Shown piece by piece: positions 1-64,000 of a stretch of 64,000 nt of DNA. The notes beneath the pieces were generated by a model. That model had not been told where the DNA came from. It ran no database searches and was given only the letters and a program-made list of their open reading frames with translations. Positions within the stretch are counted from its first letter, which is position 1. Every line of letters starts with the position of its first letter. The position numbers and the translations under genes were made by a program. Source of the stretch: Limnospira fusiformis SAG 85.79 (GTDB taxonomy: Bacteria; Cyanobacteriota; Cyanobacteriia; Cyanobacteriales; Microcoleaceae); assembly GCF_012516315.1 (NCBI RefSeq), contig NZ_CP051185.1:4407363-4471362 (forward strand), read 5' to 3'.

Positions 1-2
1 TA

Positions 3-383
3 CCCTGGCGGTGGCTACTTCAAAGCGCCGGGGTCACAGTGGCTATAGTGGCGGCGGTTGAGTTGCTGTTGACTCTGGGTTTAACCTATTCGGCTAGTTT
101 CTCTCAGGCGATCGCCTTCTTGTATTCCCCACCCTTGGGCATAATTATGTTTATCCTGTCGGCGATCGGTATCGGCGCTTTGGCTGTTTATCTCTTGGAA
201 CTTTGGGACCAAGATATGATCCTTAATTCCGGCAGTCTCTGGGCTTTGCTTGCCTGTCTACTTCTGGGTTTATGGATTAAATCCTTACTTCCCATACCTG
301 ACATCGTGATCACTTTATCACGATTTTCCTTTATTGGCGTTCTCGTCGGCGTTTTCTGGAAAGGAAGACCTTACTTTCGTTAA
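3..383 (+). CDS. Multi-pass membrane protein, 5' end outside the window
   Basis: The reading frame is open from the first bases of the window, so the gene probably begins upstream; a GTG at 39 is only one possible start. The visible part has about four hydrophobic segments: near the GTG, around PPLGIIMFILSAIG, around SLWALLACLLLG, and a last one around FSFIGVLVGVFW. It ends with a short basic tail (KGRPYFR). No conserved motif was recognised, so no function is proposed. The following gene lies 89 bp downstream with its own ribosome binding site, so the two need not be one operon. Confidence 0.5.
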   Translation, partial: PWRWLLQSAGVTVAIVAAVELLLTLGLTYSASFSQAIAFLYSPPLGIIMFILSAIGIGALAVYLLELWDQDMILNSGSLWALLACLLLGLWIKSLLPIPDIVITLSRFSFIGVLVGVFWKGRPYFR

Positions 384-472
384 CCCCCACCCATTGACGT
401 TTAGCATTTAATATTTTACTATCTAGTTAAGTATTCACATAATATCTAAATGCAACGGCTAAAGGAGAATCA

Positions 473-1171
473 ATGCTATTTCGTCAGCTATTCGACCCGG
501 AAACCAGCACTTATACCTATCTAATTGCTGATACTGTCACCAAGGAAGCAGCCTTAGTCGATCCGGTTCTTGAACAAGTCGATCGCGATCTGAAATTGCT
601 GGAAGAATTGGAATTAAAGTTACGCTATTGTTTAGAAACCCATATTCACGCTGACCATATTACCGGGACGGGGAAACTACGCCAGCTTACCGAATGTCTG
701 GGAATTGTACCCCAAAAGGCTAATGCAGCCTGTGCCGATCGCTACATTGGTGATGGAGAAGTCTTAGAATTAGGGGAGATTAAAATTGAGGCGATCGCTA
801 CTCCCGGACACACTGACAGCCATATCACTTATTTGGTAAATGGCGATCGTATTTTAACCGGAGATTCCCTATTAATCCGAGGTTGTGGACGTACTGATTT
901 CCAAAGTGGCGACCCCGGACAACTTTATGATTGCATTGTTCAAAAACTCTTTACACTTCCCGAAAATACTCTAGTTTATCCTGGTCATGACTATCGAGGT
1001 CATACAGTTTCCACTATTCAAGAAGAAAAACTTTACAACCCCCGTTTAGCCGGAAAAAGCCGCCAGAGTTTTATTGAATTAATGAATAGTCTCAATCTTC
1101 CCGACCCCAAAAAAATTATGGCTGCGGTTCCTGCTAATGAACGCTGCGGAAAAGTTCCCAGTCTTTCCTAA
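473..1171 (+). CDS. MBL-fold hydrolase, persulfide dioxygenase (ETHE1/Blh) type
   Basis: This 232-residue metallo-beta-lactamase-fold protein carries the metal-binding motif THIHADH (H57, H59, D61, H62), H113 in PGHTDSH, D131 in GDSLLIRGCGRTDF, and H172 in YPGHDYRG. The GCGRTDFQxGD segment is typical of ETHE1-like persulfide dioxygenases, which oxidise glutathione persulfide to sulfite and glutathione in the cytoplasm. The start is supported by AAAGGAG seven bases before ATG. The next same-strand gene is a TSUP/TauE exporter; this pairing is known from sulfide-detoxification operons such as those controlled by BigR. Substrate is inferred from family; a glyoxalase II-like role is the alternative. 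Confidence 0.85.
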   Translation: MLFRQLFDPETSTYTYLIADTVTKEAALVDPVLEQVDRDLKLLEELELKLRYCLETHIHADHITGTGKLRQLTECLGIVPQKANAACADRYIGDGEVLELGEIKIEAIATPGHTDSHITYLVNGDRILTGDSLLIRGCGRTDFQSGDPGQLYDCIVQKLFTLPENTLVYPGHDYRGHTVSTIQEEKLYNPRLAGKSRQSFIELMNSLNLPDPKKIMAAVPANERCGKVPSLS

Positions 1172-1189
1172 GTCTTTAAGCAAAATCTG

Positions 1190-1640
1190 GACGGGTTTAT
1201 CTATCTTTCTAGTAACACACCAAAGCCGACTGGTCAGAAAGGGCGGGTTTATCTATCTTTCTGGGTTTCTAGTGATAGACCAAAGCCGACTGGTCAGAAA
1301 GAAAGGGCGGGTTTATCTATCTTTCTGGTGATACACCAAAGCTGACTGGTCAGAAAGGGCGGGTTTATCTATCTTTCTGGTAATACACCAAAGCCGACTG
1401 GTCAGAAAGGGCGGGTTTATCTATTTTTCTGGTAATACACCAAAGCTGACTGGTCAGAAAGAAAGGGCGGGTTTATCTATCTTTCTGGTGATACATTAAA
1501 GCCGACTGGTCAGAAAGAAAGGGCGGGTTTATCCATGTTTCTGGTGACACACCAAAGCTGACTGGTCAGAAAGGGCGGGTTTATCTATCTTTCTGGTGAT
1601 ACATTAAAGCTGACTGTAGAACCCGCCCCTACAGAGCCCG
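1190..1640. repeat. Eight tandem copies of a 52-63 bp GGGCGGGTTTA repeat
   Basis: The unit reads roughly GGGCGGGTTTATCTATC, then TTTCTGGTGATACACC, then AAAGCYGACTGGTCAGAAAG. Copies differ by a few bases and by small AAAG or CTGGGTTT insertions. The last copy ends with ...GTAGAACCCGCCCCTAC, the inverted complement of the unit start, so the array looks like an expanded palindromic (MITE/REP-like) element. Single relatives sit inside the group II intron ORFs at 12908-12972 and 23896-23960. It lies between the MBL hydrolase and the TSUP exporter. Short frames through it are repeat readings, not genes. Confidence 0.85.
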
Positions 1641-1645
1641 CGCCG

Positions 1646-1686
1646 ATAATTATTAATTATTAATTATTAATTATTAATTATTAATT
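1646..1686. repeat. ATTATTA microrepeat
   Basis: About five to six copies of the heptamer ATTATTA run without interruption just after the GGGCGGG array and about 50 bp before the exporter start. It is pure A+T and could act as an easily melted or curved upstream element, but no promoter boxes can be assigned with confidence. Confidence 0.7.
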
Positions 1687-1738
1687 GCGTAACCCGCCCC
1701 AAATGTTTTTTTGATATTCCCTATTTTCTCATAGATTA

Positions 1739-2503
1739 ATGATTATTTTGATTGTCGGACATCTCCTCGCTATTTGTATTGGTTTGAGTCTGGGTTTAAT
1801 TGGGGGCGGAGGGTCAATTCTAGCCGTTCCGGTTCTCGTTTATATTATGGGAATAGGGACTAGAGAAGCGATCGCCATGAGTCTAGCCATTGTCGGTTCA
1901 GTCAGTTTGCTGGGGATGTTACCCCATTGGCGGCGTGGAAACGTGAATTTTAAGACTTTTGCAGTTTTTACCCCAACAGCCATGGTAGGGGCTTATTTTG
2001 GCGCTCGTTTAGCATCTTTTCCTGGGATTACCGATACCATTCAAATGGTCAGTTTTGGGGCGATCGCCTTACTGGCTAGTATATTGATGATTTCCCGCAG
2101 TAATCATGTCCCCAAGGCGGTCAGTCCGTCTGTGGGTAAAGACAATTCTCGCTGGTGGTTGATTCCCCTGGGGGGATTAGGCGTAGGTGTAATTACCGGA
2201 TTTGTCGGGGTTGGGGGTGGATTTGCGATCGTACCAGTATTGGTATTGCTGGGGGGAATTCCGATTAAAGAGGCGATCGGCACTTCCTTATTAATTATCA
2301 CATTTAACTCTATTGCTGGCATTATCGGCTATTTAGGACAGGTTCCCATCAATTGGTCTCTCACCTTTTCCATGACCATAGCTGCTAGTTTAGGGACTCT
2401 CGGCGGCGCTTATTTGAATCAGTTTATTGACGGGAAACGACTACAAAAATTCTTTGGTTTCTTTGTGTTAGGAATTGCGACCGTCGTTTTACTGCAACAT
2501 TAA
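1739..2503 (+). CDS. TSUP (TauE/SafE) family sulfur-compound transporter
   Basis: This 254-residue inner-membrane protein has about eight hydrophobic segments arranged as two homologous halves. Each half opens with the family's glycine-rich motif: GLSLGLIGGGGSILAVP near the N terminus and GVITGFVGVGGGFAIVP after the central loop. TSUP proteins export sulfite, sulfoacetate or other organosulfur anions. The upstream persulfide dioxygenase-like enzyme would make sulfite, which fits an export role, although a 450-bp repeat array separates the genes. ATG at 1739 begins directly with the first helix. Family call is firm; substrate is inferred. Confidence 0.85.
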   Translation: MIILIVGHLLAICIGLSLGLIGGGGSILAVPVLVYIMGIGTREAIAMSLAIVGSVSLLGMLPHWRRGNVNFKTFAVFTPTAMVGAYFGARLASFPGITDTIQMVSFGAIALLASILMISRSNHVPKAVSPSVGKDNSRWWLIPLGGLGVGVITGFVGVGGGFAIVPVLVLLGGIPIKEAIGTSLLIITFNSIAGIIGYLGQVPINWSLTFSMTIAASLGTLGGAYLNQFIDGKRLQKFFGFFVLGIATVVLLQH

Positions 2504-2632
2504 TAGCATTGAACCCCACCCAGTTAAATTATGCCATCCATAGTTCAGCATTTGGTAGGGGGGGGTGATGACCCTCTCCCAGAGAGAGAGGGAGATTTTT
2601 ATCAATGAGGAATTATCATGCCTTCAAAATAC

Positions 2633-4117
2633 CTAGGTTTGATTGGGGATAGTAATATCAATCGAGGTAACTTTGACATCCTCATTCAAGCTATTAAGGG
2701 GGGGATTAATACTCTTTTGATTACCCACCACTAAAATCACCAGCTTTTCCGGTTGGAGATACTCAGCCGCCACCCTCTGAACATCCTCAATGGTGGTCTC
2801 CTCAACTTGACGACGGTAGTTGAAGATAAAATCGGCGGGATAACCGAAGTATTCATAACGCATCAAACGGGAAAGGGTTTGGTCGCCGGAAGCGAAATTA
2901 AACACAAAAGAATTAAGGGTTGATTCCTTGGCGTAGTTTAATTCGTCGGCGGTAATGGGTTGGGTGCGTATGCGCTTAATTTCCGATTTCATCGCCTGAA
3001 TTAATGGAACAGTCGTATCTGAACGAGTTTGACCCCCAGAAATAAATAAGCCGGGATAATCAAAATTAGGACTCCATACCCCATACACAGAATAGGCTAA
3101 ACCTTGACGCGATCGCACTTCATTAAATAGCCTACCACCAAAGCCATTCATCACACCATTAAGAACCATTAGCGCCGGGTAATCAGGATTATTAGCCTTA
3201 CCGCCTAAATGTCCCATCTGCACATAACTTTGAGTGAGTTGGGGTTGGTCAATCATAAATACCCCACCCATATTAACCTGATTCACATCAGGAAGGGGAG
3301 GATTTATAGCTTGATCGCCAGATTTCCAATCTCCGAACTTTTCAGCAATTAGCGATCGCATTTCCGCTGAATCAAAATCTCCTACAATCCCCAATATCAT
3401 ATTTTTGGGGTGAAAATACTGTTGATGAAACTTGAATAAATCTGACCTAGAAATCTGTGCTAAATGTTCATATTCGACACTGCGAGCGTAGGGACTTGTC
3501 TCCCCATAAATTAGCTTTTGAAATTCCCGACTAGCTATGCGTTGAGGGTCATCATTTCGACGAGCGATCGCCCCTCGCATTTGATTTTTCGCTAACGCTA
3601 ATTGTTGAGAATCAAAAGCTGGTTCCCTAATCACTTCTGCAAATAAACTAAATACCGCATCCAGGTCTTCACTTAATGCACTAAAACCCGCATTTCCCAT
3701 AGTGTCACTAATTCCCGTTTCTACCGATGCGGCTTTGTATTCCAGGATTTCATTTAACACTTGGGGGGGATGTTTTTTGGTTCCCCCAGCGCGCATTAAA
3801 CTCCCCGTTAAACTAGCTAATCCTACCTTATTATTAGGTTCAAAACGGCTGCCAGTTTTAAAGATAGCACTTCCCCTAACTAAAGGAAGTTCCCGGTCTT
3901 CCATTAAATAAATAACAATGCCATTGTCAAGTTCATAGCGACTGTATTCGGGAAGTGCCAAAGTGCGGAGGGGAGGGAATTCTAGTTCCCGATAATGTTT
4001 GGGAACTCCGGCGACTGCGGGGGAATGCCAAACCACTGTCATGACCAGGGTTAGACAGGCGATCGCCATTAGTAATAACCTGGATTTTTTCAATTTCATA
4101 GAGGTTGTCAATTGCAT
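2633..4117 (-). CDS. M16 family peptidase-like protein, catalytically inactive partner
   Basis: About 494 residues with a signal peptide or membrane anchor (MKLKKSRLLLMAIACLTLVM) and two M16 (pitrilysin/insulinase) domains. The zinc motif HxxEH is absent: the matching place reads VGLASLTGSLMRAGGT. The C-terminal half keeps typical partner features (GFGGRLFNEVRSRQGLAYSVYG). Such non-catalytic subunits pair with an active M16 subunit as in the mitochondrial processing peptidase. The catalytic partner is the next gene upstream, ending 20 bp before this start, so one operon is likely. I chose ATG 4117; a longer frame to 4249 would overlap the upstream gene and push the signal sequence inward. Confidence 0.85.
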   Translation of the reverse strand: MQLTTSMKLKKSRLLLMAIACLTLVMTVVWHSPAVAGVPKHYRELEFPPLRTLALPEYSRYELDNGIVIYLMEDRELPLVRGSAIFKTGSRFEPNNKVGLASLTGSLMRAGGTKKHPPQVLNEILEYKAASVETGISDTMGNAGFSALSEDLDAVFSLFAEVIREPAFDSQQLALAKNQMRGAIARRNDDPQRIASREFQKLIYGETSPYARSVEYEHLAQISRSDLFKFHQQYFHPKNMILGIVGDFDSAEMRSLIAEKFGDWKSGDQAINPPLPDVNQVNMGGVFMIDQPQLTQSYVQMGHLGGKANNPDYPALMVLNGVMNGFGGRLFNEVRSRQGLAYSVYGVWSPNFDYPGLFISGGQTRSDTTVPLIQAMKSEIKRIRTQPITADELNYAKESTLNSFVFNFASGDQTLSRLMRYEYFGYPADFIFNYRRQVEETTIEDVQRVAAEYLQPEKLVILVVGNQKSINPPLNSLNEDVKVTSIDITIPNQT

Positions 4118-4136
4118 ATTATTAGGAAGTGGTACA

Positions 4137-5720
4137 TTAATTTTGCGATAAAAGACGACCCACCGTGCGATTTTCCGGGCGGAAAGTAGCCTGGGCGACC
4201 CTTTGAATATCTTGGGGAGTGATAGCCGAAATAGCATCCAAAGTTTCAAATAGGTTCCGCCAAGATCCTGTTTTCACCTCATAGTTAACTAAAGCAAAAG
4301 CCATCCCCATATTAGAATCAAGCGATCGCAATAAACTCGCCCGCGCCTGAGTTTTTACCCTTTCTAATTCCCGGGGAGAAACCAGTTCATTTTTGAGGCG
4401 GTCTATTTCCACTTGTAAAGCCGCCGCCACATCATCCACCGTATGATTAGGGGAAGTTAACGCATAAAACAACATCAAATTCTCATGTTTATTTCCCGGA
4501 TAACTGCTAATTCCTTGGGCGGCGAGGGCTACCTGTTTTTGTTCTACCAAAGATTGATATAACCGGGAAGTGCGACCACTGCTAAGAATACTGGCGATCG
4601 CATCTATAACCACATGGTCTGGGTCACTGATAGCCGGGCGATGATACCCTTCTAAATACCAAGGTTGAGAACGTAGATATTTAGTGATTTCGCGAGTTTC
4701 AAGTTGTGGCGGTTCCTTCACATCAAGTTGTGGGGGATGAGGTCGAGATGGATAGCGACCAAAGTAGATTTCCGCCAGTTTTTTAACCTGTAATGGCTCT
4801 ACATCTCCCACCACCGCTACAGTCAAATTACTCGGTACATAATAGGTATCAAAGAAATCCTGAACATTTGGGCGGGTCATCCTTTGCAAATCCTCTAAAT
4901 AACCAATCACCGGACGACGATAGGGGTGTACTTGAAACGCCGTTTCAGCGAAAGCCTCCACCATTTGACCCACCGGAGAATTATCAGTCCGCAGTCTTCT
5001 TTCTTCAAGAATTACCTCTTTTTCCTTAAAGAATTCTCGGAATACAGGTTCTAAAAATCTCTCCGATTCCAGAGACATCCACAATTCTAACTTATTCGAT
5101 GGTAGACTGTAGAAATATCTCGTTTCATCAGCAGAAGTCGTAGCATTCATTCCCACTCCCCCCGACTGTTCAACAATCCGCCCAAATTCATTTTGGTTAA
5201 CATACTCAGACGCTTGTTTTTCCACCTTCACAAATTCCGCCGTCAGTTTAGCTACTTCCTCTGTATTACCCTGATTTTGGGCGACCAGGATACGGTCAAA
5301 TAGTTGATCTAGTTTATCTAAAAGCGGTTTTTCCGCCGCATAATTACTCGTCCCAATCCGTTTAGTCCCCTTAAAAGCCAGATGTTCTAAATAATGGGCT
5401 ACCCCCGTTTGTCCTTCCGGTTCATCAACACCCCCAACATCTGCATGAATTAAAAAAGAAACCACTGGCGCTTGATTTCTTTGTAAGACTATAAATTTCA
5501 TCCCATTATCCAGGCGAAATTCACTCACTTTATCGATAACTCGATCTAAGTAAGGTTGGATAGATGGCGAATTGCTGGGAAGTTCATCAGCTTGGGTTGG
5601 CTGTCCAAAAGTAGTCACCCCCAGGACAATTGCTAACAGCAACAGCAGAAATTGTTTTAGCCAAGGGGGTAATCGTTTTTGATGGTGGTTATGTGAAGTC
5701 ACGAACCAACTTAGATTCAT
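4137..5720 (-). CDS. M16 family zinc metallopeptidase, catalytic subunit
   Basis: A 527-residue protein with an N-terminal hydrophobic stretch (LLLLLAIVLGVTTFG) expected to direct it across or into a membrane. The inverted zinc motif H109-Y-L-E112-H113 lies in VAHYLEHLAFKGTKR; the distal ligand is probably a Glu in NKLELWMSLESERF. Between them is a longer insertion (LLDKLDQLFDRILVAQ region) than in minimal family members. It forms an operon with the inactive partner downstream (20-bp gap). M16 pairs degrade transit or signal peptides and misfolded periplasmic proteins; the substrate here is unknown. Confidence 0.88.
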   Translation of the reverse strand: MNLSWFVTSHNHHQKRLPPWLKQFLLLLLAIVLGVTTFGQPTQADELPSNSPSIQPYLDRVIDKVSEFRLDNGMKFIVLQRNQAPVVSFLIHADVGGVDEPEGQTGVAHYLEHLAFKGTKRIGTSNYAAEKPLLDKLDQLFDRILVAQNQGNTEEVAKLTAEFVKVEKQASEYVNQNEFGRIVEQSGGVGMNATTSADETRYFYSLPSNKLELWMSLESERFLEPVFREFFKEKEVILEERRLRTDNSPVGQMVEAFAETAFQVHPYRRPVIGYLEDLQRMTRPNVQDFFDTYYVPSNLTVAVVGDVEPLQVKKLAEIYFGRYPSRPHPPQLDVKEPPQLETREITKYLRSQPWYLEGYHRPAISDPDHVVIDAIASILSSGRTSRLYQSLVEQKQVALAAQGISSYPGNKHENLMLFYALTSPNHTVDDVAAALQVEIDRLKNELVSPRELERVKTQARASLLRSLDSNMGMAFALVNYEVKTGSWRNLFETLDAISAITPQDIQRVAQATFRPENRTVGRLLSQN

Positions 5721-5907
5721 AAAGATTTTTGAGTTTCTGGTTTAGATCATAGTTTCTATATTGACATACTCCCCCGTCAACTGCTATCCATGAAAAATAC
5801 TATTCGTGAACTACAATGTCTCATCCACTCTTGACTCTGGCGAATTGCCTATCATACCATCAACTCAGGGTTTTGATAATTATCTCCCCCACAGCTTCAA
5901 TTTATTT

Positions 5908-6534
5908 ATGAACATCTTTAATCAATCTCCACCCCGAGAAGTTGACATACCTACTCGTATCCTGAAAGCGGCGACTAAACTTTTTGCGCGACGTGGCTAT
6001 GAAGCAACTACTATCAAGGACTTGGCTGCTAAGGTGGGAGTGGCGGAGGGGACTATATTTCGCTACTTTCCTAATAAAAAGGCGATTTTGGTCGAGGTCG
6101 TGACTCAGGGATGGGTGGAGATTTTGACGGATTTACTCACAGAATTGAGTGAAGTCGCTAATTATCAAGGGATTTCACAAATTATGCGACATCGGATGAT
6201 GGGTCTGCATAGTAACGCCGATTTACTGCGGGTTTGTTTCCTAGAAGCGCAGTTTCACCCGGAATTGAGCGATCGCATTCAGTCAGAAATTATTGCTAAA
6301 ATGACAGACGTGGCTGAGGCTTTCTTTCAAACCGCCATCGAGAAGGGGGTTTATCGTCCCATGAATCCCCGTATCGTCGCCCAGGTATTTTTGGGGATGT
6401 TTGCTGTAGCTGGCTTCAGTTATCGCACTATTATTGACCCAGCCGCCTCCCCCAACGATATGCAGGAAATGGCTGAAGGACTCACTGATATTTTTCTCAA
6501 TGGGATTATTAACCGAGAATCAACGGGCCATTAA
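5908..6534 (+). CDS. TetR family transcriptional regulator
   Basis: About 208 residues with an N-terminal helix-turn-helix domain: ILKAATKLFARRGYEATTIKDLA followed by VGVAEGTIFRYFPNKKAILVEV, the standard TetR DNA-binding signature. The C-terminal region is helical and would bind a ligand that is not known. An in-frame GTG at 5806 would add 34 residues of low similarity to the family; I prefer ATG 5908 because family proteins usually start 10-20 residues before the HTH, but neither start has a clear ribosome binding site. It is divergent from the M16 pair, which it might regulate. Confidence 0.85.
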   Translation: MNIFNQSPPREVDIPTRILKAATKLFARRGYEATTIKDLAAKVGVAEGTIFRYFPNKKAILVEVVTQGWVEILTDLLTELSEVANYQGISQIMRHRMMGLHSNADLLRVCFLEAQFHPELSDRIQSEIIAKMTDVAEAFFQTAIEKGVYRPMNPRIVAQVFLGMFAVAGFSYRTIIDPAASPNDMQEMAEGLTDIFLNGIINRESTGH

Positions 6535-6618
6535 AATCTCTGGGAAGGTCGAGCAAATTTTTTGGCGACAAGACTAGACTTATTTTTGAGAATCAGTTAT
6601 AGTAGAATGATGTCACTG

Positions 6619-6708
6619 GGAGAGGTGGCTGAGTGGTCGAAAGCGGCAGATTGCTAATCTGTTGAGGGGTGTTCAGCCTCTCCGAGGGTTCGAATCCCTC
6701 CCTCTCCG
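6619..6708 (+). tRNA. tRNA-Ser (GCU)
   Basis: The 90-nt sequence folds as a class II tRNA: acceptor arm GGAGAGG pairs with CCTCTCC, discriminator G at 6708, anticodon loop TTGCTAA at 6651-6657 giving anticodon GCU, a long variable arm (GAGGGGTGTTCAGCCTC) and T arm GAGGG-TTCGAAT-CCCTC. It reads AGC/AGU serine codons. The CCA end is not encoded. Confidence 0.95.
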
Positions 6709-6837
6709 TTCACAATTAACCTGGTGGGGAAAAACCAACAAGGCGATGAGTCTCTTACCTAATGTTTGCAAACAGTTACCCATTCACACCGACAAGTATT
6801 TGGGTTAATCCGTTGTCTGTGGCTCCTTCTCAATAAG

Positions 6838-6949
6838 GCCATAGAAAAAACGAGCATGGAGGGATTTGAACCCTCCATAAAAGCTATAACCCTTATTCTA
6901 CCGCCATTCTAATGCGCTCAATGGCGATCGCACATTTAGGAGTTAGTGC
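6838..6949 (-). repeat. Left 112-bp inverted terminal repeat with tRNA-like sequence
   Basis: Read on the minus strand this arm matches 8413-8524 with roughly 85-90% identity, so the two arms face each other around the recombinase. It contains a tRNA-like part: T arm GGAGGG-TTCAAAT-CCCTCC, a possible anticodon arm AAGGG-TTATAG-CTTTT and a GCGGTAGAA D-loop-like stretch. The acceptor stem pairs poorly (GAGCGCA against CATGCTC), so it is not called as a working tRNA. It abuts the recombinase start codon region. Confidence 0.75.
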
Positions 6950-6952
6950 CAA

Positions 6953-8355
6953 ATGAGTGCAAGTATAAACAGTACACACAGTGGTACATATCAAGGCTTT
7001 CAAGACATTCTTGAGTTTTTTAATCTATCCCGCAAACAATGTCCCAAGGGTGTCAGGATTAAACGTAACCGGGGGACAATCCAACTAGACATCACCACTG
7101 ACCCGGAAACGGGGGGCGTAAACAACGGGGATGTAATTGTCAGTTCACTTCTGAGGGTATCCGCAAGGCTGTTGACAAGGCTTGGCTAGTCCATAAATCC
7201 CTTGATGGACAATTCCAGTCAGTATCTGAATGGTTGGACTGGTACAAGGCTACTATCCTTGATGAGTCCAAAGTTCCCATGGAAAACGACTTAATCACTT
7301 ATCGTCAAGTATTCAAAGACATGGAGGATGATTACTTTAATGGGGTACATCGTAACACCAAGCGAAAACGTTCCCGCGATATGGCTAGTGACCGGAAATC
7401 TTTCCGACGTTGCTTCACCCAGGTATTCGATCAAGTCACAGATTGGGATACTTACGTTAGTTGGGAAGGTATCAAAGAAGCACTGTATAGTCCACTACCA
7501 GACGGTAACAACCCAGTAGGACATAAAGACTTTAAAGACAGATACTACCGGTTAAAACAGGTAGCAGAACGCGCTGGACGCAAGAAAGCACTGGAGAAAT
7601 TAGAAAAGATTGACCCTACTCAAACAGTATTTGCTGAATCCCAAAGTATAGACTTGGATACCTTGTTAAGTTTGCTAGACAAGGAACGCAACACTGATTA
7701 TGGGCGGTCAACAGAAAACCAGGCACGTGATGGTTGGTGCTGGGTGTCGGCAATGTGTGCTTTATACGGGTTGAGACCGTCAGAAGTTGCGGCAGGTCAA
7801 AACTTAACCAAAGCCATTACGGTTGACGGTATCACTTTCCCGGCTGTATCTGACCCTAACAACCTTGAGTTAGTGCTGGTTATTGGTGAGTTTACTTACT
7901 TTGGTGGTAGCACCAAGACAGGTTGGCGGTTAGCTATCCCAATGTCAAAAGACAAGACTCTGATTAACCGCCTAGGAATTCATAACGTCTGCTTACCTAT
8001 CACAGAATCCAAAGACCCTAGCAAGTTTAACGATAATCACCGCAAATGGTTAGAACGTCACGATTGGGGATTCACTCAAACTTATGCTTTCCAACACCTT
8101 GGTAACCAACTAGGAGAAATGAACGGGATACCACAAGAAATCAGAGCGCGTTCATTTGGTCATAGTGTTGCAGTTAATGACAGCAAGTACAAAAAACGCC
8201 GCCACCTGGCTACAGAGTTAGGTATCCTGACACGACATCAAAGGCAACCATTGCCACTAGATATGGGGAAACAAGCCTTAATTAATATCGGTATCAATCC
8301 AGATTTACCAGAAGTTAAGGCAATTCTTAGGGCAATATATCAACTCGATGATTAA
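6953..8355 (+). pseudogene. Tyrosine recombinase (phage-type integrase), frameshifted
   Basis: Two frames together make one integrase of about 465 residues. Frame one (6953-7189) gives the N-terminal DNA-binding part; frame two is open from before 7150 (QFTSEGIRKAVDKAWL) to 8355. The shift probably lies near the G6 run at 7111-7116. The catalytic domain has Arg in LYGLRPSEVAA, then HLGNQLGE, RARSFGHSVAV and the nucleophile Tyr in NDSKYKKR. It carries out site-specific strand exchange. The gene fills the space between 112-bp inverted repeats and ends in a terminator. A single missing or extra base inactivates it unless it is read by frameshifting. Confidence 0.85.
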
Positions 8356-8379
8356 TCCCCAATAAACCCACAACACAAT

Positions 8380-8412
8380 ACCCTCTAGGCTAAATACCTA
8401 GGGGTTTTTTTT
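8380..8412 (+). terminator. Rho-independent terminator of the recombinase
   Basis: ACCC(T)CTAGG, loop CTAAATA, CCTAGGGGT, followed by eight T. The stem has one bulged T. It ends exactly where the right inverted repeat begins. Confidence 0.75.
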
Positions 8413-8524
8413 GCACTAACTCCTAAATGTGCGATCGCCCTTGAGTGCACTAGAGTAACGGTAGAATAGGGGTTATAGCCTTTATGAAGGGTTCAAATCC
8501 CTCCAGGCTCGTTTTTTCTATGGC
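8413..8524 (+). repeat. Right 112-bp inverted terminal repeat with tRNA-like sequence
   Basis: Inverted counterpart of 6838-6949. Differences from the left arm partly preserve pairing: the short D-like stem is CTA/TAG here and TTA/TAA in the left arm, and the anticodon-like stem is AGGGG/CCTTT here and AAGGG/CTTTT there. The T stem has one broken pair (GAAGGG against CCCTCC). The arm ends in CTCGTTTTTTCTATGGC, which could end transcription of the tRNA-like part. Confidence 0.75.
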
Positions 8525-9110
8525 GTTACCCTGACGGCGATAGCGGGAATTCACTTAACCCGATAGTCGTACCGTCACACTCAAAATGCACTCCATTCAG
8601 TCTTAGCACACGGGACAATTAGTGCATATCCCTTAGCAACAAATCTTAATTATTGACGGGTTAATCAATAAGCACAACTTAATCAATCTGTCAAATACCC
8701 ATATCACCCCCTAAACCCGACAAGTGATAGGGTAGCTCCCTTGTGATACCCGTCAATGGCAAGCCTATCGGTTCGTTCGTCACCATTGACTGCTATCACA
8801 TCGGTCACTTCCCCAATAGTACTTGTTCCGGTTATGGGGGGAGGGTATGATTCAAAGTCAACACGATAGCCGTAGGTAGCCGTAGAGGGGAACCTTCTAA
8901 GTAATCAATGTACAAAGATATCAGACCGCCTTTCCGTGGACTATACCTATAGGTAAACCTATGAGCGATCGCCTATCCGGTTATCTATGGGTCTGATTCA
9001 TAATCTCCGGTGAGGGGAAACTATGGGCTATCATCTACCGACTCCAACCCGATACCCCTAAACAACTTTTCAACTGGTGACAATTACCGAGATGGGAATC
9101 GATACCCACA
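8525..9110. other. Intergenic stretch without recognised gene
   Basis: No convincing open frame, RNA or IS was found. The stretch has several short direct and inverted repeats (for example CCGTCAATGGCAAGCC and CGTCACCATTGACTG) and one HIP1 site. It ends at the TA target of the first IS630 copy. Confidence 0.5.
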
Positions 9111-10072
9111 TATAGCACAAGACAGAACACTTAGGACGTATAATGGAGAGGACGAGATGACTAAGAAGACCAAAAATGCCAGCCCCCTATAGTTACGACC
9201 TCAGACAAAAAGTTATTGATGCCATTGAACTAGACGGTATGCCCAAAACAGAAGCCAGTCAAGTTTTCCATGTCAGCAGGAACACCATTAATCTCTGGCT
9301 GCAAAGAAAAGCACAGACCGGAGACTTCCTCCCTAAACCTCATCACCGACCTGGCAATAACCACAAAATTACCGACTGGCAAAAATTCAAGGCTTTTGCC
9401 CAAGAGCATGGCGACAAAACAGCAGCTCAAATGGCTGAACTTTGGGATGACGACATCTCTCCTCGCACCATATCCAGAGCCTTGAAGAAAATTGGCTTCA
9501 CCAGAAAAAAAAACTTACGGCTACCAAGAACGTGATGAGCAACAGCGAGAGGAGTTTATGGCTCAGATTGAACAGATGGAGCCACAAGAAGTGGTCTACC
9601 TCGATGAAGCCGGCATGAATAGTCAGGACTCGGATTACCCTTATGGTTACTGCGAGGAAGGAAAACGCTTCCATGCACTCAAATCAGGGAAGAGGCAGGG
9701 CAGGGTAAGTATGATAGCCGCATGGTGTCATCAACAACTCTTAGCTCCCTTTAGCTTTGAGGGTTGTTGTAATCGGACAGTGTTTGAGTTGTGGTTGGAG
9801 TTCATCTTAATTCCAACATTGAAGCCAGGTCAGACTCTAGTATTGGACAATGCAACGTTTCATAAAGGGGGACGGATTGCTGAACTGGTGGAGGCAGCTC
9901 AATGCCGTTTACTCTATCTACCACCTTATTCGCCAGACCTCAACAAGATAGAGAAATGTTGGTCGTGGCTGAAAGCCCGTATTCGCCACTGCATTGAGCA
10001 GTTTGATTCTCTCCATGATGCCATGGATTCCGTTCTCAAAGCTGCGTCCTAACCACCTTGACTAATGCTATA
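9111..10072 (+). mobile_element. IS630-family element, copy 1 (962 bp)
   Basis: Bounded by TATAGCACAAGACAG on the left and the complement of TATAGCATTAGTCAAGG on the right; the inner parts of both ends share TTAGGACG. IS630/Tc1 elements insert at TA and duplicate it. This copy is 962 bp, one longer than the three intact 961-bp copies in the window. On its right it cuts off the 5' part of an IS4-type transposase whose missing part is not on the left flank, so a deletion followed insertion. Confidence 0.9.
9176..10052 (+). pseudogene. IS630 transposase, frameshifted (copy 1)
   Basis: The N-terminal HTH part reads to about 9511, then a run of nine A (eight in intact copies) shifts the frame; the catalytic part continues to 10052 in another frame. 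The DDE residues are still encoded: LDEAGMN, VLDNATFHK and SPDLNKIEKCW. Slippage on the A run could in principle restore some full-length protein, but intact copies do not need it, so I treat this copy as inactivated. Confidence 0.85.
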
Positions 10073-10074
10073 CA

Positions 10075-10974
10075 AGCGATTACAACGTTTTTTTCGGCAA
10101 TTCAAATTTGACCGGGCAGAGATTGCCCGTTTCGTCGTTAGCCTCATTGACATTCCCCAACCTTGGACTCTTAGTCTCGACCGCACCTGTTGGTTTTTCG
10201 GTCAAACCCATTTCAACATCTTGATGTTGGCAGTCGTCCACGAGGGGATTGCCTTTCCCCTGCTGTGGACGATGCTTGACAAAAAGGGCAATAGCAACAG
10301 TGGCGAACGCATGGACTTATTCGACCGCTTCGAGGCACTATTTCCTGACGTGGAGGTGGCTTGTCTGACCGCTGACCGGGAATTTGTGGGGCGAGATTGG
10401 CTCTCGTATCTTCTCATCGACCCCGAGGTTCCTTTCCGCCTACGCATCCGCCACAGCGAGCTGATTAGTCCTAAGTTAGGAGGAACTCGGCGTAGCGGCG
10501 AACGAATGTTTGATTCTCTGCGACCCGGAGAATTTCGCCAGCTTTCGGGTCGCCGTTGGGTTTGGGGACGGCAGGTTTACGTCATTGGCTCTCGTCTGGC
10601 TGATTCGGGGGAGTTGTTGATTCTCATCACTAACGCTTGCCCCGAAACGGCCCTCCCCGACTATGCTCGGCGTTGGGGTATTGAAAACCTCTTCGGAGCC
10701 TTGAAGACTCGGGGCTTCTGTCTCGAATCGACTCACTTTAAGGACCCTGAGCGCTTGAGCCGTTTATTGGCTTTGCTTAGCCTGGCTTTTACTTGGGCTA
10801 TGAAGGTGGGTTTGTGGATTCACCAAGGTTCACCCATTCCTTTGAAGGCTCACGGACGACGCTCCCAGAGTCTTTTCCGCACTGGCTTCGATTTTCTACG
10901 CCGCACTTTCTCTAATCTGCCTTTGTTTTCAGGGCGGTTTCACCAGGCTCTACAACTTTTGTCCTGTACTTAAC
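10075..10974 (+). pseudogene. IS4-family transposase remnant, 5' end missing
   Basis: Encodes the last 300 residues of the same transposase that is complete at 26240-27355. DDE motifs remain (SLDRT, LTADREFVG, RRWGIENLFGALKTRG). The first 70 or so codons are replaced by the IS630 end at 10072. The right IS end (GTCCTGTACTTA) is present at about 10961-10972, so the IS4 element once sat inside a plus-strand group II intron ORF, whose C-terminal codons resume at 10981. Confidence 0.85.
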
Positions 10975-10980
10975 GCACGG

Positions 10981-11307
10981 ACACCAATAGTCAGACATAC
11001 CCTAGTGAGACCGAACGCAACACCATACGACGGAAACTGGACATACTGGGCAACCAGAAAAGGACAAGCAATTGGAACACCAACAAGGATAGCAAAACTA
11101 CTCAAGAAACAGAAAGGTAAGTGTAAATGGTGTGGACAATACTTTACACCATCAGACGTAATTGAGGTTCACCATATTGTACCTCGATGCCTAGGCGGAA
11201 AGGATGTATACAATAATCTTCAATTACTACACCACCACACCCGCGATGACAAGACAGCCCTAGACAAGGCTAAAGCTGTATCCATAACAATGGAACAGTC
11301 AGACTAG
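10981..11307 (+). pseudogene. Group II intron reverse transcriptase, C-terminal HNH part only
   Basis: Encodes TPIVRHTLVRP, a YDGNWTYWATR segment, the zinc/HNH endonuclease pattern CKWCGQYF and VHHIVPRCLGG, and the ending TMEQSD. In bacterial LtrA-type proteins this C-terminal HNH domain cuts the target strand to prime reverse transcription. Everything upstream (RT and maturase domains) was lost to the IS4 and IS630 insertions. The intron domain V follows directly after the stop. Confidence 0.85.
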
Positions 11308-11384
11308 GAGCTGTGTGAGGTGAAAGTCTCAAGCACGGTTTTGAATGGGAGGGAATGGAGGCGACTCCATTCTCGACCCCTAAT
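11308..11384 (+). ncRNA. Group II intron 3' end (domains V and VI), plus strand
   Basis: Domain V at 11308-11341 starts GAGCTGTGTGAGG, has the AAAG segment, and closes with CAAGCACGGTT; domain VI follows and the intron ends at ...CGACCCCTAAT (11384). The sequence after 11384 is the antisense of another group II RT gene, so this intron had inserted into that gene in the opposite orientation. Confidence 0.8.
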
Positions 11385-12990
11385 GCGTTGGCGTTGTCTA
11401 GTGCCGTCTTATTATCGCGGGTGTGGCGATGTAATAGTTGAAGATTTTTGTATTCACCCTTTCTACCGAGGTTTCGAGGTACAATGTGGTCTACTTCAAC
11501 TAAATCCGATGGCGCGAAATACTGTCCACACCAAGTACACCTACCTTTTTGCTTTTTGAGTAGTTTTGCTACCCTATTAGGCGTTTCAATTGCCTGTCCT
11601 CGTCTGGTTGCCCAGTAAGTCCAGTTTCCGTCGTATGGTGTTGCGTCAGGGCGCACTAGGGTATGTCTGACAATCGGAGTCCAATTATGTTGCCATAATG
11701 TGAGTCCATCCTTAGTCTGGAACAACCAAGATTCATGTCTTTCTTTCCCATTGCTAAGTTTAACCGTTCCATTTCTGAAATAGTTTCCTAGCTTATCGTG
11801 GCTTGCCTTTCCGCATCTTGATACTGTCCATGCCCGTAACATTAACCCAACTTTGTTGTCCAGTTTATTGAAGGTCTCTGTTGAGACTACCGCTGAATAA
11901 TAGTTTGACCATCCTCGAATAATCGGGTTTAGTCTGCTAATCAGGGCTGACTGGGGTGCGGTTTTAAGTTGTTTTATTGCACCTTTAATCTCTTCTGTGT
12001 GGGCTTTAACTGCTTTATTGCTGGGTTTAATGCAGGTTTTGTGACCGATTAATCGGCTTGTCCTTCCCCCTATTTTCCCAGATTTATATTTCCCAACAGG
12101 ATATTGCCTAATGGTGAATCCTAGAAAATCAAATCCTGGCTCCTCTGTTTTGCCATTGTACTCAATGGGTTTGAGCGTGTGACAGATTCGGGTCTTTTCA
12201 GGTTTTATTTCTAGTCCCACAGGTTTTAACCATTCGGAAATAGCAGTTTTGCACTGTTCAATGATTTCGAGTGATGGGGATATCACTACAAAATCATCGG
12301 CGTATCTTATAACAGTAGCCTGCGCTCTGTTTGCTTTCTTAGGATACATTGTCTCTATGAACCTAACCATTCCCAACAGTGCGATGTTGGCGAGTATTGG
12401 ACTTATTACCCCTCCTTGGGGTGTCCCTGTTTCTGTATCATCGAAAACGCCGTTATCTAGCACGCCCGCTTTGAGCCATTGTTTTAGGTCTCTCTTTAGG
12501 CTGCTTGGACAATGAATTTTGGACAGTAGGTAATCATGGTTCACGGTAAGAGCATTTTGCTATATCTGCATCGAGAACATAGTATTGTCCTTGATTTATG
12601 GCACTGTAAATTATACCAATTGCATCTTGGGCTGACCGTCCGGGACGGAACCCATAGCTTGTGCCTTCAAATCTCGATTCCCATTCAGGTTCGAGAGCCG
12701 ATTTAACCAAGGCTTGCCTTGCTCTGTCTTGGATTGTGGGTATTCCTAGAGGGCGTTTTTCATCCCTGCCGGGTTTTGGAATCCACACCCGTCGCAGTGG
12801 TTTTGCTTTGAGGTTTCCCTTAATGCTCTCCACAAGTTCAAACCTTTGTCTTGGAGAGATTGCTCTCATTCCATCAACTCCAGCCGTTTTCTTGCCTTGA
12901 CCCGCTTGGGGGGCGGGTTTATTAAGCTGACTGTTGGGAAGCATGGCTGACCGTGGAACCCGCCCCTACAGCCGCACTGCTAAGAGTCGG
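11385..12990 (-). pseudogene. Group II intron reverse transcriptase/maturase, broken (copy D)
   Basis: Minus-strand LtrA-like gene. RT motifs are clear: DGMRAISPRQRFELV, FRPGRSAQDA, GTPQGGVISPILANIAL, RYADDFVV, then maturase domain and HNH (CTWCGQYF, VDHIVPRNLG). Lesions: a two-base deletion with FD to SY change after DADIAKC near 12550, a 65-bp palindromic repeat bringing a TAG stop at 12908-12972, an ORF-less intron upstream at 12991-13861, and loss of the C-terminal end by an antisense intron at 11384. The N-terminal codons resume at 13862. It cannot make a working protein. Confidence 0.85.
12908..12972. repeat. 65-bp GGGCGGGTT palindromic element inside an RT gene
   Basis: Starts GGGGGGCGGGTTTATTAAGC and ends with ACCCGCCCCTAC(AGC); the ends are inverted complements. 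It lies in frame in the RT gene but contributes a TAG. A near-identical element occupies the same codon position at 23896-23960, so it was present before the introns were copied. It belongs to the family of the 1190-1640 array. Confidence 0.8.
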
Positions 12991-13861
12991 GTTATGGTCG
13001 AAAGGGAAGTCACCTTCCCCAACTCCACTTCAAAACCGTACTTGAGACTTTCACCTCATACGGCTCCTAATGTAGATACCCTTTTTGTCACTAGGAACAG
13101 GGTTACGAACCCCCGCTTTATGATTCCAACTTTGGGAGCTTGGCATACAACTCGTAGTCTTTAAACTCGCTCTCGTCATATTACTCCTACTTGTCGCAGT
13201 CTCTATATCTACACCGTGACTAGTGGGCATATCCTAATCATTACAATTAGGCATTGGCTTTCAGTCACATCCTTTCCCCTCAATGGTATACGCTTACACT
13301 TTTCACTACTCCTTGTGAGTAATATTGCTCACTTTTTTGATAAGGAGAACCAATGAGGAGTTTAAACGTTCCGTTTATATGGGCATTCCATCTTTAGACT
13401 TGTCCTCTCCACCGGGGTACTTAAAAAGGTCTGTGTAGGTGTTTTATGCAAAACCCTACTTTTCCCCTTGCTCTTTTGAGCGCAGCGTGGCAACCTATTA
13501 CGCTGCTAAATCATTACGATGGTTCAAGCCAGACATTCGGTTTCCCTAGTCATGGATGGTTGGCAGTGGTCGCATTTGGTAGTAGGTTCTACCTCACGCC
13601 TTCCGTTCCCCGCTTCAATCCCAGAATCGTGTATCCTGAAATTGGGGGTGGCTATCGCCTTTACTCTCTACTCCCTGATTTCTCAGTTTGTTTATGACCT
13701 TGAGTCCCCTGCCTTGCTCAGATTTCTCCAAGCGTCGGGACATATAAACAGTTATGGGATGGTCAGGATACGAGTCCCTTATATTCCACCAAGGGGTGGA
13801 AGTCCCACTAGGAGGCTATTTCGGGCATTGCATCCCTATTTCACTCCTAAACGTCTCGCAC
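12991..13861 (-). ncRNA. ORF-less group II intron (871 nt) inserted in an RT gene
   Basis: Minus-strand intron starting GTGCGAGACG at 13861 (the GUGYG consensus) and ending ...CGACCATAAC at 12991. Domain V is at about 13034-13067 (GAGCCGTATGAGG, AAAG, AAGTACGGTT). The exon junction is exact: flanks TATTATGC and CCGACTCTTA join to give the uninterrupted sequence seen at 23974-23989. No reading frame for a protein lies in it, so it would need an RT in trans. Confidence 0.85.
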
Positions 13862-13986
13862 GCATAATATGACTTTACCAATAGACGTTGCAACCTTCTT
13901 GCCTTCGCGTCCTGTCCCGATTTAGCTGCTTGGAATATCCTCTTTTGGAGCTTGAAAACTTTCCTCTGGACTTTCGCCCAAGGGAT
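13862..13986 (-). pseudogene. N-terminal piece of group II RT copy D
   Basis: Encodes WAKVQRKVFKLQKRIFQ, AAKSGQDAKARRLQR and LLVKSYYA, the RT N-terminal region, before being cut by the ORF-less intron at 13861. On its other side it is cut at 13987 by the 3' end of another intron. The same residues are uninterrupted at the corresponding place near 24000-24100. Confidence 0.75.
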
Positions 13987-14075
13987 ATTAGGGGTCGAGA
14001 TAGACCTCACGGTCTATCCCTCCCACTCAGAACCGTACATGAGACTTTCACCTCATACGGCTCCTAATTTGACTG
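13987..14075 (-). ncRNA. Group II intron 3' fragment (copy F, domains V-VI)
   Basis: Minus strand. Ends ...CGACCCCTAAT at 13987, with domain VI (bulged stem around CCGTGAGGTCTATC) and domain V GAGCCGTATGAGG...CATGTACGGTT at about 14034-14067. Just upstream, at 14076, another intron's 3' end is inserted into the last codons of this intron's RT gene (QSN-stop), so only this small piece of intron F remains visible. Confidence 0.7.
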
Positions 14076-14507
14076 GTTATGGTCGAAAGAGAAGTCACCT
14101 TCCCCAACTCCAATTCCAAACCGTGCTTGCGAGTTTCCCAGCACACGGCTCCTGATGTAGATACCCTATTTGTCAGTAGGAACAGGGCTACGACCCCCCG
14201 CTTTGTAACCTCAACTTTAGGAGCTATATACAACGTCGTAGTCTTTAAACTCGCACTCGTCATCAAACTCTTAATTGTCGCGGTCTCTATATCCACACCG
14301 TGGCTAGTGGGCATATCCTAACCATTACAGTTAGGCATTAGCTTTCAGCCACATCCTTTCCCCTTAAAGGTATACGCTTACACTTTTCACTACTCCACAG
14401 GTACATCCTGCCGAGAGCCTAAAAGGGGTTTAAACGTTCCGTTTATACGGGCATTCCATCTTTAGACTTGTCCTGTCCACCGGGGTAATTTTAAAGGTCT
14501 GTGTAGG

Positions 14508-15468
14508 TATAGCACAAGACAGAACACTTAGGACGTATAATGGAGAGGACGAGATGACTAAGAAGACCAAAAATGCCAGCCCCCTATAGTTACGACCTCA
14601 GACAAAAAGTTATTGATGCCATTGAACTAGACGGTATGCCCAAAACAGAAGCCAGTCAAGTTTTCCATGTCAGCAGGAACACCATTAATCTCTGGCTGCA
14701 AAGAAAAGCACAGACCGGAGACTTCCTCCCTAAACCTCATCACCGACCTGGCAATAACCACAAAATTACCGACTGGCAGAAATTCAAGGCTTTTGCCCAA
14801 GAGCATGGCCACAAAACCTCCGCTCAAATGGCTGAACTTTGGGATGACGACATCTCTCCTCGCACCATATCCAGAGCCTTGAAGAAAATTGGCTTCACCA
14901 GAAAAAAAACTTACGGCTACCAAGAACGTTGGAAGCAACAGCGAGAGGAGTTTATGGCTCAGATTGAACAGATGGAGCCGGAAGAAGTGGTCTACCTCGA
15001 TGAAGCCGGCATGAATAGTCAGGACTCGGATTACCCTTATGGTTACTGCGAGGAAGGAAAACGCTTCCATACACTCAAATCAGGGAAGAGGCAGGGCAGG
15101 GTAAGTATGATAGCCGCATGGTGTCATCAACAACTCTTAGCTCCCTTTAGCTTTGAGGGTTGTTGTAATCGGACAGTGTTTGAGTTGTGGTTGGAGTTCA
15201 TCTTAATTCCAACATTGAAGCCAGGTCAGACTCTAGTATTGGACAATGCAACGTTTCATAAAGGGGGGCGGATTGCTGAACTGGTGGAGGCAGCTCAATG
15301 CCGTTTACTCTATCTACCACCTTATTCGCCAGACCTCAAGAAGATAGAGAAATGTTGGTCGTGGCTGAAAGCCCGTATTCGCCACGGTATTGAGCAGTTT
15401 GATTCTCTCCATGATGCCATGGATTCCGTTCTCAAAGCTGCGTCCTAACCACCTTGACTAATGCTATA
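14508..15468 (+). mobile_element. IS630-family element, copy 2 (961 bp)
   Basis: Same TATAGCA ends as copy 1, full length, inserted in group II intron G. Encodes an uninterrupted transposase. Confidence 0.92.
14573..15448 (+). CDS. IS630-family transposase, intact (copy 2)
   Basis: 291 residues. N-terminal HTH: DLRQKVIDAIELDGMPKTEA then VSRNTINLWLQR, followed by a second helical DNA-binding part, then the RNase H-like catalytic core with D in VVYLDEAGMN, D in LVLDNATFHK and E in SPDLKKIEKCW. It would cut at TA targets and move the 961-bp element by a cut-and-paste route. The ATG at 14573 follows a promoter-like leader shared by all copies. Confidence 0.92.
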   Translation: MPAPYSYDLRQKVIDAIELDGMPKTEASQVFHVSRNTINLWLQRKAQTGDFLPKPHHRPGNNHKITDWQKFKAFAQEHGHKTSAQMAELWDDDISPRTISRALKKIGFTRKKTYGYQERWKQQREEFMAQIEQMEPEEVVYLDEAGMNSQDSDYPYGYCEEGKRFHTLKSGKRQGRVSMIAAWCHQQLLAPFSFEGCCNRTVFELWLEFILIPTLKPGQTLVLDNATFHKGGRIAELVEAAQCRLLYLPPYSPDLKKIEKCWSWLKARIRHGIEQFDSLHDAMDSVLKAAS

Positions 15469-16791
15469 CTTCACGCCTTCCGTTCCCCGCTTCAATCCTG
15501 GGGTTATGATTCCCAAAATTGGGCAGCAATTCTCATTTTGGCGAAAACCTGTTCAAGTCCCCAGCATCCCTGTATCGTAATGACATCTAAGAAACCCAGG
15601 AGGGCCAGAGCCGTTGAAAAAGCCAGGTTGCTTTGAGACTCTAGTCGGTTCTTTCCGCCAGTGCTTGTCATCGCTACCGGACAAGCGCCGGGGTAAAAAT
15701 CGCCGCTATGGAATGGAGGATGCCGCTTTAAGTGCGTGAGCGTGTGTTTTTTACTCAAACTCCGTCGTTTCTGGCTTATCAACGTCTGATGGAGGGGAGT
15801 AAAGGCAAGAGCAATGCCCAAAGTCTGTTTGGAGTTCATCGAATTCCCTGTGATCACCAGATTCGGGACTTATTAGATGCCGTGTCCCCAGAGCACCTGT
15901 TTCCAGTGTTTGAGGAGATCCTACAAGTCTTGGAAGCCCAGGGGCAGTTAGAAGACTTCCGTTGCCTAGGGGACAGTCTATTAGTCGCGTTGGATGGCAC
16001 GGAATACTTCAGTTCCGACAAAATTCACTGTCCCCACTGTTCAACGCGCACCCAGAAGTCAGGAAAAACCCATTACTTCCATAGTGTTGTCACTCCAGTC
16101 ATCGTCTGTCCGGGACAGAATCATGTGATTCCCTTAGTCCCCGAATTTATCGTGCCCCAAGATGGTCATGATAAGCAAGACTGTGAGAATGCCGCCGCCA
16201 AACGCTGGCTATCGAGGCAAGAACAATGCTTGAGGGCTTTGAATGTCAAGGTTTTAGGGGATGACCTCTATTGCCACCAACCGTTGTGTCAGCAGTTTTT
16301 AGAGCAGCAACTTAACTTCATCGTCGTCTGTCGCCCCGAGTCTCATACTACCCTCTATGAACACCTAGAGGGCATCGAACTCCCGACCCTCACGACCAAG
16401 AAGTGGACTGGTCAAGTCGAGAAAACCTATACCTACCGCTATCTCAACGGAGTCCCCCTCAAAGATAGCGATGAGGCCCTGTTGGTTAACTGGTGCGAAC
16501 TTACTGTCACCACCGCTGATGGCCAGGTAACCTATCACAACTCCTTTGCCACGAATTATCCTCTCAGCGATGAGAATGTAGCCGAGGTGGTTCGGGCCGG
16601 GCTGACTCGTTGGAAAGTTGAGAATGAGAACAACAACACTCTCAAGACCAAGGGCTACCATCTCGAACACAATTTTGGCCATGGCAAGCAGCATCTTTCT
16701 TCCTTGCTGGCGACCCTCAACATCCTCTCGCTGCTCTTCCACACCCTGCTGGAGTTGCTCGATAACAAGTACCAGTTGCTACGAGCGCACT

Positions 16792-17753
16792 TATAGCACA
16801 AGACAGAATACTTAGGACGTATAATGGAGAGGACGAGATGACTAAGAAGACCAAAAATGCCAGCCCCCTATAGTTACGACCTCAGACAAAAAGTTATTGA
16901 TGCCATTGAACTAGACGGTATGCCCAAAACAGAAGCCAGTCAAGTTTTCCATGTCAGCAGGAACACCATTAATCTCTGGCTGCAAAGAAAAGCACAGACC
17001 GGAGACTTCCTCCCTAAACCTCATCACCGACCTGGCAATAACCACAAAATTACCGACTGGCAAAAATTCAAGGCTTTTGCCCAAGAGCATGGCGACAAAA
17101 CAGCAGCTCAAATGGCTGAACTTTGGGATGACGACATCTCTCCTCGCACCATATCCAGAGCCTTGAAGAAAATTGGCTTCACCAGAAAAAAAACTTACGG
17201 CTACCAAGAACGTGATGAGCAACAGCGAGAGGAGTTTATGGCTCAGATTGAACAGATGGAGCCGGAAGAAGTGGTCTACCTCGATGAAGCCGGCATGAAT
17301 AGTCAGGACTCGGATTACCCTTATGGTTACTGCGAGGAAGGAAAACGCTTCCATGCACTCAAATCAGGGAAGAGGCAGGGCAGGGTAAGTATGATAGCCG
17401 CATGGTGTCATCAACAACTCTTAGCTCCCTTTAGCTTTGAGGGTTGTTGTCATCGGACAGTGTTTGAGTTGTGGTTGGAGTTCATCTTAATTCCAACATT
17501 GAAGCCAGGTCAGACTCTAGTATTGGACAATGCAACGTTTCATAAAGGGGGACGGATTGCTGAACTGGTGGAGGCAGCTCAATGCCGTTTACTCTATCTT
17601 CCGCCTTATTCGCCAGACCTCAACAAGATAGAGAAATGTTGGTCGTGGCTGAAAGCCCGTATTCGCCACTGCACGTGAGCAGTTTGATTCTCTCCATGAT
17701 GCCATGGATTCCGTTCTCAAAGCTACGTCCTAACCACCTTGACTAATGCTATA
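16792..17753 (+). mobile_element. IS630-family element, copy 3 (962 bp)
   Basis: Inserted at TA in codon LeuPro of the DDE transposase (GCGCACT-TA-CCTACC), with TA duplicated. One base longer than intact copies because of an insertion near its 3' end. Confidence 0.92.
16857..17733 (+). pseudogene. IS630 transposase, frameshifted near the C terminus (copy 3)
   Basis: Reads correctly through all DDE motifs (LDEAGMN, LDNATFHK, DLNKIEKCW) to about 17670, where GCATTGAGC of the intact copies is GCACGTGAGC, shifting the frame and giving an early stop at 17678. The last 18 or so residues are lost. Because the catalytic core is whole, residual activity is conceivable. Confidence 0.8.
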
Positions 17754-17915
17754 CCTACCCGCCAAACCTTCTTTAATGATTTGCGCGCGCTTACCCAGAC
17801 TGTACGCTGAGACAGTTGGGACCACCTTCTGACCTTTATGCTTGAGGGTCTCGAGTTAGACATCCCACCCGATAGCAGTTGAATTTCCCAAATGAGAATT
17901 GCTGTTCTGACGCAC

Positions 17916-17949
17916 CCTACCAGGCGATCGCACCCGATCGCCTGGTAGG
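17916..17949 (-). terminator. Strong hairpin downstream of yajQ
   Basis: A perfect 15-bp stem (CCTACCAGGCGATCG against its complement at 17935-17949) with a 4-base loop. It contains two nested HIP1 halves. There is no T run, so it may be a terminator or an mRNA-protecting hairpin. It lies 7 bp after the yajQ stop. Confidence 0.6.
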
Positions 17950-17956
17950 ATATTAA

Positions 17957-18448
17957 CTATCTGTAATTGGTAAATTGTAGTGCTACGGGGAAATCTTCCT
18001 GCTTGAGATATCTAATTATCTCCTGTAAATCATCTTTAGACTTACTAGAAACCCGCACCGCATCACCTTGGATAGAAGCCTGAGATTTTTTGAAATTATC
18101 TTTAATAATCTTGGTAATCTGTTTAGCCACATCCTTGCTAATCCCTTTTTTCAGGGTAATTTCTTGGCGGACTCGGTTTCCACTAGCTGACTCAACCTTT
18201 CCATAATCAAAAATTTTGAGGGATAGATTACGTTTAGCAGCCTTAGTTTGCATAATCGTATGGACCGCATCAAGAGTAAACTCGCTGTCGGTATTGACAA
18301 CAATTACCTCATCACCAAGTTCTAGGGTAGTGTTAGTATCTTTCAAATCGTAGCGACTAATAATTTCTCGTTTGGCTTGGTCTAGTGCATTGACCAATTC
18401 TTGACGGTCGAAATCGCTGACAATATCGAAAGAAGATGTTGAAGCCAT
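17957..18448 (-). CDS. yajQ: YajQ family nucleotide-binding protein
   Basis: 163 residues, the usual length. Typical family sequence: N-terminal [18 protein letters not shown], central [14 protein letters not shown], then [17 protein letters not shown] and the C-terminal [19 protein letters not shown] with [11 protein letters not shown]. YajQ proteins have two ferredoxin-like domains, bind nucleic acid or nucleotides, and some bind cyclic di-GMP to control transcription. The cyanobacterial role is unknown. The gene is monocistronic and ends in a strong hairpin. Confidence 0.93.
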
Positions 18449-18710
18449 AAGCCTTCGTTGCTATGTAATGTTCTACTGATTTCTTAGGACAAGGATTCTA
18501 ACCCCAAACATCCAAATATGCAACAATTTTGATAAAAAGCCGTCCCCAGCTAGGCTAAAGGACGGGTCTTTGTATCCAATTTTTCGGTAACAGCAGTCTG
18601 ATTTTGGCATTGAACAGCAAATCAGGCCTTATGGGGTGAGATAGCTTATATCTCTGAGAACTTGCCCCAATAGATCTATACCAACTAAGTGCCACTGGCA
18701 ACCTCTGGCT

Positions 18711-19214
18711 TCAATCCAAATAGAACAAAGTTACCACCTTCCGCTGATTTTCGGCTTCTTCACAGGTCCTCAGCAAAGTATCACTGTCATGAAAAGCAAA
18801 ACATATCAACTGCTGACACCGGGAAATAATTTCCTGATTGCAGGAGGAACTAGCTTCGGCCAAAGATAAGGTATCTCCAGAGGGATTTTCGACCAAATGG
18901 ATGACCTGTTCTAGCTGTGACCGTGACTCGCGAGGCTGACGTTCGAGACTTTGAGGTAGAATGACTGTTAAAAGATTAGGATCAGCCCGCATTGCCCCTC
19001 TAATGGCGGCTGAGTTAGTCCCGGTTGCACCGGAGGTAATCAGATGGTTTCCCCCCAAAACTAGGGCATAACTCATCATCTCAATCAAATTCTGATGGGT
19101 TAAGGGAATATGGCGGGAACCGAGTAAGGCAATGCGCTTGGAGCCGGTTTGCTGAATGGCTGCAAGTTCTTCTAAAAATTCATCTACTCTGGGCAAATTG
19201 ATGGACTGACTCAA
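18711..19214 (-). CDS. DprA/LOG-like Rossmann protein (recombination-mediator type)
   Basis: 167 residues with a DprA-like Rossmann fold: KRIALLGSRHIPLTHQNLIE, ALVLGGNHLITSGATGTNSAA, LLTVILPQSLERQP, and the acidic end CNQEIISRCQQLICFAFHDS. Cyanobacterial proteins of this size are usually named DNA recombination-mediator protein A, but they lack the C-terminal part of true DprA, so a nucleotide-binding role is also possible. A group II intron is inserted only 26 bp upstream of the start codon, so it now separates the gene from its promoter. Confidence 0.75.
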   Translation of the reverse strand: MSQSINLPRVDEFLEELAAIQQTGSKRIALLGSRHIPLTHQNLIEMMSYALVLGGNHLITSGATGTNSAAIRGAMRADPNLLTVILPQSLERQPRESRSQLEQVIHLVENPSGDTLSLAEASSSCNQEIISRCQQLICFAFHDSDTLLRTCEEAENQRKVVTLFYLD

Positions 19215-20372
19215 GGATACTCTTATATATTTACCAAGAATTAGGGGTCGAGATAGACCTCACGGTCTACCCCTCCCATTCAGAACCGGACGTGAGACTT
19301 TCACCTCATCCGGCTCTTAGTCTGATTGTTCCATTGTTAAGGATACAGCTTTGGCGTTGTTTTTGTCAAGCGCCGTTTTATTATCGTGACAGTGACGGTG
19401 CAATAATTGAAGATTCTTGTATTCATCCTTTCCACCTAAGTTTCGAGGTACAATGTGGTCTACTTCAACTCAATCTGATGGTGCAAAATACTGTCCACAC
19501 CAGGAACACCTGCCTTTTTGCTTTTTGAGTAGTTTCGCTACCCTTGTTGGCGTATCGATTGCTTGTCCTTTTCTGGTTGCCCAATAAGTCCAATTTCCGT
19601 CGTATGGTGTCGCTTCTGGGCGTACTAGGGTATGTCTGGCAATTGGGGTCCAATTATGTTTCCACAATTGGAGTCCCTCTTTAGTTTTAAACAACCAAGT
19701 TTCATGCCTTTCTTTTCCGTTGCTAAGTTTAACCGTTTCCTGCTGGAAGTAGTTCCTTCACTTTTCATGATTCGCCTTTCCGCATCTTGATACTGTCCAT
19801 GCCCTTAGCATCTTCCAGACTATATGGTCTAGTTTGTTGAAGGTCTCTGTTGAGACTACTCCTGAATAGTAGTTTGACCATCCCCTTATAATTGGGTTTA
19901 GTCTACTTATCAGAGCTGGTTGGGGTGCCGTTTTATGTTGTTTTATTACACCCTTTATCACTTCAATTTGGGCTTTAACTGCTTTGTTACTGGGTTTAAT
20001 ATGGGTTTTGTGACCGATTAATCTGCTTCCTCTTCCCCCTGTTTTCCCAGATTTATATTTTCCTACCGGATATTGCCTGATATTGAATCCTCGAAAATTA
20101 AACCCCGGTTCCTCAATCTTGCCGTTATACTCAATAGGATTGAGTGTGTTACAAATTCGAGTTTTTTCGGGTTTAATTTCTAGTCCTACAGGTTCTAACC
20201 ATTCAGAAATTGCAGTTTGGCACTGTTCGATGATTTTTAAGTCTTTTGAGATGACCACAAAATCATCGGCATATCTTATAAAGTTCACCTGGGTGGTTGT
20301 TCCTTTATTGGGATACATTTCTTTAACTAACCTTTCCATTCCCAACAGTGCGATGTTGGCGAGTATTGGATT

Positions 20373-21333
20373 TATAGCATTAGTCAAGGTGGTTAGGACG
20401 CAGCTTGGAGAACGGAATCCATGGCATCATGGAGAGAATCAAACTGCTCAATACAATGGCGAATGCGGGCTTTCAACCACGACCAACATTTCTCTATCTT
20501 GTTGAGGTCTGGCGAATAAGGTGGTAGATAGAGCAAACGGCATTGAGCCGCCTCCACTAGCTCAGGAATCCGTCCCCCTTTATGAAACGTTGCATTGTCT
20601 AGCACTAGAGTCTGACCTGGCTTCAGTGTTGTAATTAAGATGAACTCCAACCACAACTCAAACACTGTCCGATTACAACAACCCTCAAAGCTAAAGGGGG
20701 CTAAGAGTTGTTGATGACACCATGCGGCTATATAGCTCACCCTGTCCTGCCTCTTCCCTGATTTGAGGGCATGGAAGCGTTTTCCTTCCTCGCAGTAACC
20801 ATAAGGGTAATCCGAGTCCTGACTATTCATGCCGGCTTCATCGAGGTAGACCACTTCTTGTGGCTCCATATGTTCAATCTGAGCCATAAACTCCTCTCGC
20901 TGTTGCTTCCAACGTTCTTGGTAGCCGTAAGTTTTTTTTCTGGTGAAGCCAATTTTCTTCAAGGCTCTGGATATGGTGCGAGGAGAGATGTCGTCATCCC
21001 AAAGTTCAGCCATTTGAGCGGAGGTTTTGTGGCCATGCTCTTGGGCAAAAGCCTTGAATTTCTGCCAGTCGGTAATTTTGTGGTTATTGCCAGGTGGGTG
21101 ATTAGGTTTAGGGAGGAAGTCTCCGGTCTGTGCTTTTCTTTGCAGCCAGAGATTAATGGTGTTCCGGCTGACATGGAAAACTTGACTGGCTTCTGTTTTG
21201 GGCATACCGTCTAGTTCAATGGCATCAATAACTTTTTGTCTGAGGTCGTAACTATAGGGGGCTGGCATTTTGGGTCTTCTTAGTCATCTCGTCCTCTCCA
21301 TTATACGTCCTAACTTTCCTGTCTGGTGCTATA
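20373..21333 (-). mobile_element. IS630-family element, copy 4 (961 bp)
   Basis: Minus orientation, inserted in the RT gene of intron A. The target can be read exactly: the uninterrupted homologue near 12400 has GGACTTATTACCCC, here split with duplicated TA. Confidence 0.92.
20393..21268 (-). CDS. IS630-family transposase, intact (copy 4)
   Basis: 291 residues, full HTH and DDE core (VVYLDEAGMN, VLDNATFHK, DLNKIEKCW). A handful of substitutions compared with copy 2 (for example KPNHPPGNNH and QDRVSYIAAW) suggest it diverged earlier. Potentially active and able to mobilise the frameshifted copies, which keep their ends. Confidence 0.92.
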   Translation of the reverse strand: MPAPYSYDLRQKVIDAIELDGMPKTEASQVFHVSRNTINLWLQRKAQTGDFLPKPNHPPGNNHKITDWQKFKAFAQEHGHKTSAQMAELWDDDISPRTISRALKKIGFTRKKTYGYQERWKQQREEFMAQIEHMEPQEVVYLDEAGMNSQDSDYPYGYCEEGKRFHALKSGKRQDRVSYIAAWCHQQLLAPFSFEGCCNRTVFELWLEFILITTLKPGQTLVLDNATFHKGGRIPELVEAAQCRLLYLPPYSPDLNKIEKCWSWLKARIRHCIEQFDSLHDAMDSVLQAAS

Positions 21334-21781
21334 TTACCCCTCCCTGGGGTGTCCCTGTTTCTGTATCCTCAAATACACCGTTATCCAATACACCCGCTTT
21401 GAGCCATTGTCTCAGGTCTCTTTTCAGGCAGCTTGGACATTGAGTTTTGGACAGTAGGTAATCATGGTTCACGGTAAGAGCATTTTGTTAGGGGTCGAGA
21501 TAAACTTCACAGCCTACCCCTCCCATTCAAAACCGTGCTCGCGAGTTTCCCAGCACACGGCTCCTGATGTAGATACCCCTTTTGTCACTGGGAACAGGGT
21601 TACAACCCCCTGCTTTATGACCTCAACTTTCAAAGCTATATGCTTGCGTTAGTCTTTAAACTCGCTTTCGCCATTAAACTCTTACTTATCGCGGTCTCTA
21701 TATCCACACCGTGATTAGTGGGCATATCCTAACTATTACAGTTAGGCATTAGCTTTCAATCACATCCTTTCCCCTTAAAGG

Positions 21782-22363
21782 GTTAGGGGTCGAGAGTGAA
21801 GTCACCTTCACCCTCTCCCATTCAGAACCGTGCTTGATAGTTTCCCATCACACGGCTCCTGGTGTGGATACCCTATTTGTCAAAGGAGCAGAATCAAGAG
21901 ACCTGCTTTCTACTTCGATGTTCAGAGCTATATGCACCACGTAGTCTTTAAACTCGTCCTCGCCATTATACTCTTACTGACCGCAGTATCTATATCCTCA
22001 CCGTGACCTGTGGGCATATCCCCACCATGACAATTGGGCTTTAGCTTCTGGTCACATCCTTCACCCTCTAAGGTTAGGGGTCGAGAGTGAAGTCACCTTC
22101 ACCCTCTCCCATTCAGAACCGTGCTTGATAGTTTCCCATCACACGGCTCCTGGTGTGGATACCCTATTTGTCAAAGGAGCAGAATCAAGAGACCTGCTTT
22201 CTACTTCGATGTTCAGAGCTATATGCACCACGTAGTCTTTAAACTCGTCCTCGCCATTATACTCTTACTGACCGCAGTATCTATATCCCCACCGTGACCT
22301 GTGGGCATATCCCAACCATGACAATTGGGCTTTAGCTTCTGGTCACATCCTTCACCCTCTAAG
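21782..22363. repeat. Two tandem 291-bp copies of an intron 3' end
   Basis: 21782-22072 and 22073-22363 differ at only a few positions (for example ATATCCTCACCG against ATATCCCCACCG). Each carries a complete domain V-VI ending in CGACCCCTAAC. Confidence 0.85.
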
Positions 22364-22938
22364 CATGCGCTTACATTTTTCACTACTGCCTTGTGAATAG
22401 CATTACTCACTGGTTTATAGGCAGAGCATTAGAGGGGTTACAACGTTCCGATTATATGGGCATTCCATCGTTAGATTTGTCCTCTCCGCCGGGGTACTTT
22501 TAAAGGTCTGTGTAGGTAGTCGCACGAACCCCCTACTTTTCCCCTTGCCCTTTTGAGCGCAGCGTGTCAACCTATTTCGCTGCTAGTGTATTACGATGGT
22601 TCAAGTCGGACATTCGGTCTTCCTAATCATAGATGGTTGGCAGTGGTCGCGTCTTGGTAGTAGGTTCTACCTCACGCCTTCCGTTCCCCGCTTCAATCCT
22701 GGAGTTATGATTTCCAAAACTGGGGGTGGCTATCGCCGTTACTCTCTACTCCCTGATTTCTCAGTTCGTTTATGACCTTGAGTTCCCTGCCTTGCTTAGT
22801 TCCCTAAGCGTCGGGACATATAACCAGTTATGAGGATGGTCAGGAGAGGTCTCCTTATATCCAGATTCGGAGCTGGAATCCTCACCGGGTAGTTATTTCG
22901 GGCATTTCAGCCCTATTTCATACCCGAACGTCTCGCAC
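21782..22938 (-). ncRNA. Second-level nested ORF-less group II intron (B2)
   Basis: Sits inside B1: 5' end GTGCGAGACG at 22938, 3' ends at 21782 and again at 22073 because the 3' 291 bp are duplicated in tandem. One intron unit without the duplication is 866 nt (22073-22938). B1 sequence continues across it: CCCCTTAAAG(G) at 21781 joins CATACGCTTACAC at 22939, matching uninterrupted copies near 14370 (AAAGGTATACGC). Confidence 0.8.
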
Positions 22939-23895
22939 CATACGCTTACACTTTTCACTACTCCACGGGTACATCCCGCCACTTGAGAGCCAATGAGGGG
23001 TTTAAACGTTCCATCTATGCGGGCATTCCATCTTTAGATTTGTCCTATCCACCGGGGTACTTTTACTTTTAAAGGTCTGTGTAGGTAGTTATAGCAGCCT
23101 CCTACTTTTTTTCCCTCGCCCTTTTGAGCGCAGCGTATCAACCTATTTCGCTACTGACGCATTACAATGGTTCAAGCCGGACATTCGGTTTCCCTAATCA
23201 TGGATGGTTGGCAGTGGTCGAGTGAGAGGTAGGTTCCTCTATTACGCCTTCCGTTCCCCGCTTCAACCCTAGGAGTGTGAATCCTCAAATTGGGGGTGGC
23301 TACCGCCGTTACTATCAACCTTACGTTATACTCAAGGGGTTCACAACTTCCCTCTTTTTTTTTCGCTCAGTCTTGACCTTGAGTCTCTCTGCCTTATCTG
23401 GTTGTCGAAGCCAGATGTTGAGACACATAGATAGTTATGGGATGGTCAGGGGTGCGAATCCCTTATATTCCACCAAGGGGTGGAAGTACCACTAGGAGGT
23501 TATTTCAGGCATTGCAGCCCTATTTCACTCCTAAACGTCTCGCACGCTATATCAGCGTCCAACACATAGTAATCACTATGATTGATACATAGATAAATTC
23601 GTGCTATTGCATCTTGGGCTGAACGTCCAGGACGGAACCCATAGCTTGTGCCTTCAAATCTCGATTCCCATTCAGGTTCGAGAGCCGATTTAACCAAGGC
23701 TTGCTTTGCTCTATCTTGGATTGTGGGTATTCCCATTCCCGCTTTTTTCATCCCTGCCGGGTTTTGGAATCCACACCCGTCGTAGTGGTTTTGCTTTGAG
23801 GTTTCCCTTAATATTCTTGACAAGTTCAAACCTTTGCCTTGGTGAGATTGCTCTCATTCCATCAACTCCGGCAGTTTTCTTGCCTTGATTATCTT

Positions 23896-23960
23896 GGGGG
23901 GCGGGTTTATTAAGCTGACTGTTGGGAAGCATGGCTGACCGTGGAACCCGCCCCTACAGC
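23896..23960. repeat. 65-bp GGGCGGGTT palindromic element, second copy
   Basis: Near-identical to 12908-12972 and in the same RT codon position, adding an in-frame TAG after LLAVRL. Confidence 0.8.
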
Positions 23961-24385
23961 CGCACTGCTAAGAGTCGGGCATAATATGATTTCACCAATA
24001 GACGTTGCAACCTTCTTACCTTTGCATCCTGTCCCGATTTAGCTGCTTGAAATATACTCTTTTGGAGCTTGAATACTTTCCGCTGAACCTTAGTCCATGG
24101 GATTGTCTTCCATGCGTTGTTCGTAGTCTTGATTGGTTTTGGTTTCCCAAGCCCTTTCTTTAAACTCGCTATCGCCATCTGTACACCTACTTGACTTTAT
24201 TCCTTACAATCAAACCGTGACCCGTTAGCATATCCCTACCATTACAGTTGGGCTTTGGCTTCTGGTCACATCTCACCCCCTAATAGGCTTACGCTTACAC
24301 TTTCACTACTGATTCTCTCGACCAGATAATCAGAGCCTAAAAGGGGTTAAAACGTTCCGTTTATATGGGCATTCCATCTTTAGAT

Positions 24386-26146
24386 CCTACATTCCGCAGG
24401 TTGATAGGTAATTAACCGGATGCGTAGTAATAGCGCTCAACGGGTGGACCGAAGAGGTGAATAATCAATCGCCGTTCATCATTGAGATTGCTAATCTGCC
24501 TTTGCCCATCGAGATTAACCCAGTGGATTCCTTGAAACTTCTGCATAATCCAGCGAAAGGTCGGTTTAGCGGTGGGTTGTTGGCGTTGGTCGCGCACCGT
24601 TTGCTTCTGAGCATCTAGCGCCTGTCGCAGTTGGCGTTCGGCGAGGGTATACACCATAAGGGTTAGGGCCATGATGAGAGCTAAGGCCTCGACCCGCTGC
24701 GGCTTTTTGACAAAGACGCTACTGGCAAAGAAGAGGGGGTCTTTGAGGAAGCGAAAGCCTCTCTCGACGGTCTGTTGCCCTTTATATTCGCTCAAGCAGG
24801 TCTGAGCCGGCCAGAGGGATTGCTCCAGTTGATTGGTGGCTAGAATAAAGCGACTACGCTGACGGCTAAAGCGGTCTTCCGCCGTGGCGGTCTGCTGTAA
24901 CGTGGCCTGGAGCCGATAGCCCTGAACTGGGGTGGGTTCGGCGGATTTGGCGGGACGACCGGGGGGTCGCTTGGCCCGCACCGTCTCCAGGGAGACCTGA
25001 GTGAGCTGATGCACCTCGAGTCCATCTTGAAACTGCATCAAGGCCTCGAGGGCATCGGGTTTGCAAGCAAAGACCCGCTGGGTCAGCTTTTTCAATTGGC
25101 GGTTGAGGCGGTGTTCGAGCTTCTCTAATTCGGGTTGCCAGAGGTCGGCATTGGCTTTGCGGGTTTGGCTTTCGACGAGGCGCCAGCGCTGGCGCACTCC
25201 GGCATAGGTCTGCTCAATCTCCCACATCCGGTAATCCTTGGAGTTGCAGGGGACTTCAGTCAGTCGGGTGACATCGCTGTGCACCAGCTCTTGAGCCGCT
25301 TTTAGGGTCAGCGGGACCCGTGATAGCCACCCCGTGGTCTCCATCTGCTGCAGATTGGCTGCTGTGTAAAAGGCGGCATCCATCACAACGATACCGTCGC
25401 TAGTCCATTGGTCACCAAACGCCTTGAGCACCTCTGCAAACTGCTGAGTATCCTGTTCATTGCCACTGGCAAACTGCAACCATAGCGGCACGCCACCGTC
25501 GGCGGCACAGACTAGAGTCATCAAAAACTGTTTCAAATCTGGACGATGGTCTCGGGAATAGCCTCGACACAGCCGAATTGGGCTGGGTTCTGCTGATGTC
25601 TCACCGGGGGGAGCTGACTCAAGTCCTACCTCGGATTTCCCCTTCGAGCACCGCTGATACTTCCCTTCTACTGAGATCGAGGTGGCATCGAGATGACGCT
25701 GTTGAATATCAATTCCAAATCGTTCCACAGCCTGGAGCGCCACCTGGAGAAAAAATGATGTCGTCCCTTCTGCGTAGAGTTCATCCAACACTCGACCTAA
25801 GCGGTCGTCATTCAAGTGACGAGCCTCTACCCCTTCCCCGAGCAGATGAGACACCGCTTTACTCTCAAAAAACTCGCTGAATAAATACAACGGTGCACTG
25901 AGAAAGCCTAGGGCGTTCAAAATCATGGCTTTAACCACTTGTCCGGCACTCACATGCTCCAAGCTATGAGGTTCAATCCGCTTATCCGTCAACTCGACCA
26001 GGCCAAGTTCGTCAATCACTCCAGCCACTAAACCCAGATGGTCTAAATTTTTAATCTGCATCGCCAGAGCCTACCGCTCGAAGGAACCCTTTCTAGCCTA
26101 GACTAGCACCATATCTTTTATTCCCTGTCAACCTGCGGAATGTAGG
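24386..26146 (-). mobile_element. IS1634-family element (1,761 bp) with 39-bp target duplication
   Basis: Inverted ends CCTACATTCCGCAGGTTGA match at both sides (24386 and complement ending 26146). The 39 bp before the left end (24347-24385) are repeated exactly after the right end (26147-26185): TTAAAACGTTCCG...TTTAGAT. Long, variable duplications are a recognised peculiarity of the IS1634 family. Inserted in the ribozyme part of intron A. Confidence 0.92.
24412..26061 (-). CDS. IS1634-family transposase
   Basis: 549 residues, full length for the family. Starts MQIKNLDHLGLVAGVIDELG (DUF4277-type N terminus). Catalytic residues: D in RHLDATSISV, D in IVVMDAAFYTAANL, E in TVERGFRFLKDPLF. A Pro/Ala/Arg-rich linker (KRPPGRPAKSAEPTP) lies in the last third. 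No frameshift or stop was seen, so the element may be active. Confidence 0.92.
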   Translation of the reverse strand: MQIKNLDHLGLVAGVIDELGLVELTDKRIEPHSLEHVSAGQVVKAMILNALGFLSAPLYLFSEFFESKAVSHLLGEGVEARHLNDDRLGRVLDELYAEGTTSFFLQVALQAVERFGIDIQQRHLDATSISVEGKYQRCSKGKSEVGLESAPPGETSAEPSPIRLCRGYSRDHRPDLKQFLMTLVCAADGGVPLWLQFASGNEQDTQQFAEVLKAFGDQWTSDGIVVMDAAFYTAANLQQMETTGWLSRVPLTLKAAQELVHSDVTRLTEVPCNSKDYRMWEIEQTYAGVRQRWRLVESQTRKANADLWQPELEKLEHRLNRQLKKLTQRVFACKPDALEALMQFQDGLEVHQLTQVSLETVRAKRPPGRPAKSAEPTPVQGYRLQATLQQTATAEDRFSRQRSRFILATNQLEQSLWPAQTCLSEYKGQQTVERGFRFLKDPLFFASSVFVKKPQRVEALALIMALTLMVYTLAERQLRQALDAQKQTVRDQRQQPTAKPTFRWIMQKFQGIHWVNLDGQRQISNLNDERRLIIHLFGPPVERYYYASG

Positions 26147-26239
26147 TTAAAACGTTCCGTTTATATGGGCATTCCATCTTTAGATTTGTCCTTTCCACAG
26201 GGGTACTTTTAAAGGTCTGTGTAGGTAGTAGACCGAGCC

Positions 26240-27355
26240 CTAAGTACAGGACAAAAGTTGTAGAGCCTGGTGAAACCGCCCTGAAAACAAAGGCAGATTA
26301 GAGAAAGTGCGGCGTAGAAAATCGAAGCCAGTGCGGAAAAGACTCTGGGAGCGTCGTCCGTGAGCCTTCAAAGGAATGGGTGAACCTTGGTGAATCCACA
26401 AACCCACCTTCATAGCCCAAGTAAAAGCCAGGCTAAGCAAAGCCAATAAACGGCTCAAGCGCTCAGGGTCCTTAAAGTGAGTCGATTCGAGACAGAAGCC
26501 CCGAGTCTTCAAGGCTCCGAAGAGGTTTTCAATACCCCAACGCCGAGCATAGTCGGGGAGGGCCGTTTCGGGGCAAGCGTTAGTGATGAGAATCAACAAC
26601 TCCCCCGAATCAGACAGACGAGAGCCAATGACGTAAACCTGCCGTCCCCAAACCCAACGGCGACCCGAAAGCTGGCGAAATTCTCCGGGTCGCAGAGAAT
26701 CAAACATTCGTTCGCCGCTACGCCGAGTTCCTCCTAACTTAGGACTAATCAGCTCGCTGTGGCGGATGCGTAGGCGGAAAGGAACCTCGGGGTCGATGAG
26801 AAGATACGAGAGCCAATCTCGCCCCACAAATTCCCGGTCAGCGGTCAGACAAGCCACCTCCACGTCAGGAAATAGTGCCTCGAAGCGGTCGAATAAGTCC
26901 ATGCGTTCGCCACTGTTGCTATTGCCCTTTTTGTCAAGCATCGTCCACAGCAGGGGAAAGGCAATCCCCTCGTGGACGACTGCCAACATCAAGATGTTGA
27001 AATGGGTTTGACCGAAAGACCAACAGGTGCGGTCGAGACTAAGAGTCCAAGGTTGGGGAATGTCAATGAGGCTAACGACGAAACGGGCAATCTCTGCCCG
27101 GTCAAATTTGAATTGCCGAAAAAAACGTTGTAATCGCTGGTAATTTGAGGAAATTTGCACAGGATTTGCGAATACAGTCGCTATTTCCATCAGATTAACC
27201 GTCTTTGTTTGGAATAGCGCCATCAGGAACAGGCAGACAAAGTTTAATCTCGCCCCGTGCCAGGGCAAGTGAGGGCGCAAAGTGTCTCGTAATCGGTTAA
27301 GCTCGTTCATGAGAGGGAAGTTTGGTTTGTGGTAATTCCGATGTAACCCTCTCAC
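26240..27355 (-). CDS. IS4-family transposase, intact
   Basis: 371 residues from the first ATG; an internal ATG at 27310 (MNELNRLRD) is an alternative start. DDE motifs: D in TLSLDRTCWSFG, D in CLTADREFVGRDW, E in YARRWGIENLFGALKTRGF. The stop codon lies within the terminal inverted repeat. The copy at 10075-10974 is a truncated sister with nearly the same sequence. Confidence 0.92.
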   Translation of the reverse strand: MRGLHRNYHKPNFPLMNELNRLRDTLRPHLPWHGARLNFVCLFLMALFQTKTVNLMEIATVFANPVQISSNYQRLQRFFRQFKFDRAEIARFVVSLIDIPQPWTLSLDRTCWSFGQTHFNILMLAVVHEGIAFPLLWTMLDKKGNSNSGERMDLFDRFEALFPDVEVACLTADREFVGRDWLSYLLIDPEVPFRLRIRHSELISPKLGGTRRSGERMFDSLRPGEFRQLSGRRWVWGRQVYVIGSRLSDSGELLILITNACPETALPDYARRWGIENLFGALKTRGFCLESTHFKDPERLSRLLALLSLAFTWAMKVGLWIHQGSPIPLKAHGRRSQSLFRTGFDFLRRTFSNLPLFSGRFHQALQLLSCT

Positions 27356-27475
27356 CCCAACTTGGCGCTACCCCCCCACCCCTCGACTTTCACCTCAGCC
27401 CGGAGCGCCCCCTTCAGAATTTTCGTCTAGATTCCCTTTTGGCTAAGACTTTCAGCTTTTTTGTCCTGTACTGAG
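26240..27475 (-). mobile_element. IS4-family element (1,236 bp) with 9-bp target duplication
   Basis: Inverted ends CTAAGTACAGGACAAAA at 26240 and complement of CTCAGTACAGGACAAAA ending 27475. The target duplication GACCGAGCC flanks it (26231-26239 and 27476-27484); closing the gap restores the intron sequence seen in sister copies (GTAGGTAGT...CCTCCTACTTTT). Confidence 0.9.
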
Positions 27476-27484
27476 GACCGAGCC

Positions 27485-27896
27485 TCCTACTTTTCCCCTT
27501 ACTCTTTTGAGCGCAGCGTTTCAACCTGTTTCGCTGCCCAATCTTTACGGTGGTTCAAGCCAGACATTCGGTTTCCCTAATCTTGGATGGTTAGCAGTGG
27601 TCTCGATTCTGGTGTTGGGTTACACCTCGGAGCCTTCCGTTCCCCGCTTCAGTCCTGGGGTTGTGATTCCCTAAACTGGGGGTGGCTATCGCCGTCACTC
27701 TCTACTTCCTGATTTCTCAGTTTGTCTATGACCTTGAGTTCCCTGCCTTGCTCAGATTTCTCCAAGCGTCGGGACATATAAACAGTTATGGGGATGTTCA
27801 GAGACGAGCCTCTTATATTCAACCAGGGAGTTGAAATCCCCATCAGGCGGTTATTTCGAGCATTGCAGCTCTATTTCATGCCTGAACGTCTCGCAC
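27485..27896 (-). ncRNA. 5' ribozyme part (domain I) of intron A
   Basis: Minus strand from GTGCGAGACG at 27896. The sequence GTGCGAGACGTTCAGGCATG, AAATAGAGCTGCAATGC and the CCTTGATATAT-type loops are shared with the starts of the other introns at 13861, 22938 and 23545. Short frames here are ribozyme readings. Upstream exon: GATTGTAGCAAATCAGG on the plus strand. Confidence 0.75.
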
Positions 27897-27986
27897 CAAC
27901 CTTGAAGATTGTAGCAAATCAGGGGCAGTTTTCGGCACTTTCATAATTTATCGCGCTCCAATGAGGTCTGGGTAGAGGGTACATTT

Positions 27987-28670
27987 TTAAAGAAAATGGT
28001 AGGCGGGAACGGCATTTCCCAGACTGAACTCCCATAGGTCGATGTTTTGTTGCTGTTGGGCGACCCACTCGACTAGGGCGACTTCTTGACTGCGGGGAAT
28101 GAGTAAATAAATGCGTTCTGCGTCTTCGGTAGCTTTACCCTGAACTATGGGATATTTGCTGGCGATCGCATTTATAAAATCCTGCCACTGTTGTTCCTGT
28201 TGCTGTTCAAAATTGAGGCGCTGCTGGTGTAGACGTTTTTTCTGCAAAAAATAGTCCCGTCCCTTAGTTGGCGGCGCGGTGGTATCAGAAGATGGCTTCT
28301 CCTGGTTGAATGGTTGGGGGATAGCCTCCAGTAGGTACTCAGCCCGACCTGTTAATTTTTCTAATTGCCGAAAATAGCGATCGCCCTCTGTGGTCAGATG
28401 TTCGCACAATCTCGCCTCGGAATCAAAACAAGTCCCAAACCGCACAGGTAAAACGGTAGTTTCCTCAAATATCTGACACACAATCCGATCATGGGTCAAA
28501 ACCGCCCGCATTAACTCTTCCTCATTGTCAGCCGAGAGATTTTCCGCCTGTAGGTTTGGTTCCACCACGGCGGCTAAAGCCCCAGCCTCCAGTAACACTA
28601 CTGGTTCATAGATTCCCTGAACGGATTTCCAACTAATTGATTGACTCTTAATAAAGGCATATACATACAT
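27987..28670 (-). CDS. gvpF: Gas vesicle protein GvpF/GvpL family
   Basis: 227 residues. Family pattern: MYVYAFIKS start, VVLLEAGALAAVVEP, then MRAVLTHDRIVCQIFEETTVLPVRFGTCF, a central charged coiled coil (LHQQRLNFEQQQEQQWQDF), and the end WEFSLGNAVPAYHF. GvpF/L proteins assist gas vesicle assembly and may interact with the GvpA shell protein. Other gvp genes are not in the window; the group II intron inserted 90 bp downstream marks the end of any cluster in that direction. Confidence 0.92.
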   Translation of the reverse strand: MYVYAFIKSQSISWKSVQGIYEPVVLLEAGALAAVVEPNLQAENLSADNEEELMRAVLTHDRIVCQIFEETTVLPVRFGTCFDSEARLCEHLTTEGDRYFRQLEKLTGRAEYLLEAIPQPFNQEKPSSDTTAPPTKGRDYFLQKKRLHQQRLNFEQQQEQQWQDFINAIASKYPIVQGKATEDAERIYLLIPRSQEVALVEWVAQQQQNIDLWEFSLGNAVPAYHFL

Positions 28671-28816
28671 TTAGAGACACTCCTACCCATCGACAGCTTT
28701 TTTATCAAAAATCAGATTTATCCTAGGATATAGGCTCTAAGAAAGCCCCTAGGAGGCATTTTTTGGTGTATGGTGGTGGGCGGGGTAACTATGATATACC
28801 GGGCGTGAACCCGCGC

Positions 28817-30592
28817 CTACTTAACCCACTCCCAAACTAATACCAATTGTGCGAGTCCCGATCGCAAAATTGATTCAGTTATCATGGGTTCTTCCCAATC
28901 AATTTCTACCCCATCGATCCATATCCCCAATTCCGGCGACACATCTCGCAGTTGAGTAATAATTGCGTCGCTACAGATACCTACTTGCTGAAACCTTTGA
29001 CCACCTAAGCATTGTACGGGACTGGGAGTATCGATCGCCGATGCTAGACCGCCATTATCAACTCCAGTCTGGTCAGGCTGCCAATCAATCACAGCACTTT
29101 CATCTAATATAGTACCTATCAACCGGGGAGGTTCACGGGTAGCGATATCAATTTCCCAATGATAGCCTGGGAAATCAGCACTTAAAATCGCCACTAATCT
29201 AAGGGTTCCTTTATACCATAGTTTACCCGGTTCGAGAACGCGGACAGTAATGCCACCAATAAGTCTAGCGATCGCCGCCGAACCTCTAACAGTATGCCAC
29301 ATCAGAGATTGGATCAACTGACTGAGGCTAACTTGAGGAATCATCACATAGCCATAAGGAGATGATTGGCGATTATCTTGAGATTCTGAGGCGATCGCTT
29401 CCACCAAATCCCAGGCTTTGCGAATCAGAAAACGATTAAATATATCTGGGGATAGTTTAGGTTCTGGGGAGGAAACCCGGCGATTTTTACTATGAGAAAC
29501 CGATGATTGAGCCGGTTCATCCGCCGCCGCAAAATTCTCATAACTTAAACAGAATTTTTCCAGGGGAACCGCTATTTTCTGAATAATTATTTCTTGAAAA
29601 GAACGACTAAAAATCATCATATCAGTGAGTTTCAGTTGACTTACCAATAAAAGGTATGGGGTCATTTCCTCGGAATCGTAACTACCTTCCATGGGATCAT
29701 AATTAACCTCATTAACCTGATGGTTACTCCACTGCATCGAAGGATAATTAACTAAAAATTGAAATCCGAAATCTAATAATAGTTGACCGGGTTCCCAATT
29801 ATATCCAGGTTCGAGAACTGCAATTGATTGTGATTTCCATAAATCCAGCGCCTCAAATTCTTGATTAATAATATTTTTAAGCTGCTCAAGCAGAGACTTG
29901 GCTGAACGAGGAACAGTACATAACTCACAGTCAAAAGACTGCACGATCGCATTATGATGTAAATTAAATTTAGGACTCTCACCCGTAGCCAGGTCTAAAT
30001 CATATTGACCCTGGGGAGTTTTCAGGATTAAACTAGCTACCAGTCGCAAAACCCCTGGTTTTCTTGTACCTCGAGGGGAAGTTACCATCACCTCAATTCC
30101 AGTTAGCAGCGCCATAATATTTTCAGCACTACAGCCTAAGCGCCACAATAATAGGGTTTGCAAATCACCGAGAGTTACAATTTCCGATGGACTCTTATCC
30201 GATAAATTCCCGGACTTAGGGTAACTTTTTTCTGTGGTTTTTTGCCCTTCTAAAAAATGATGCCAAATATCCACCAGTTCCTCGGCAACGTAGGGAATCA
30301 GACGTTCTTCGGCGGCCAAAGGTGGCTCACTGGCGACAGAGAGGGAATCAGAGTTAATCTCAGCATTAGTCTGTAGGAGAGCATCAGATGATGAATCATT
30401 AACTAGCGATCGCAGACTAAATATCAGTTCTACCAACTTTTCCAGACTGTTAATTAAAGCGCCTGTTCCCACACCTTTACCCAAATCTCTGAGACGGGAA
30501 ACATCAACTTTCACTAAAGTTAACTGTTGGGCGATCGACATATTTTTAGCCGTGGTACTATCGTCGCCATAGATAATTAGATCAGACATCAA
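28817..30592 (-). CDS. Protein of unknown function with a duplicated domain, kinase partner
   Basis: 591 residues, not recognised. Residues 141-209 and 422-490 are two copies of one domain: LGDLQTLLLWRLGCSAENIM... and LSQLIQSLMWHTVRGSAAIA..., each continuing GIxVxVxxP, GxLRLVAxL, then P-x4-5-DIAT-x-E-x-P. The N terminus resembles a GTG-binding-like loop (LGKGVGTGALINSL) but is not a Walker A. The gene overlaps the upstream Ser/Thr kinase by 11 bp, so the two are translated together and the protein may be a substrate or regulator of that kinase. No signal peptide. Confidence 0.8.
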   Translation of the reverse strand: MMSDLIIYGDDSTTAKNMSIAQQLTLVKVDVSRLRDLGKGVGTGALINSLEKLVELIFSLRSLVNDSSSDALLQTNAEINSDSLSVASEPPLAAEERLIPYVAEELVDIWHHFLEGQKTTEKSYPKSGNLSDKSPSEIVTLGDLQTLLLWRLGCSAENIMALLTGIEVMVTSPRGTRKPGVLRLVASLILKTPQGQYDLDLATGESPKFNLHHNAIVQSFDCELCTVPRSAKSLLEQLKNIINQEFEALDLWKSQSIAVLEPGYNWEPGQLLLDFGFQFLVNYPSMQWSNHQVNEVNYDPMEGSYDSEEMTPYLLLVSQLKLTDMMIFSRSFQEIIIQKIAVPLEKFCLSYENFAAADEPAQSSVSHSKNRRVSSPEPKLSPDIFNRFLIRKAWDLVEAIASESQDNRQSSPYGYVMIPQVSLSQLIQSLMWHTVRGSAAIARLIGGITVRVLEPGKLWYKGTLRLVAILSADFPGYHWEIDIATREPPRLIGTILDESAVIDWQPDQTGVDNGGLASAIDTPSPVQCLGGQRFQQVGICSDAIITQLRDVSPELGIWIDGVEIDWEEPMITESILRSGLAQLVLVWEWVK

Positions 30593-32525
30593 TGTCCTCC
30601 GATAATTCTTGTAAAGGTAAACCTAGACTATCCACTACCTTGATAGAGTACCCTGTTGAGGGAACTAAGGCTAAACCAGTTTGTTTCCAAGGTGCTAAGG
30701 CTGTAGCGACAGGACAGTTATACTCAACTAAACGATGACCTGACCAATTAAAAATTTGCATTTTTCCAGGTTCGATCGTCCAACCATAACCCCAGTCTGC
30801 CATAAATAAAGCTGTCGGGGGGGATGCTACAGCCACACGAATGACACTGAGAGGTTTAAGATTGATTTGCAGTAGGGTTAAGGGTTGATGCTGACATAAA
30901 GCCAGGATCGTATAAGGATGAGGGGTGGCGAATACTTGGTTAACATTGATGGGTAATTTTATGGTTCCCATGGGCGCACCTCGGCGACTGTACATCTGAA
31001 AAATAGTTTTCGGTGATGAGGGTTTAGTGTTTGACCAAGTAGCCAATAAATGCCGCCCATCAATAAAGGTTAATTGAGGTAGTATTTGTGTGGAAACGGA
31101 AATCACTTTTAGGAGTTTTACCGATGAGTGACCCTTATCGTCGGTGCTATGGTGGGGGTTAGTTAATCCTTTGGTGAGAGAGTAAAATCGCAGTTGACCA
31201 GGTACAGCGATCGTTAAATAGTCCCGTTGCCATTCTGGCAGTAGATGTGCCTGTCGGGAAGAGTTCAAATGAGATTGAACTACATCCTGGGATATACTCA
31301 GGGTAGTTTTTTTAATATTTGTGCCAGTGTCTTTAAAGATTTGGGGCAGAAACCCTAGAGATTGGGAGTCTGGCTGAGGACTGGAGTTATGCCACCAATG
31401 GAGATAATTATTGGTCAAAATATAACACCCATGAGACATGGGATATAAACTAACTACAGATTCTGATACGGTGAAGGATTGAGACTGTTGTTCTGTGTAG
31501 GACCAGGCGATCACATTGCTACCTGTGGCACTGTAGAGATGGGTCGGATTTGATGCTAGAAGGGGTTGGCTGTCAGAGGGGGGAGGGTTGTTGAATTTAT
31601 GGGGGAGATCATAAAATTCCAGGGAGTCGATCGCATTGCTGTCCGGGTCTAGGGAGTCCGCCGCCTCCCCGGTTCTGGTCATCTGTGATGGCAAATACCA
31701 GGGAATTAAGCGATCGCCTATTTCTTGCACAGATGGATCAGCCATAGCCGCCTTTAAACTTTCCGCCATAGCGCCGGCGCTCGGAAAACGGCGGGCTGGC
31801 AGTTTTTCCAGGGATTTTTGTAATATATTTTGTAGGCACTCCGGCAAAAAAGTAGGCCGTTCAACTCGATGGTTCATGTGCGCCCACATAAGTTCACTAA
31901 ATAAACCATGAAAGGGGCGATCGCCTACTAATAATTCATACAATACCACCCCCATAGCATATACATCAGATTGAGCCGAGTACATACCATAAAACCTTTC
32001 CGGGGCCATATAAGCCGGAGAACCCCCTGGCGATTGACTGGAAGAACCTATATCATGGTGACTGGGTAGACGACGAGCAATGCCAAAATCAGATAGTTTC
32101 GGCTGCCATTTACCAGCAACTATCGTCAGGAGTATATTCTCTGGTTTAAGATCACAGTGAATTATGCCCCGCTGATGAGCATAGTCTAAGCCTTCGAGTA
32201 TCTCTACTATAATCTGTAGACCTTCGAGGAGTCCTAGAGTTTGATCACCCTCAATTAAACCCCGCAAAGTTCCAGCCTCACAGTAGTCCATCACTAGATA
32301 GCGCCCGTTTTGGATATGTTCCAAACCCAGACAGGCAGCAATGTTAGGATGCTGTAAACTAATGATATACCAAAGTTCTTGTAGGAACTGATTGGTTGGC
32401 GATCGCTCATGGCTCAATTCCTTGAGTGCCACCAATTTACCTTTTTGGCGATCGCTCGCGCAATAAACCTTCCCGTACTGTCCTTGTCCTACCAATCCCA
32501 AAATTCTATATTTAGAACGCTGCAT
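30582..32525 (-). CDS. Serine/threonine protein kinase with C-terminal propeller-like region
   Basis: About 647 residues. Kinase domain in the first 270: glycine loop LVGQGQYGKVY, lysine in VALKEL, catalytic HCDLKPENILL, DFGIARR, and APERFYGMYSAQSDVYAMG. The C-terminal 350 residues are rich in short beta-strand segments with repeated hydrophobic-WxH patterns and look like a beta propeller, but no exact repeat can be aligned. I start at ATG 32525 (MQRSKYRILG); the longer frame to 32591 adds 22 residues unlike kinases. A kinase also ends the slr0144-slr0152 cluster in Synechocystis, and V4R genes of that type lie 3-6 kb away here. Confidence 0.88.
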   Translation of the reverse strand: MQRSKYRILGLVGQGQYGKVYCASDRQKGKLVALKELSHERSPTNQFLQELWYIISLQHPNIAACLGLEHIQNGRYLVMDYCEAGTLRGLIEGDQTLGLLEGLQIIVEILEGLDYAHQRGIIHCDLKPENILLTIVAGKWQPKLSDFGIARRLPSHHDIGSSSQSPGGSPAYMAPERFYGMYSAQSDVYAMGVVLYELLVGDRPFHGLFSELMWAHMNHRVERPTFLPECLQNILQKSLEKLPARRFPSAGAMAESLKAAMADPSVQEIGDRLIPWYLPSQMTRTGEAADSLDPDSNAIDSLEFYDLPHKFNNPPPSDSQPLLASNPTHLYSATGSNVIAWSYTEQQSQSFTVSESVVSLYPMSHGCYILTNNYLHWWHNSSPQPDSQSLGFLPQIFKDTGTNIKKTTLSISQDVVQSHLNSSRQAHLLPEWQRDYLTIAVPGQLRFYSLTKGLTNPHHSTDDKGHSSVKLLKVISVSTQILPQLTFIDGRHLLATWSNTKPSSPKTIFQMYSRRGAPMGTIKLPINVNQVFATPHPYTILALCQHQPLTLLQINLKPLSVIRVAVASPPTALFMADWGYGWTIEPGKMQIFNWSGHRLVEYNCPVATALAPWKQTGLALVPSTGYSIKVVDSLGLPLQELSEDIDV

Positions 32526-32634
32526 AGCTTTAGCTAGTGTCCCCCCAAATCCAATTAAAATAGAAATGAATTTACAGTAAGCTGCTCCCACTTTTTGAAT
32601 TTGTTCATATACAACCGAAGCTCACAGGATTACT

Positions 32635-32940
32635 ATGTCATCTAAAATTGAGTCTCAACCCAATTCCCAATCAAATTATCCTGCTCCTACTAGAATCATA
32701 CAATCTAGGAGCCAATATCAATCTTGCCATATTAATGTCCCTGATCTGGAACGACCTGTTCCTGCTATTTCTGTCGGTCAGGAATATTATAGTTTTTTTC
32801 GGGCCGTCCCCAACGCTGACAAAACCTTTGAGATTATAGCCAAATTGAGCAACATGGGGGAAAATACAGTTATTACTAGAGTACCCACAGCCTATGTGAT
32901 TTGGGTCCTTGAACCCCAAGCGTCCCTATGTCAAAGGTAA
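32635..32940 (+). CDS. Small conserved-looking protein of unknown function
   Basis: 101 residues, start ATG 32635. The first 30 residues are polar and probably disordered (QPNSQSNYPAPTR); the rest reads as a compact domain (YYSFFRAVPNADKTFEIIAKLS, then TRVPTAYVIWVLEP). It is divergent from the kinase gene, 110 bp apart, and precedes the ferredoxin gene on the same strand. No family recognised. Confidence 0.55.
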   Translation: MSSKIESQPNSQSNYPAPTRIIQSRSQYQSCHINVPDLERPVPAISVGQEYYSFFRAVPNADKTFEIIAKLSNMGENTVITRVPTAYVIWVLEPQASLCQR

Positions 32941-33088
32941 CCACCAGGGGAAAGACAACAGGGAAGGGGTCATTTAATTAAATCTGACACCCGATACCCT
33001 GTCAATTAAACCCTTAGTCCAGTGTCAATACACTAGCGCCCAACGCTATACTTTAACTAAATTACAATCAAGACTGAACCACATCATT

Positions 33089-33574
33089 ATGGCTAAAGTT
33101 ATTCGCCTCGAACCTATCGCTGAGGAGATGGAGGTTAAAACTAATTCTAACATTTTATCTGCTTTGCTTTCTAAAGAACTTCATGTCTTGAAAGAATGTG
33201 GCGGTCGTGGAATGTGCGCCACCTGTCATGTTTATATTAAAGATGGCATGGAGAGTCTGTCGCCAGTTAACCGACGAGAACAAAGAACCCTAGAAGTAAT
33301 TACTACCGCCCAAAAAACATCCCGCCTCGCTTGTCAAGCCCACGTTCTCGGAGAGGGTATTGTCATTGAACTACCTTCCGGGATGTATATTAATGCTATT
33401 GAGGATGTGGAGTCTTTAATCGGAAGACGCGCCGAACAGGAACTCCTGCATCCTATTACCGGGGATGTAGTTGTGGAAACTGGTAAACTGATTACCCGCT
33501 CGATTATTAATCAACTCAAAGAAACTCAGTTCCAGGTTGGTGAGTATATGTCTCGTACTACAGATGCTAAATAA
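33089..33574 (+). CDS. 2Fe-2S ferredoxin-like protein (Slr0148 type)
   Basis: 161 residues. The plant-type cluster motif is C37-GGRGM-C43-AT-C46 with C82 in RLACQAHV, enough for one [2Fe-2S] cluster. The C-terminal 60 residues (GMYINAIEDVESLIGRR onward) are an extension beyond PetF. In Synechocystis a ferredoxin-like gene, slr0148, sits in the slr0144-slr0152 cluster linked to photosystem II assembly; here V4R genes of the same cluster lie just across a pentapeptide gene, supporting that match. Electron partner unknown. Confidence 0.85.
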   Translation: MAKVIRLEPIAEEMEVKTNSNILSALLSKELHVLKECGGRGMCATCHVYIKDGMESLSPVNRREQRTLEVITTAQKTSRLACQAHVLGEGIVIELPSGMYINAIEDVESLIGRRAEQELLHPITGDVVVETGKLITRSIINQLKETQFQVGEYMSRTTDAK

Positions 33575-34586
33575 GTTTACACTTCACAGGGTTTGAGGAT
33601 TGCCACCCCTCTCCCCCAACCTGGAAACCAGGGAGAGGGTATATTACTCGCAAAAAAACATCATTTTGTCGATGGTTTGTAAACTTTGCCATTGGGGAGG
33701 GTAGCCCCAGCCAGTTGAGCGCCTTTGAGTTCAACCCCCGCCAAAATAGCGGCGCGAAGATTAGCTTCTCGGAGGTCAGCCTTAGTTAAATTAGCTCCGG
33801 TAAGGTTCGCATCAGTTAAATCAACGCGATCGAGATAAGCGCCGCCTAGGTCAGCATGAATCAAGCAAGCACTTTGCAAATTAGCGCCACTGAGGTTAGC
33901 AGCACTAAGATTAGCTTCCATTAACAATGCACCCACTAAAGTAGCTTCACTCAAATAGGCTCCGGCTAGATTAATCCCAGTTAATAATTTTTGGCTCAGG
34001 TCCACCCCCCCCAAATCAGCACCACTGAGGTTAACCTTAGTGAGGTGAGCGCCATTAAGACAGATATCTCGCAAATAGGTTTTGCTGAGATTAGCTCTAC
34101 TGAGGTTGGCTCTAGTTAGGTTAGCTTGATACAAATCAGCTTCTACCAGGGATGCTGAGTTGAGATAGGCATCTGTCAGGTTAGCACCACGCAAATTAGC
34201 ACGACCAAGATTAGCTTTAGTTAAATCAGCTTCCGTCAAGTTAGCACCCATGAGATTAGCGCGAGTCATTTTGCACTCACTCAGATTGGCGGCGCTAAGG
34301 TTGACATCCTTGAGGTTAGCAGAACTTAGATCAGCTTGAAATAAGTCCGCCTCAGATAAATTAGCTTTAATTAAATAGGCACGAACAAAGTTAGCTGATT
34401 GTAAATTGCTTTTGGTTAAATTCGCGGAACTGAGATCAGCTTTGTGCAAATTGGTTTTGATAAAAATAGCCTCAGTTAAATCAGCCCAATTTAGATGAGC
34501 CGATTCTAGGTTGACACCACTTAAAGTTGCACCTTGTAGATTGGCTCCATTGAGACTAGACCCGCTGAGGTTAGCCCCAGTTAAGT

Positions 34587-35547
34587 TATAGCATTAGTCA
34601 AGGTAGTTAGGACGCAGCTTGGAGAACGGAATCCATGGCATCATGGAGAGAATCAAACTGCTCAATACAATGGCGAATGCGGGCTTTCAACCACGACCAA
34701 CATTTCTCTATCTTGTTGAGGTCTGGCGAATAAGGTGGTAGATAGAGCAAACGGCATTGAGCCGCCTCCACTAGCTCAGGAATCCGCCCCCCTTTATGAA
34801 ACGTTGCATTGTCTAGCACTAGAGTCTGACCTGGCTTCAATGTTGGAATTAAGATGAACTCCAACCACAACTCAAACACTGTCCGATTACAACAAGCCTC
34901 AAAGCTAAAGGGGGCTAAGAGTTGTTGATGACACCATGGGGCCATATAGCTCACCCTGCCCTGCCTCTTCCCGGATTTTAGGGCATGGAAGCGTTGTCCT
35001 TCCTCACGGTAACCATAAGGGTAATCCGAGTCCTGACTATTCATGCCGGCTTCATCGAGGTAGACCACTTCTTGTGGCTCCATCTGTTCAATCTGAGCCA
35101 TAAACTCCTCTCGCTGTTGCTCATCACCTTCTTGGTAGCCGTAAGTTTTTTTTCTGGTGAAGCCAATTTTCTTCAAGGCTCTGGATATGGTGCGAGGAGA
35201 GATATCGTCATCCCAAAGTTGAGCCATCTGAGCTGCGGTTTGATCGCCATGCTCTTGGGCAAAAGCCTTGAATTTCTGCCAGTCGGTAATTTTGTGGTTA
35301 TTGCCAGGTCGGTGATTAGGTTTAGGGAGGAAGTCTCCGGTCTGTGCTTTTCTTTGCAGCCAGAGATTAATGGTGTTCCTGCTGACATGGAAAACTTGAC
35401 TGGCTTCTGTTTTGGGCATACCGTCTAGTTCAATGGCATCAATAACTTTTTGTCTGAGGTCGTAACTATAGGGGGCTGGCATTTTTGGTCTTCTTAGTTA
35501 TCTCGTCCTCTCCATTATACGTCCTAAGTGTTCTGTCTTGTGCTATA
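34587..35547 (-). mobile_element. IS630-family element, copy 5 (961 bp)
   Basis: TATA ends at 34587 and 35544-35547, same ends as the other copies, inserted at GGAGC-TA-ACTT of the pentapeptide gene. An otherwise ordinary gene is broken here, so the insertion is probably recent. Confidence 0.93.
34607..35482 (-). CDS. IS630-family transposase, intact (copy 5)
   Basis: 291 residues with HTH and DDE core complete (VVYLDEAGMN, VLDNATFHK, DLNKIEKCW). Differs from other copies at scattered sites (QEGDEQQRE, DQTAAQMAQLW, SYMAPWCHQ). Potentially active. Confidence 0.92.
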   Translation of the reverse strand: MPAPYSYDLRQKVIDAIELDGMPKTEASQVFHVSRNTINLWLQRKAQTGDFLPKPNHRPGNNHKITDWQKFKAFAQEHGDQTAAQMAQLWDDDISPRTISRALKKIGFTRKKTYGYQEGDEQQREEFMAQIEQMEPQEVVYLDEAGMNSQDSDYPYGYREEGQRFHALKSGKRQGRVSYMAPWCHQQLLAPFSFEACCNRTVFELWLEFILIPTLKPGQTLVLDNATFHKGGRIPELVEAAQCRLLYLPPYSPDLNKIEKCWSWLKARIRHCIEQFDSLHDAMDSVLQAAS

Positions 35548-35832
35548 GCTCCACTGAGGTTGACTTTACTTAGATTTGCTAAACTGAGATGAGCGCCGCT
35601 GAGATCGGCTTCACTAAAATCAGCCCCAATCAGTTGTGCTCTGTTATTGATCTGTGAGGCTCCTACGCCGATGGTAGAGATACTACTACTTTCGGGATGG
35701 TTCCTGGTGGTGAGGATAATGCCACGCAGGCTAATTCCTTTAAAGTTTCTCTCTCCTTCTGCATATCGACTGATAAGTTCTGTGGCATCCATAAGTTAGG
35801 GCAAAAATCAATCTGGTTTAACCTCCCCTCTG

Positions 35833-36501
35833 TTATCCAGACTTTTGTTGGCAGAGTTGCCGGAGAATAGTGTCATGGTCTTGATTTTCATCAACCATTG
35901 CTTCTGCACCCTTGAGACGATCGCTCAATCCCACAATAAAGCAGTTATAATCTGCCCCTAGGGATTGACAAGTCGTTTGCACACAATGCAAATCACGGCC
36001 AGTTAACTGGCTAAAAAATATGCTCAATAACCCCGCCTCTAGGTAGCAAACCGGCCGTTTCCATTCAGGAGCCCCCAGGCTAAAGGGGGAGTGAGTTGTC
36101 TTAATCAACAGAAATCCTTGTTGATTATAAGATCCATCTATTTCTAAAGTTCCCCAACCGTGAGTTTTCCAACATTGTTGTAAGCATTGAGTAAATTGTA
36201 TCATTTCCATACTGCCCAGGGGCTGATGGTAATATTCGGCGATTTCTTCGCAAAATCTAACGTAAAAGTGTTTCCCCCACCAGCGACCACAGTTAAATAG
36301 TACCAGACGGGCGGCTTGACCTGTTTCTTGTTCTAAGCCCTTATAAATCGCTCTGACTAGGGTATCCGGTAGGGCTAAAATGCGATCGCCGCGCCGATTT
36401 TCTAATAAACCCAGTTCTAAATCACCCCTAACGTAACTATTGAATGCGAAGTAGTTACCGGGGAGTTGAGTTTGTCTAAGCAGTTCATCAATTTCGATCA
36501 T
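35833..36501 (-). CDS. V4R-domain protein (Slr0147 type)
   Basis: 222 residues. The V4R (4-vinyl reductase) fold is indicated by GLEQETGQAARLVLFNCGRWWG, the PVCYLEAGLLSIFFSQLTGRDLHC segment and the cysteine pattern CVQTTCQSLGADYNC near the C terminus. V4R domains bind small hydrophobic ligands or metal-cysteine sites. It is last in a four-gene minus-strand operon with two V4R genes around a phycobiliprotein-like gene, the order of slr0144-slr0147 in Synechocystis, a cluster linked to photosystem II assembly. Ligand unknown. Confidence 0.85.
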   Translation of the reverse strand: MIEIDELLRQTQLPGNYFAFNSYVRGDLELGLLENRRGDRILALPDTLVRAIYKGLEQETGQAARLVLFNCGRWWGKHFYVRFCEEIAEYYHQPLGSMEMIQFTQCLQQCWKTHGWGTLEIDGSYNQQGFLLIKTTHSPFSLGAPEWKRPVCYLEAGLLSIFFSQLTGRDLHCVQTTCQSLGADYNCFIVGLSDRLKGAEAMVDENQDHDTILRQLCQQKSG

Positions 36502-36549
36502 CGTAGTTCTCCTTATTCTAAGTAATAAGCCATCGCCCGTCTGTAGAGG

Positions 36550-37017
36550 CTAATCTGAGTGATTCAGTAATGTTTCTTTCGCTAGATTTAGGTAATCTTC
36601 CAGGTAAATCATAGCTTTAGGAGAGAGCATTTCTTCCAGCTTACCTTGTAAAAGTTCATAAATTTTGGTTTCAATCGCTTGACTTTGGCGAGTCTTCACA
36701 AAACCTCTCAGCCAGTCCAATACATTATTTTTTAGGTACTCCGTATCATCTAGCAACATAGCCATGGCACAATGACGCATAATCAGAATCCAATGTTGTA
36801 GAGATTTTTCTACAATAGGCTGTTGTGCATCAGAAAAAGCCGTCTGTAATTTTTCCGCAATAGGTTCAAAAATCGTCGCTTCGCGATCGCGCAAAAATTC
36901 GTAGATCTTGAGTCTTTGAGCCAAAGTTGACGTATGGCGTTTAAATTCCTGAAGTTCTTCAGGTTTCAGATAGCGATTTTCAGCTTGAGTCAACAAGCTA
37001 TTAACATCTGAGGACAT
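36550..37017 (-). CDS. Phycobiliprotein-like globin-fold protein (Slr0146 type)
   Basis: 155 residues, all helical. The sequence follows phycobilisome globins: LLTQAENRYLKPEELQEFKR, YEFLRDREATIFEPIAEKL, WILIMRHCAMAMLLDDTEYL, and LDWLRGFVKTRQSQAIETKIY. A cysteine in RHCAMA is at about the place where chromophore cysteines occur in phycobiliproteins, but attachment cannot be judged. Third gene of the operon, 48 bp before the V4R gene. Confidence 0.75.
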   Translation of the reverse strand: MSSDVNSLLTQAENRYLKPEELQEFKRHTSTLAQRLKIYEFLRDREATIFEPIAEKLQTAFSDAQQPIVEKSLQHWILIMRHCAMAMLLDDTEYLKNNVLDWLRGFVKTRQSQAIETKIYELLQGKLEEMLSPKAMIYLEDYLNLAKETLLNHSD

Positions 37018-37092
37018 AAGTTTTACCTAGGAATTATGGATGTGGAAGTTGGATTATGTGGTCAGATTTTCCCTGATAATTAACTTATAGTT

Positions 37093-37374
37093 TTAGAACA
37101 AATTTACCAGATCGTCGATGGTGACATCATTTTCTGTTTCTGGCGAATTTTCCGCGAAAGAAACCGATGATTTGCTGGGGAAGACTCCCACTTCTGGTGT
37201 GCCTTCCCAGACAAACCGATTAAAAAATTCCGCCACAGAAATGCTCAACGTTTCTAAGTCTTCACCCCCCGTATTATTGGGGCTGCTGGAACTTTGGCTA
37301 GTTCCTTGCCAGTTAAGATTATTGAAGAATTCCTGAACAGAAATAGATAGCCAGTCCTTGGGTTGGTCAGTCAT
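37093..37374 (-). CDS. Small protein with two SISVxEFF repeats (Slr0145 type)
   Basis: 93 residues. A 16-residue motif occurs twice: SISVQEFFNNLNWQGT (residues 10-25) and SISVAEFFNRFVWEGT (45-60), joined by a polar linker, with an acidic tail ending TIDDLVNLF. These look like short linear binding motifs rather than a folded domain. Its ATG overlaps the stop of the upstream V4R gene by one base (TAATG), so translation is coupled. Confidence 0.8.
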   Translation of the reverse strand: MTDQPKDWLSISVQEFFNNLNWQGTSQSSSSPNNTGGEDLETLSISVAEFFNRFVWEGTPEVGVFPSKSSVSFAENSPETENDVTIDDLVNLF

Positions 37375-38072
37375 TATCTTCGCTTTCCATCTTGTAATTT
37401 CCGTTGAATGTCGCGGGCTGTTGCTCCTTCGTTAAGCCAGAATGCTGCTGCATCAATGCGATCGGGGTTGCCCAGTAGAAATTTACAGTAAGTTTCCCCC
37501 ATCGAGTAGCATTGCAGTTCAATGCAACTGAGGGGTTTTTTAACCAGCGTGCTAAAAAATCCCGAAAATAGCCCAGCGTAGATGTGACAGACAGGTTTTC
37601 CCACATCTCCGAGACTACGAGCCACAGCCGAGTCGAATAGGTTAATAAAAATGCAGCCATGTTGGCGATCGCTCATATCTACCTCCCATCGTCCCCAACC
37701 TTGGGCCGTAAAGGGCCACCACCAGGTTTCTAACAGGAACATGAGGTTAGACTTGCGGATACTACGGCCAAATTCTTCCTCAAACCATTTTTGGAAAAAT
37801 TCCGCATCTTCTAGTCCCCACTGATGTCCAATCGTGTACATAATCACTGATGAAGCTGGACCAACTTCTTCTTCCAATCCTTCTACCAGACCAATAATAA
37901 AATCTTCGCTGGTGAGGATATTGCGGGAGTTATTCCAATCCGTGATCGAACCCGTGGACGATTCCAGGCTAAAAAAATCTTGAAATCTATAATGGTTATG
38001 AGCCTTGGGATTATAGCGTTTCAGCAGAGATTCTGTCTGAATTTCGTTGGTAGCCGGGGAAGTTGAGGTCAT
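37374..38072 (-). CDS. V4R-domain protein (Slr0144 type), first gene of operon
   Basis: 232 residues from ATG 38072, which has AAGGAG about 10 bases upstream; a longer frame to 38201 lacks such a site. V4R features: FIIGLVEGLEEEVGPASSV, IGHQWG, WWWPFTAQGWGRWEVDMSD, KPVCHIYAGLFSGFFSTLVKK, and CIELQCYSMGETYCKFLLG. It opens the operon with the repeat protein, the phycobiliprotein-like gene and a second V4R gene. By synteny with slr0144 it is probably involved in photosystem II assembly or pigment handling at the thylakoid membrane (inference). Confidence 0.87.
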   Translation of the reverse strand: MTSTSPATNEIQTESLLKRYNPKAHNHYRFQDFFSLESSTGSITDWNNSRNILTSEDFIIGLVEGLEEEVGPASSVIMYTIGHQWGLEDAEFFQKWFEEEFGRSIRKSNLMFLLETWWWPFTAQGWGRWEVDMSDRQHGCIFINLFDSAVARSLGDVGKPVCHIYAGLFSGFFSTLVKKPLSCIELQCYSMGETYCKFLLGNPDRIDAAAFWLNEGATARDIQRKLQDGKRR

Positions 38073-38360
38073 TTGTATAATACTCCTTTTTAACAGGGGT
38101 GGATCCAAAGTAGACTCAAATAAGTTTCTTAATTTTAGGGGATTTTTAGATCCAGTAGGGTTGAAGGAACCGAATACCCATAGCTGGCCAACAGATATCA
38201 ATCAGCTGATACCCTATCAGTCCCTAGGCTGACCGGAAGTAGATACCCGCCTATTGTTACTGCCATCTATTCTGGCTGATATTCCTGGCTGCGACCCCTA
38301 GAGTCATGCTTTGCACCCCAAAGAGCCCCCATAATAGGTCAATTCATCCCTTGACCCCAA

Positions 38361-39598
38361 GGAATCCTGTTACAGCCTGTTCAGAAATCATCTGATCACC
38401 TCTCAAAGTCCCTCTCCCTCTCTGGGAGCCAGATTTAGAAGGAATCCTGTTACAGCCTGTTCAGAAATCATTTGATCACCTCTCAAAGTCCCTCTCCCTT
38501 TCTGGGAGCCAGATTTAGAAGGAATCCTGTTACAGCCTGTTCAGAAATCATCTGATCACCTCTCAAAGTCCCTCTCCCTCTCTGGGAGCCAGATTTAGAA
38601 GGAATCCTGTTACAGCCTGTTCAGAAATCATCTGATCACCTCTCAAAGTCCCTCTCCCTCTCTAGGAACCAGATTTAGAAGGAATCCTGTTACAGCCTGT
38701 TCAGAAATCATCTGATCACCTCTCAAAGTCCCTCTCCCTCTGTGGTAGCCAGATTTAGAAGGAATCCTGTTACAGCCTGTTCAGAAATCATTTGATCACC
38801 TCTCAAAGTCCCTCTCCCTCTCTAGGAACCAGATTTAGAAGGAATCCTGTTACAGCCTGTTCAGAAATCATCTGATCACCTCTCAAAGTCCCTCTCCCTC
38901 TCTAGGAACCAGATTTAGAAGGAATCCTGTTACAGCCTGTTCAGAAATCATCTGATCACCTCTCAAAGTCCCTCTCCCTCTGTGGTAGCCAGATTTAGAA
39001 GGAATCCTGTTACAGCCTGTTCAGAAATCATCTGATCACCTCTCAAAGTCCCTCTCCCTTTCTGGGAGCCAGATTTAGAAGGAATCCTGTTACAGCCTGT
39101 TCAGAAATCATCTGATCACCTCTCAAAGTCCCTCTCCCTTTCTGGGAGCCAGATTTAGAAGGAATCCTGTTACAGCCTGTTCAGAAATCATCTGATCACC
39201 TCTCAAAGTCCCTCTCCCTCTGTGGTAGCCAGATTTAGAAGGAATCCTGTTACAGCCTGTTCAGAAATCATCTGATCACCTCTCAAAGTCCCTCTCCCTT
39301 TCTGGGAGCCAGATTTAGAAGGAATCCTGTTACAGCCTGTTCAGAAATCATCTGATCACCTCTCAAAGTCCCTCTCCCTTTCTGGGAGCCAGATTTAGAA
39401 GGAATCCTGTTACAGCCTGTTCAGAAATCATCTGATCACCTCTCAAAGTCCCTCTCCCTTTCTGGGAGCCAGATTTAGAAGGAATCCTGTTACAGCCTGT
39501 TCAGAAATCATCTGATCACCTCTCAAAGTCCCTCTCCCTTTCTGGGAGAGGGATTTAGGGTGAGGGCAATGTATTAAGCGACTGGTGAACAAGCTGTA
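38361..39598. repeat. 15 x 80-bp tandem array grown from a MITE
   Basis: The unit GGAATCCTGTTACAGCCTGT... TCAGAAATCATCTGATCACC... TCTCAAAGTCCCTCTCCCT... GCCAGATTTAGAA starts every 80 bp from 38361 to 39481. Units differ mainly at one spot: TCTGGGAGCC, TCTAGGAACC or TGTGGTAGCC. The array begins with TACAGCCTGTTCA and its last unit runs on to GGTGAACAAGCTGTA (39598), the inverted complement; these are the ends of a 108-bp MITE seen alone at 40349-40456. There are no unique spacers, so it is not a CRISPR. Confidence 0.9.
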
Positions 39599-39762
39599 TC
39601 CAACCAAGGGGTTGAAATTCCTGCCCGGCAGTTTTTAGGCTAAACCCCACCCAGAATAGATAGTATATACACCCTTTTTACTAATTTAACTGAACGCGCC
39701 TGATGATGGCTGCCAAGTACCCCACCCTCAACCTAGTAGCGTGGGGTAACAACCCCCAAGAA

Positions 39763-39966
39763 CTAACGCTTTTGATACCAGCGTGTTTCAACTGTCTGGT
39801 TAGGCGTAAATTCCGACACTTCCCGCCCTATTTGAAACTCCGCCGACGGCAAAAGGTTTAGACAAGCATTAACAGTGCCGTCATGGAATGTCTCGCATTC
39901 AGGAAAAGTCCATTCTCTCTTTCAGGCAGTTAAATCATCTTTGATATATCCACAATTATAACATAT
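39763..39966 (-). pseudogene. TnpB (IS605 OrfB) C-terminal remnant
   Basis: Minus strand. Zinc-ribbon pieces CYNCGYIKDDLTA (then a stop) and REWTFPECETFHDGTVNACLNLL, followed by FTPNQTVETRWYQKR. This is the end of a TnpB-type RNA-guided nuclease gene. With an internal stop and no N terminus, it is dead. Confidence 0.7.
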
Positions 39967-40348
39967 TTTATAATTCGGAAATCATCCACCCCTCCAGCCA
40001 ATTAACAGCAGTAGCGTTAACAGTTCCCATCTACCCTAATCTGTTGGGCAAATTGGCGATTGTTTACCAGGAATTTGATTGGCAAGTATTCGCCACTAAT
40101 AGCTTGGTTTTTGCACCTTAGTTATCGACTAATTTTAGGCTGGGAATCTCATCGTTTATTCGCGACTTTTTCCTTGATTTTAGCTACCATAATCCTGCCT
40201 TTTCGGCGATTATTACAGCCTGGGAATTTTCGACTTAGCCTCCTTTGTCTAATTCTCAAGCGTCTTAATCAACTGTTTCCGGCTTGGAGGTAATGGCAAA
40301 AATTTTTCACCCAAAGTCCGCGCCGATTTTCCCCCCATTTAAAGGACC

Positions 40349-40456
40349 TACAGCCTGTTCAGAAATCATCTGATCACCTGTCAAAGTCCCTCTTCCTCTC
40401 TGGGAGCCAGATTTAGGGTGAGGGTAATGTATTAAGCAACTGGTGAACAAGCTGTA
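40349..40456. mobile_element. Solo MITE (108 bp)
   Basis: Ends TACAGCCTGTTCA and TGAACAAGCTGTA are inverted complements with one mismatch. Between them lies one copy of the sequence that forms the 80-bp unit at 38361-39598 plus the GATTTAGGGTGAGGG... tail. No coding capacity. Confidence 0.75.
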
Positions 40457-40751
40457 ATGGGATTTATAATTCCGTAACCATACCGCCTATTGACCCGATG
40501 GTGTTTGAGTGACTGTAACGCTTTGGATTTACCCTTCAATTTCTCCATGAGTGACCATTTGAATCCGGGTCATTTTCCGCAATTCAGCTCGCCGTTTTCA
40601 GTGATTGAGAAATCTTGAGGAACCCTAAAAGACTGTTGATGTCAGCCTTAATGGTGGAAATTTACTCATACTTTCCAAACATCTAACCTCAGCCGTTTAT
40701 ACATCTTTTAAAGTTGGCGCGAACGGTGGGAAATTAACTTCTGGGAACCAT

Positions 40752-40895
40752 TCATATTGCCTCCTTGGTTTTGACATCGGTAGTTAAGCGCAAAACATGG
40801 TTATAGACCAACCGAGAATCACCAAAACATTGGGCGAAAAATGCTTTTTGTGGTGGATTCGGATAGAGCCGAAAACGGTATGCCTTATTACCCAT
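40752..40895 (-). pseudogene. TnpB (IS605 OrfB) N-terminal remnant
   Basis: Minus strand: MGNKAYRFRLYPNPPQKAF, FAQCFGDSRLVYNHVL and a stop after TKEAI. This is the N-terminal helix-turn-helix start of TnpB. With the C-terminal piece at 39763-39966 it may be the remains of one gene into which the solo MITE and other sequence inserted. The remaining sequence from 39967 to 41094 has no gene I can support; a weak frame at 40060-40293 is not convincing. Confidence 0.65.
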
Positions 40896-41094
40896 GTCTG
40901 ATACCTGTACCTCCTCCAACCCATCATAGCATAGCCTATCTATTTGGATTCAAAAAGTTAAGTTAAGTTTTGTCGTCCGAACTGACGTTAATATATTGGT
41001 CTGGCATTAATTCTCGTAACCATAGCGCATTCTCCCCGACATTTTCCATAAGTTTCTGATCTAGTTGATGGAGTCTGGCTAAAGCGATCGATAT

Positions 41095-41880
41095 TCAGAC
41101 CGGGGAAAATGCGACTTTGAATAGTAACCAGGACAAAAAGAAATCCAGAATAAAGATAGCCAGCAGGGACGTGACTACAGCAGTTGTAGTTGATTGTCCG
41201 ACTCCTTTAGCGCCTCCCGTCGTCGTCAGACCCCAACTGGTTCCAATCACAGCGATCGCCCACCCAAAGACCACCGACTTAATTTCCGCGCTAATCAAAT
41301 CCCACAATCCCATTAAATCTCGAATCGAATCGAGGAACAGCACCGATGGTATATTGTAAAAACTGGTAGCTATGAGTAACCCACCTGCTAACCCCGTAAT
41401 CAGACAAATGATGGTCAGTAGGGGAAGCATGAGAGAACAAGCCAGGACACGGGGAATCACCAGATAGTCCACCGGGTCAGTTTTCATAATATACAGCGCA
41501 TCAATTTGTTCTGTAACTCGCATAGTTCCCAATTCAGCAGCAAAAGCCGAACAGACCCTTCCCGCAATAATCACAGAAGTGAGAACCGGGGTAAGTTCAC
41601 GGCTGAGAGACAAAGCCAGAATTCCTCCCACCAAGTGACCTGCGCCCAGGGTAATAAATTCCTGTGCCACTTGAATAGTGAACACCATACCCACGAAACT
41701 AGCCGTCAGCAGGGCGATAAATAACGATTCTGGACCAACGATCGCCATTTGTTCTAGGGTATTGCGGCGGTGAATTTTCCCCTGTAGGATGTGCAGCAGA
41801 ACCTGTCCCCCCAAAAACAGCGAGGCGATAAAGCGTTGAGTCCAAATACCAAGGCTAGAACGGGTTTTAGTAGGATTCAA
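41095..41880 (-). CDS. MlaE family ABC transporter permease
   Basis: 261 residues, full length. Signature: IVGPESLFIALLTASFVGMVF, QVAQEFITLGAGHLVGGI, LSLSRELTPVLTSVIIAGRVCSA, ELGTMRVTEQIDAL, and TTTGGAKGVG. Five to six membrane helices. MlaE permeases move phospholipids or other lipids between the inner and outer membranes with an ATPase and an MCE-domain protein, which are not in the window. Truncated copies of its first 93 codons lie at 50710-50986 and 54687-54963. Confidence 0.92.
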   Translation of the reverse strand: MNPTKTRSSLGIWTQRFIASLFLGGQVLLHILQGKIHRRNTLEQMAIVGPESLFIALLTASFVGMVFTIQVAQEFITLGAGHLVGGILALSLSRELTPVLTSVIIAGRVCSAFAAELGTMRVTEQIDALYIMKTDPVDYLVIPRVLACSLMLPLLTIICLITGLAGGLLIATSFYNIPSVLFLDSIRDLMGLWDLISAEIKSVVFGWAIAVIGTSWGLTTTGGAKGVGQSTTTAVVTSLLAIFILDFFLSWLLFKVAFSPV

Positions 41881-42078
41881 GGAACTGACCAGGGTTGTTG
41901 TAGCAAATTGTATACTTCGTGGCTAGTAGCCGTAGTCCGATGATATCATTATATCAAATTTCCTATCATTTCCGCATCCGCCCGTCCCCCGTTGGTGGTT
42001 GCCAAGCTGAATTTTAGATCCAATTTAGTCTAGGATTAAGTGGAAATTGTTATTTTCGAGTTGGGGAAATTAGGATAA

Positions 42079-42480
42079 ATGGCGGATATTGTAGATATAG
42101 CAGTGAGTGCCGGGTGTTTCACCACCTTGGTGGCAGCGGTACAGGCAGCGGGATTAGTGGAAACCCTGAAAACTCCCGGTCCTTTTACCGTTTTTGCGCC
42201 CCATGATGATGCTTTTGCGAAACTCCCCCCCGGAACTGTTCAGACCTTAGTGCAGAACCCACCCCAGTTAGCGCGGATTTTAACATATCATGTGGCTGCT
42301 GGCAAGTTCCTGAAGGCAGACCTAGAAAAACTGGATTATTTAACTTCGGTGGAAGGTGCGCCTATTTCTCTGAATTTTACCGAGGGATTTGAGGTTAAAA
42401 ATGCCACAGTTATCAACCCCGATATTGAAGCAGACAATGGGGTGATTCATGTGATTGATACAGTCATTTTAATGGGGTGA
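42079..42480 (+). CDS. Fasciclin-domain protein
   Basis: 133 residues, a single fasciclin (FAS1) domain without signal peptide: [56 protein letters not shown], and [17 protein letters not shown]1 domains are adhesion modules; cytoplasmic cyanobacterial versions have no known role. Identical proteins are encoded at 51185-51586 and 55162-55563. Confidence 0.92.
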
Positions 42481-42579
42481 TATTCCCAGTTACCAATACC
42501 GGAAAAATCCCCGCCCACCCCCCAGGTTTAAGTAGACAATCAAGGCAGTTGTAGTCAGTGCATTCGTGGCAGGATAACC

Positions 42580-42750
42580 ATGGATTTAAATAGGTTGATT
42601 AGTTTGAATAGTCCGCTATTGGGGGGAACCGCTTTGTTGGGGTTGGGTGCTATTGTCACCGGAGGGGTAGCCGGTTCGGCGGCGGGGTTAGCAGTTCCCG
42701 TGTTAGCCGGATTTTCTAACTTTTTCGCGGGGATGACCGGGAATAATTAG
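42580..42750 (+). pseudogene. STAND NTPase N-terminal stub (short)
   Basis: 56 codons: MDLNRLISLNSPLLGGTALL, GLGAIVTGG and then VAGSAAGLAVPVLAGFSNFF, ended by the junction with an integrase fragment at about 42745. The first 30 residues match the larger STAND proteins at 47709, 51686 and 55663; the rest belongs to a different paralogue. Confidence 0.7.
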
Positions 42751-43125
42751 CGAATCCCCAAGCCTTCAGTCCCATCGCCAACGTGAGCAAGGATGTCGTG
42801 AACTTCAGGTCGAGAAAAAACTGTCGGCAAGCGTTTGGGGCGTTGGGGTCGCTCGATTGATTCAATATCTGGTAAGTCGAGGTACAGGAGTTGGCGGTAA
42901 AGAAAGAGCAGGGCACTGAGGGCAATGTTTTGAGTGGAAGCGGCAATTTTCTGATCGAGAGCGAGGCGGGATAGGTAGGCGCATACTTCTGGTGCTCCCA
43001 TATCTTGGGGGTGGCGCTTCTGATCAAACAGGATCAAGTCTCGGAGGTAGTACAGGTACGATTTTTCAGTTTTGCGACTGAGATGCCGAAAGCGGGCTGT
43101 CTAGCAAACGAGATCGAGGAGTTTA
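42747..43125 (-). pseudogene. Integron-type integrase (IntI-like) N-terminal fragment
   Basis: Minus strand: RHLSRKTEKSYLYYLRDLIL, then FDQKRHPQDMGAPEVCAYLS, ASTQNIALSALLFLYRQLL and PKRLPTVFSRPEVHDILAHV. This is the SAM-like core-binding domain and start of the catalytic domain of the IntI/XerC-like group. The catalytic RHRY part is missing and a TAG lies near 43101. It is transcribed away from the three-gene operon that begins at 43411, as intI genes are from their cassettes. Confidence 0.75.
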
Positions 43126-43232
43126 GGTTGCTGTGGTCTTTTCATGACGCTGGCTGCGGGAAAAGTCTCTCAATTGGGGTTTTATCGGGCAGTTACGGGA
43201 TAACCCCATACTATCGGATAGACCGCAAGCAC

Positions 43233-43263
43233 TTGACAACACCGCCTCAGAAGAAGTTATAAT
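43233..43263 (+). promoter_or_regulatory. Promoter-like TTGACA-19-TATAAT before the GTPase operon
   Basis: TTGACA at 43233 and TATAAT at 43258, spacing 19. The leader TAGACCGCAAGCACTTGACAACACC is shared with the promoter of the ParA operon (48763, 52740), although the downstream genes are unrelated. Confidence 0.6.
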
Positions 43264-43410
43264 GTAGGTGCGGTCTAGTACACGGTTAGACAGATTAAAG
43301 CCCTGGTAAAGACAGTACAAAAAGGTGATCTATGGGAAAGACTCATTTCAAGGAATATCTAAAACTGACCCACTCAAACAATTCTATAGATTTTTGTTTC
43401 AGGAGGGGAA

Positions 43411-44091
43411 GTGCTCTATAAGTTCTGGCTACTGCTCATCATAGTCTTTTCAGTAGGCGTAGGAGGAACTACGGTCGTCTGCAAGTGGGACGACATTAAT
43501 TACGCCTTAAAAGGAAAAAAAATTGCAGTTTTAGGTGCAAGAGCAGTTGGTAAAACAACTCTTTTAAAGTATCTAGAGAAGGGGATTTTGATTGAGAGGT
43601 ATAAACAAACTCTCGACAAAGAAGAAGTAGAAAGAACAAGAATTAAACTGGGGGACTTAGACATTCGTCTAAGAAAAACAGACGACGTTTCAGGAGATCA
43701 ATCTGCATATGGGGGATGGAAAAAATTGTTTGATGAATCTGATTTAATTCTTTATATTGTCCGAACCGATGATTTGTTGAAGCGTGATCCAGCTACAGAG
43801 AAGCGTTGTGAGGATGATTTTAAGCAAATACAAGGGTGGATCAAAGAGTCTAAAAGAAGAAAGCAATTCTTTATCGTTGGAAACCATTGGAGTGATGATC
43901 CTGAATTTAAGAGTCTTGGTCCTGATCAAATGGGAAATTATGTTGATCGATTTATGGCATTACCAGTAGTTAAGACGATGACTCAACGTGCTGGTGGGGC
44001 GGCTACAGTTAAAGTTGCTCTTGGCAGTTTAGCAACAGAACGTGATGCAGACTTTTTGATTACAAGAATTTTTAAGCAGGTGGAGAAATGA
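43411..44091 (+). CDS. Membrane-anchored small GTPase, first gene of a three-gene module
   Basis: 226 residues. An N-terminal helix (FWLLLIIVFSVGVGG, residues 5-19) anchors it. G1 is G42-ARAVGKTT, a G3-like DDVSG follows at about residue 92, beta strand SDLILYIVRTDD, and a G4-like FIVGNHWSDD. It resembles Ras-like or dynamin-associated P-loop GTPases of unknown role. Start GTG 43411 has AGGAGGGG just upstream. The next gene overlaps by four bases (ATGA). The operon is more A+T rich than the flanking mlaE and fasciclin genes, suggesting transfer. Confidence 0.8.
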   Translation: MLYKFWLLLIIVFSVGVGGTTVVCKWDDINYALKGKKIAVLGARAVGKTTLLKYLEKGILIERYKQTLDKEEVERTRIKLGDLDIRLRKTDDVSGDQSAYGGWKKLFDESDLILYIVRTDDLLKRDPATEKRCEDDFKQIQGWIKESKRRKQFFIVGNHWSDDPEFKSLGPDQMGNYVDRFMALPVVKTMTQRAGGAATVKVALGSLATERDADFLITRIFKQVEK

Positions 44092-44702
44092 AAAAATTAT
44101 TTTTCTGGGCGCAAAGCCTTGATAATAAAGCTCCCGACTTAATTTGGGAAGATTCTGAAGAATTATCTGATCAACTGCTTCGGCAACAAGTTATTTCTGA
44201 AATCTATGAAGTTCCAGGCAGAAAAACAACGTTACCTTCAGCTACCTCAGAGATTACAGTTCGTTTTAGTGATCCTAAATTTGTTGTAGAAGCTTTACCC
44301 ACTGAAAAAGACCAGGCCAATCGTTCTGCCCCTATTGTAATTTATGGGGAATTACCGAAAGAACTCTCTAACGAATGGATCGAGAGTAGTTGTACCAAAA
44401 TTAGTGATATTGTTTCTGATAAACTCAATCGTACTTTGAGTAAAGATGCAGTAACAGCAATACAAGGATGGTTTATTGAAATTTTGGAAGCAAAAAAAAA
44501 GAAGGTCGAGGTGCAACAGCAAACTATCAGTCTAGTCACGGTCTTTTTCGCTCCGTTGTTAATAGGCTGGCTGCTCCAAACCAAAGAGATTCAACCAAGT
44601 CTTTTACAGATGGCGGGATTAATCGCTTTAAACAATTTATTGGTGATGTCACTTCAGACTTTTTTAATCAACAGACCTCGCAGAAAAAACAGGACAATAT
44701 AA
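44088..44702 (+). CDS. Two-helix membrane protein, second gene of the GTPase module
   Basis: 204 residues, not recognised. The N-terminal 140 residues are soluble, with EVPGRKTTLPSATSEITVRF and a helical WIESSCTKISDIVSDKLNRT segment; a coiled coil (FIEILEAKKKKVEVQQQ) leads into two C-terminal membrane helices (TVFFAPLLIGWLL and MAGLIALNNLLVMSLQTFL). The pattern (sensor-like domain, coiled coil, helical hairpin) is common in membrane-acting effectors. Its start overlaps the GTPase stop. Confidence 0.7.
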   Translation: MKKLFFWAQSLDNKAPDLIWEDSEELSDQLLRQQVISEIYEVPGRKTTLPSATSEITVRFSDPKFVVEALPTEKDQANRSAPIVIYGELPKELSNEWIESSCTKISDIVSDKLNRTLSKDAVTAIQGWFIEILEAKKKKVEVQQQTISLVTVFFAPLLIGWLLQTKEIQPSLLQMAGLIALNNLLVMSLQTFLINRPRRKNRTI

Positions 44703-44749
44703 ATCAAGGACAGGACGAACGGAATTATTCCAAGCAAGAGTCTAAACAG

Positions 44750-45499
44750 ATGAATCTCGATACCATTCCACCCAGAAAAAGAAGAGCTATTTTAGTTATT
44801 TCCCCTGATGAGTTCACTAGATTAGAGTACACCCCTCAAGGCAATGAGCTTATTCTCAATGAGCAAGTTCACCTTTTGGTTATTACAGATAAAGTAGAAG
44901 GTTCATTAGCTAATAAACTAGAAAGTAGTGGGCTGTTAGAATCAGGTAGCTTACTCATTCAAAACCCTTATGATCCTTCAGATTATGCCTCCCTTGATAA
45001 AGCATCTTCAACTTTTGCATTAGCAAAATACTTCCATTTTACTACTTTATGCGGTTTACTAGGTGCGCGGGAAGTTACGGTGGAACAAATTGAGGTAAAA
45101 ACTTCAAAGGGTAAACAATTGTTCAGGGGATCTCTCGATAGCCTGTATGCTAAAGGAAATATTGAAGGAAAAAACAAAACCTTTGAGGAAATGCGTAACA
45201 ATCTCAGAATTAAAAGTAGCTTTGATGGTGGACCACCAGATTTAGAGGCAGCCGATTTGCATCTTCGTCAATATAATCTGCTAAATGATATAGCAATGAA
45301 GTCGCTTATAGATCAAAGAAAGGGAAGTAATCCAATTAAGAGTCGGGAATTAACCTTAAGTCTTAGTGAGGAGTCTAGAAAAACTCTAAAAGTTATCTCT
45401 GACCTCAAAATACCAATTTATGGGGATCTACAGCCTCAATTGGAACAAGCGAAGAAGGAAACATATGAGTTTACTTTAACAATTAAGGTTTATTTTTAG
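44750..45499 (+). CDS. Unknown protein, third gene of the GTPase module
   Basis: 249 residues, soluble. Contains RRAILVISPDEFTRLEYTP, VHLLVITDKVEGSLANKLES, and the end YEFTLTIKVYF; the middle is polar and helical. No family recognised. Begins 47 bp after gene two on the same strand with weak ribosome binding site. It ends just before a degraded AbrB/PIN pair into which the module seems to have been inserted. Confidence 0.65.
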   Translation: MNLDTIPPRKRRAILVISPDEFTRLEYTPQGNELILNEQVHLLVITDKVEGSLANKLESSGLLESGSLLIQNPYDPSDYASLDKASSTFALAKYFHFTTLCGLLGAREVTVEQIEVKTSKGKQLFRGSLDSLYAKGNIEGKNKTFEEMRNNLRIKSSFDGGPPDLEAADLHLRQYNLLNDIAMKSLIDQRKGSNPIKSRELTLSLSEESRKTLKVISDLKIPIYGDLQPQLEQAKKETYEFTLTIKVYF

Positions 45500-45513
45500 C
45501 TACTATAAACTAA

Positions 45514-45720
45514 GGAATTTTAATTCAGCCTAACTCCACTTTTATTCCCACAACCTTAAATGAAGTTGCCGGATGTTGGAAATATCAAGGTTCCCCCAAA
45601 ACCCTAGAAGATATGGAAACTGCCATTGCCCAAGGTATTCAAGAGCAATGGCATGATTAGCATCGATGTGAATTTTCTAGTGAGCAAAACGGGATGCTCC
45701 CGCCGTGGGTGGGTTGCTGA
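45514..45720 (+). pseudogene. AbrB-type antitoxin 3' part and PIN toxin start, remnant
   Basis: GILIQPNSTFIPTTLNEVAG, CWKYQGSPKTLEDMETAIAQ and IQEQWHD match the last 50 residues of the intact antitoxin at 46645. An overlapping frame MISIDVNFLVSKTG, starting at 45654, matches the PIN toxin start MIAVDTNIVV. Both are truncated. Confidence 0.7.
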
Positions 45721-45805
45721 CTCCTGATCAAGGCAAAGTTAAAAGGTTTGGAGTGATAACTTTAGCCATCATCGGGTAAGCATTGCCAAAGCGATGACCA
45801 CTAAC

Positions 45806-46018
45806 TTAGATCGCTACTGTTTCAAAGGCAATGCGTATGGGATTATCAGAATGCGGTAAAAAGTTGAGCTTTTCAAACCCAATCACTTGCCCCTGTTGAT
45901 CCTTCATTAAAATCACCTCATCCCCCGTTTCTTCGGCTTCCACCTCATCTTGAGGATTACCAAACCAGACAACAAGTGTATTGCCGGTGCGGTCATAGAA
46001 TACTTTTACTTCTGCCAT
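45806..46018 (-). CDS. DUF2283 family protein, probable antitoxin
   Basis: 70 residues: MAEVKVFYDRTGNTLVVWFG, EVILMKDQQGQVIGFEKLNF. DUF2283 proteins have a small beta fold and are often encoded next to RelE-like or DUF4258-like toxins. Here it overlaps the upstream gene by 13 bp in the same strand, a usual toxin-antitoxin arrangement. Confidence 0.8.
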   Translation of the reverse strand: MAEVKVFYDRTGNTLVVWFGNPQDEVEAEETGDEVILMKDQQGQVIGFEKLNFLPHSDNPIRIAFETVAI

Positions 46019-46341
46019 AATTGCTCTCCTTCCTTAATAGCACTGGTTCGATAGGCTGTGATTAAAAATCCTTCTCCATTTAAGCGTCTAGTCACCGCAC
46101 AGACCCAACGTTTTGTACCATCATTACGGTAGAATAGGTAAACCTGAGCATCAGTCTTACTAAGACGAACTTCGTCTGGGTCGCTTAATGTATTTTGTAC
46201 GTTGGTCAAGCGGTTGCTCATGATTGGATGCTTAACGGTGACAATAAACTGCCAATACTCGGCAGTTGTGCGAACGGAGAAGCCAAGAGGGGTGACGATT
46301 TCAAAGAGGATTTCAGGATTCGATGAGGAATCATCGTTCAT
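46006..46341 (-). CDS. DUF4258-like / RelE-like putative toxin
   Basis: 111 residues: FSVRTTAEYWQFIVTVKHP, LSDPDEVRLSKTDAQVYLFYR, RWVCAVTRRLNGEGFLITAYRTSAIKEG. The pattern H...DP..V..S..D...YLFY...W..V....G.G.ITAYxT is that of phage-barnase/RelE-like nuclease families paired with DUF2283. Probably mRNA- or tRNA-cleaving; the family assignment is tentative. Confidence 0.72.
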   Translation of the reverse strand: MNDDSSSNPEILFEIVTPLGFSVRTTAEYWQFIVTVKHPIMSNRLTNVQNTLSDPDEVRLSKTDAQVYLFYRNDGTKRWVCAVTRRLNGEGFLITAYRTSAIKEGEQLWQK

Positions 46342-46417
46342 ATTCTAGCGGTTTTGTCGTCATAGAATATCTCGCTCAATACTAGGATTCAATTCATGAT
46401 AGGCTGCTTCTAACGAT

Positions 46418-46585
46418 CAGACCCTGGAACTGTGGTGGAACTTAGCAACAGGTAAACCATTAGCCACCTTTACCGGGGAAGGTGCGATGAAGTCCTGTGC
46501 CGTTGCACCGGATGGGGTGACGGTGGTGGCGGGGGATAATGTGGGTCGGGTGCATTTTCTGCGGTTGGAGGGGTTGAGGGGTTAA
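46418..46585 (+). pseudogene. WD40 C-terminal end of a lost STAND protein
   Basis: 55 codons: QTLELWWNLATGKPLATFTG, EGAMKSCAVAPDGVTVVAGD and FLRLEGLRG-stop, the same ending as the WD40 tails at 60206 and 63214. No start. Followed by the AbrB/PIN pair, as in those copies. Confidence 0.75.
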
Positions 46586-46644
46586 GATCACTGTGGACTA
46601 TCTAATTTTGTTAGAATTACCGAAATATCTCAACTGATTCACTC

Positions 46645-46908
46645 ATGGAAATTGCCAAAGTCTCCGAAACAGGACAGATTATCATTCCACCAGAAATGCG
46701 GAAACTCTATAGCTTGGAGGTGGGGACAGAAATCATCTTGACCGATACAGGAAACGGGATTTTAATTCAGCCCAAACCGCCTTTTCCTCTTACTACTTTA
46801 AATGAAGTAGCGGGGTGTTTGAAGTATAACGGTTCACCCAAAACCTTAGAGGATATGGAAGCGGCTATTCGCCAAGGCATTCAGGAGCAATGGCATGATT
46901 GCAGTTGA
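46645..46908 (+). CDS. AbrB/VapB-type antitoxin
   Basis: 87 residues: swapped-hairpin AbrB domain MEIAKVSETGQIIIPPEMRK then SLEVGTEIILTDTGNGILIQ, and a C-terminal toxin-binding tail (LEDMEAAIRQGIQEQWHD). It should bind its own promoter and neutralise the PIN toxin that overlaps its 3' end by 14 bp. Its leader (CACTGTGGACTATCTAATTTTG) is repeated before the copies at 60266 and 63274. Confidence 0.9.
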   Translation: MEIAKVSETGQIIIPPEMRKLYSLEVGTEIILTDTGNGILIQPKPPFPLTTLNEVAGCLKYNGSPKTLEDMEAAIRQGIQEQWHDCS

Positions 46909-47290
46909 TACCAATATTGTAGTTCGGCTTCTGACTCAAGATGATCCAGTCCAATATCAAAAAAGTCTAGAACTTTTTCAAAACCCGGAAATCTTCATTT
47001 CCCACACCGTTATCCTAGAAACCGAATGGGTGCTGAGATTTGCTTATAAGTTTAAACGGAATCAAGTTTGTTCGGCTTTACGGAAACTTGTGGGATTACC
47101 AAATGTTTACTTAACTAATCCGATGTTAGTTCATCAAGCCCTACTGTGGCATGAAAATGGTTTGGATTTTGCCGATGCTTTGCATCTAGCCCAAAGTCAA
47201 GATTGCCAGCAATTCTACACCTTTGATGAAAAATTCATTAAAAATGCCAGAGAGCTAACCAATTGTGAGGTCAAAAAACCAGGGGATTAA
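46895..47290 (+). CDS. PIN-domain toxin (VapC type)
   Basis: 131 residues: acidic residues in MIAVDTNIVVRLLTQDD, ETEWVLRFAYKF, NGLDFADALHLAQS and FYTFDEKFIKNA, the PIN active-site set for a Mg-dependent RNase. Partner of the AbrB-type antitoxin. Only this copy of three in the window is complete. Downstream (47308-47353) lies a tiny WD40 tail (FLRLEGWRG-stop). Confidence 0.9.
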   Translation: MIAVDTNIVVRLLTQDDPVQYQKSLELFQNPEIFISHTVILETEWVLRFAYKFKRNQVCSALRKLVGLPNVYLTNPMLVHQALLWHENGLDFADALHLAQSQDCQQFYTFDEKFIKNARELTNCEVKKPGD

Positions 47291-47523
47291 GAAGAGATAA
47301 TAAAAATGGTGGGACAGGTGTATTTTCTGCGGTTGGAGGGGTGGAGGGGTTGAGAAACGGGGTTGCTTAACCCGATGGGAGTGAGGCGGCAAAGGTTAGG
47401 GCAGAAACTGAGTTTATGGGATGTGGGTAGAGGGCAAGAAACCAGGTTGCTGGGACGATTTGAGCAAAGCCTCAAGGACAGTCAACCCTATAATGGAGAA
47501 GCACATTTTCTGGAGAGGACTCT

Positions 47524-47706
47524 ATGTTACTCAGCGAACTGTTACCTACCGTTAATCAGTTATCTCATCAAGATAAACTTCGACTGATCCACTTTCTCCT
47601 CTTGGCAGTCGCTAAGGAGGAAGGGTGTAGCCTAGAACTAACCAGAGAAGTTGACTCAGCGAATGAGTTGCTCCAGCAGCTTGCATCGACTGACGTGGCA
47701 GGATAA
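47524..47706 (+). pseudogene. Truncated small helical protein (partner of retropepsin-like gene)
   Basis: 60 codons. The first 57 match the 85-residue protein at 61137 (MLLSELLPTVNQLSHQDKLR, LIHFLLLAVAKEEGC); the frame then runs into the repeat boundary at 47694 (CGTGGCAGGATAACC) and stops. The aspartyl-protease gene that follows the intact copy is missing here. Confidence 0.7.
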
Positions 47707-47708
47707 CC

Positions 47709-48626
47709 ATGGATTTAAATAGGTTGATTCTTTTGAATAGTCGGCTATTGGGGGGAACCGCTTTGTTGGGGTTGGGTGCTATTGTCACCGGAGGATTAAG
47801 CGGCCCTGTTTTAGCCCTGGGGACTAATGTTACCTATGGCTTAATTGCTAACAACCTAGGCACATTAATAGACCGATTACGCAGCCAGAGTAGCGATGTT
47901 CTGCGGAATGAAGATATCGCCAAAGCCGCAGGACGCACGGTAGCCAAAGCCTTGACGGAAAAAATCAGCCCCAAGTATCCCGATATTCGGAAGTCCTTAG
48001 ATAAATTTGGGGACAATATCGAGGGTTATTGGGTGGAATGGGCGGAACAAGCCCAAACCCTGAACCTGTTTGAAACCCTCCAAGAACAGCAATTATATCA
48101 GATTTTCTGCCAACCACCGGAGCAGTTTACCGAGTATCAGGTTCTACCGGAACCGGAATGGCGGGAGGTGGTCACTTGGTTATTCCAACAGGGATGTGAG
48201 AGAGGGGTTTTGGGGGATACCCCGGAGAGTTATCAAGATGTCATCACCGACTTGGCGGCGGAATTAGCCGTTAACTTCAATAAACACTTGCGCCAAGTCC
48301 TGAAAGACGATGCCAACAACGGCGGGAAAGCCTTTGTGGGGATGTTATTTGACCTCCACGGGGCGACCTTGGCACAAATTGCCGAAATTCGGGAGGTTTT
48401 ACCCCAACTCGCCACCCGTCAGGATATGCGCCGGATATTAGCCGCCATTTCCCAATTACAAAACCCGAACCCCCCCGCACCCGCCACCCCTTGGCACGGT
48501 TTAGGGGCTGTGGATACCGTTCCCCAACCTCCCCCTCATTTTCTCCCCCGTCCTGAAGATATGGCGGCTTTAAAAGAACGACTGTTGACCCCACTTCTCA
48601 GGCTCTCTATCCCCTGGGTACGTTGA
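47709..48626 (+). CDS. STAND NTPase N-terminal fragment (stub 1)
   Basis: 305 residues. Residues 1-300 match the N-terminal region of the STAND protein at 55663: a hydrophobic start (LLGGTALLGLGAIVTGGLSG), helical domain, and linker PQPPPHFLPRPEDMAALKER. At LLTP the match ends and 10 unrelated residues (LLRLSIPWVR) precede the stop, so the NB-ARC domain is missing. It may still be expressed as a free N-terminal domain or be a relic. Confidence 0.65.
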   Translation: MDLNRLILLNSRLLGGTALLGLGAIVTGGLSGPVLALGTNVTYGLIANNLGTLIDRLRSQSSDVLRNEDIAKAAGRTVAKALTEKISPKYPDIRKSLDKFGDNIEGYWVEWAEQAQTLNLFETLQEQQLYQIFCQPPEQFTEYQVLPEPEWREVVTWLFQQGCERGVLGDTPESYQDVITDLAAELAVNFNKHLRQVLKDDANNGGKAFVGMLFDLHGATLAQIAEIREVLPQLATRQDMRRILAAISQLQNPNPPAPATPWHGLGAVDTVPQPPPHFLPRPEDMAALKERLLTPLLRLSIPWVR

Positions 48627-48704
48627 CGACGTTGTTTTCCTTCCCGATGATTATTTCGGCATATTTCACCTATCGCTATCTCGCCCGCCTCCCGCAGGGA
48701 TAAT
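48592..48704 (+). pseudogene. 3' fragment of a membrane protein gene
   Basis: In a frame different from the STAND stub, the sequence after the breakpoint reads TSQALYPLGTLTTLFSFPMI then ISAYFTYRYLARLPQG-stop, like the last helix of a transporter. No start. A second copy lies at 52569-52681. Confidence 0.5.
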
Positions 48705-48762
48705 CAGGGCTGACCCTATCTACACCCAGTCTTTCATAATATCCGAGTTAGACCGCAAGCGC

Positions 48763-48791
48763 TTGACAACACCCTGCTGATGTCTTATAAT
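48763..48791 (+). promoter_or_regulatory. Consensus promoter TTGACA-17-TATAAT, ParA module copy 1
   Basis: TTGACA at 48763-48768 and TATAAT at 48786-48791 with ideal 17-bp spacing. It follows GTTAGACCGCAAGCGC. A 101-bp MITE separates it from the first gene. Confidence 0.75.
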
Positions 48792-48810
48792 CGTTTTGGG
48801 TTCTAATACA

Positions 48811-48911
48811 TATAGCAGTCCTAAATGATTTGTCCCTAACCCTCTCCCGTTCTTAGCCGCCGACGGTTGGGGTCCGCCATCGTCTTCCACAACTGATTTA
48901 GGATGGCTATA
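48811..48911. mobile_element. 101-bp TA-type MITE between promoter and parA-like gene
   Basis: Inverted ends TATAGCAGTCCTAAATGATTTG and its complement ending GATTTAGGATGGCTATA, about 23 bp with few mismatches. TA ends suggest mobilisation by an IS630/Tc1-type transposase. Present also at 52788-52888. Confidence 0.75.
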
Positions 48912-48976
48912 GTTATGCAAATGCACCTAATACTGGCTAGAATTAATAGCTGTATTAAAAAAGCTGGAGGCTCTTC

Positions 48977-49588
48977 TTGATCAAGTATGTGGTCAACACT
49001 CCAAAAGGCGGTGTTGGAAAGACGACGATATCGACCAATCTAGCGCTCATGCTCGCCGCCAGACAGAAAAGAGTGTGGGCATTGGATCTAGCTCAGGGCA
49101 GCATAATGACTAGGATACTGTCAAATAGTCCTGTTTTTCAGGGTGGCTCATGCAAGATTGATACACGTGAAGGTCAGCAGCTTCCGATTAATTTTCCTGG
49201 GGCGAAAGCTTTTGATTATATGGTCGTCGATACAGACGACTATTGGGAGTACCTAAAAGATCTGTTAGAACAGGTAAATCGAGGATGGCGGCTGATTGCT
49301 CCGGTGCCTCCAGATGATGAGCTTGCACTAGATCGCGTTCCGGGTGATCTGAGCATACTTGCAGCAGCCGCCATGTCACAAGACAAGAATATCCCGTTCA
49401 AGATAGTTGCCAATAAGGTCACTACGTCCGATCAGAAACAACGACTTTATGAGGCATTACAGAAAACTGGTATTGCATCGCGCCTATCCGAGTACGTTGT
49501 ACCGCTTGTAGAGGGGCATCCGGGCTCCTTTTATGAGAACTCTGCTTTTGCAAAAGCACTCGATGGTGTATTGAGCGAATTAGGATAA
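48977..49588 (+). CDS. ParA/MinD-type ATPase, first gene of ParA module, copy 1
   Basis: 203 residues. Deviant Walker A K10-GGVGKTT in VNTPKGGVGKTTISTNLALM, switch/Walker B region AFDYMVVDTDDYWEYL, later FKIVANKVTTSDQKQR and VPLVEGHPGS. The canonical ParA aspartate in the switch I region (LDLAQGS here for LDxDPQ) is altered. Start is TTG 48977, supported by TGGAGG six bases upstream. ParA proteins polymerise on DNA or membranes to position cargo. Six bases separate it from gene two. Confidence 0.85.
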   Translation: MIKYVVNTPKGGVGKTTISTNLALMLAARQKRVWALDLAQGSIMTRILSNSPVFQGGSCKIDTREGQQLPINFPGAKAFDYMVVDTDDYWEYLKDLLEQVNRGWRLIAPVPPDDELALDRVPGDLSILAAAAMSQDKNIPFKIVANKVTTSDQKQRLYEALQKTGIASRLSEYVVPLVEGHPGSFYENSAFAKALDGVLSELG

Positions 49589-49594
49589 GTCCTT

Positions 49595-50035
49595 ATGATT
49601 ACAACTGACAGGATACTTAGCAAGCAGCTTCGCAAAGTAGCGGGTGAATCCATGTTCGCGAAATTAGAAGTGTGTCTGCGCAAAGATCGGCTAAACATGG
49701 ATCTTTTGGAACGTCTACGGAATCCCCTCGACACAAGAGACCCTCGATATGTAATCCAGCGTTCATTTATGTGTGTTAGCTTTTCGGAGTCTCAGCATGG
49801 CAAAGCATTCCTGGAAATGATTCATCCAGACTCAGCTTCTTCCGTGCTTAAAGCAGCGAAAGAGGAGCGGAGCACAAAGGACACTTATTTAGTGAAGATC
49901 CCTAGATGGCAAATTATGCTTCTTTCCAAATATGTAGAGGAAAAAATCGTCAAATCTAAAGGAGTTGAGGTACTTGTAAACGAAGTTTTGAGCAGGTGTG
50001 CTAAGTCTCTTGAGATAGTGATGAACGATGAGTAA
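49595..50035 (+). CDS. Unknown helical protein, second gene of ParA module, copy 1
   Basis: 146 residues, not recognised: LSKQLRKVAGESMFAKLEVC, SFMCVSFSESQHGKAFLEMI, KIPRWQIMLLSKYVEEKIV, and VLVNEVLSRCAKSLEIVMND. Mainly helical, no membrane segment. In the operon position of a ParB-like adaptor but without visible ParB motifs. Overlaps gene three by 8 bp. Confidence 0.75.
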   Translation: MITTDRILSKQLRKVAGESMFAKLEVCLRKDRLNMDLLERLRNPLDTRDPRYVIQRSFMCVSFSESQHGKAFLEMIHPDSASSVLKAAKEERSTKDTYLVKIPRWQIMLLSKYVEEKIVKSKGVEVLVNEVLSRCAKSLEIVMNDE

Positions 50036-50597
50036 GCTTCTTATAGAAGGTCTGGTTAACAAACTGCTGGATTTAACTCCAGTTGAAAAGGAATCCGTTG
50101 GCAATAGAATCACGGAGGCTCTTGGCGGCGATCCGACAAAAAAGGCACCCGGATTACCTAAGAGGCGCGGCAATCAAGACGGAGGCATCGATGGTCGAGT
50201 GCCAGTCTACCGCAAAGTTGTAAGGATGGAGGCAATGCTAACAGAATCTGGTCGAGAGGAAATCGTGTCGCGAGAAGAACCCGTAATGACTAAGGTGGAA
50301 GCTGGAATCACAATTAAATTGGAGGGTCAAACATTTAGTGCCGAGCGTCTCGGAGGGTTCAAAATCGCTTTGGAAAGAGAGAATCTTCGAGACGGTATTA
50401 TAATCACTGCTAGAGGTTTGTCTCCTGATGCTGCTGTGTACATCGAAAAGCTACATAAAGACACGGTATTTCGGTTTATAGCGCCTACACTTGGTGACTT
50501 TTTATCTCAGTCTGTCCCAGACAGCCCTATTGAGTTTGTGTGTGATCCTAATCAAGCGATTAGGAGCGCACTGCAACTTTACCTGGATAACACCTGA
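50028..50597 (+). CDS. Probable Mrr/PD-(D/E)xK-like protein, third gene of ParA module, copy 1
   Basis: 189 residues. The segment RRGNQDGGIDGRVPVYRKV resembles the GDGGIDG strand of Mrr-type restriction nucleases; then AGITIKLEGQTFS in the place of the catalytic beta strand, LGGFKIALERENLRDGIII, TARGLSPDAAVYIEKLHKDT and a C-terminal FRFIAPTLGDFL, matching the order F-x-G-x-L, G-x-x-I-T-T, S-x-x-A of Mrr. The usual QAK motif is not exact, so nuclease activity is uncertain. N-terminal 45 residues are helical. Confidence 0.65.
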   Translation: MSKLLIEGLVNKLLDLTPVEKESVGNRITEALGGDPTKKAPGLPKRRGNQDGGIDGRVPVYRKVVRMEAMLTESGREEIVSREEPVMTKVEAGITIKLEGQTFSAERLGGFKIALERENLRDGIIITARGLSPDAAVYIEKLHKDTVFRFIAPTLGDFLSQSVPDSPIEFVCDPNQAIRSALQLYLDNT

Positions 50598-50666
50598 TGG
50601 CAGCGGACGGAAGCCCCTAGTGCTGAGTTCCAGGTTACTTGCCGCCGCTGCATTCCACCGTTAAAC
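50585..50666 (+). other. attC-like imperfect palindrome after the ParA module, copy 1
   Basis: Outer pair GGATAAC (50585) and GTTAAAC (50660; fits GTTRRRY); inner pair GCAGCGG (50600-50606) and CCGCTGC (50645-50651); both arms have exactly 8 bases between outer and inner boxes. Length 82 bp. The outer left box fits RYYYAAC poorly. It begins inside the last codons of gene three. Called only as attC-like. Confidence 0.4.
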
Positions 50667-50709
50667 CAGTTCATCTAAAAGACGGCGATCGCCTCAATCG
50701 CCGCGATGC

Positions 50710-50986
50710 TGAGAGACAAAGCCAGAATTCCTCCCACCAAGTGACCTGCGCCCAGGGTAATAAATTCCTGTGCCACTTGAATAGTGAACACCATACCCAC
50801 GAAACTAGCCGTCAGCAGGGCGATAAATAACGATTCTGGACCAACGATCGCCATTTGTTCTAGGGTATTGCGGCGGTGAATTTTCCCCTGTAGGATGTGC
50901 AGCAGAACCTGTCCCCCCAAAAACAGCGAGGCGATAAAGCGTTGAGTCCAAATACCAAGGCTAGAACGGGTTTTAGTAGGATTCAA
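50710..50986 (-). pseudogene. mlaE 5' fragment, copy 1
   Basis: First 93 codons of the mlaE at 41880 (MNPTKTRSSLGIWTQRF ... GGILALSLS), then a junction at about 50710 and ten unrelated codons. It would give one to two membrane helices; treated as a relic of duplication of the mlaE-fasciclin region. Confidence 0.85.
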
Positions 50987-51184
50987 GGAACTGACTATGG
51001 TTGCAGTAGCAAATTGTATACCTGGTGGCTAGTAGCCGTAGTCCGATGATATCATTATATCAAATTTCCTATCATTTCCGCATCCGCCCGTCCCCCGTTG
51101 GTGGTTGCCAAGCTGAATTTTAGATCCAATTTAGTCTAGGATTAAGTGGAAATTGTTATTTTCGAGTTGGGTAAATTAGGATAA

Positions 51185-51586
51185 ATGGCGGATATTGTAG
51201 ATATAGCAGTGAGTGCCGGGTGTTTCACCACCTTGGTGGCAGCGGTACAGGCAGCGGGATTAGTGGAAACCCTGAAAACTCCCGGTCCTTTTACCGTTTT
51301 TGCGCCCCATGATGATGCTTTTGCGAAACTCCCCCCCGGAACTGTTCAGACCTTAGTGCAGAACCCACCCCAGTTAGCGCGGATTTTAACATATCATGTG
51401 GCTGCTGGCAAGTTCCTGAAGGCAGACCTAGAAAAACTGGATTATTTAACTTCCGTGGAAGGTGCGCCTATTTCTCTGAATTTTACCGAGGGATTTGAGG
51501 TGAAAAATGCGACAGTTATCAACCCCGATATTGAAGCAGACAATGGGGTGATTCATGTGATTGATACAGTCATTTTAATGGGGTGA
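51185..51586 (+). CDS. Fasciclin-domain protein, second copy
   Basis: 133 residues, protein identical to 42079-42480 ([19 protein letters not shown] ... [13 protein letters not shown]). The intergenic region to the truncated mlaE is also copied, so its promoter is retained. Confidence 0.92.
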
Positions 51587-51685
51587 TATTCCCAGTTACC
51601 AATACCGGAAAAATCCCCGCCCACCCCCCAGGTTTAAGTAGACAATCAAGGCAGTTGTAGTCAGTGCATTCGTGGCAGGATAACC

Positions 51686-52603
51686 ATGGATTTAAATAGG
51701 TTGATTCTTTTGAATAGTCGGCTATTGGGGGGAACCGCTTTGTTGGGGTTGGGTGCTATTGTCACCGGAGGATTAAGCGGCCCTGTTTTAGCCCTGGGGA
51801 CTAATGTTACCTATGGCTTAATTGCTAACAACCTAGGCACATTAATAAACCGATTACGCAGCCAGAGTAGCGATGTGCTGCGGAATGAAGATATCGCCAA
51901 AGCCGCAGGACGCACGGTAGCCAAAGCCTTGACCGAAAAAATCAGCCCCAAGTATCCCGATATTCGGAAGTCCTTAGATAAATTTGGGGACAATATCGAG
52001 GGTTATTGGGTGGAATGGGCCGAACAAGCCCAAACCCTGAACCTGTTTGAAACCCTCCAAGAACAGCAATTATATCAGATTTTCTGCCAACCACCGGAGC
52101 AGTTTACCGAGTATCAGGTTCTACCCGAACCGGAATGGCGGGAGGTCGTCACCTGGTTATTCCAACAGGGATGCGAGAAGGGGGTTTTGGGGGATACCCC
52201 GGAGAGTTATCAAGATGTCATCACCGACTTGGCGGGGGAATTAGCCACTAACTTCAATAAACACTTGCGCCAAGTCCTGAAAGACGATGCCAACAACGGC
52301 GGGAAAGCCTTTGTGGGGATGTTATTTGACCTGCATGGGGCGACCTTGGCACAAATTGCCGAAATTCGGGAGGTTTTACCCCAACTCGCCACCCGTCAGG
52401 ATATGCGCCGGATATTAGCCGCCATTTCCCAATTACAAAACCCGAACCCCCCCGCACCCGCCACCCCTTGGCACGGTTTAGGGGCTGTGGATACGGTTCC
52501 CCAACCTCCCCCTCATTTTCTCCCCCGTCCTGAAGATATGGCGGCTTTAAAAGAACGACTGTTGACCCCACTTCTCAGGCTCTCTATCCCCTGGGTACGT
52601 TGA
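51686..52603 (+). CDS. STAND NTPase N-terminal fragment (stub 2)
   Basis: 305 residues, nearly identical to stub 1, with the same breakpoint after LKERLLTP and the same unrelated tail LLRLSIPWVR. GELATNF here against AELAVNF in stub 1 follows the full-length gene at 55663, so the stubs are not perfectly equal. Confidence 0.65.
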   Translation: MDLNRLILLNSRLLGGTALLGLGAIVTGGLSGPVLALGTNVTYGLIANNLGTLINRLRSQSSDVLRNEDIAKAAGRTVAKALTEKISPKYPDIRKSLDKFGDNIEGYWVEWAEQAQTLNLFETLQEQQLYQIFCQPPEQFTEYQVLPEPEWREVVTWLFQQGCEKGVLGDTPESYQDVITDLAGELATNFNKHLRQVLKDDANNGGKAFVGMLFDLHGATLAQIAEIREVLPQLATRQDMRRILAAISQLQNPNPPAPATPWHGLGAVDTVPQPPPHFLPRPEDMAALKERLLTPLLRLSIPWVR

Positions 52604-52739
52604 CGACGTTGTTTTCCTTCCCGATGATTATTTCGGCATATTTCACCTATCGCTATCTCGCCCGCCTCCCGCAGGGATAATCAGGGCTGACCCTATCTAC
52701 ACCCAGTCTTTCATAATATCCGAGTTAGACCGCAAGCGC

Positions 52740-52768
52740 TTGACAACACCCTGCTGATGTCTTATAAT
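52740..52768 (+). promoter_or_regulatory. Consensus promoter TTGACA-17-TATAAT, ParA module copy 2
   Basis: Same sequence and spacing as 48763-48791, again after GTTAGACCGCAAGCGC. Confidence 0.75.
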
Positions 52769-52787
52769 CGTTTTGGGTTCTAATACA

Positions 52788-52888
52788 TATAGCAGTCCTA
52801 AATGATTTGTCCCTAACCCTCTCCCGTTCTTGGCCGCCGACGGTTGGGGTCTGCCATCGTCTTCCACAACTGATTTAGGATGGCTATA
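52788..52888. mobile_element. 101-bp TA-type MITE, second copy
   Basis: Same inverted ends and place as 48811-48911; it came along with the tandem duplication rather than by a separate insertion. Confidence 0.75.
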
Positions 52889-52953
52889 GTTATGCAAATG
52901 CACCTAATACTGGCTAGAATTAATAGCTGTATTAAAAAAGCTGGAGGCTCTTC

Positions 52954-53565
52954 TTGATCAAGTATGTGGTCAACACTCCAAAAGGCGGTGTTGGAAAGAC
53001 GACGATATCGACCAATCTAGCGCTCATGCTCGCCGCCAGACAGAAAAGAGTGTGGGCATTGGATCTAGCTCAGGGCAGCATAATGACTAGGATACTGTCA
53101 AATAGTCCTGTTTTCCAGGGTGGCTCATGCAAGATTGATACACGTGAAGGTCAGCAGCTTCCGATTAATTTTCCTGGGGCGAAAGCTTTTGATTATATGG
53201 TCGTCGATACAGACGACTATTGGGAGTACCTAAAAGATCTGTTAGAACAGGTAAATCGAGGATGGCGGCTGATTGCTCCGGTGCCTCCAGATGATGAGCT
53301 TGCACTAGATCGCGTTCCGGGTGATCTGAGCATACTTGCAGCAGCCGCCATGTCACAAGACAAGAATATCCCGTTCAAGATAGTTGCCAATAAGGTCACT
53401 ACGTCCGATCAGAAACAACGACTTTATGAGGCATTACAGAAAACTGGTATTGCATCGCGCCTATCCGAGTACGTTGTACCGCTTGTAGAGGGGCATCCGG
53501 GATCCTTTTATGAGAACTCTGCTTTTGCAAAAGCACTCGATGGTGTATTGAGCGAATTAGGATAA
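52954..53565 (+). CDS. ParA/MinD-type ATPase, ParA module copy 2
   Basis: 203 residues, protein identical to the copy at 48977. TTG start with TGGAGG upstream. KGGVGKTT Walker A intact. Conservation of all three frames in both units suggests that the genes are recent duplicates or kept in use. Confidence 0.85.
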   Translation: MIKYVVNTPKGGVGKTTISTNLALMLAARQKRVWALDLAQGSIMTRILSNSPVFQGGSCKIDTREGQQLPINFPGAKAFDYMVVDTDDYWEYLKDLLEQVNRGWRLIAPVPPDDELALDRVPGDLSILAAAAMSQDKNIPFKIVANKVTTSDQKQRLYEALQKTGIASRLSEYVVPLVEGHPGSFYENSAFAKALDGVLSELG

Positions 53566-53571
53566 GTCCTT

Positions 53572-54012
53572 ATGATTACAACTGACAGGATACTTAGCAA
53601 GCAGCTTCGCAAAGTAGCGGGTGAATCCATGTTCGCGAAATTAGAAGTGTGTCTGCGCAAAGATCGGCTAAACATGGATCTTTTGTATCGTCTACGGAAT
53701 CCCCTCAACACAAGAGACCCTCGATATGTAATCCAGCGTTCATTTATGTGTGTTAGCTTTTCGGAGTCTCAGCATGGCAAAGCATTCCTGGAAATGATTC
53801 ATCCAGACTCAGCTTCTTCCGTGCTTAAAGCAGCGAAAGAGGAGCGGAGCACAAAGGACACTTATTTAGTGAAGATCCCTAGATGGCAAATTATGCTTCT
53901 TTCCAAATATGTAGAGGAAAAAATCGTCAAATCTAAAGGAGTTGAGGTACTTGTAAACGAAGTTTTGAGCAGGTGTGCTAAGTCTCTTGAGATAGTGATG
54001 AACGATGAGTAA
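53572..54012 (+). CDS. Unknown helical protein, ParA module copy 2
   Basis: 146 residues; two substitutions from copy 1 (E to Y in DLLYRLRNP, D to N in LNTRDPRY). Same 6-bp gap before and 8-bp overlap after. Confidence 0.75.
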   Translation: MITTDRILSKQLRKVAGESMFAKLEVCLRKDRLNMDLLYRLRNPLNTRDPRYVIQRSFMCVSFSESQHGKAFLEMIHPDSASSVLKAAKEERSTKDTYLVKIPRWQIMLLSKYVEEKIVKSKGVEVLVNEVLSRCAKSLEIVMNDE

Positions 54013-54574
54013 GCTTCTTATAGAAGGTCTGGTTAACAAACTGCTGGATTTAACTCCAGTTGAAAAGGAATCCGTTGGCAATAGAATCACGGAGGCTCTT
54101 GGCGGCGATCCGACAAAAAAGGCACCCGGATTACCTAAGAGGCGCGGCAATCAAGACGGAGGCATCGATGGTCGAGTGCCAGTCTACCGCAAAGTTGTAA
54201 GGATGGAGGCAATGCTAACAGAATCTGGTCGAGAGGAAATCGTGTCGCGAGAAGAACCCGTAATGACTAAGGTGGAAGCTGGAATCACAATTAAATTGGA
54301 GGGTCAAACATTTAGTGCCGAGCGTCTCGGAGGGTTCAAAATCGCTTTGGAAAGAGAGAATCTTCGAGACGGTATTATAATCACTGCTAGAGGTTTGTCT
54401 CCTGATGCTGCTGTGTACATCGAAAAGCTACATAAAGACACGGTATTTCGGTTTATAGCGCCTACACTTGGTGACTTTTTATCTCAGTCTGTCCCAGACA
54501 GCCCTATTGAGTTTGTGTGTGATCCTAATCAAGCGATTAGGAGCGCACTGCAACTTTACCTGGATAACACCTGA
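54005..54574 (+). CDS. Probable Mrr/PD-(D/E)xK-like protein, ParA module copy 2
   Basis: 189 residues, identical to copy 1 (GNQDGGIDGR, GITIKLEGQTFS, GIIITARGLSPDA). Followed by the same attC-like palindrome. Confidence 0.65.
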   Translation: MSKLLIEGLVNKLLDLTPVEKESVGNRITEALGGDPTKKAPGLPKRRGNQDGGIDGRVPVYRKVVRMEAMLTESGREEIVSREEPVMTKVEAGITIKLEGQTFSAERLGGFKIALERENLRDGIIITARGLSPDAAVYIEKLHKDTVFRFIAPTLGDFLSQSVPDSPIEFVCDPNQAIRSALQLYLDNT

Positions 54575-54643
54575 TGGCAGCGGACGGAAGCCCCTAGTGC
54601 TGAGTTCCAGGTTACTTGCCGCCGCTGCATTCCACCGTTAAAC
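54562..54643 (+). other. attC-like imperfect palindrome, copy 2
   Basis: Same as 50585-50666: GGATAAC, GCAGCGG, CCGCTGC, GTTAAAC with symmetric 8-base gaps. Confidence 0.4.
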
Positions 54644-54686
54644 CAGTTCATCTAAAAGACGGCGATCGCCTCAATCGCCGCGATGC

Positions 54687-54963
54687 TGAGAGACAAAGCC
54701 AGAATTCCTCCCACCAAGTGACCTGCGCCCAGGGTAATAAATTCCTGTGCCACTTGAATAGTGAACACCATACCCACGAAACTAGCCGTCAGCAGCGCGA
54801 TAAATAACGATTCTGGACCAACGATCGCCATTTGTTCTAGGGTATTGCGGCGGTGAATTTTCCCCTGTAGGATGTGCAGCAGAACCTGTCCCCCCAAAAA
54901 CAGCGAGGCGATAAAGCGTTGAGTCCAAATACCAAGGCTAGAACGGGTTTTAGTAGGATTCAA
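54687..54963 (-). pseudogene. mlaE 5' fragment, copy 2
   Basis: Same 93-codon fragment and junction as 50710-50986. Confidence 0.85.
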
Positions 54964-55161
54964 GGAACTGACTATGGTTGCAGTAGCAAATTGTATACCT
55001 GGTGGCTAGTAGCCGTAGTCCGATGATATCATTATATCAAACTTCCTATCATTTCCGCATCCGCCCGTCCCCCGTTGGTGGTTGCCAAGCTGAATTTTAG
55101 CTCCAATTTAGTCTAGGATTAAGTGGAAATTGTTATTTTCGAGTTGGGGAAATTAGGATAA

Positions 55162-55563
55162 ATGGCGGATATTGTAGATATAGCAGTGAGTGCCGGGTGT
55201 TTCACCACCTTGGTGGCAGCGGTACAGGCAGCGGGATTAGTGGAAACCCTGAAAACTCCCGGTCCTTTTACCGTTTTTGCGCCCCATGATGATGCTTTTG
55301 CGAAACTCCCCCCCGGAACTGTTCAGACCTTAGTGCAGAACCCACCCCAGTTAGCGCGGATTTTAACATATCATGTGGCTGCTGGCAAGTTCCTGAAGGC
55401 AGACCTAGAAAAACTGGATTATTTAACTTCCGTGGAAGGTGCGCCTATTTCTCTGAATTTTACCGAGGGATTTGAGGTGAAAAATGCCACAGTTATCAAC
55501 CCCGATATTGAAGCAGACAATGGGGTGATTCATGTGATTGATACAGTCATTTTAATGGGGTGA
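55162..55563 (+). CDS. Fasciclin-domain protein, third copy
   Basis: 133 residues, identical protein to the other two copies. The one real gene that each duplication unit preserves complete besides the ParA module. Confidence 0.92.
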
Positions 55564-55662
55564 TATTCCCAGTTACCAATACCGGAAAAATCCCCGCCCA
55601 CCCGCCAGGTTTAAGTAGACAATCAAGGCAGTTGTAGTCAGTGCATTCGTGGCAGGATAACC

Positions 55663-57813
55663 ATGGATTTAAATAGGTTTATTAGTTTGAATAGTCCGCT
55701 ATTGGGGGGAACCGCTTTGTTGGGGTTGGGTGCTATTGTCACCGGAGGATTAAGCGGCCCTGTTTTAGCCCTGGGGACTAATGTTACCTATGGCTTAATT
55801 GCTAACAACCTAGGCACATTAATAGACCGATTACGCAGCCAGAGTAGCGATGTTCTGCGGAATGAAGATATCGCCAAAGCCGCAGGACGCACGGTAGCCA
55901 AAGCCTTGACCGAAAAAATCAGCCCCAACTATTCCGACAAGGAATCCTTAGACGATTTCGCTAATCAAATCGAGGAATATTGGCTGCAATGGGCCGAACA
56001 AGCCAAAACCCTCAACCTGTTTGAAACCCTCCAAGAACAGCAATTATATCAGATTTTCTGCCAACCACCCGAGCAGTTTACCGAGTATCAGGTTCTACCC
56101 GAACCGGAATGGCGGGAGGTCGTCACCTGGTTATTCCAACAGGGATGCGAGAAGGGGGTTTTGGGGGATACCCCGGAGAGTTATCAAGATGTCATCACCG
56201 ACTTGGCGGGGGAATTAGCCACTAACTTCAATAAACACTTGCGCCAAGTCCTGAAAGACGATGCCAACAACGGCGGGAAAGCCTTTGTGGGGATGTTATT
56301 TGACCTGCATGGGGCAACCTTGGCACAAATTGCCGAAATTCGGGACTATTTACCCCAACTCGCCACCCGTCAGGATATGCGCCGGATATTAGCCGCCATT
56401 TCCCAATTACAAAACCCGAACCCCCCCGCACCCGCCACCCCTTGGCACGGTTTAGGGGCTGTGGATACGGTTCCCCAACCTCCCCCTCATTTTCTCCCCC
56501 GTCCTGAAGATATGGCGGCTTTAAAAGAACGACTTTTGACCCCCAACCATCAAACCCTAGTGATGACGGGACAGGTGCAGAAAGTCGGGTTACAGGGGAT
56601 GGGAGGACTAGGGAAAACGGTGTTAGCGGCAGCCTTAGGGCGGGATAACGAGGTGCGGCGACAGTTTCCCGATGGGATTATCTGGCTGACGGTGGGGACT
56701 AACCCGGACTGTCTCGCCCTGTATCAACGCCTTGCCAACACCTTGGGGGAAACCAACGCCTATCTGGAAGGAGAACCCCAGTGGAATGCCTATCTCTCCA
56801 ATTTGTTGCGGGAGAAACGCTGTTTATTGGTTCTCGATGATGTGTGGTCACAACGGGAAGCGGAGCGATTTGTGGAGGTGTTGGGGCCGGACTGTCGCCT
56901 GTTGCTGACGACGCGGGATGCCCGGTTAATTGCGGGGTTGGGGGCTAATGGCTATGAGTTGGGGATGCTGGATGAGACCCAAGCGCGACAATTATTAGCC
57001 AATTGGGCGAGAGTTCATGTCGAAATGTTACCCCCAGAAGCGGAGGCGGTGCGGAAACATTGCGGGAATTTGCCCTTAGCCTTGACGTTGGCTGGGGCGC
57101 AAATTGGCATGGGCAACAATTGGGCGGATTTGCTGACGGCGTTGGATGCGGCGGATTTGCACTATCTCGACCCTTCCGAGGGCAGTATCTATAAAGTCCT
57201 CAAAACCAGTGTGGAGCAGTTAGCGGCATCCTTGCGACAGGCGTATTTAGACTTAGGGATTGTGGCAGCGGATGTGCAAGTGTCGGAGGCGGCGTTAGTC
57301 AAGTTGTGGGGACGGCGGGGGGATATGCCGGACTATCGGTTGCGGCAGTGGTTGACGGAGTTGGCGCAACGGGGGTTAGTGTTTGTGTCGGGGGAGTCGC
57401 CCTCGCGGTGGATGTCCTTGCATGACGTGCCGCAGAAGTATTTACGGGAACAGGTGCAGAATCCGGCGACGTTGCATCGAGACTGGTTGCGGAGTTATGG
57501 CGGCGGCCAGTTTCCCTGGACGGGGGCGGAGGTGGCGGCAGAGGTTTATCTGTATCGGCAGGGGCTTTATCATTTCCGAGAAGCGGGGGAAATAGCAGCG
57601 TTTCGGCGGTTGTTATGGGATTTTGATTGGTTACAAGGGAAGTTAGAGGCAACGGATAGTCGGGCGTTGTTGGCAGATTTTGAGGCGGTGACGGTTGGGG
57701 AGAGTCGGGACAGTGGGCTGAAGCGGCTGGAAGGGGCGTTGCGGTTATCGGCTCATGTGTTGGAGAAGGATAGCAGTCAGTTGGCGGGGCAGTTATTGGG
57801 GCGGTTGTTGTGA
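55663..57813 (+). CDS. STAND NTPase (NB-ARC), C-terminal WD40 part cut off
   Basis: 716 residues. N-terminal effector-like region with a hydrophobic start (GGTALLGLGAIVTGG), then NB-ARC: Walker A GMGGLGKT near residues 312-319, Walker B CLLVLDDVW near 387-395, LLLTTRDARL, and GNLPLALTLAG (GLPL motif). A winged-helix and helical region follows up to LAGQLLGRLL, where related proteins continue into WD40 repeats. Here the gene stops and a HindIII-type restriction-modification pair follows; WD40 repeats resume at 59650. STAND proteins of this shape act as signal or infection sensors. Confidence 0.88.
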   Translation: MDLNRFISLNSPLLGGTALLGLGAIVTGGLSGPVLALGTNVTYGLIANNLGTLIDRLRSQSSDVLRNEDIAKAAGRTVAKALTEKISPNYSDKESLDDFANQIEEYWLQWAEQAKTLNLFETLQEQQLYQIFCQPPEQFTEYQVLPEPEWREVVTWLFQQGCEKGVLGDTPESYQDVITDLAGELATNFNKHLRQVLKDDANNGGKAFVGMLFDLHGATLAQIAEIRDYLPQLATRQDMRRILAAISQLQNPNPPAPATPWHGLGAVDTVPQPPPHFLPRPEDMAALKERLLTPNHQTLVMTGQVQKVGLQGMGGLGKTVLAAALGRDNEVRRQFPDGIIWLTVGTNPDCLALYQRLANTLGETNAYLEGEPQWNAYLSNLLREKRCLLVLDDVWSQREAERFVEVLGPDCRLLLTTRDARLIAGLGANGYELGMLDETQARQLLANWARVHVEMLPPEAEAVRKHCGNLPLALTLAGAQIGMGNNWADLLTALDAADLHYLDPSEGSIYKVLKTSVEQLAASLRQAYLDLGIVAADVQVSEAALVKLWGRRGDMPDYRLRQWLTELAQRGLVFVSGESPSRWMSLHDVPQKYLREQVQNPATLHRDWLRSYGGGQFPWTGAEVAAEVYLYRQGLYHFREAGEIAAFRRLLWDFDWLQGKLEATDSRALLADFEAVTVGESRDSGLKRLEGALRLSAHVLEKDSSQLAGQLLGRLL

Positions 57814-57868
57814 TTTTCTCACTGATGTTAAGATAATCATGCAAACAACAGAATTAAGGTGATTTTAA

Positions 57869-58783
57869 ATGACTCAAGTAATTTCAGAAGATGCTATAAA
57901 AAGGCGAGAACAGTGGATTCAAAAAATCAAAAATCTGAGCGGAAGATTTGGGGTCAATGTGGAAAGCGTAGAAAACGAATTGAAAAGAGAAATAAAACAA
58001 TTTGGCTCAGATGTATTGATTGATCATTTGCGACTTTGTGGCAATATTCCCGAAGAATATAAGCATGACTCCAGTGAAGAGAAATTATACTCAAAGTACA
58101 CGGACAGCCTTTTATCTTTTACATATAACGAAATGGGGCTGACCAGTATTGTTTTAACGGAAAAGTCCAATTCAGCAGACGTTGAAGCAGTTGCGAAAAA
58201 CTATAGCTTCGTTGCGGACGCTAAAGTCTTTAGACTCAGTAGAACAGCTAAAAATCAAAAGGACTTCAAAATTCAAGCACTGGATAATTGGAAAAGAGGT
58301 AAACCCTATGCAATGGTAGTTGCCCCAATTTATCAATTGCCAACTCGAAAAAGTCAAATTTATGAGCAAGCATCAAGTAGAAATGTTTGTATTGTAACTT
58401 ATTCACATTTGTCCCTATTTGTTAACTATGCAAGAAGAGAAGGTAAATCTAAAGCCGAGGAGTTACTCAACCAAATTTTTACTACAATTCCTGCATTAAA
58501 TCCTTCTACAAGTGCGGTTGATTATTGGTTGGCTGTAAACAAGACAATTTTGAGTTTTTCAAGTATCATTGATGAGCTTTGGAAATTGGAGAAAGAAGCA
58601 GCTACTGAATCGACAAGGATTGCCAAAAATGAAGGAATCAGATTTTTGGCTTCTGAGCGGGAAAAAATCATGAGAATGAACCGTGAAGAAGCTGTGATGG
58701 AACTGATTAAAGTTAGCAAAATAGATAGTAAAATTAACAAAATTCAGTCTATTGGTGATAGTAATTTATTTGCAATCAAATAA
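57869..58783 (+). CDS. HindIII-type type II restriction endonuclease
   Basis: 304 residues. Catalytic PD-(D/E)xK residues: E106 in SADVEAVAK, and D117-A-K119 in SFVADAKVFRLSRTAKNQKD, the segment typical of HindIII. Also YAMVVAPIYQLPTRKSQIYEQ and NVCIVTYSHLSLF. HindIII isoschizomers cut AAGCTT; that specificity is inferred from family. Low G+C compared with the STAND sequence on both sides points to horizontal transfer. The methylase starts 12 bp downstream. Confidence 0.88.
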   Translation: MTQVISEDAIKRREQWIQKIKNLSGRFGVNVESVENELKREIKQFGSDVLIDHLRLCGNIPEEYKHDSSEEKLYSKYTDSLLSFTYNEMGLTSIVLTEKSNSADVEAVAKNYSFVADAKVFRLSRTAKNQKDFKIQALDNWKRGKPYAMVVAPIYQLPTRKSQIYEQASSRNVCIVTYSHLSLFVNYARREGKSKAEELLNQIFTTIPALNPSTSAVDYWLAVNKTILSFSSIIDELWKLEKEAATESTRIAKNEGIRFLASEREKIMRMNREEAVMELIKVSKIDSKINKIQSIGDSNLFAIK

Positions 58784-58795
58784 GGTGAATTAATC

Positions 58796-59611
58796 ATGGT
58801 TGATGTTAATCAGATTATTAAAGGAAATTGTATCGAAGTGATGAAGTCCTTTGATGAAAATTCAATTGACTTAACTATCACCTCCCCTCCTTACGATAAT
58901 TTAAGAAAATACAAAGGATATACTTTTCCTTTTGAAGAAATAGCACGGCAATTGTATCGTGTGACCAAGCCAGGTGGTATTGTTGTTTGGATAGTTGGCG
59001 ATGCCACTATCAAAGGAAGTGAAACTGGTACAAGTTTTAAGCAAGCTCTTTATTTTAAAGAAGAAATTGGCTTTAATCTTCATGACACAATGATTTTTCA
59101 AAAATCTAATCCCATACCACAGATTTATAGGAAAAGATATAATAACATTTTTGAGTATATGTTTGTTTTCAGCAAGGGAAATGTCAAAACCCATAATCCC
59201 ATAAAAATTGATTGCTTACACGCAGGACTTGAACTCCATGGAACTACTTATAAAAATTATTCTAGAGGCAAGCAAAAGCGGGGGAAAATGGCCCACCCGG
59301 TCAAAAATCAAAAGATAAAAGGTAATATTTGGGAATATGTTGTTGGCAAAAAATCAGAAGATCAAGAAGCAAAAGATCATCCGGCTCCCTTCCCTTGTGC
59401 CCTGGCTTGTGACCATATTAAATCCTGGACAAATCCAGGAGAAATAGTGCTTGATCCAATGTGTGGAAGCGGGACTACTTGTAGATCTGCATTTCAACTT
59501 GGAAGGCAATATATCGGGATTGAAATTAGTCATGAATATTGTGAATTGGCAAGAAAACGGATTCAAAAAATTGAAGCGCAGCCCAGATTACCCATATTGG
59601 ATTTAGAATAA
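58796..59611 (+). CDS. DNA adenine/cytosine-N4 methyltransferase of the HindIII-type system
   Basis: 271 residues. Motif IV TSPPYDNL (S30-PPY) comes before motif I LDPMCGSGTTCRSA, the beta-class order; AdoMet binding continues in GRQYIGIEISHEYCELARKR. It should protect AAGCTT sites from the preceding nuclease. M.HindIII is an N6-adenine enzyme, so that chemistry is likely. Endonuclease-then-methylase order on one strand, 12-bp gap. Confidence 0.9.
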   Translation: MVDVNQIIKGNCIEVMKSFDENSIDLTITSPPYDNLRKYKGYTFPFEEIARQLYRVTKPGGIVVWIVGDATIKGSETGTSFKQALYFKEEIGFNLHDTMIFQKSNPIPQIYRKRYNNIFEYMFVFSKGNVKTHNPIKIDCLHAGLELHGTTYKNYSRGKQKRGKMAHPVKNQKIKGNIWEYVVGKKSEDQEAKDHPAPFPCALACDHIKSWTNPGEIVLDPMCGSGTTCRSAFQLGRQYIGIEISHEYCELARKRIQKIEAQPRLPILDLE

Positions 59612-59651
59612 TAAAGCACATGAAAATATATTGAATTGTTCGGTTTTTTCG

Positions 59652-60206
59652 TTATCCAAGAATACCACCCTGAAACTGTGGGATTTGGAGAGGGGGAGGG
59701 AACTGGCTACCCTCAGAGGGCATAGTTGGTCGGTAAATGCAGTAGCGATCGCCCCCGACGGGAAACGAGCGGTCTCGGCATCCATGGATAAAACCCTGAA
59801 ACTGTGGGATTTGGAGAGGGGGAGGGAACTGGCTACCCTCAGAGGGCATAGTTGGTCGGTAAATGCAGTAGCGATCGCCCCCGACGGGTTCCGAGCGGTC
59901 TCGGCATCCATGGATAAAACCCTGAAACTGTGGGATTTGGAGAGGGCGACGGAACTGGCCACCCTCAGAGGGCATAGTAGCGTGGTAAATGCAGTAGCGA
60001 TCGCCCCCGACGGGAAACGAGCCGTCTCTGCATCGGATGATAAAACCCTGAAACTGTGGGATTTGGCGACAGGGGATGTGTTAGCCACCTTTACCGGGGA
60101 TGCTGATATGCTTTCCTGTGCCGTTGCACCGGATGGGGTGACGGTGGTGGCGGGGGATAGTGGGGGTCGGATGTATTTTCTGCGGTTGGAGGGGTTGAGC
60201 GGTTAA
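59652..60206 (+). pseudogene. WD40 tail of the split STAND protein
   Basis: Four WD40 repeats of the form TLKLWDLERGRELATLRGHS, WSVNAVAIAPDGKRAVSAS, ending FLRLEGLSG-stop. The repeats are near-identical in DNA, each with GTAGCGATCGCCCCCGACGG. An upstream ATG-like start is inside the junction sequence (MNCSVFSLSKN), so the piece has no proper start. It is probably the missing end of the STAND gene at 55663. Confidence 0.8.
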
Positions 60207-60265
60207 TATCACTGTGGACTATCTAATTTTGTTAGAATTACCGAAATATATCAACTGATTCACTC

Positions 60266-60529
60266 ATGGAAATTGCCAAAGTCTCCGAAACCGGACAGAT
60301 TATCATTCCACCAGAAATGCGGAAAATCTATAGCTTGGACGTGGGGACAGAAATCATCTTGACGGATACAGGCAAAGGGATTTTAATTCAGCCCAAACCG
60401 CCTTTTTCTCCTACTACTTTAAATGAAGTAGCGGGATGTTTGAAGTATAACGGTTCACCCAAAACCTTAGAGGATATGGAATCTGCTATTAGCCAAGGCA
60501 TTCAGGAGCAATGGCATGATTGCAGTTGA
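60266..60529 (+). CDS. AbrB/VapB-type antitoxin, second copy
   Basis: 87 residues; a few changes from the copy at 46645 (MRKIYSLDVG, AISQGIQEQWHD). Its PIN partner begins at 60516 in overlap but breaks off after MIAVDTNIVVRLLA, stop at about 60563, so this is an orphan antitoxin. Preceded by the WD40 tail. Confidence 0.88.
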   Translation: MEIAKVSETGQIIIPPEMRKIYSLDVGTEIILTDTGKGILIQPKPPFSPTTLNEVAGCLKYNGSPKTLEDMESAISQGIQEQWHDCS

Positions 60530-60563
60530 TACCAATATTGTAGTTCGGCTTCTAGCCTTGTAA
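60516..60563 (+). pseudogene. PIN toxin start, truncated
   Basis: Encodes MIAVDTNIVVRLL and then two junction codons to a stop. Matches the first 13 residues of the intact toxin at 46895. Confidence 0.7.
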
Positions 60564-60586
60564 AATGCTATTCAAAACATCAAACT

Positions 60587-60868
60587 ATGCTAGACATAAC
60601 CCTAAACTGGAAACCAGACCCCCAAACCTTGACCCAACTGGTACAGGTCGCCATCCAAGAACAGAAAAGTTTAGAAACTCTCCTCGATGAGGCGATCGCT
60701 CAGTATCTACAAGCAAATTTAACCCCTAACCCCCTTTCCCCATCCCCCACTCCCCCCGACCCCTTTCTCACAGGTCTCTATGACGGTAGTGCCGAACTTT
60801 CTACCGAAGCAGAAGCCATCCTCACCGCAGAAATTCAATCCGCTTCGGGTTTATCATGGAAAAAATAG
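60587..60868 (+). CDS. Putative antitoxin of a second PIN pair
   Basis: 93 residues: MLDITLNWKPDPQTLTQLVQ, SLETLLDEAIAQYLQ, a Pro-rich linker (PNPLSPSPTPPDP), and a C-terminal acidic helix (STEAEAILTAEIQS). Short helical proteins like this precede PIN genes in cyanobacteria. It overlaps the next frame by 13 bp. Confidence 0.7.
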   Translation: MLDITLNWKPDPQTLTQLVQVAIQEQKSLETLLDEAIAQYLQANLTPNPLSPSPTPPDPFLTGLYDGSAELSTEAEAILTAEIQSASGLSWKK

Positions 60869-61086
60869 GGGCGATCGCTGATACTGGATTTGTAGTTGCC
60901 TTGCTCAATCGCAAAGATCGCCAGCACGTTGCTGTTGCCACAATTTATCAACAGCACCCAACCATTGCCCTTCCCCAACCTGCACTAACCGAAATTGCTT
61001 ATTTATTGGGGCGAGATGCGGGAATTCCTACCGTAGTTCAATTTTTGCGTTCCCTCGACAACAGCCGATTTAAAGTCATTTCAGGG
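60856..61086 (+). pseudogene. PIN-domain toxin, 3' end missing
   Basis: First 77 codons of a PIN protein: IADTGFVVALLNRKDRQHV, PQPALTEIAYLLGRDAG, SLDNSRFKVIS. At about 61086 it is joined to the leader of the next gene (AACCCTATAATGGAGAAGC), so the second acidic cluster is lost and the frame runs out at 61200. Confidence 0.8.
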
Positions 61087-61136
61087 AAAGAGAGTCAACC
61101 CTATAATGGAGAAGCACATTTCCCGGAGCCCACTCT

Positions 61137-61394
61137 ATGTTACTCAGCGAACTGTTACCTACCGTTAATCAGTTATCTCATCAAGATAAACTTCGACTGA
61201 TCCACTTTCTCCTCTTGGCAGTCGCTAAGGAGGAAGGGTGTAGCCTAGAACTAACCGGAGAAGTTGACTCAGCGAATGAGTTGCTCCAGCAGCTTGCATC
61301 GACTGAGGCAGTGGTATGGTCGCCGCAAACAGATAGCGCATCTGTTCAGGCTTTGTCGGATCTTCTGGTGGCTGCAAAGGAAGGTAGCATCTAA
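61137..61394 (+). CDS. Small helical protein paired with a retropepsin-like gene
   Basis: 85 residues, two predicted helices (LLPTVNQLSHQDKLRLIHFL), acidic middle, and a C-terminal helix (ASVQALSDLLVAAKEG). Its stop overlaps the ATG of the next gene by one base. A truncated copy is at 47524. Function unknown; an antitoxin-like or substrate role beside the protease is possible. Confidence 0.75.
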   Translation: MLLSELLPTVNQLSHQDKLRLIHFLLLAVAKEEGCSLELTGEVDSANELLQQLASTEAVVWSPQTDSASVQALSDLLVAAKEGSI

Positions 61395-61813
61395 TGCTTG
61401 ATGGACAACGATATTCATTCACTGAACGCATTGATAGTTTTGGGCGATCTGCCATCATGCCCTATTTACCCTTGACGCTCACGTTAGGCGATCGCTCTGT
61501 GGACGTGACTGCGTTGCTAGATACAGGCGCAAGTGTCAATGTTTTGCCCTACGAAATCGGTTTACAACTAGGAGCAATCTGGGAAAATCAGACGGTTTCA
61601 ATCCCCTTAAGCGGTAATTTGGGTCGGAGCGATTCACGAGGTTTGGTTGTATCTGGTGCGATCGCTCAGTTTCCTCCCGTGCTACTTGCATTTGCTTGGA
61701 CTGAATCGAGAGATATACCCGTTATTCTTGGACAAATGAACTTCTTTGCCGAGTTCAACGTATGTTTTTATCGACACGAGTCGGCTTTTGAAGTTTGCCC
61801 GAAGGATAGATGA
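61394..61813 (+). CDS. Retropepsin-like aspartyl protease family protein
   Basis: 139 residues: VTALLDTGASVNVLPYEIG carries the DTGAS active site, followed by GRSDSRGLVVSGAIAQF and the second psi-like segment IPVILGQMNFFAEFNVCF. One domain, so an active enzyme would be a homodimer as in retroviral proteases. Coupled to the 85-residue protein. Role unknown. Confidence 0.8.
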   Translation: MLDGQRYSFTERIDSFGRSAIMPYLPLTLTLGDRSVDVTALLDTGASVNVLPYEIGLQLGAIWENQTVSIPLSGNLGRSDSRGLVVSGAIAQFPPVLLAFAWTESRDIPVILGQMNFFAEFNVCFYRHESAFEVCPKDR

Positions 61814-62271
61814 AATCAATCAACTTATTCGTGAGGGATTTGTGGTAGTTGCCGACTTAACCTATTCCGAAAAACAACAAGCAAAATTTGTGGCAAAATA
61901 GATTGCTTGATAGGCAAAAACTCAAAATATGCCAGCAACAAAGTACCTGTTACAGCAATCAATTAATTGAGACCCTTGCAGAAACTTACGGAAGGTAAAC
62001 TATGACTCAACAAGTTCCCGAACCCAATGCCGAGTTACTATCCGCCGATGATGTTCATCAAGATGTGATGACCCTAACAACGGCATTAGAACAGCGCCAT
62101 GCTGAACGCCAAGCCTATCAGATTTTATCCCGACCCGATATCCGTAATTTACGCTCATCGCATCCTATCCAAGGGAATTTGTAGTACAGAAGAGGAAGCC
62201 AGAGAACGCGCCCTGAGCATTTTAATCGCTGAAGGTTGAGAAAGCGAGTTTCAAATAGCCATTAGAGACAA
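61814..62271 (+). other. Degraded small-gene remnants
   Basis: INQLIREGFVVVADLTYSEK followed by QQAKFVAK-stop (61819-61902) looks like the end of a DUF3368/PIN-type gene. A frame at 62002-62184 (MTQQVPEPNAELLSADDVHQ onward) is unrecognised and followed by STEEEARERALSILIAEG-stop in another frame, so it is probably a broken gene. Confidence 0.45.
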
Positions 62272-62460
62272 ACCATTAAAATTAAAGCAATCATTTGGCA
62301 CGAAAAAGATGTTTGGTGCGGTTCAGTCCCCGCCCTTCCCGGTTGCCACACCTGGGCATCCAGTGAGGAAGAATTGTTAGTTATGCTCGCAGATGCTGTT
62401 CAGGGTGGGCTCGAAGTTGCCAGCAAAGAACCAGAAATCACCCCAGAAAAAACTGATTGA
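62272..62460 (+). pseudogene. HicB-like antitoxin without start codon
   Basis: 63 codons: TIKIKAIIWHEKDVWCGSVP, ALPGCHTWASSEEELLVMLA, DAVQGGLEVASKEPEITP. Clear HicB-type (partial RNase H-like) fold. The usual ATG one codon upstream reads AAA here, and no HicA toxin gene is beside it. Confidence 0.7.
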
Positions 62461-62569
62461 ATTGTCTTTATGAAGTCCATTAGGGTTAGGGATAATTGAG
62501 AGATTTGAGGGTTGATGGTAGCTCCTCAATTCTAGCCAATCTGCATCAACGGCGATCGCACCGGGTGAA

Positions 62570-63214
62570 ATGGCGATCGCACCACGGGAAGCCATGGGAG
62601 GACATAGTAACCGGGTAGAAGCAGTAGCGATCGCCCCCGACGGGAAACGAGCGGTCTCGGCATCGTCGGATAAAACCCTGAAACTGTGGGATTTGGAGAC
62701 CGGGACGGAACTGGCCACCCTTACTGGGCATAGTTGGTCGGTAAATGCAGTAGCGATCGCCCCCGACGGGTTCCGAGCGGTCTCGGCATCCATGGATAAA
62801 ACCCTGAAACTATGGTATTTGGCGACGGGGACGGAACTGGCTACCCTCACCGGGCATAGTCGCGGGGTAAATGCAGTAGCGATCGCCCCCGACGGGAAAC
62901 GAGCGGTCTCGGCATCCATGGATAAAACCCTGAAACTGTGGGATTTGGAGAGGGCGACGGAACTGGCCACCCTCAGAGGGCATAGTTGGTCGGTAAATGC
63001 AGTAGCGATCGCCCCCGACGGGAAACGAGCCGTCTCTGCATCGGATGATAAAACCCTGAAACTGTGGGATTTGGAGACGGGGGAAGTGTTAGCCACCTTC
63101 ACCGGGGAAGGTGCGATGGAGTCCTGTGCCATTGCACCGGATGGGGTGACGGTGGTGGCGGGGGATGGGTCGGGGCGGGTGTATTTTCTGCGGTTGGAGG
63201 GGTTGAGCGGTTAA
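62570..63214 (+). pseudogene. WD40 tail, five repeats, of a lost STAND protein
   Basis: Repeats of the form SSDKTLKLWDLETGTELATL, TGHSWSVNAVAIAPDGFRAV, ending FLRLEGLSG-stop. The HIP1 core GCGATCGC falls at the same place in each repeat. Although a frame starts at ATG 62570, the N-terminal and NTPase domains are absent, so this is called a fragment. Followed by an AbrB/PIN remnant as in the other copies. Confidence 0.75.
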
Positions 63215-63273
63215 TATCACTGTGGACTCTCTAATTTTGTGAAAATTACCGAAATATCTCAACTGATTCACTC

Positions 63274-63537
63274 AGGGAAATTGCCAAAGTCTCCGAAACA
63301 GGACAGATTATCATTCCACCAGAAATGCCGAAAATCTCTAGCTTGGAGGTGGGGACAGAAATCATCTTGACTGATACAGGCAAGGGGATTTTAATTCAGC
63401 CCAAACCGCCTTTTCCTCCTACTACTTTAAATGAAGTAGCCCGCTGTTGGAAGTATAACGGTTCACCCAAAACCTGAGAGGATATGGAAGCGGCTATTAG
63501 CCAAGGCATTCAGGAGCCATGGCATGATTGCAGTTGA
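63274..63537 (+). pseudogene. AbrB-type antitoxin, start lost and stop inside
   Basis: Aligned over its full 264 bp with 60266-60529. The ATG is AGG and a TGA occurs in AAAACCTGAGAG. The PIN start MIAVDTNIVV follows at 63524 and is cut at 63551 by a repeat. Confidence 0.8.
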
Positions 63538-63550
63538 TACCAATATTGTA

Positions 63551-63928
63551 GTAAGATATTGGGTGGGGTGGGTTAGGCGCGAGACTATTTTCAGCCAAAA
63601 TAGTGATCTCAAATCGCGCCGTAACCCACCGGCACCCTCTGTTTTCCCCTAAAATAGCGGTGGGTGCGTCCGCTCTAGTTTTGCTCTAACATCTCGTCAA
63701 AAACCCGCACCCACCCTACGAAGAGTGATTTTTAGCTCAACCGTAAGATATTGGGTAGGGTGGGTTAGGCGCGAGATAATTTTCAGCTAAAACAGTGAAT
63801 CTCAAATCGCGCCGTAACCCACCACCCTCTGTTTTCCTTGACAATAGCGGTGGGTGCGTCCGCTCTAGTTTTGCTCTAACATCTCGTCAAAAACCCGCAC
63901 CCACCCTACGAAGAGTGATTTTTAGCTA
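63551..63928. repeat. Two tandem 192-bp repeats with internal inverted ends
   Basis: GTAAGATATTGGGT starts at 63551 and 63743. Each copy has inverted parts GGTGGGTTAGGCGCGA and CGCGCCGTAACCCACC and ends ACCCTACGAAGAGTGATTTTTAGCT. It has no coding sequence and probably belongs to a MITE family. From 63929 to 64000 nothing is recognised. Confidence 0.8.
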
Positions 63929-64000
63929 ATGTAATGACAATTACATTTTACCCCATTTTGTCTCAAGAGCCATTATTTTCAGTTTAATCTGATTGATAAT

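What the first reader, a model, noticed from the sequence alone, without database searches (positions are those of the whole stretch)
48977..50597. Three-gene ParA - unknown - Mrr-like operon, possible new defense or plasmid-type system
Seen: a ParA-type ATPase (KGGVGKTT) with TTG start and clear ribosome binding site, a 146-residue helical protein 6 bp later, and a 189-residue protein overlapping by 8 bp with GGIDG, FKIAL, IIITARGLSPDA segments in the order of Mrr nucleases. A consensus promoter precedes it. Known: Mrr-like domains are restriction-type nucleases; ParA ATPases position DNA or complexes. Inferred: an ATPase-guided nuclease or surveillance module. No named system I know has this trio.
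Basis: partly seen in the sequence, partly recalled or inferred. Interest (0 to 1): 0.8.

Follow-up and report, generated by a model that had tools for sequence, protein, structure and literature searches.

The report
ParA, double-RHH and Mrr-nuclease gene cassette
A compact set of three genes found in scattered cyanobacteria pairs an unusual ParA-type ATP switch and a predicted two-headed DNA-binding protein with a predicted restriction-type nuclease; our searches found no described system like it, and it may be a new way of aiming a DNA-cutting enzyme.

Summary
It is a conserved module. Separate profile searches with each gene hit the same 9 of 291 genomes of the order; the nuclease profile hit a tenth, which holds only a remnant. 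All 13 distinct loci examined that hold all three genes have the order ParA, middle, Mrr (one gene broken in two of them), and gene distances correlate at r=0.93-0.94. Five loci lie on megabase contigs; plasmid and viral searches found no complete set. In one genus the cassette fills about 2.3 kb where two of five relatives have 106-151 bp. Gene three is predicted to be a PD-(D/E)xK nuclease of the MspJI/AspBHI type, with [N/S/T]xK instead of (D/E/Q)xK. The "helical protein" is predicted to be a tandem ribbon-helix-helix protein like TraY and DndE (weak scores). The ParA keeps both P-loop lysines but has Ala or Ser at the catalytic Asp in 12 of 12; six of six other KGG-type ATPases identified in this genome keep Asp. 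Best reading: a Par-derived ATP switch and an RHH protein load and aim a nuclease, probably against foreign DNA. Anatomy is well supported; function is inferred.

The parts
48977..49588 (+). ParA-type ATPase, 203 aa, TTG start; K10 and K15 of KGGVGKTT kept, Ala39 in place of the catalytic Asp, new D87-D88 pair
49595..50035 (+). [quoted passage not shown]
   Evidence: no Pfam family
50028..50597 (+). predicted Mrr/MspJI-type PD-(D/E)xK nuclease, 189 aa; D55 ... T95-x-K97
48763..48791 (+). sigma-70-type promoter-like site, 12 of 12 consensus, 17-nt spacer
48811..48911 (+). dispersed fold-back (MITE-like) repeat between promoter and ParA; similar stretches at three other places in the genome
52954..53565 (+). 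second copy of ParA (protein identical)
53572..54012 (+). second copy of the middle gene (two residues differ)
54005..54574 (+). second copy of the Mrr-like nuclease (DNA identical)
47694..51670 (.). first unit of the 3,977-bp tandem repeat: truncated NB-ARC gene start, trio, MlaE gene fragment, fasciclin gene
51671..55647 (.). second unit of the tandem repeat

Best explanation
A self-contained accessory cassette that builds an ATP-switched, DNA-loaded nuclease. Step 1 (inferred): the ParA binds ATP and dimerises on DNA; because the usual catalytic Asp is missing it should stay in the ATP-bound, DNA-bound state unusually long, unless the invariant D87-D88 pair takes over hydrolysis. Step 2 (fold predicted, role inferred): the tandem-RHH protein, a one-chain pseudo-dimer like TraY, DndE and VirC2, recognises DNA and docks on the ParA. 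Step 3 (fold predicted, role inferred): the complex recruits or licenses the small Mrr-like nuclease, which is too short to carry the extra recognition domain that MspJI has, to cut DNA chosen by the first two proteins. The most likely use is restriction of incoming phage or plasmid DNA. Shown: the conserved trio, its co-inheritance, the residue patterns and the predicted folds. Inferred: the cutting, the target and the benefit.
For: Co-occurrence: profiles of Mrr, ParA and the middle gene searched separately in the same 291 genomes hit 10, 9 and 9; nine are the same, the tenth (G087) holds only a C-terminal Mrr remnant. Order ParA-middle-Mrr in 13 of 13 distinct loci with all three genes. Pairwise distances over 12 loci: r=0.936, 0.934, 0.931, 0 of 2000 permutations reach each (near-identical G047/G052/G053 are included). 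Mrr fold: MspJI Foldseek E 6.4e-4; AspBHI Z 9.8, MspJI 9.3, FokI 8.1; D55 and K97 in 12 of 12. Middle protein: model E-H-H twice, pLDDT 82; the five best entries are F-plasmid relaxosome entries, Z 5.6-4.6, whose sequence is TraY, then DndE at 4.3 and 3.3; DndE and TraY are tandem-RHH proteins of the same topology (PMC10853773, passages). ParA: K10, K15, D87, D88 in 12 of 12; residue 39 Ala in 9, Ser in 3, Asp in 6 of 6 KGG-type paralogues that the motif search found among 15 AAA_31 matches of the genome (two of the 15 are the trio copies; seven showed no KGG motif and were not judged); it aligns with Ala44 of the Soj chain 2bek; Soj D44A is an ATPase mutant crystallised as a dimer (PMC9178275, passage) and MipZ D42A is a locked, DNA-binding dimer with very low ATPase activity (PMC7229837, passages). 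Accessory nature: 10 of 291 genomes of the order; 2,265-bp cassette against 106 and 151 bp at the same place in two of five trio-free relatives fetched; two different trios in one genome. dN/dS 0.35-0.59 (ParA) and 0.31-0.65 (Mrr) among three close genomes, few changes.
Against: No defence island: no PADLOC family matched more than 2 of 79 neighbouring proteins, and neighbours look mostly like housekeeping genes (judged by eye). The second acidic residue of the nuclease motif is absent (N in 9, S in 2, T in 1 of 12), so the nuclease may be weak or dead. For the middle protein Foldseek alone was not significant (best E 0.62; viral library 8.6e-3), and Z under 8 may mean only a common arrangement (note). 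hhalign of the nuclease with two Mrr_cat proteins of the same genome was not significant. In G226 the ParA frame is broken while the other two genes are open; in G098 only the Mrr is broken. Middle-gene dN/dS of 0.62-1.16 may be relaxed constraint. No experiment and no prediction of the complex was possible.
Confidence: 0.42

Rival explanations
1. A toxin-antitoxin-like or self-guard module: the nuclease is harmful to the cell, the tandem-RHH protein (an antitoxin-type fold) and ParA hold it in check and repress the operon, and release of the nuclease kills or arrests an infected or cassette-free cell.
For: Overlapping or closely spaced genes; in G098 the nuclease alone is broken and in G087 only a nuclease remnant is left, as expected if it is costly; TA-type neighbours near the window copy and in L029 (PIN by Pfam; others by eye).
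Against: G226 has open nuclease and middle genes with a broken ParA; an ATPase is unusual in such pairs; no autoregulatory site could be named.
Confidence: 0.2
2. A Par-like DNA-positioning or DNA-transfer module (type Ib partition or VirC1-VirC2 like) that has kept a nuclease as a processing enzyme, for example to nick or resolve its cargo DNA.
For: Short ParA plus RHH partner resembles ParF-ParG (PMC9178275, passages) and VirC1-VirC2 (PMC8406263, passages); the best structural match of the middle protein is TraY of the F relaxosome.
Against: Five loci are on megabase contigs; no plasmid or viral contig with the set; the listed neighbours show no evident relaxase or secretion genes (by eye); loss of the hydrolytic Asp would stop the ATP cycle that moves cargo; no repeat array in 160 bp upstream of ParA in 11 of 12 loci.
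Confidence: 0.15
3. A selfish mobile cassette: the nuclease cuts target DNA so that the cassette spreads by repair, with ParA and RHH as targeting and regulation.
For: Compact cassette with an occupied and an unoccupied site in one genus; patchy spread; 77-bp direct repeat flanking the set in G049; tandem duplication in the window.
Against: Insertion places differ between genera, unlike homing; no shared terminal repeats (best inverted match reached by 8 of 100 shuffles); the G049 repeat has a further copy nearby, so may be a dispersed repeat.
Confidence: 0.1
4. The nuclease is catalytically dead and the trio is a DNA-binding regulator or nucleoid-structuring complex.
For: N, S or T replaces the second acidic residue.
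Against: D55 and K97 are invariant in 12 of 12, and residue 99 on the same strand face is E or Q (that it could substitute is inference); Mrr dN/dS below 1.
Confidence: 0.13

Closest known systems
Mrr_cat / MspJI-AspBHI type PD-(D/E)xK restriction endonucleases
   Same: Predicted fold (Z 9.3-9.8), D and K of the motif, Mrr_cat profile in 7 of 9 members
   Different: Under 200 aa, without the SRA-like N-terminal domain of MspJI (PMC3874153, passages); [N/S/T]xK instead of (D/E/Q)xK; encoded with ParA and tandem-RHH genes
VirC1-VirC2 of Agrobacterium T-DNA transfer
   Same: Par-like ATPase plus an RHH-fold protein that help a DNA-processing relaxase (PMC8406263, passages; VirC2 RHH fold, PMC5425179, passages)
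   Different: There the partner is a relaxase with a secretion system; here it is an Mrr-like nuclease with no transfer genes seen nearby. No sequence or structure comparison with the VirC proteins was made
DndD-DndE core of phosphorothioate systems and associated nucleases
   Same: ATPase paired with a tandem-RHH protein, nucleases nearby (PMC10853773, passages); DndE is the second structural match of the middle protein
   Different: DndD is an ABC-type ATPase; here the ATPase is ParA-type and no modification enzyme belongs to the cassette
Type Ib plasmid partition (ParF-ParG)
   Same: Short ParA without N-terminal HTH, followed by a gene for an RHH protein (PMC9178275, passages)
   Different: On chromosomes, no repeat array seen, no switch-I Asp, two RHH units in one chain, third gene a nuclease

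Membership tests
PD-(D/E)xK nuclease, Mrr_cat branch | fold of the catalytic core | tested here: met
   AF2 model pLDDT 86; MspJI Foldseek E 6.4e-4; AspBHI Z 9.8, rmsd 4.2 over 136 residues
PD-(D/E)xK nuclease, Mrr_cat branch | D...(D/E/Q)xK catalytic motif | tested here: inconclusive
   D55 and K97 in 12 of 12, but residue 95 is N in 9, S in 2, T in 1
PD-(D/E)xK nuclease, Mrr_cat branch | Pfam profile above its cut-off | tested here: inconclusive
   window protein 17.2 bits against 21; 7 of 9 members match at E up to 0.1, best 3.3e-6, their bit scores not shown
PD-(D/E)xK nuclease, Mrr_cat branch | DNA cleavage | not testable with these tools
   needs purified protein
ParA/MinD (deviant Walker A) ATPases | KGGxGK[ST] with both lysines | tested here: met
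   12 of 12; Pfam CbiA E 5.3e-13, AAA_31 and ParA above cut-off
ParA/MinD (deviant Walker A) ATPases | switch-I catalytic Asp (Soj D44, MipZ D42) | tested here: not met
   Ala in 9 and Ser in 3 of 12; Asp in 6 of 6 KGG-type paralogues identified in the genome. It is a ParA-superfamily protein by sequence but not a complete ParA by active site
Tandem ribbon-helix-helix proteins (TraY, DndE, VirC2 type) | two strand-helix-helix units in one chain | tested here: met
   E23-29 H35-42 H50-65 and E97-103 H104-121 H124-144; TraY Z 5.6, DndE Z 4.3. A model from 8 sequences, weak Z
Tandem ribbon-helix-helix proteins (TraY, DndE, VirC2 type) | sequence-profile match | tested here: inconclusive
   no Pfam RHH family in 8 members, no PDB sequence match of note
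Type Ib plasmid partition cassette | carried on a plasmid | tested here: not met
   megabase contigs in G000, G115, G098, G196 and Calothrix (the G098 nuclease is broken); 0 plasmid records for genes two and three. Shorter draft contigs cannot tell
Type Ib plasmid partition cassette | centromere-like repeat array beside the operon | tested here: inconclusive
   no array in 160 bp upstream of ParA; one tandem 8-bp pair in one of 12 loci and palindromes in some; wider or degenerate sites not excluded
Known anti-phage defence systems (PADLOC 2023) | profile match of the genes | tested here: not met
   genes two and three: none up to E 1; gene one: only stretch 5-38 (P-loop) to PDC-M28B, E 5.4e-4
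Known anti-phage defence systems (PADLOC 2023) | reduces phage or plasmid entry | not testable with these tools
   needs plaque and conjugation assays

The most novel reading that the evidence does not exclude
A kind of DNA-surveillance system not found in the libraries and papers searched: a partition-derived ParA that has lost its switch-I catalytic Asp acts as a long-lived ATP-bound DNA clamp, a tandem-RHH protein gives it a target, and together they license an Mrr-type nuclease to destroy that DNA. A ParA-RHH pair turned from moving DNA to cutting it.
Probability: 0.3. Interest if true: 0.85.

Novelty: new variant of a known kind. Interest (0 to 1): 0.62.

Why it matters
ParA-type switches are known to position DNA, protein assemblies and cell-division inhibitors. 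A ParA-RHH pair permanently coupled to a restriction-type nuclease would extend that list to selecting DNA for destruction, and would offer a minimal three-gene system, each gene under 0.9 kb, in which to test it. The natural Ala/Ser at the position whose experimental Asp-to-Ala change locks MipZ dimers on DNA makes a sharp, cheap prediction (slow or absent hydrolysis, long DNA residence). The parallel with DndDE and VirC1-VirC2 suggests that 'ATPase plus tandem RHH plus DNA-cutting enzyme' may be a recurring design.

Tried and rejected
Plasmid partition set: rejected as a label. Genes two and three match no plasmid record; the ParA has 13 hits at 26-32% identity, mostly sphingomonad plasmid ParAs.

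Phage or viral module: no match of gene three in phage records, nor of genes three and one in viral contigs. Genes one and two were not searched in the phage records, and gene two not in viral contigs.

Homing or transposition with shared ends: no conserved terminal inverted or direct repeats in 250 bp on either side of 12 loci. Exceptions were a 12-bp direct match in G241a (1 of 100 shuffles) and a 20-bp or longer direct match in G049 (0 of 100), the latter part of a 77-bp, 88% repeat with a further, shorter copy. The 10-bp inverted match in G052 was reached by 8 of 100 shuffles and is not seen in G047 or G053.

Conserved operator or centromere: nothing shared across 12 upstream regions; palindromes occur in 6 of 12, the same ones in G047/G052/G053.

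Proving the catalytic register by hhalign against the two Mrr_cat proteins of the genome: not significant. One of the two placed K97 on the Lys of QVK; the other aligned an unrelated stretch.

Pfam or PDB sequence profiles for the middle gene: nothing. PDB sequence profile for the nuclease: nothing relevant. First scan of genome contigs with the single protein found nothing; the alignment-based scan found eight loci.

Rfam in 47000-56000: no match.

Paper searches: one search used word-start matching, so 'para' caught other words; 141 papers, 15 listed, none opened. Searches returned none; one search returned one (PMC2701414), seen as a listing only. In some searches five of the listed papers were opened for passages and one (PMC8656257 among others) was seen as a listing only. 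Only open-licence PMC papers are held, so absence in print is not established.

Left out before alignments: G047 from A5, A6 and A7 (near-identical to G052); the broken G098 nuclease from A5; the broken G226 ParA from A6; the double middle proteins of G047/G052/G053 from A7; Calothrix and Dolichospermum were found later and are in none of the three. One search used 12 loci as they stand, broken ones included and Dolichospermum not. Of 91 neighbour ORFs listed, 79 were scanned: nine of L035 and three others were dropped, and the output shows 25 of 45 families. In one search only 10 ParA candidates per genome were scored. The genome appears to be of the same order as the window's, so its 13 of 387 overlaps the 10 of 291.

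Full report
What is in the sequence. A perfect consensus promoter lies at 48763-48791, but a roughly 100-bp fold-back repeat with relatives at three other places in the genome stands between it and ParA. The trio lies in a 3,977-bp unit repeated in tandem (47694-51670 and 51671-55647), so there are two complete copies. Each unit holds the start of an NB-ARC gene, the trio, a fragment of an MlaE gene and a fasciclin gene; complete MlaE and NB-ARC genes lie at 41095-41880 and 55663-57813. Over the trio (1,621 bp) the copies differ at five bases: two silent in ParA, three in the middle gene (two residues) and none in the nuclease. Over the NB-ARC fragment (918 bp) they differ at 16.

A conserved module. 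Gene three has relatives in 5 of 61 genomes of the family, 10 of 291 of the order, 6 of 386 drawn from the phylum and 13 of 387 in a draw around Calothrix; these draws overlap and include the own genome where it was drawn. A scan of about 85,000 species' contigs with the alignment gave eight loci, all in cyanobacteria: Calothrix, Oscillatoriales, Dolichospermum, Spirulinaceae, Baaleninema and Planktothrix. Separate profiles of ParA and the middle gene, run on the same 291 genomes, each hit nine genomes, the same nine; the tenth nuclease hit (G087) is a C-terminal remnant without the other two genes. Thirteen distinct loci with all three genes were examined (the window and twelve others); the order is ParA, middle, nuclease in 13 of 13, usually with overlaps or short gaps. 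One gene is broken in two of them: the nuclease in G098 and the ParA in G226. Over 12 loci the protein distances of the three genes correlate at 0.93-0.94. In G047, G052 and G053 the middle protein is double, and G241 holds two different trios.

Where it sits. Five loci are on contigs of 3.8 Mb or more, one titled a chromosome. In genome group g10 the cassette occupies 2,265 bp beside a gene that looks like isocitrate dehydrogenase; at the same place two of five trio-free relatives have 106 and 151 bp between the same flanks, and in the other three only one flank was found in the stretch fetched. The other neighbours look mostly like housekeeping genes (by eye), and no PADLOC family matched more than two of 79 neighbours. 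The window copy has a HindIII-type restriction-modification pair (57869-59611), an NB-ARC protein and a PIN protein near it.

The nuclease. The AF2 model (pLDDT 86) matches the catalytic domains of MspJI (Foldseek E 6.4e-4; Z 9.3) and AspBHI (Z 9.8), then FokI (8.1) and, lower down, RNA polymerase Rpb5 subunits and further nucleases. The Asp of GGIDG and the Lys of the second motif are invariant in 12 of 12; the residue two before the Lys, usually D, E or Q (PMC3874153, passages), is N in nine, S in two and T in one. Residue 99, two after the Lys on the same strand, is E or Q. Whether it takes over the missing role is unknown.

The middle protein. No sequence family matches. The AF2 model (pLDDT 82) shows an N-terminal helix and then strand-helix-helix twice. 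Foldseek alone is not significant (best E 0.62), but the VIA-align second look puts five F-relaxosome entries first (Z 5.6-4.6) and DndE next (4.3, 3.3), with unrelated rows at 3.2 and below. The F TraY protein matches one sequence in those entries (six entries, 18 chains, example 9f0x_E; the other chain letters are inferred). PMC10853773 (passages) describes DndE and TraY as tandem-RHH proteins of the same topology. In the viral library the fourth and eighth matches are named RHH or CopG proteins. I take it as a tandem-RHH protein, at moderate confidence.

The ParA. Both lysines of the deviant Walker A motif are invariant. At the position of Soj D44 and MipZ D42 the family has Ala (9) or Ser (3) in 12 of 12. 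The natural sequence aligns with the Ala44 chain of Soj (2bek). Six of six other KGG-type ATPases found by motif in the same genome have Asp there; seven further AAA_31 matches showed no such motif and were not judged. MipZ D42A is described as a locked, DNA-binding dimer with very low ATPase activity (PMC7229837, passages). The trio ParAs also share a D87-D88 pair (DTDD or DSDD) in 12 of 12, which might compensate.

How it may work. A ParA that stays ATP-bound on DNA, a one-chain RHH reader and a nuclease too small to carry its own recognition domain suggest that the first two choose and hold the DNA that the third cuts. Restriction of incoming DNA is the most likely purpose, given the patchy, horizontally acquired look, the nuclease type, the decay in several genomes and the company of restriction and toxin-type genes at the window locus. 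The lack of defence islands elsewhere is a real point against it. Rivals are a self-toxic nuclease with two restraints, a Par or VirC-like DNA-handling module, a selfish cassette, and a dead nuclease.

What is known. No profile library named the trio and no paper in the searches made describes it (open-licence papers only, and one search was blunted by its wording). The nearest ideas are DndD-DndE, where an ATPase pairs with a tandem-RHH protein beside nucleases, and VirC1-VirC2, Par-like proteins reused in DNA transfer (PMC8406263, passages). The parts are known kinds; the combination, and the Asp-less ParA in it, appear to be new.

Noticed in passing
47694-55647: A 3,977-bp unit (NB-ARC start, trio, MlaE fragment, fasciclin gene) is repeated in tandem; the trio copies are more alike (5 of 1,621 bases differ) than the NB-ARC fragments (16 of 918), as if the trio were under constraint or converted.
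   Followed up: partly
48735-48775: A 41-bp stretch that runs into the -35 box of the promoter recurs at five other places in the genome, within 55 kb of the trio; one copy read also has TTGACA.
   Followed up: partly
48811-48911: MITE-like fold-back element (fold z -2.4; 5 of 200 shuffles fold as well) with 72-74% relatives at three other genomic places.
   Followed up: partly
57869-59611: HindIII-type restriction endonuclease gene followed by an N6/N4 DNA methylase gene.
   Followed up: partly
59523-60200 and 62531-63208: 126-bp periodic repeats, WD40-like, in two blocks about 3 kb apart; similar arrays occur in the sister genome G009.
   Followed up: no
L026:8693-9622: In G047, G052 and G053 the middle protein is a fusion of two copies, so probably four RHH units in one chain.
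   Followed up: partly
L030 and L031: One genome (G241) holds two clearly different trios on separate contigs; the second has Lys-x-Ser in place of Asp-x-Ala in its ParA and XisH and XisI genes nearby.
   Followed up: partly
L032 and L041: In G115 and Dolichospermum UHCC 0259 the trio lies directly downstream of what looks like a fatty-acid synthesis gene cluster, on the same strand (gene names judged by eye).
   Followed up: no
L029:7639-7715 and 9550-9626: A 77-bp, 88% identical direct repeat flanks the trio in G049; a further, shorter copy lies at 7380-7446.
   Followed up: partly
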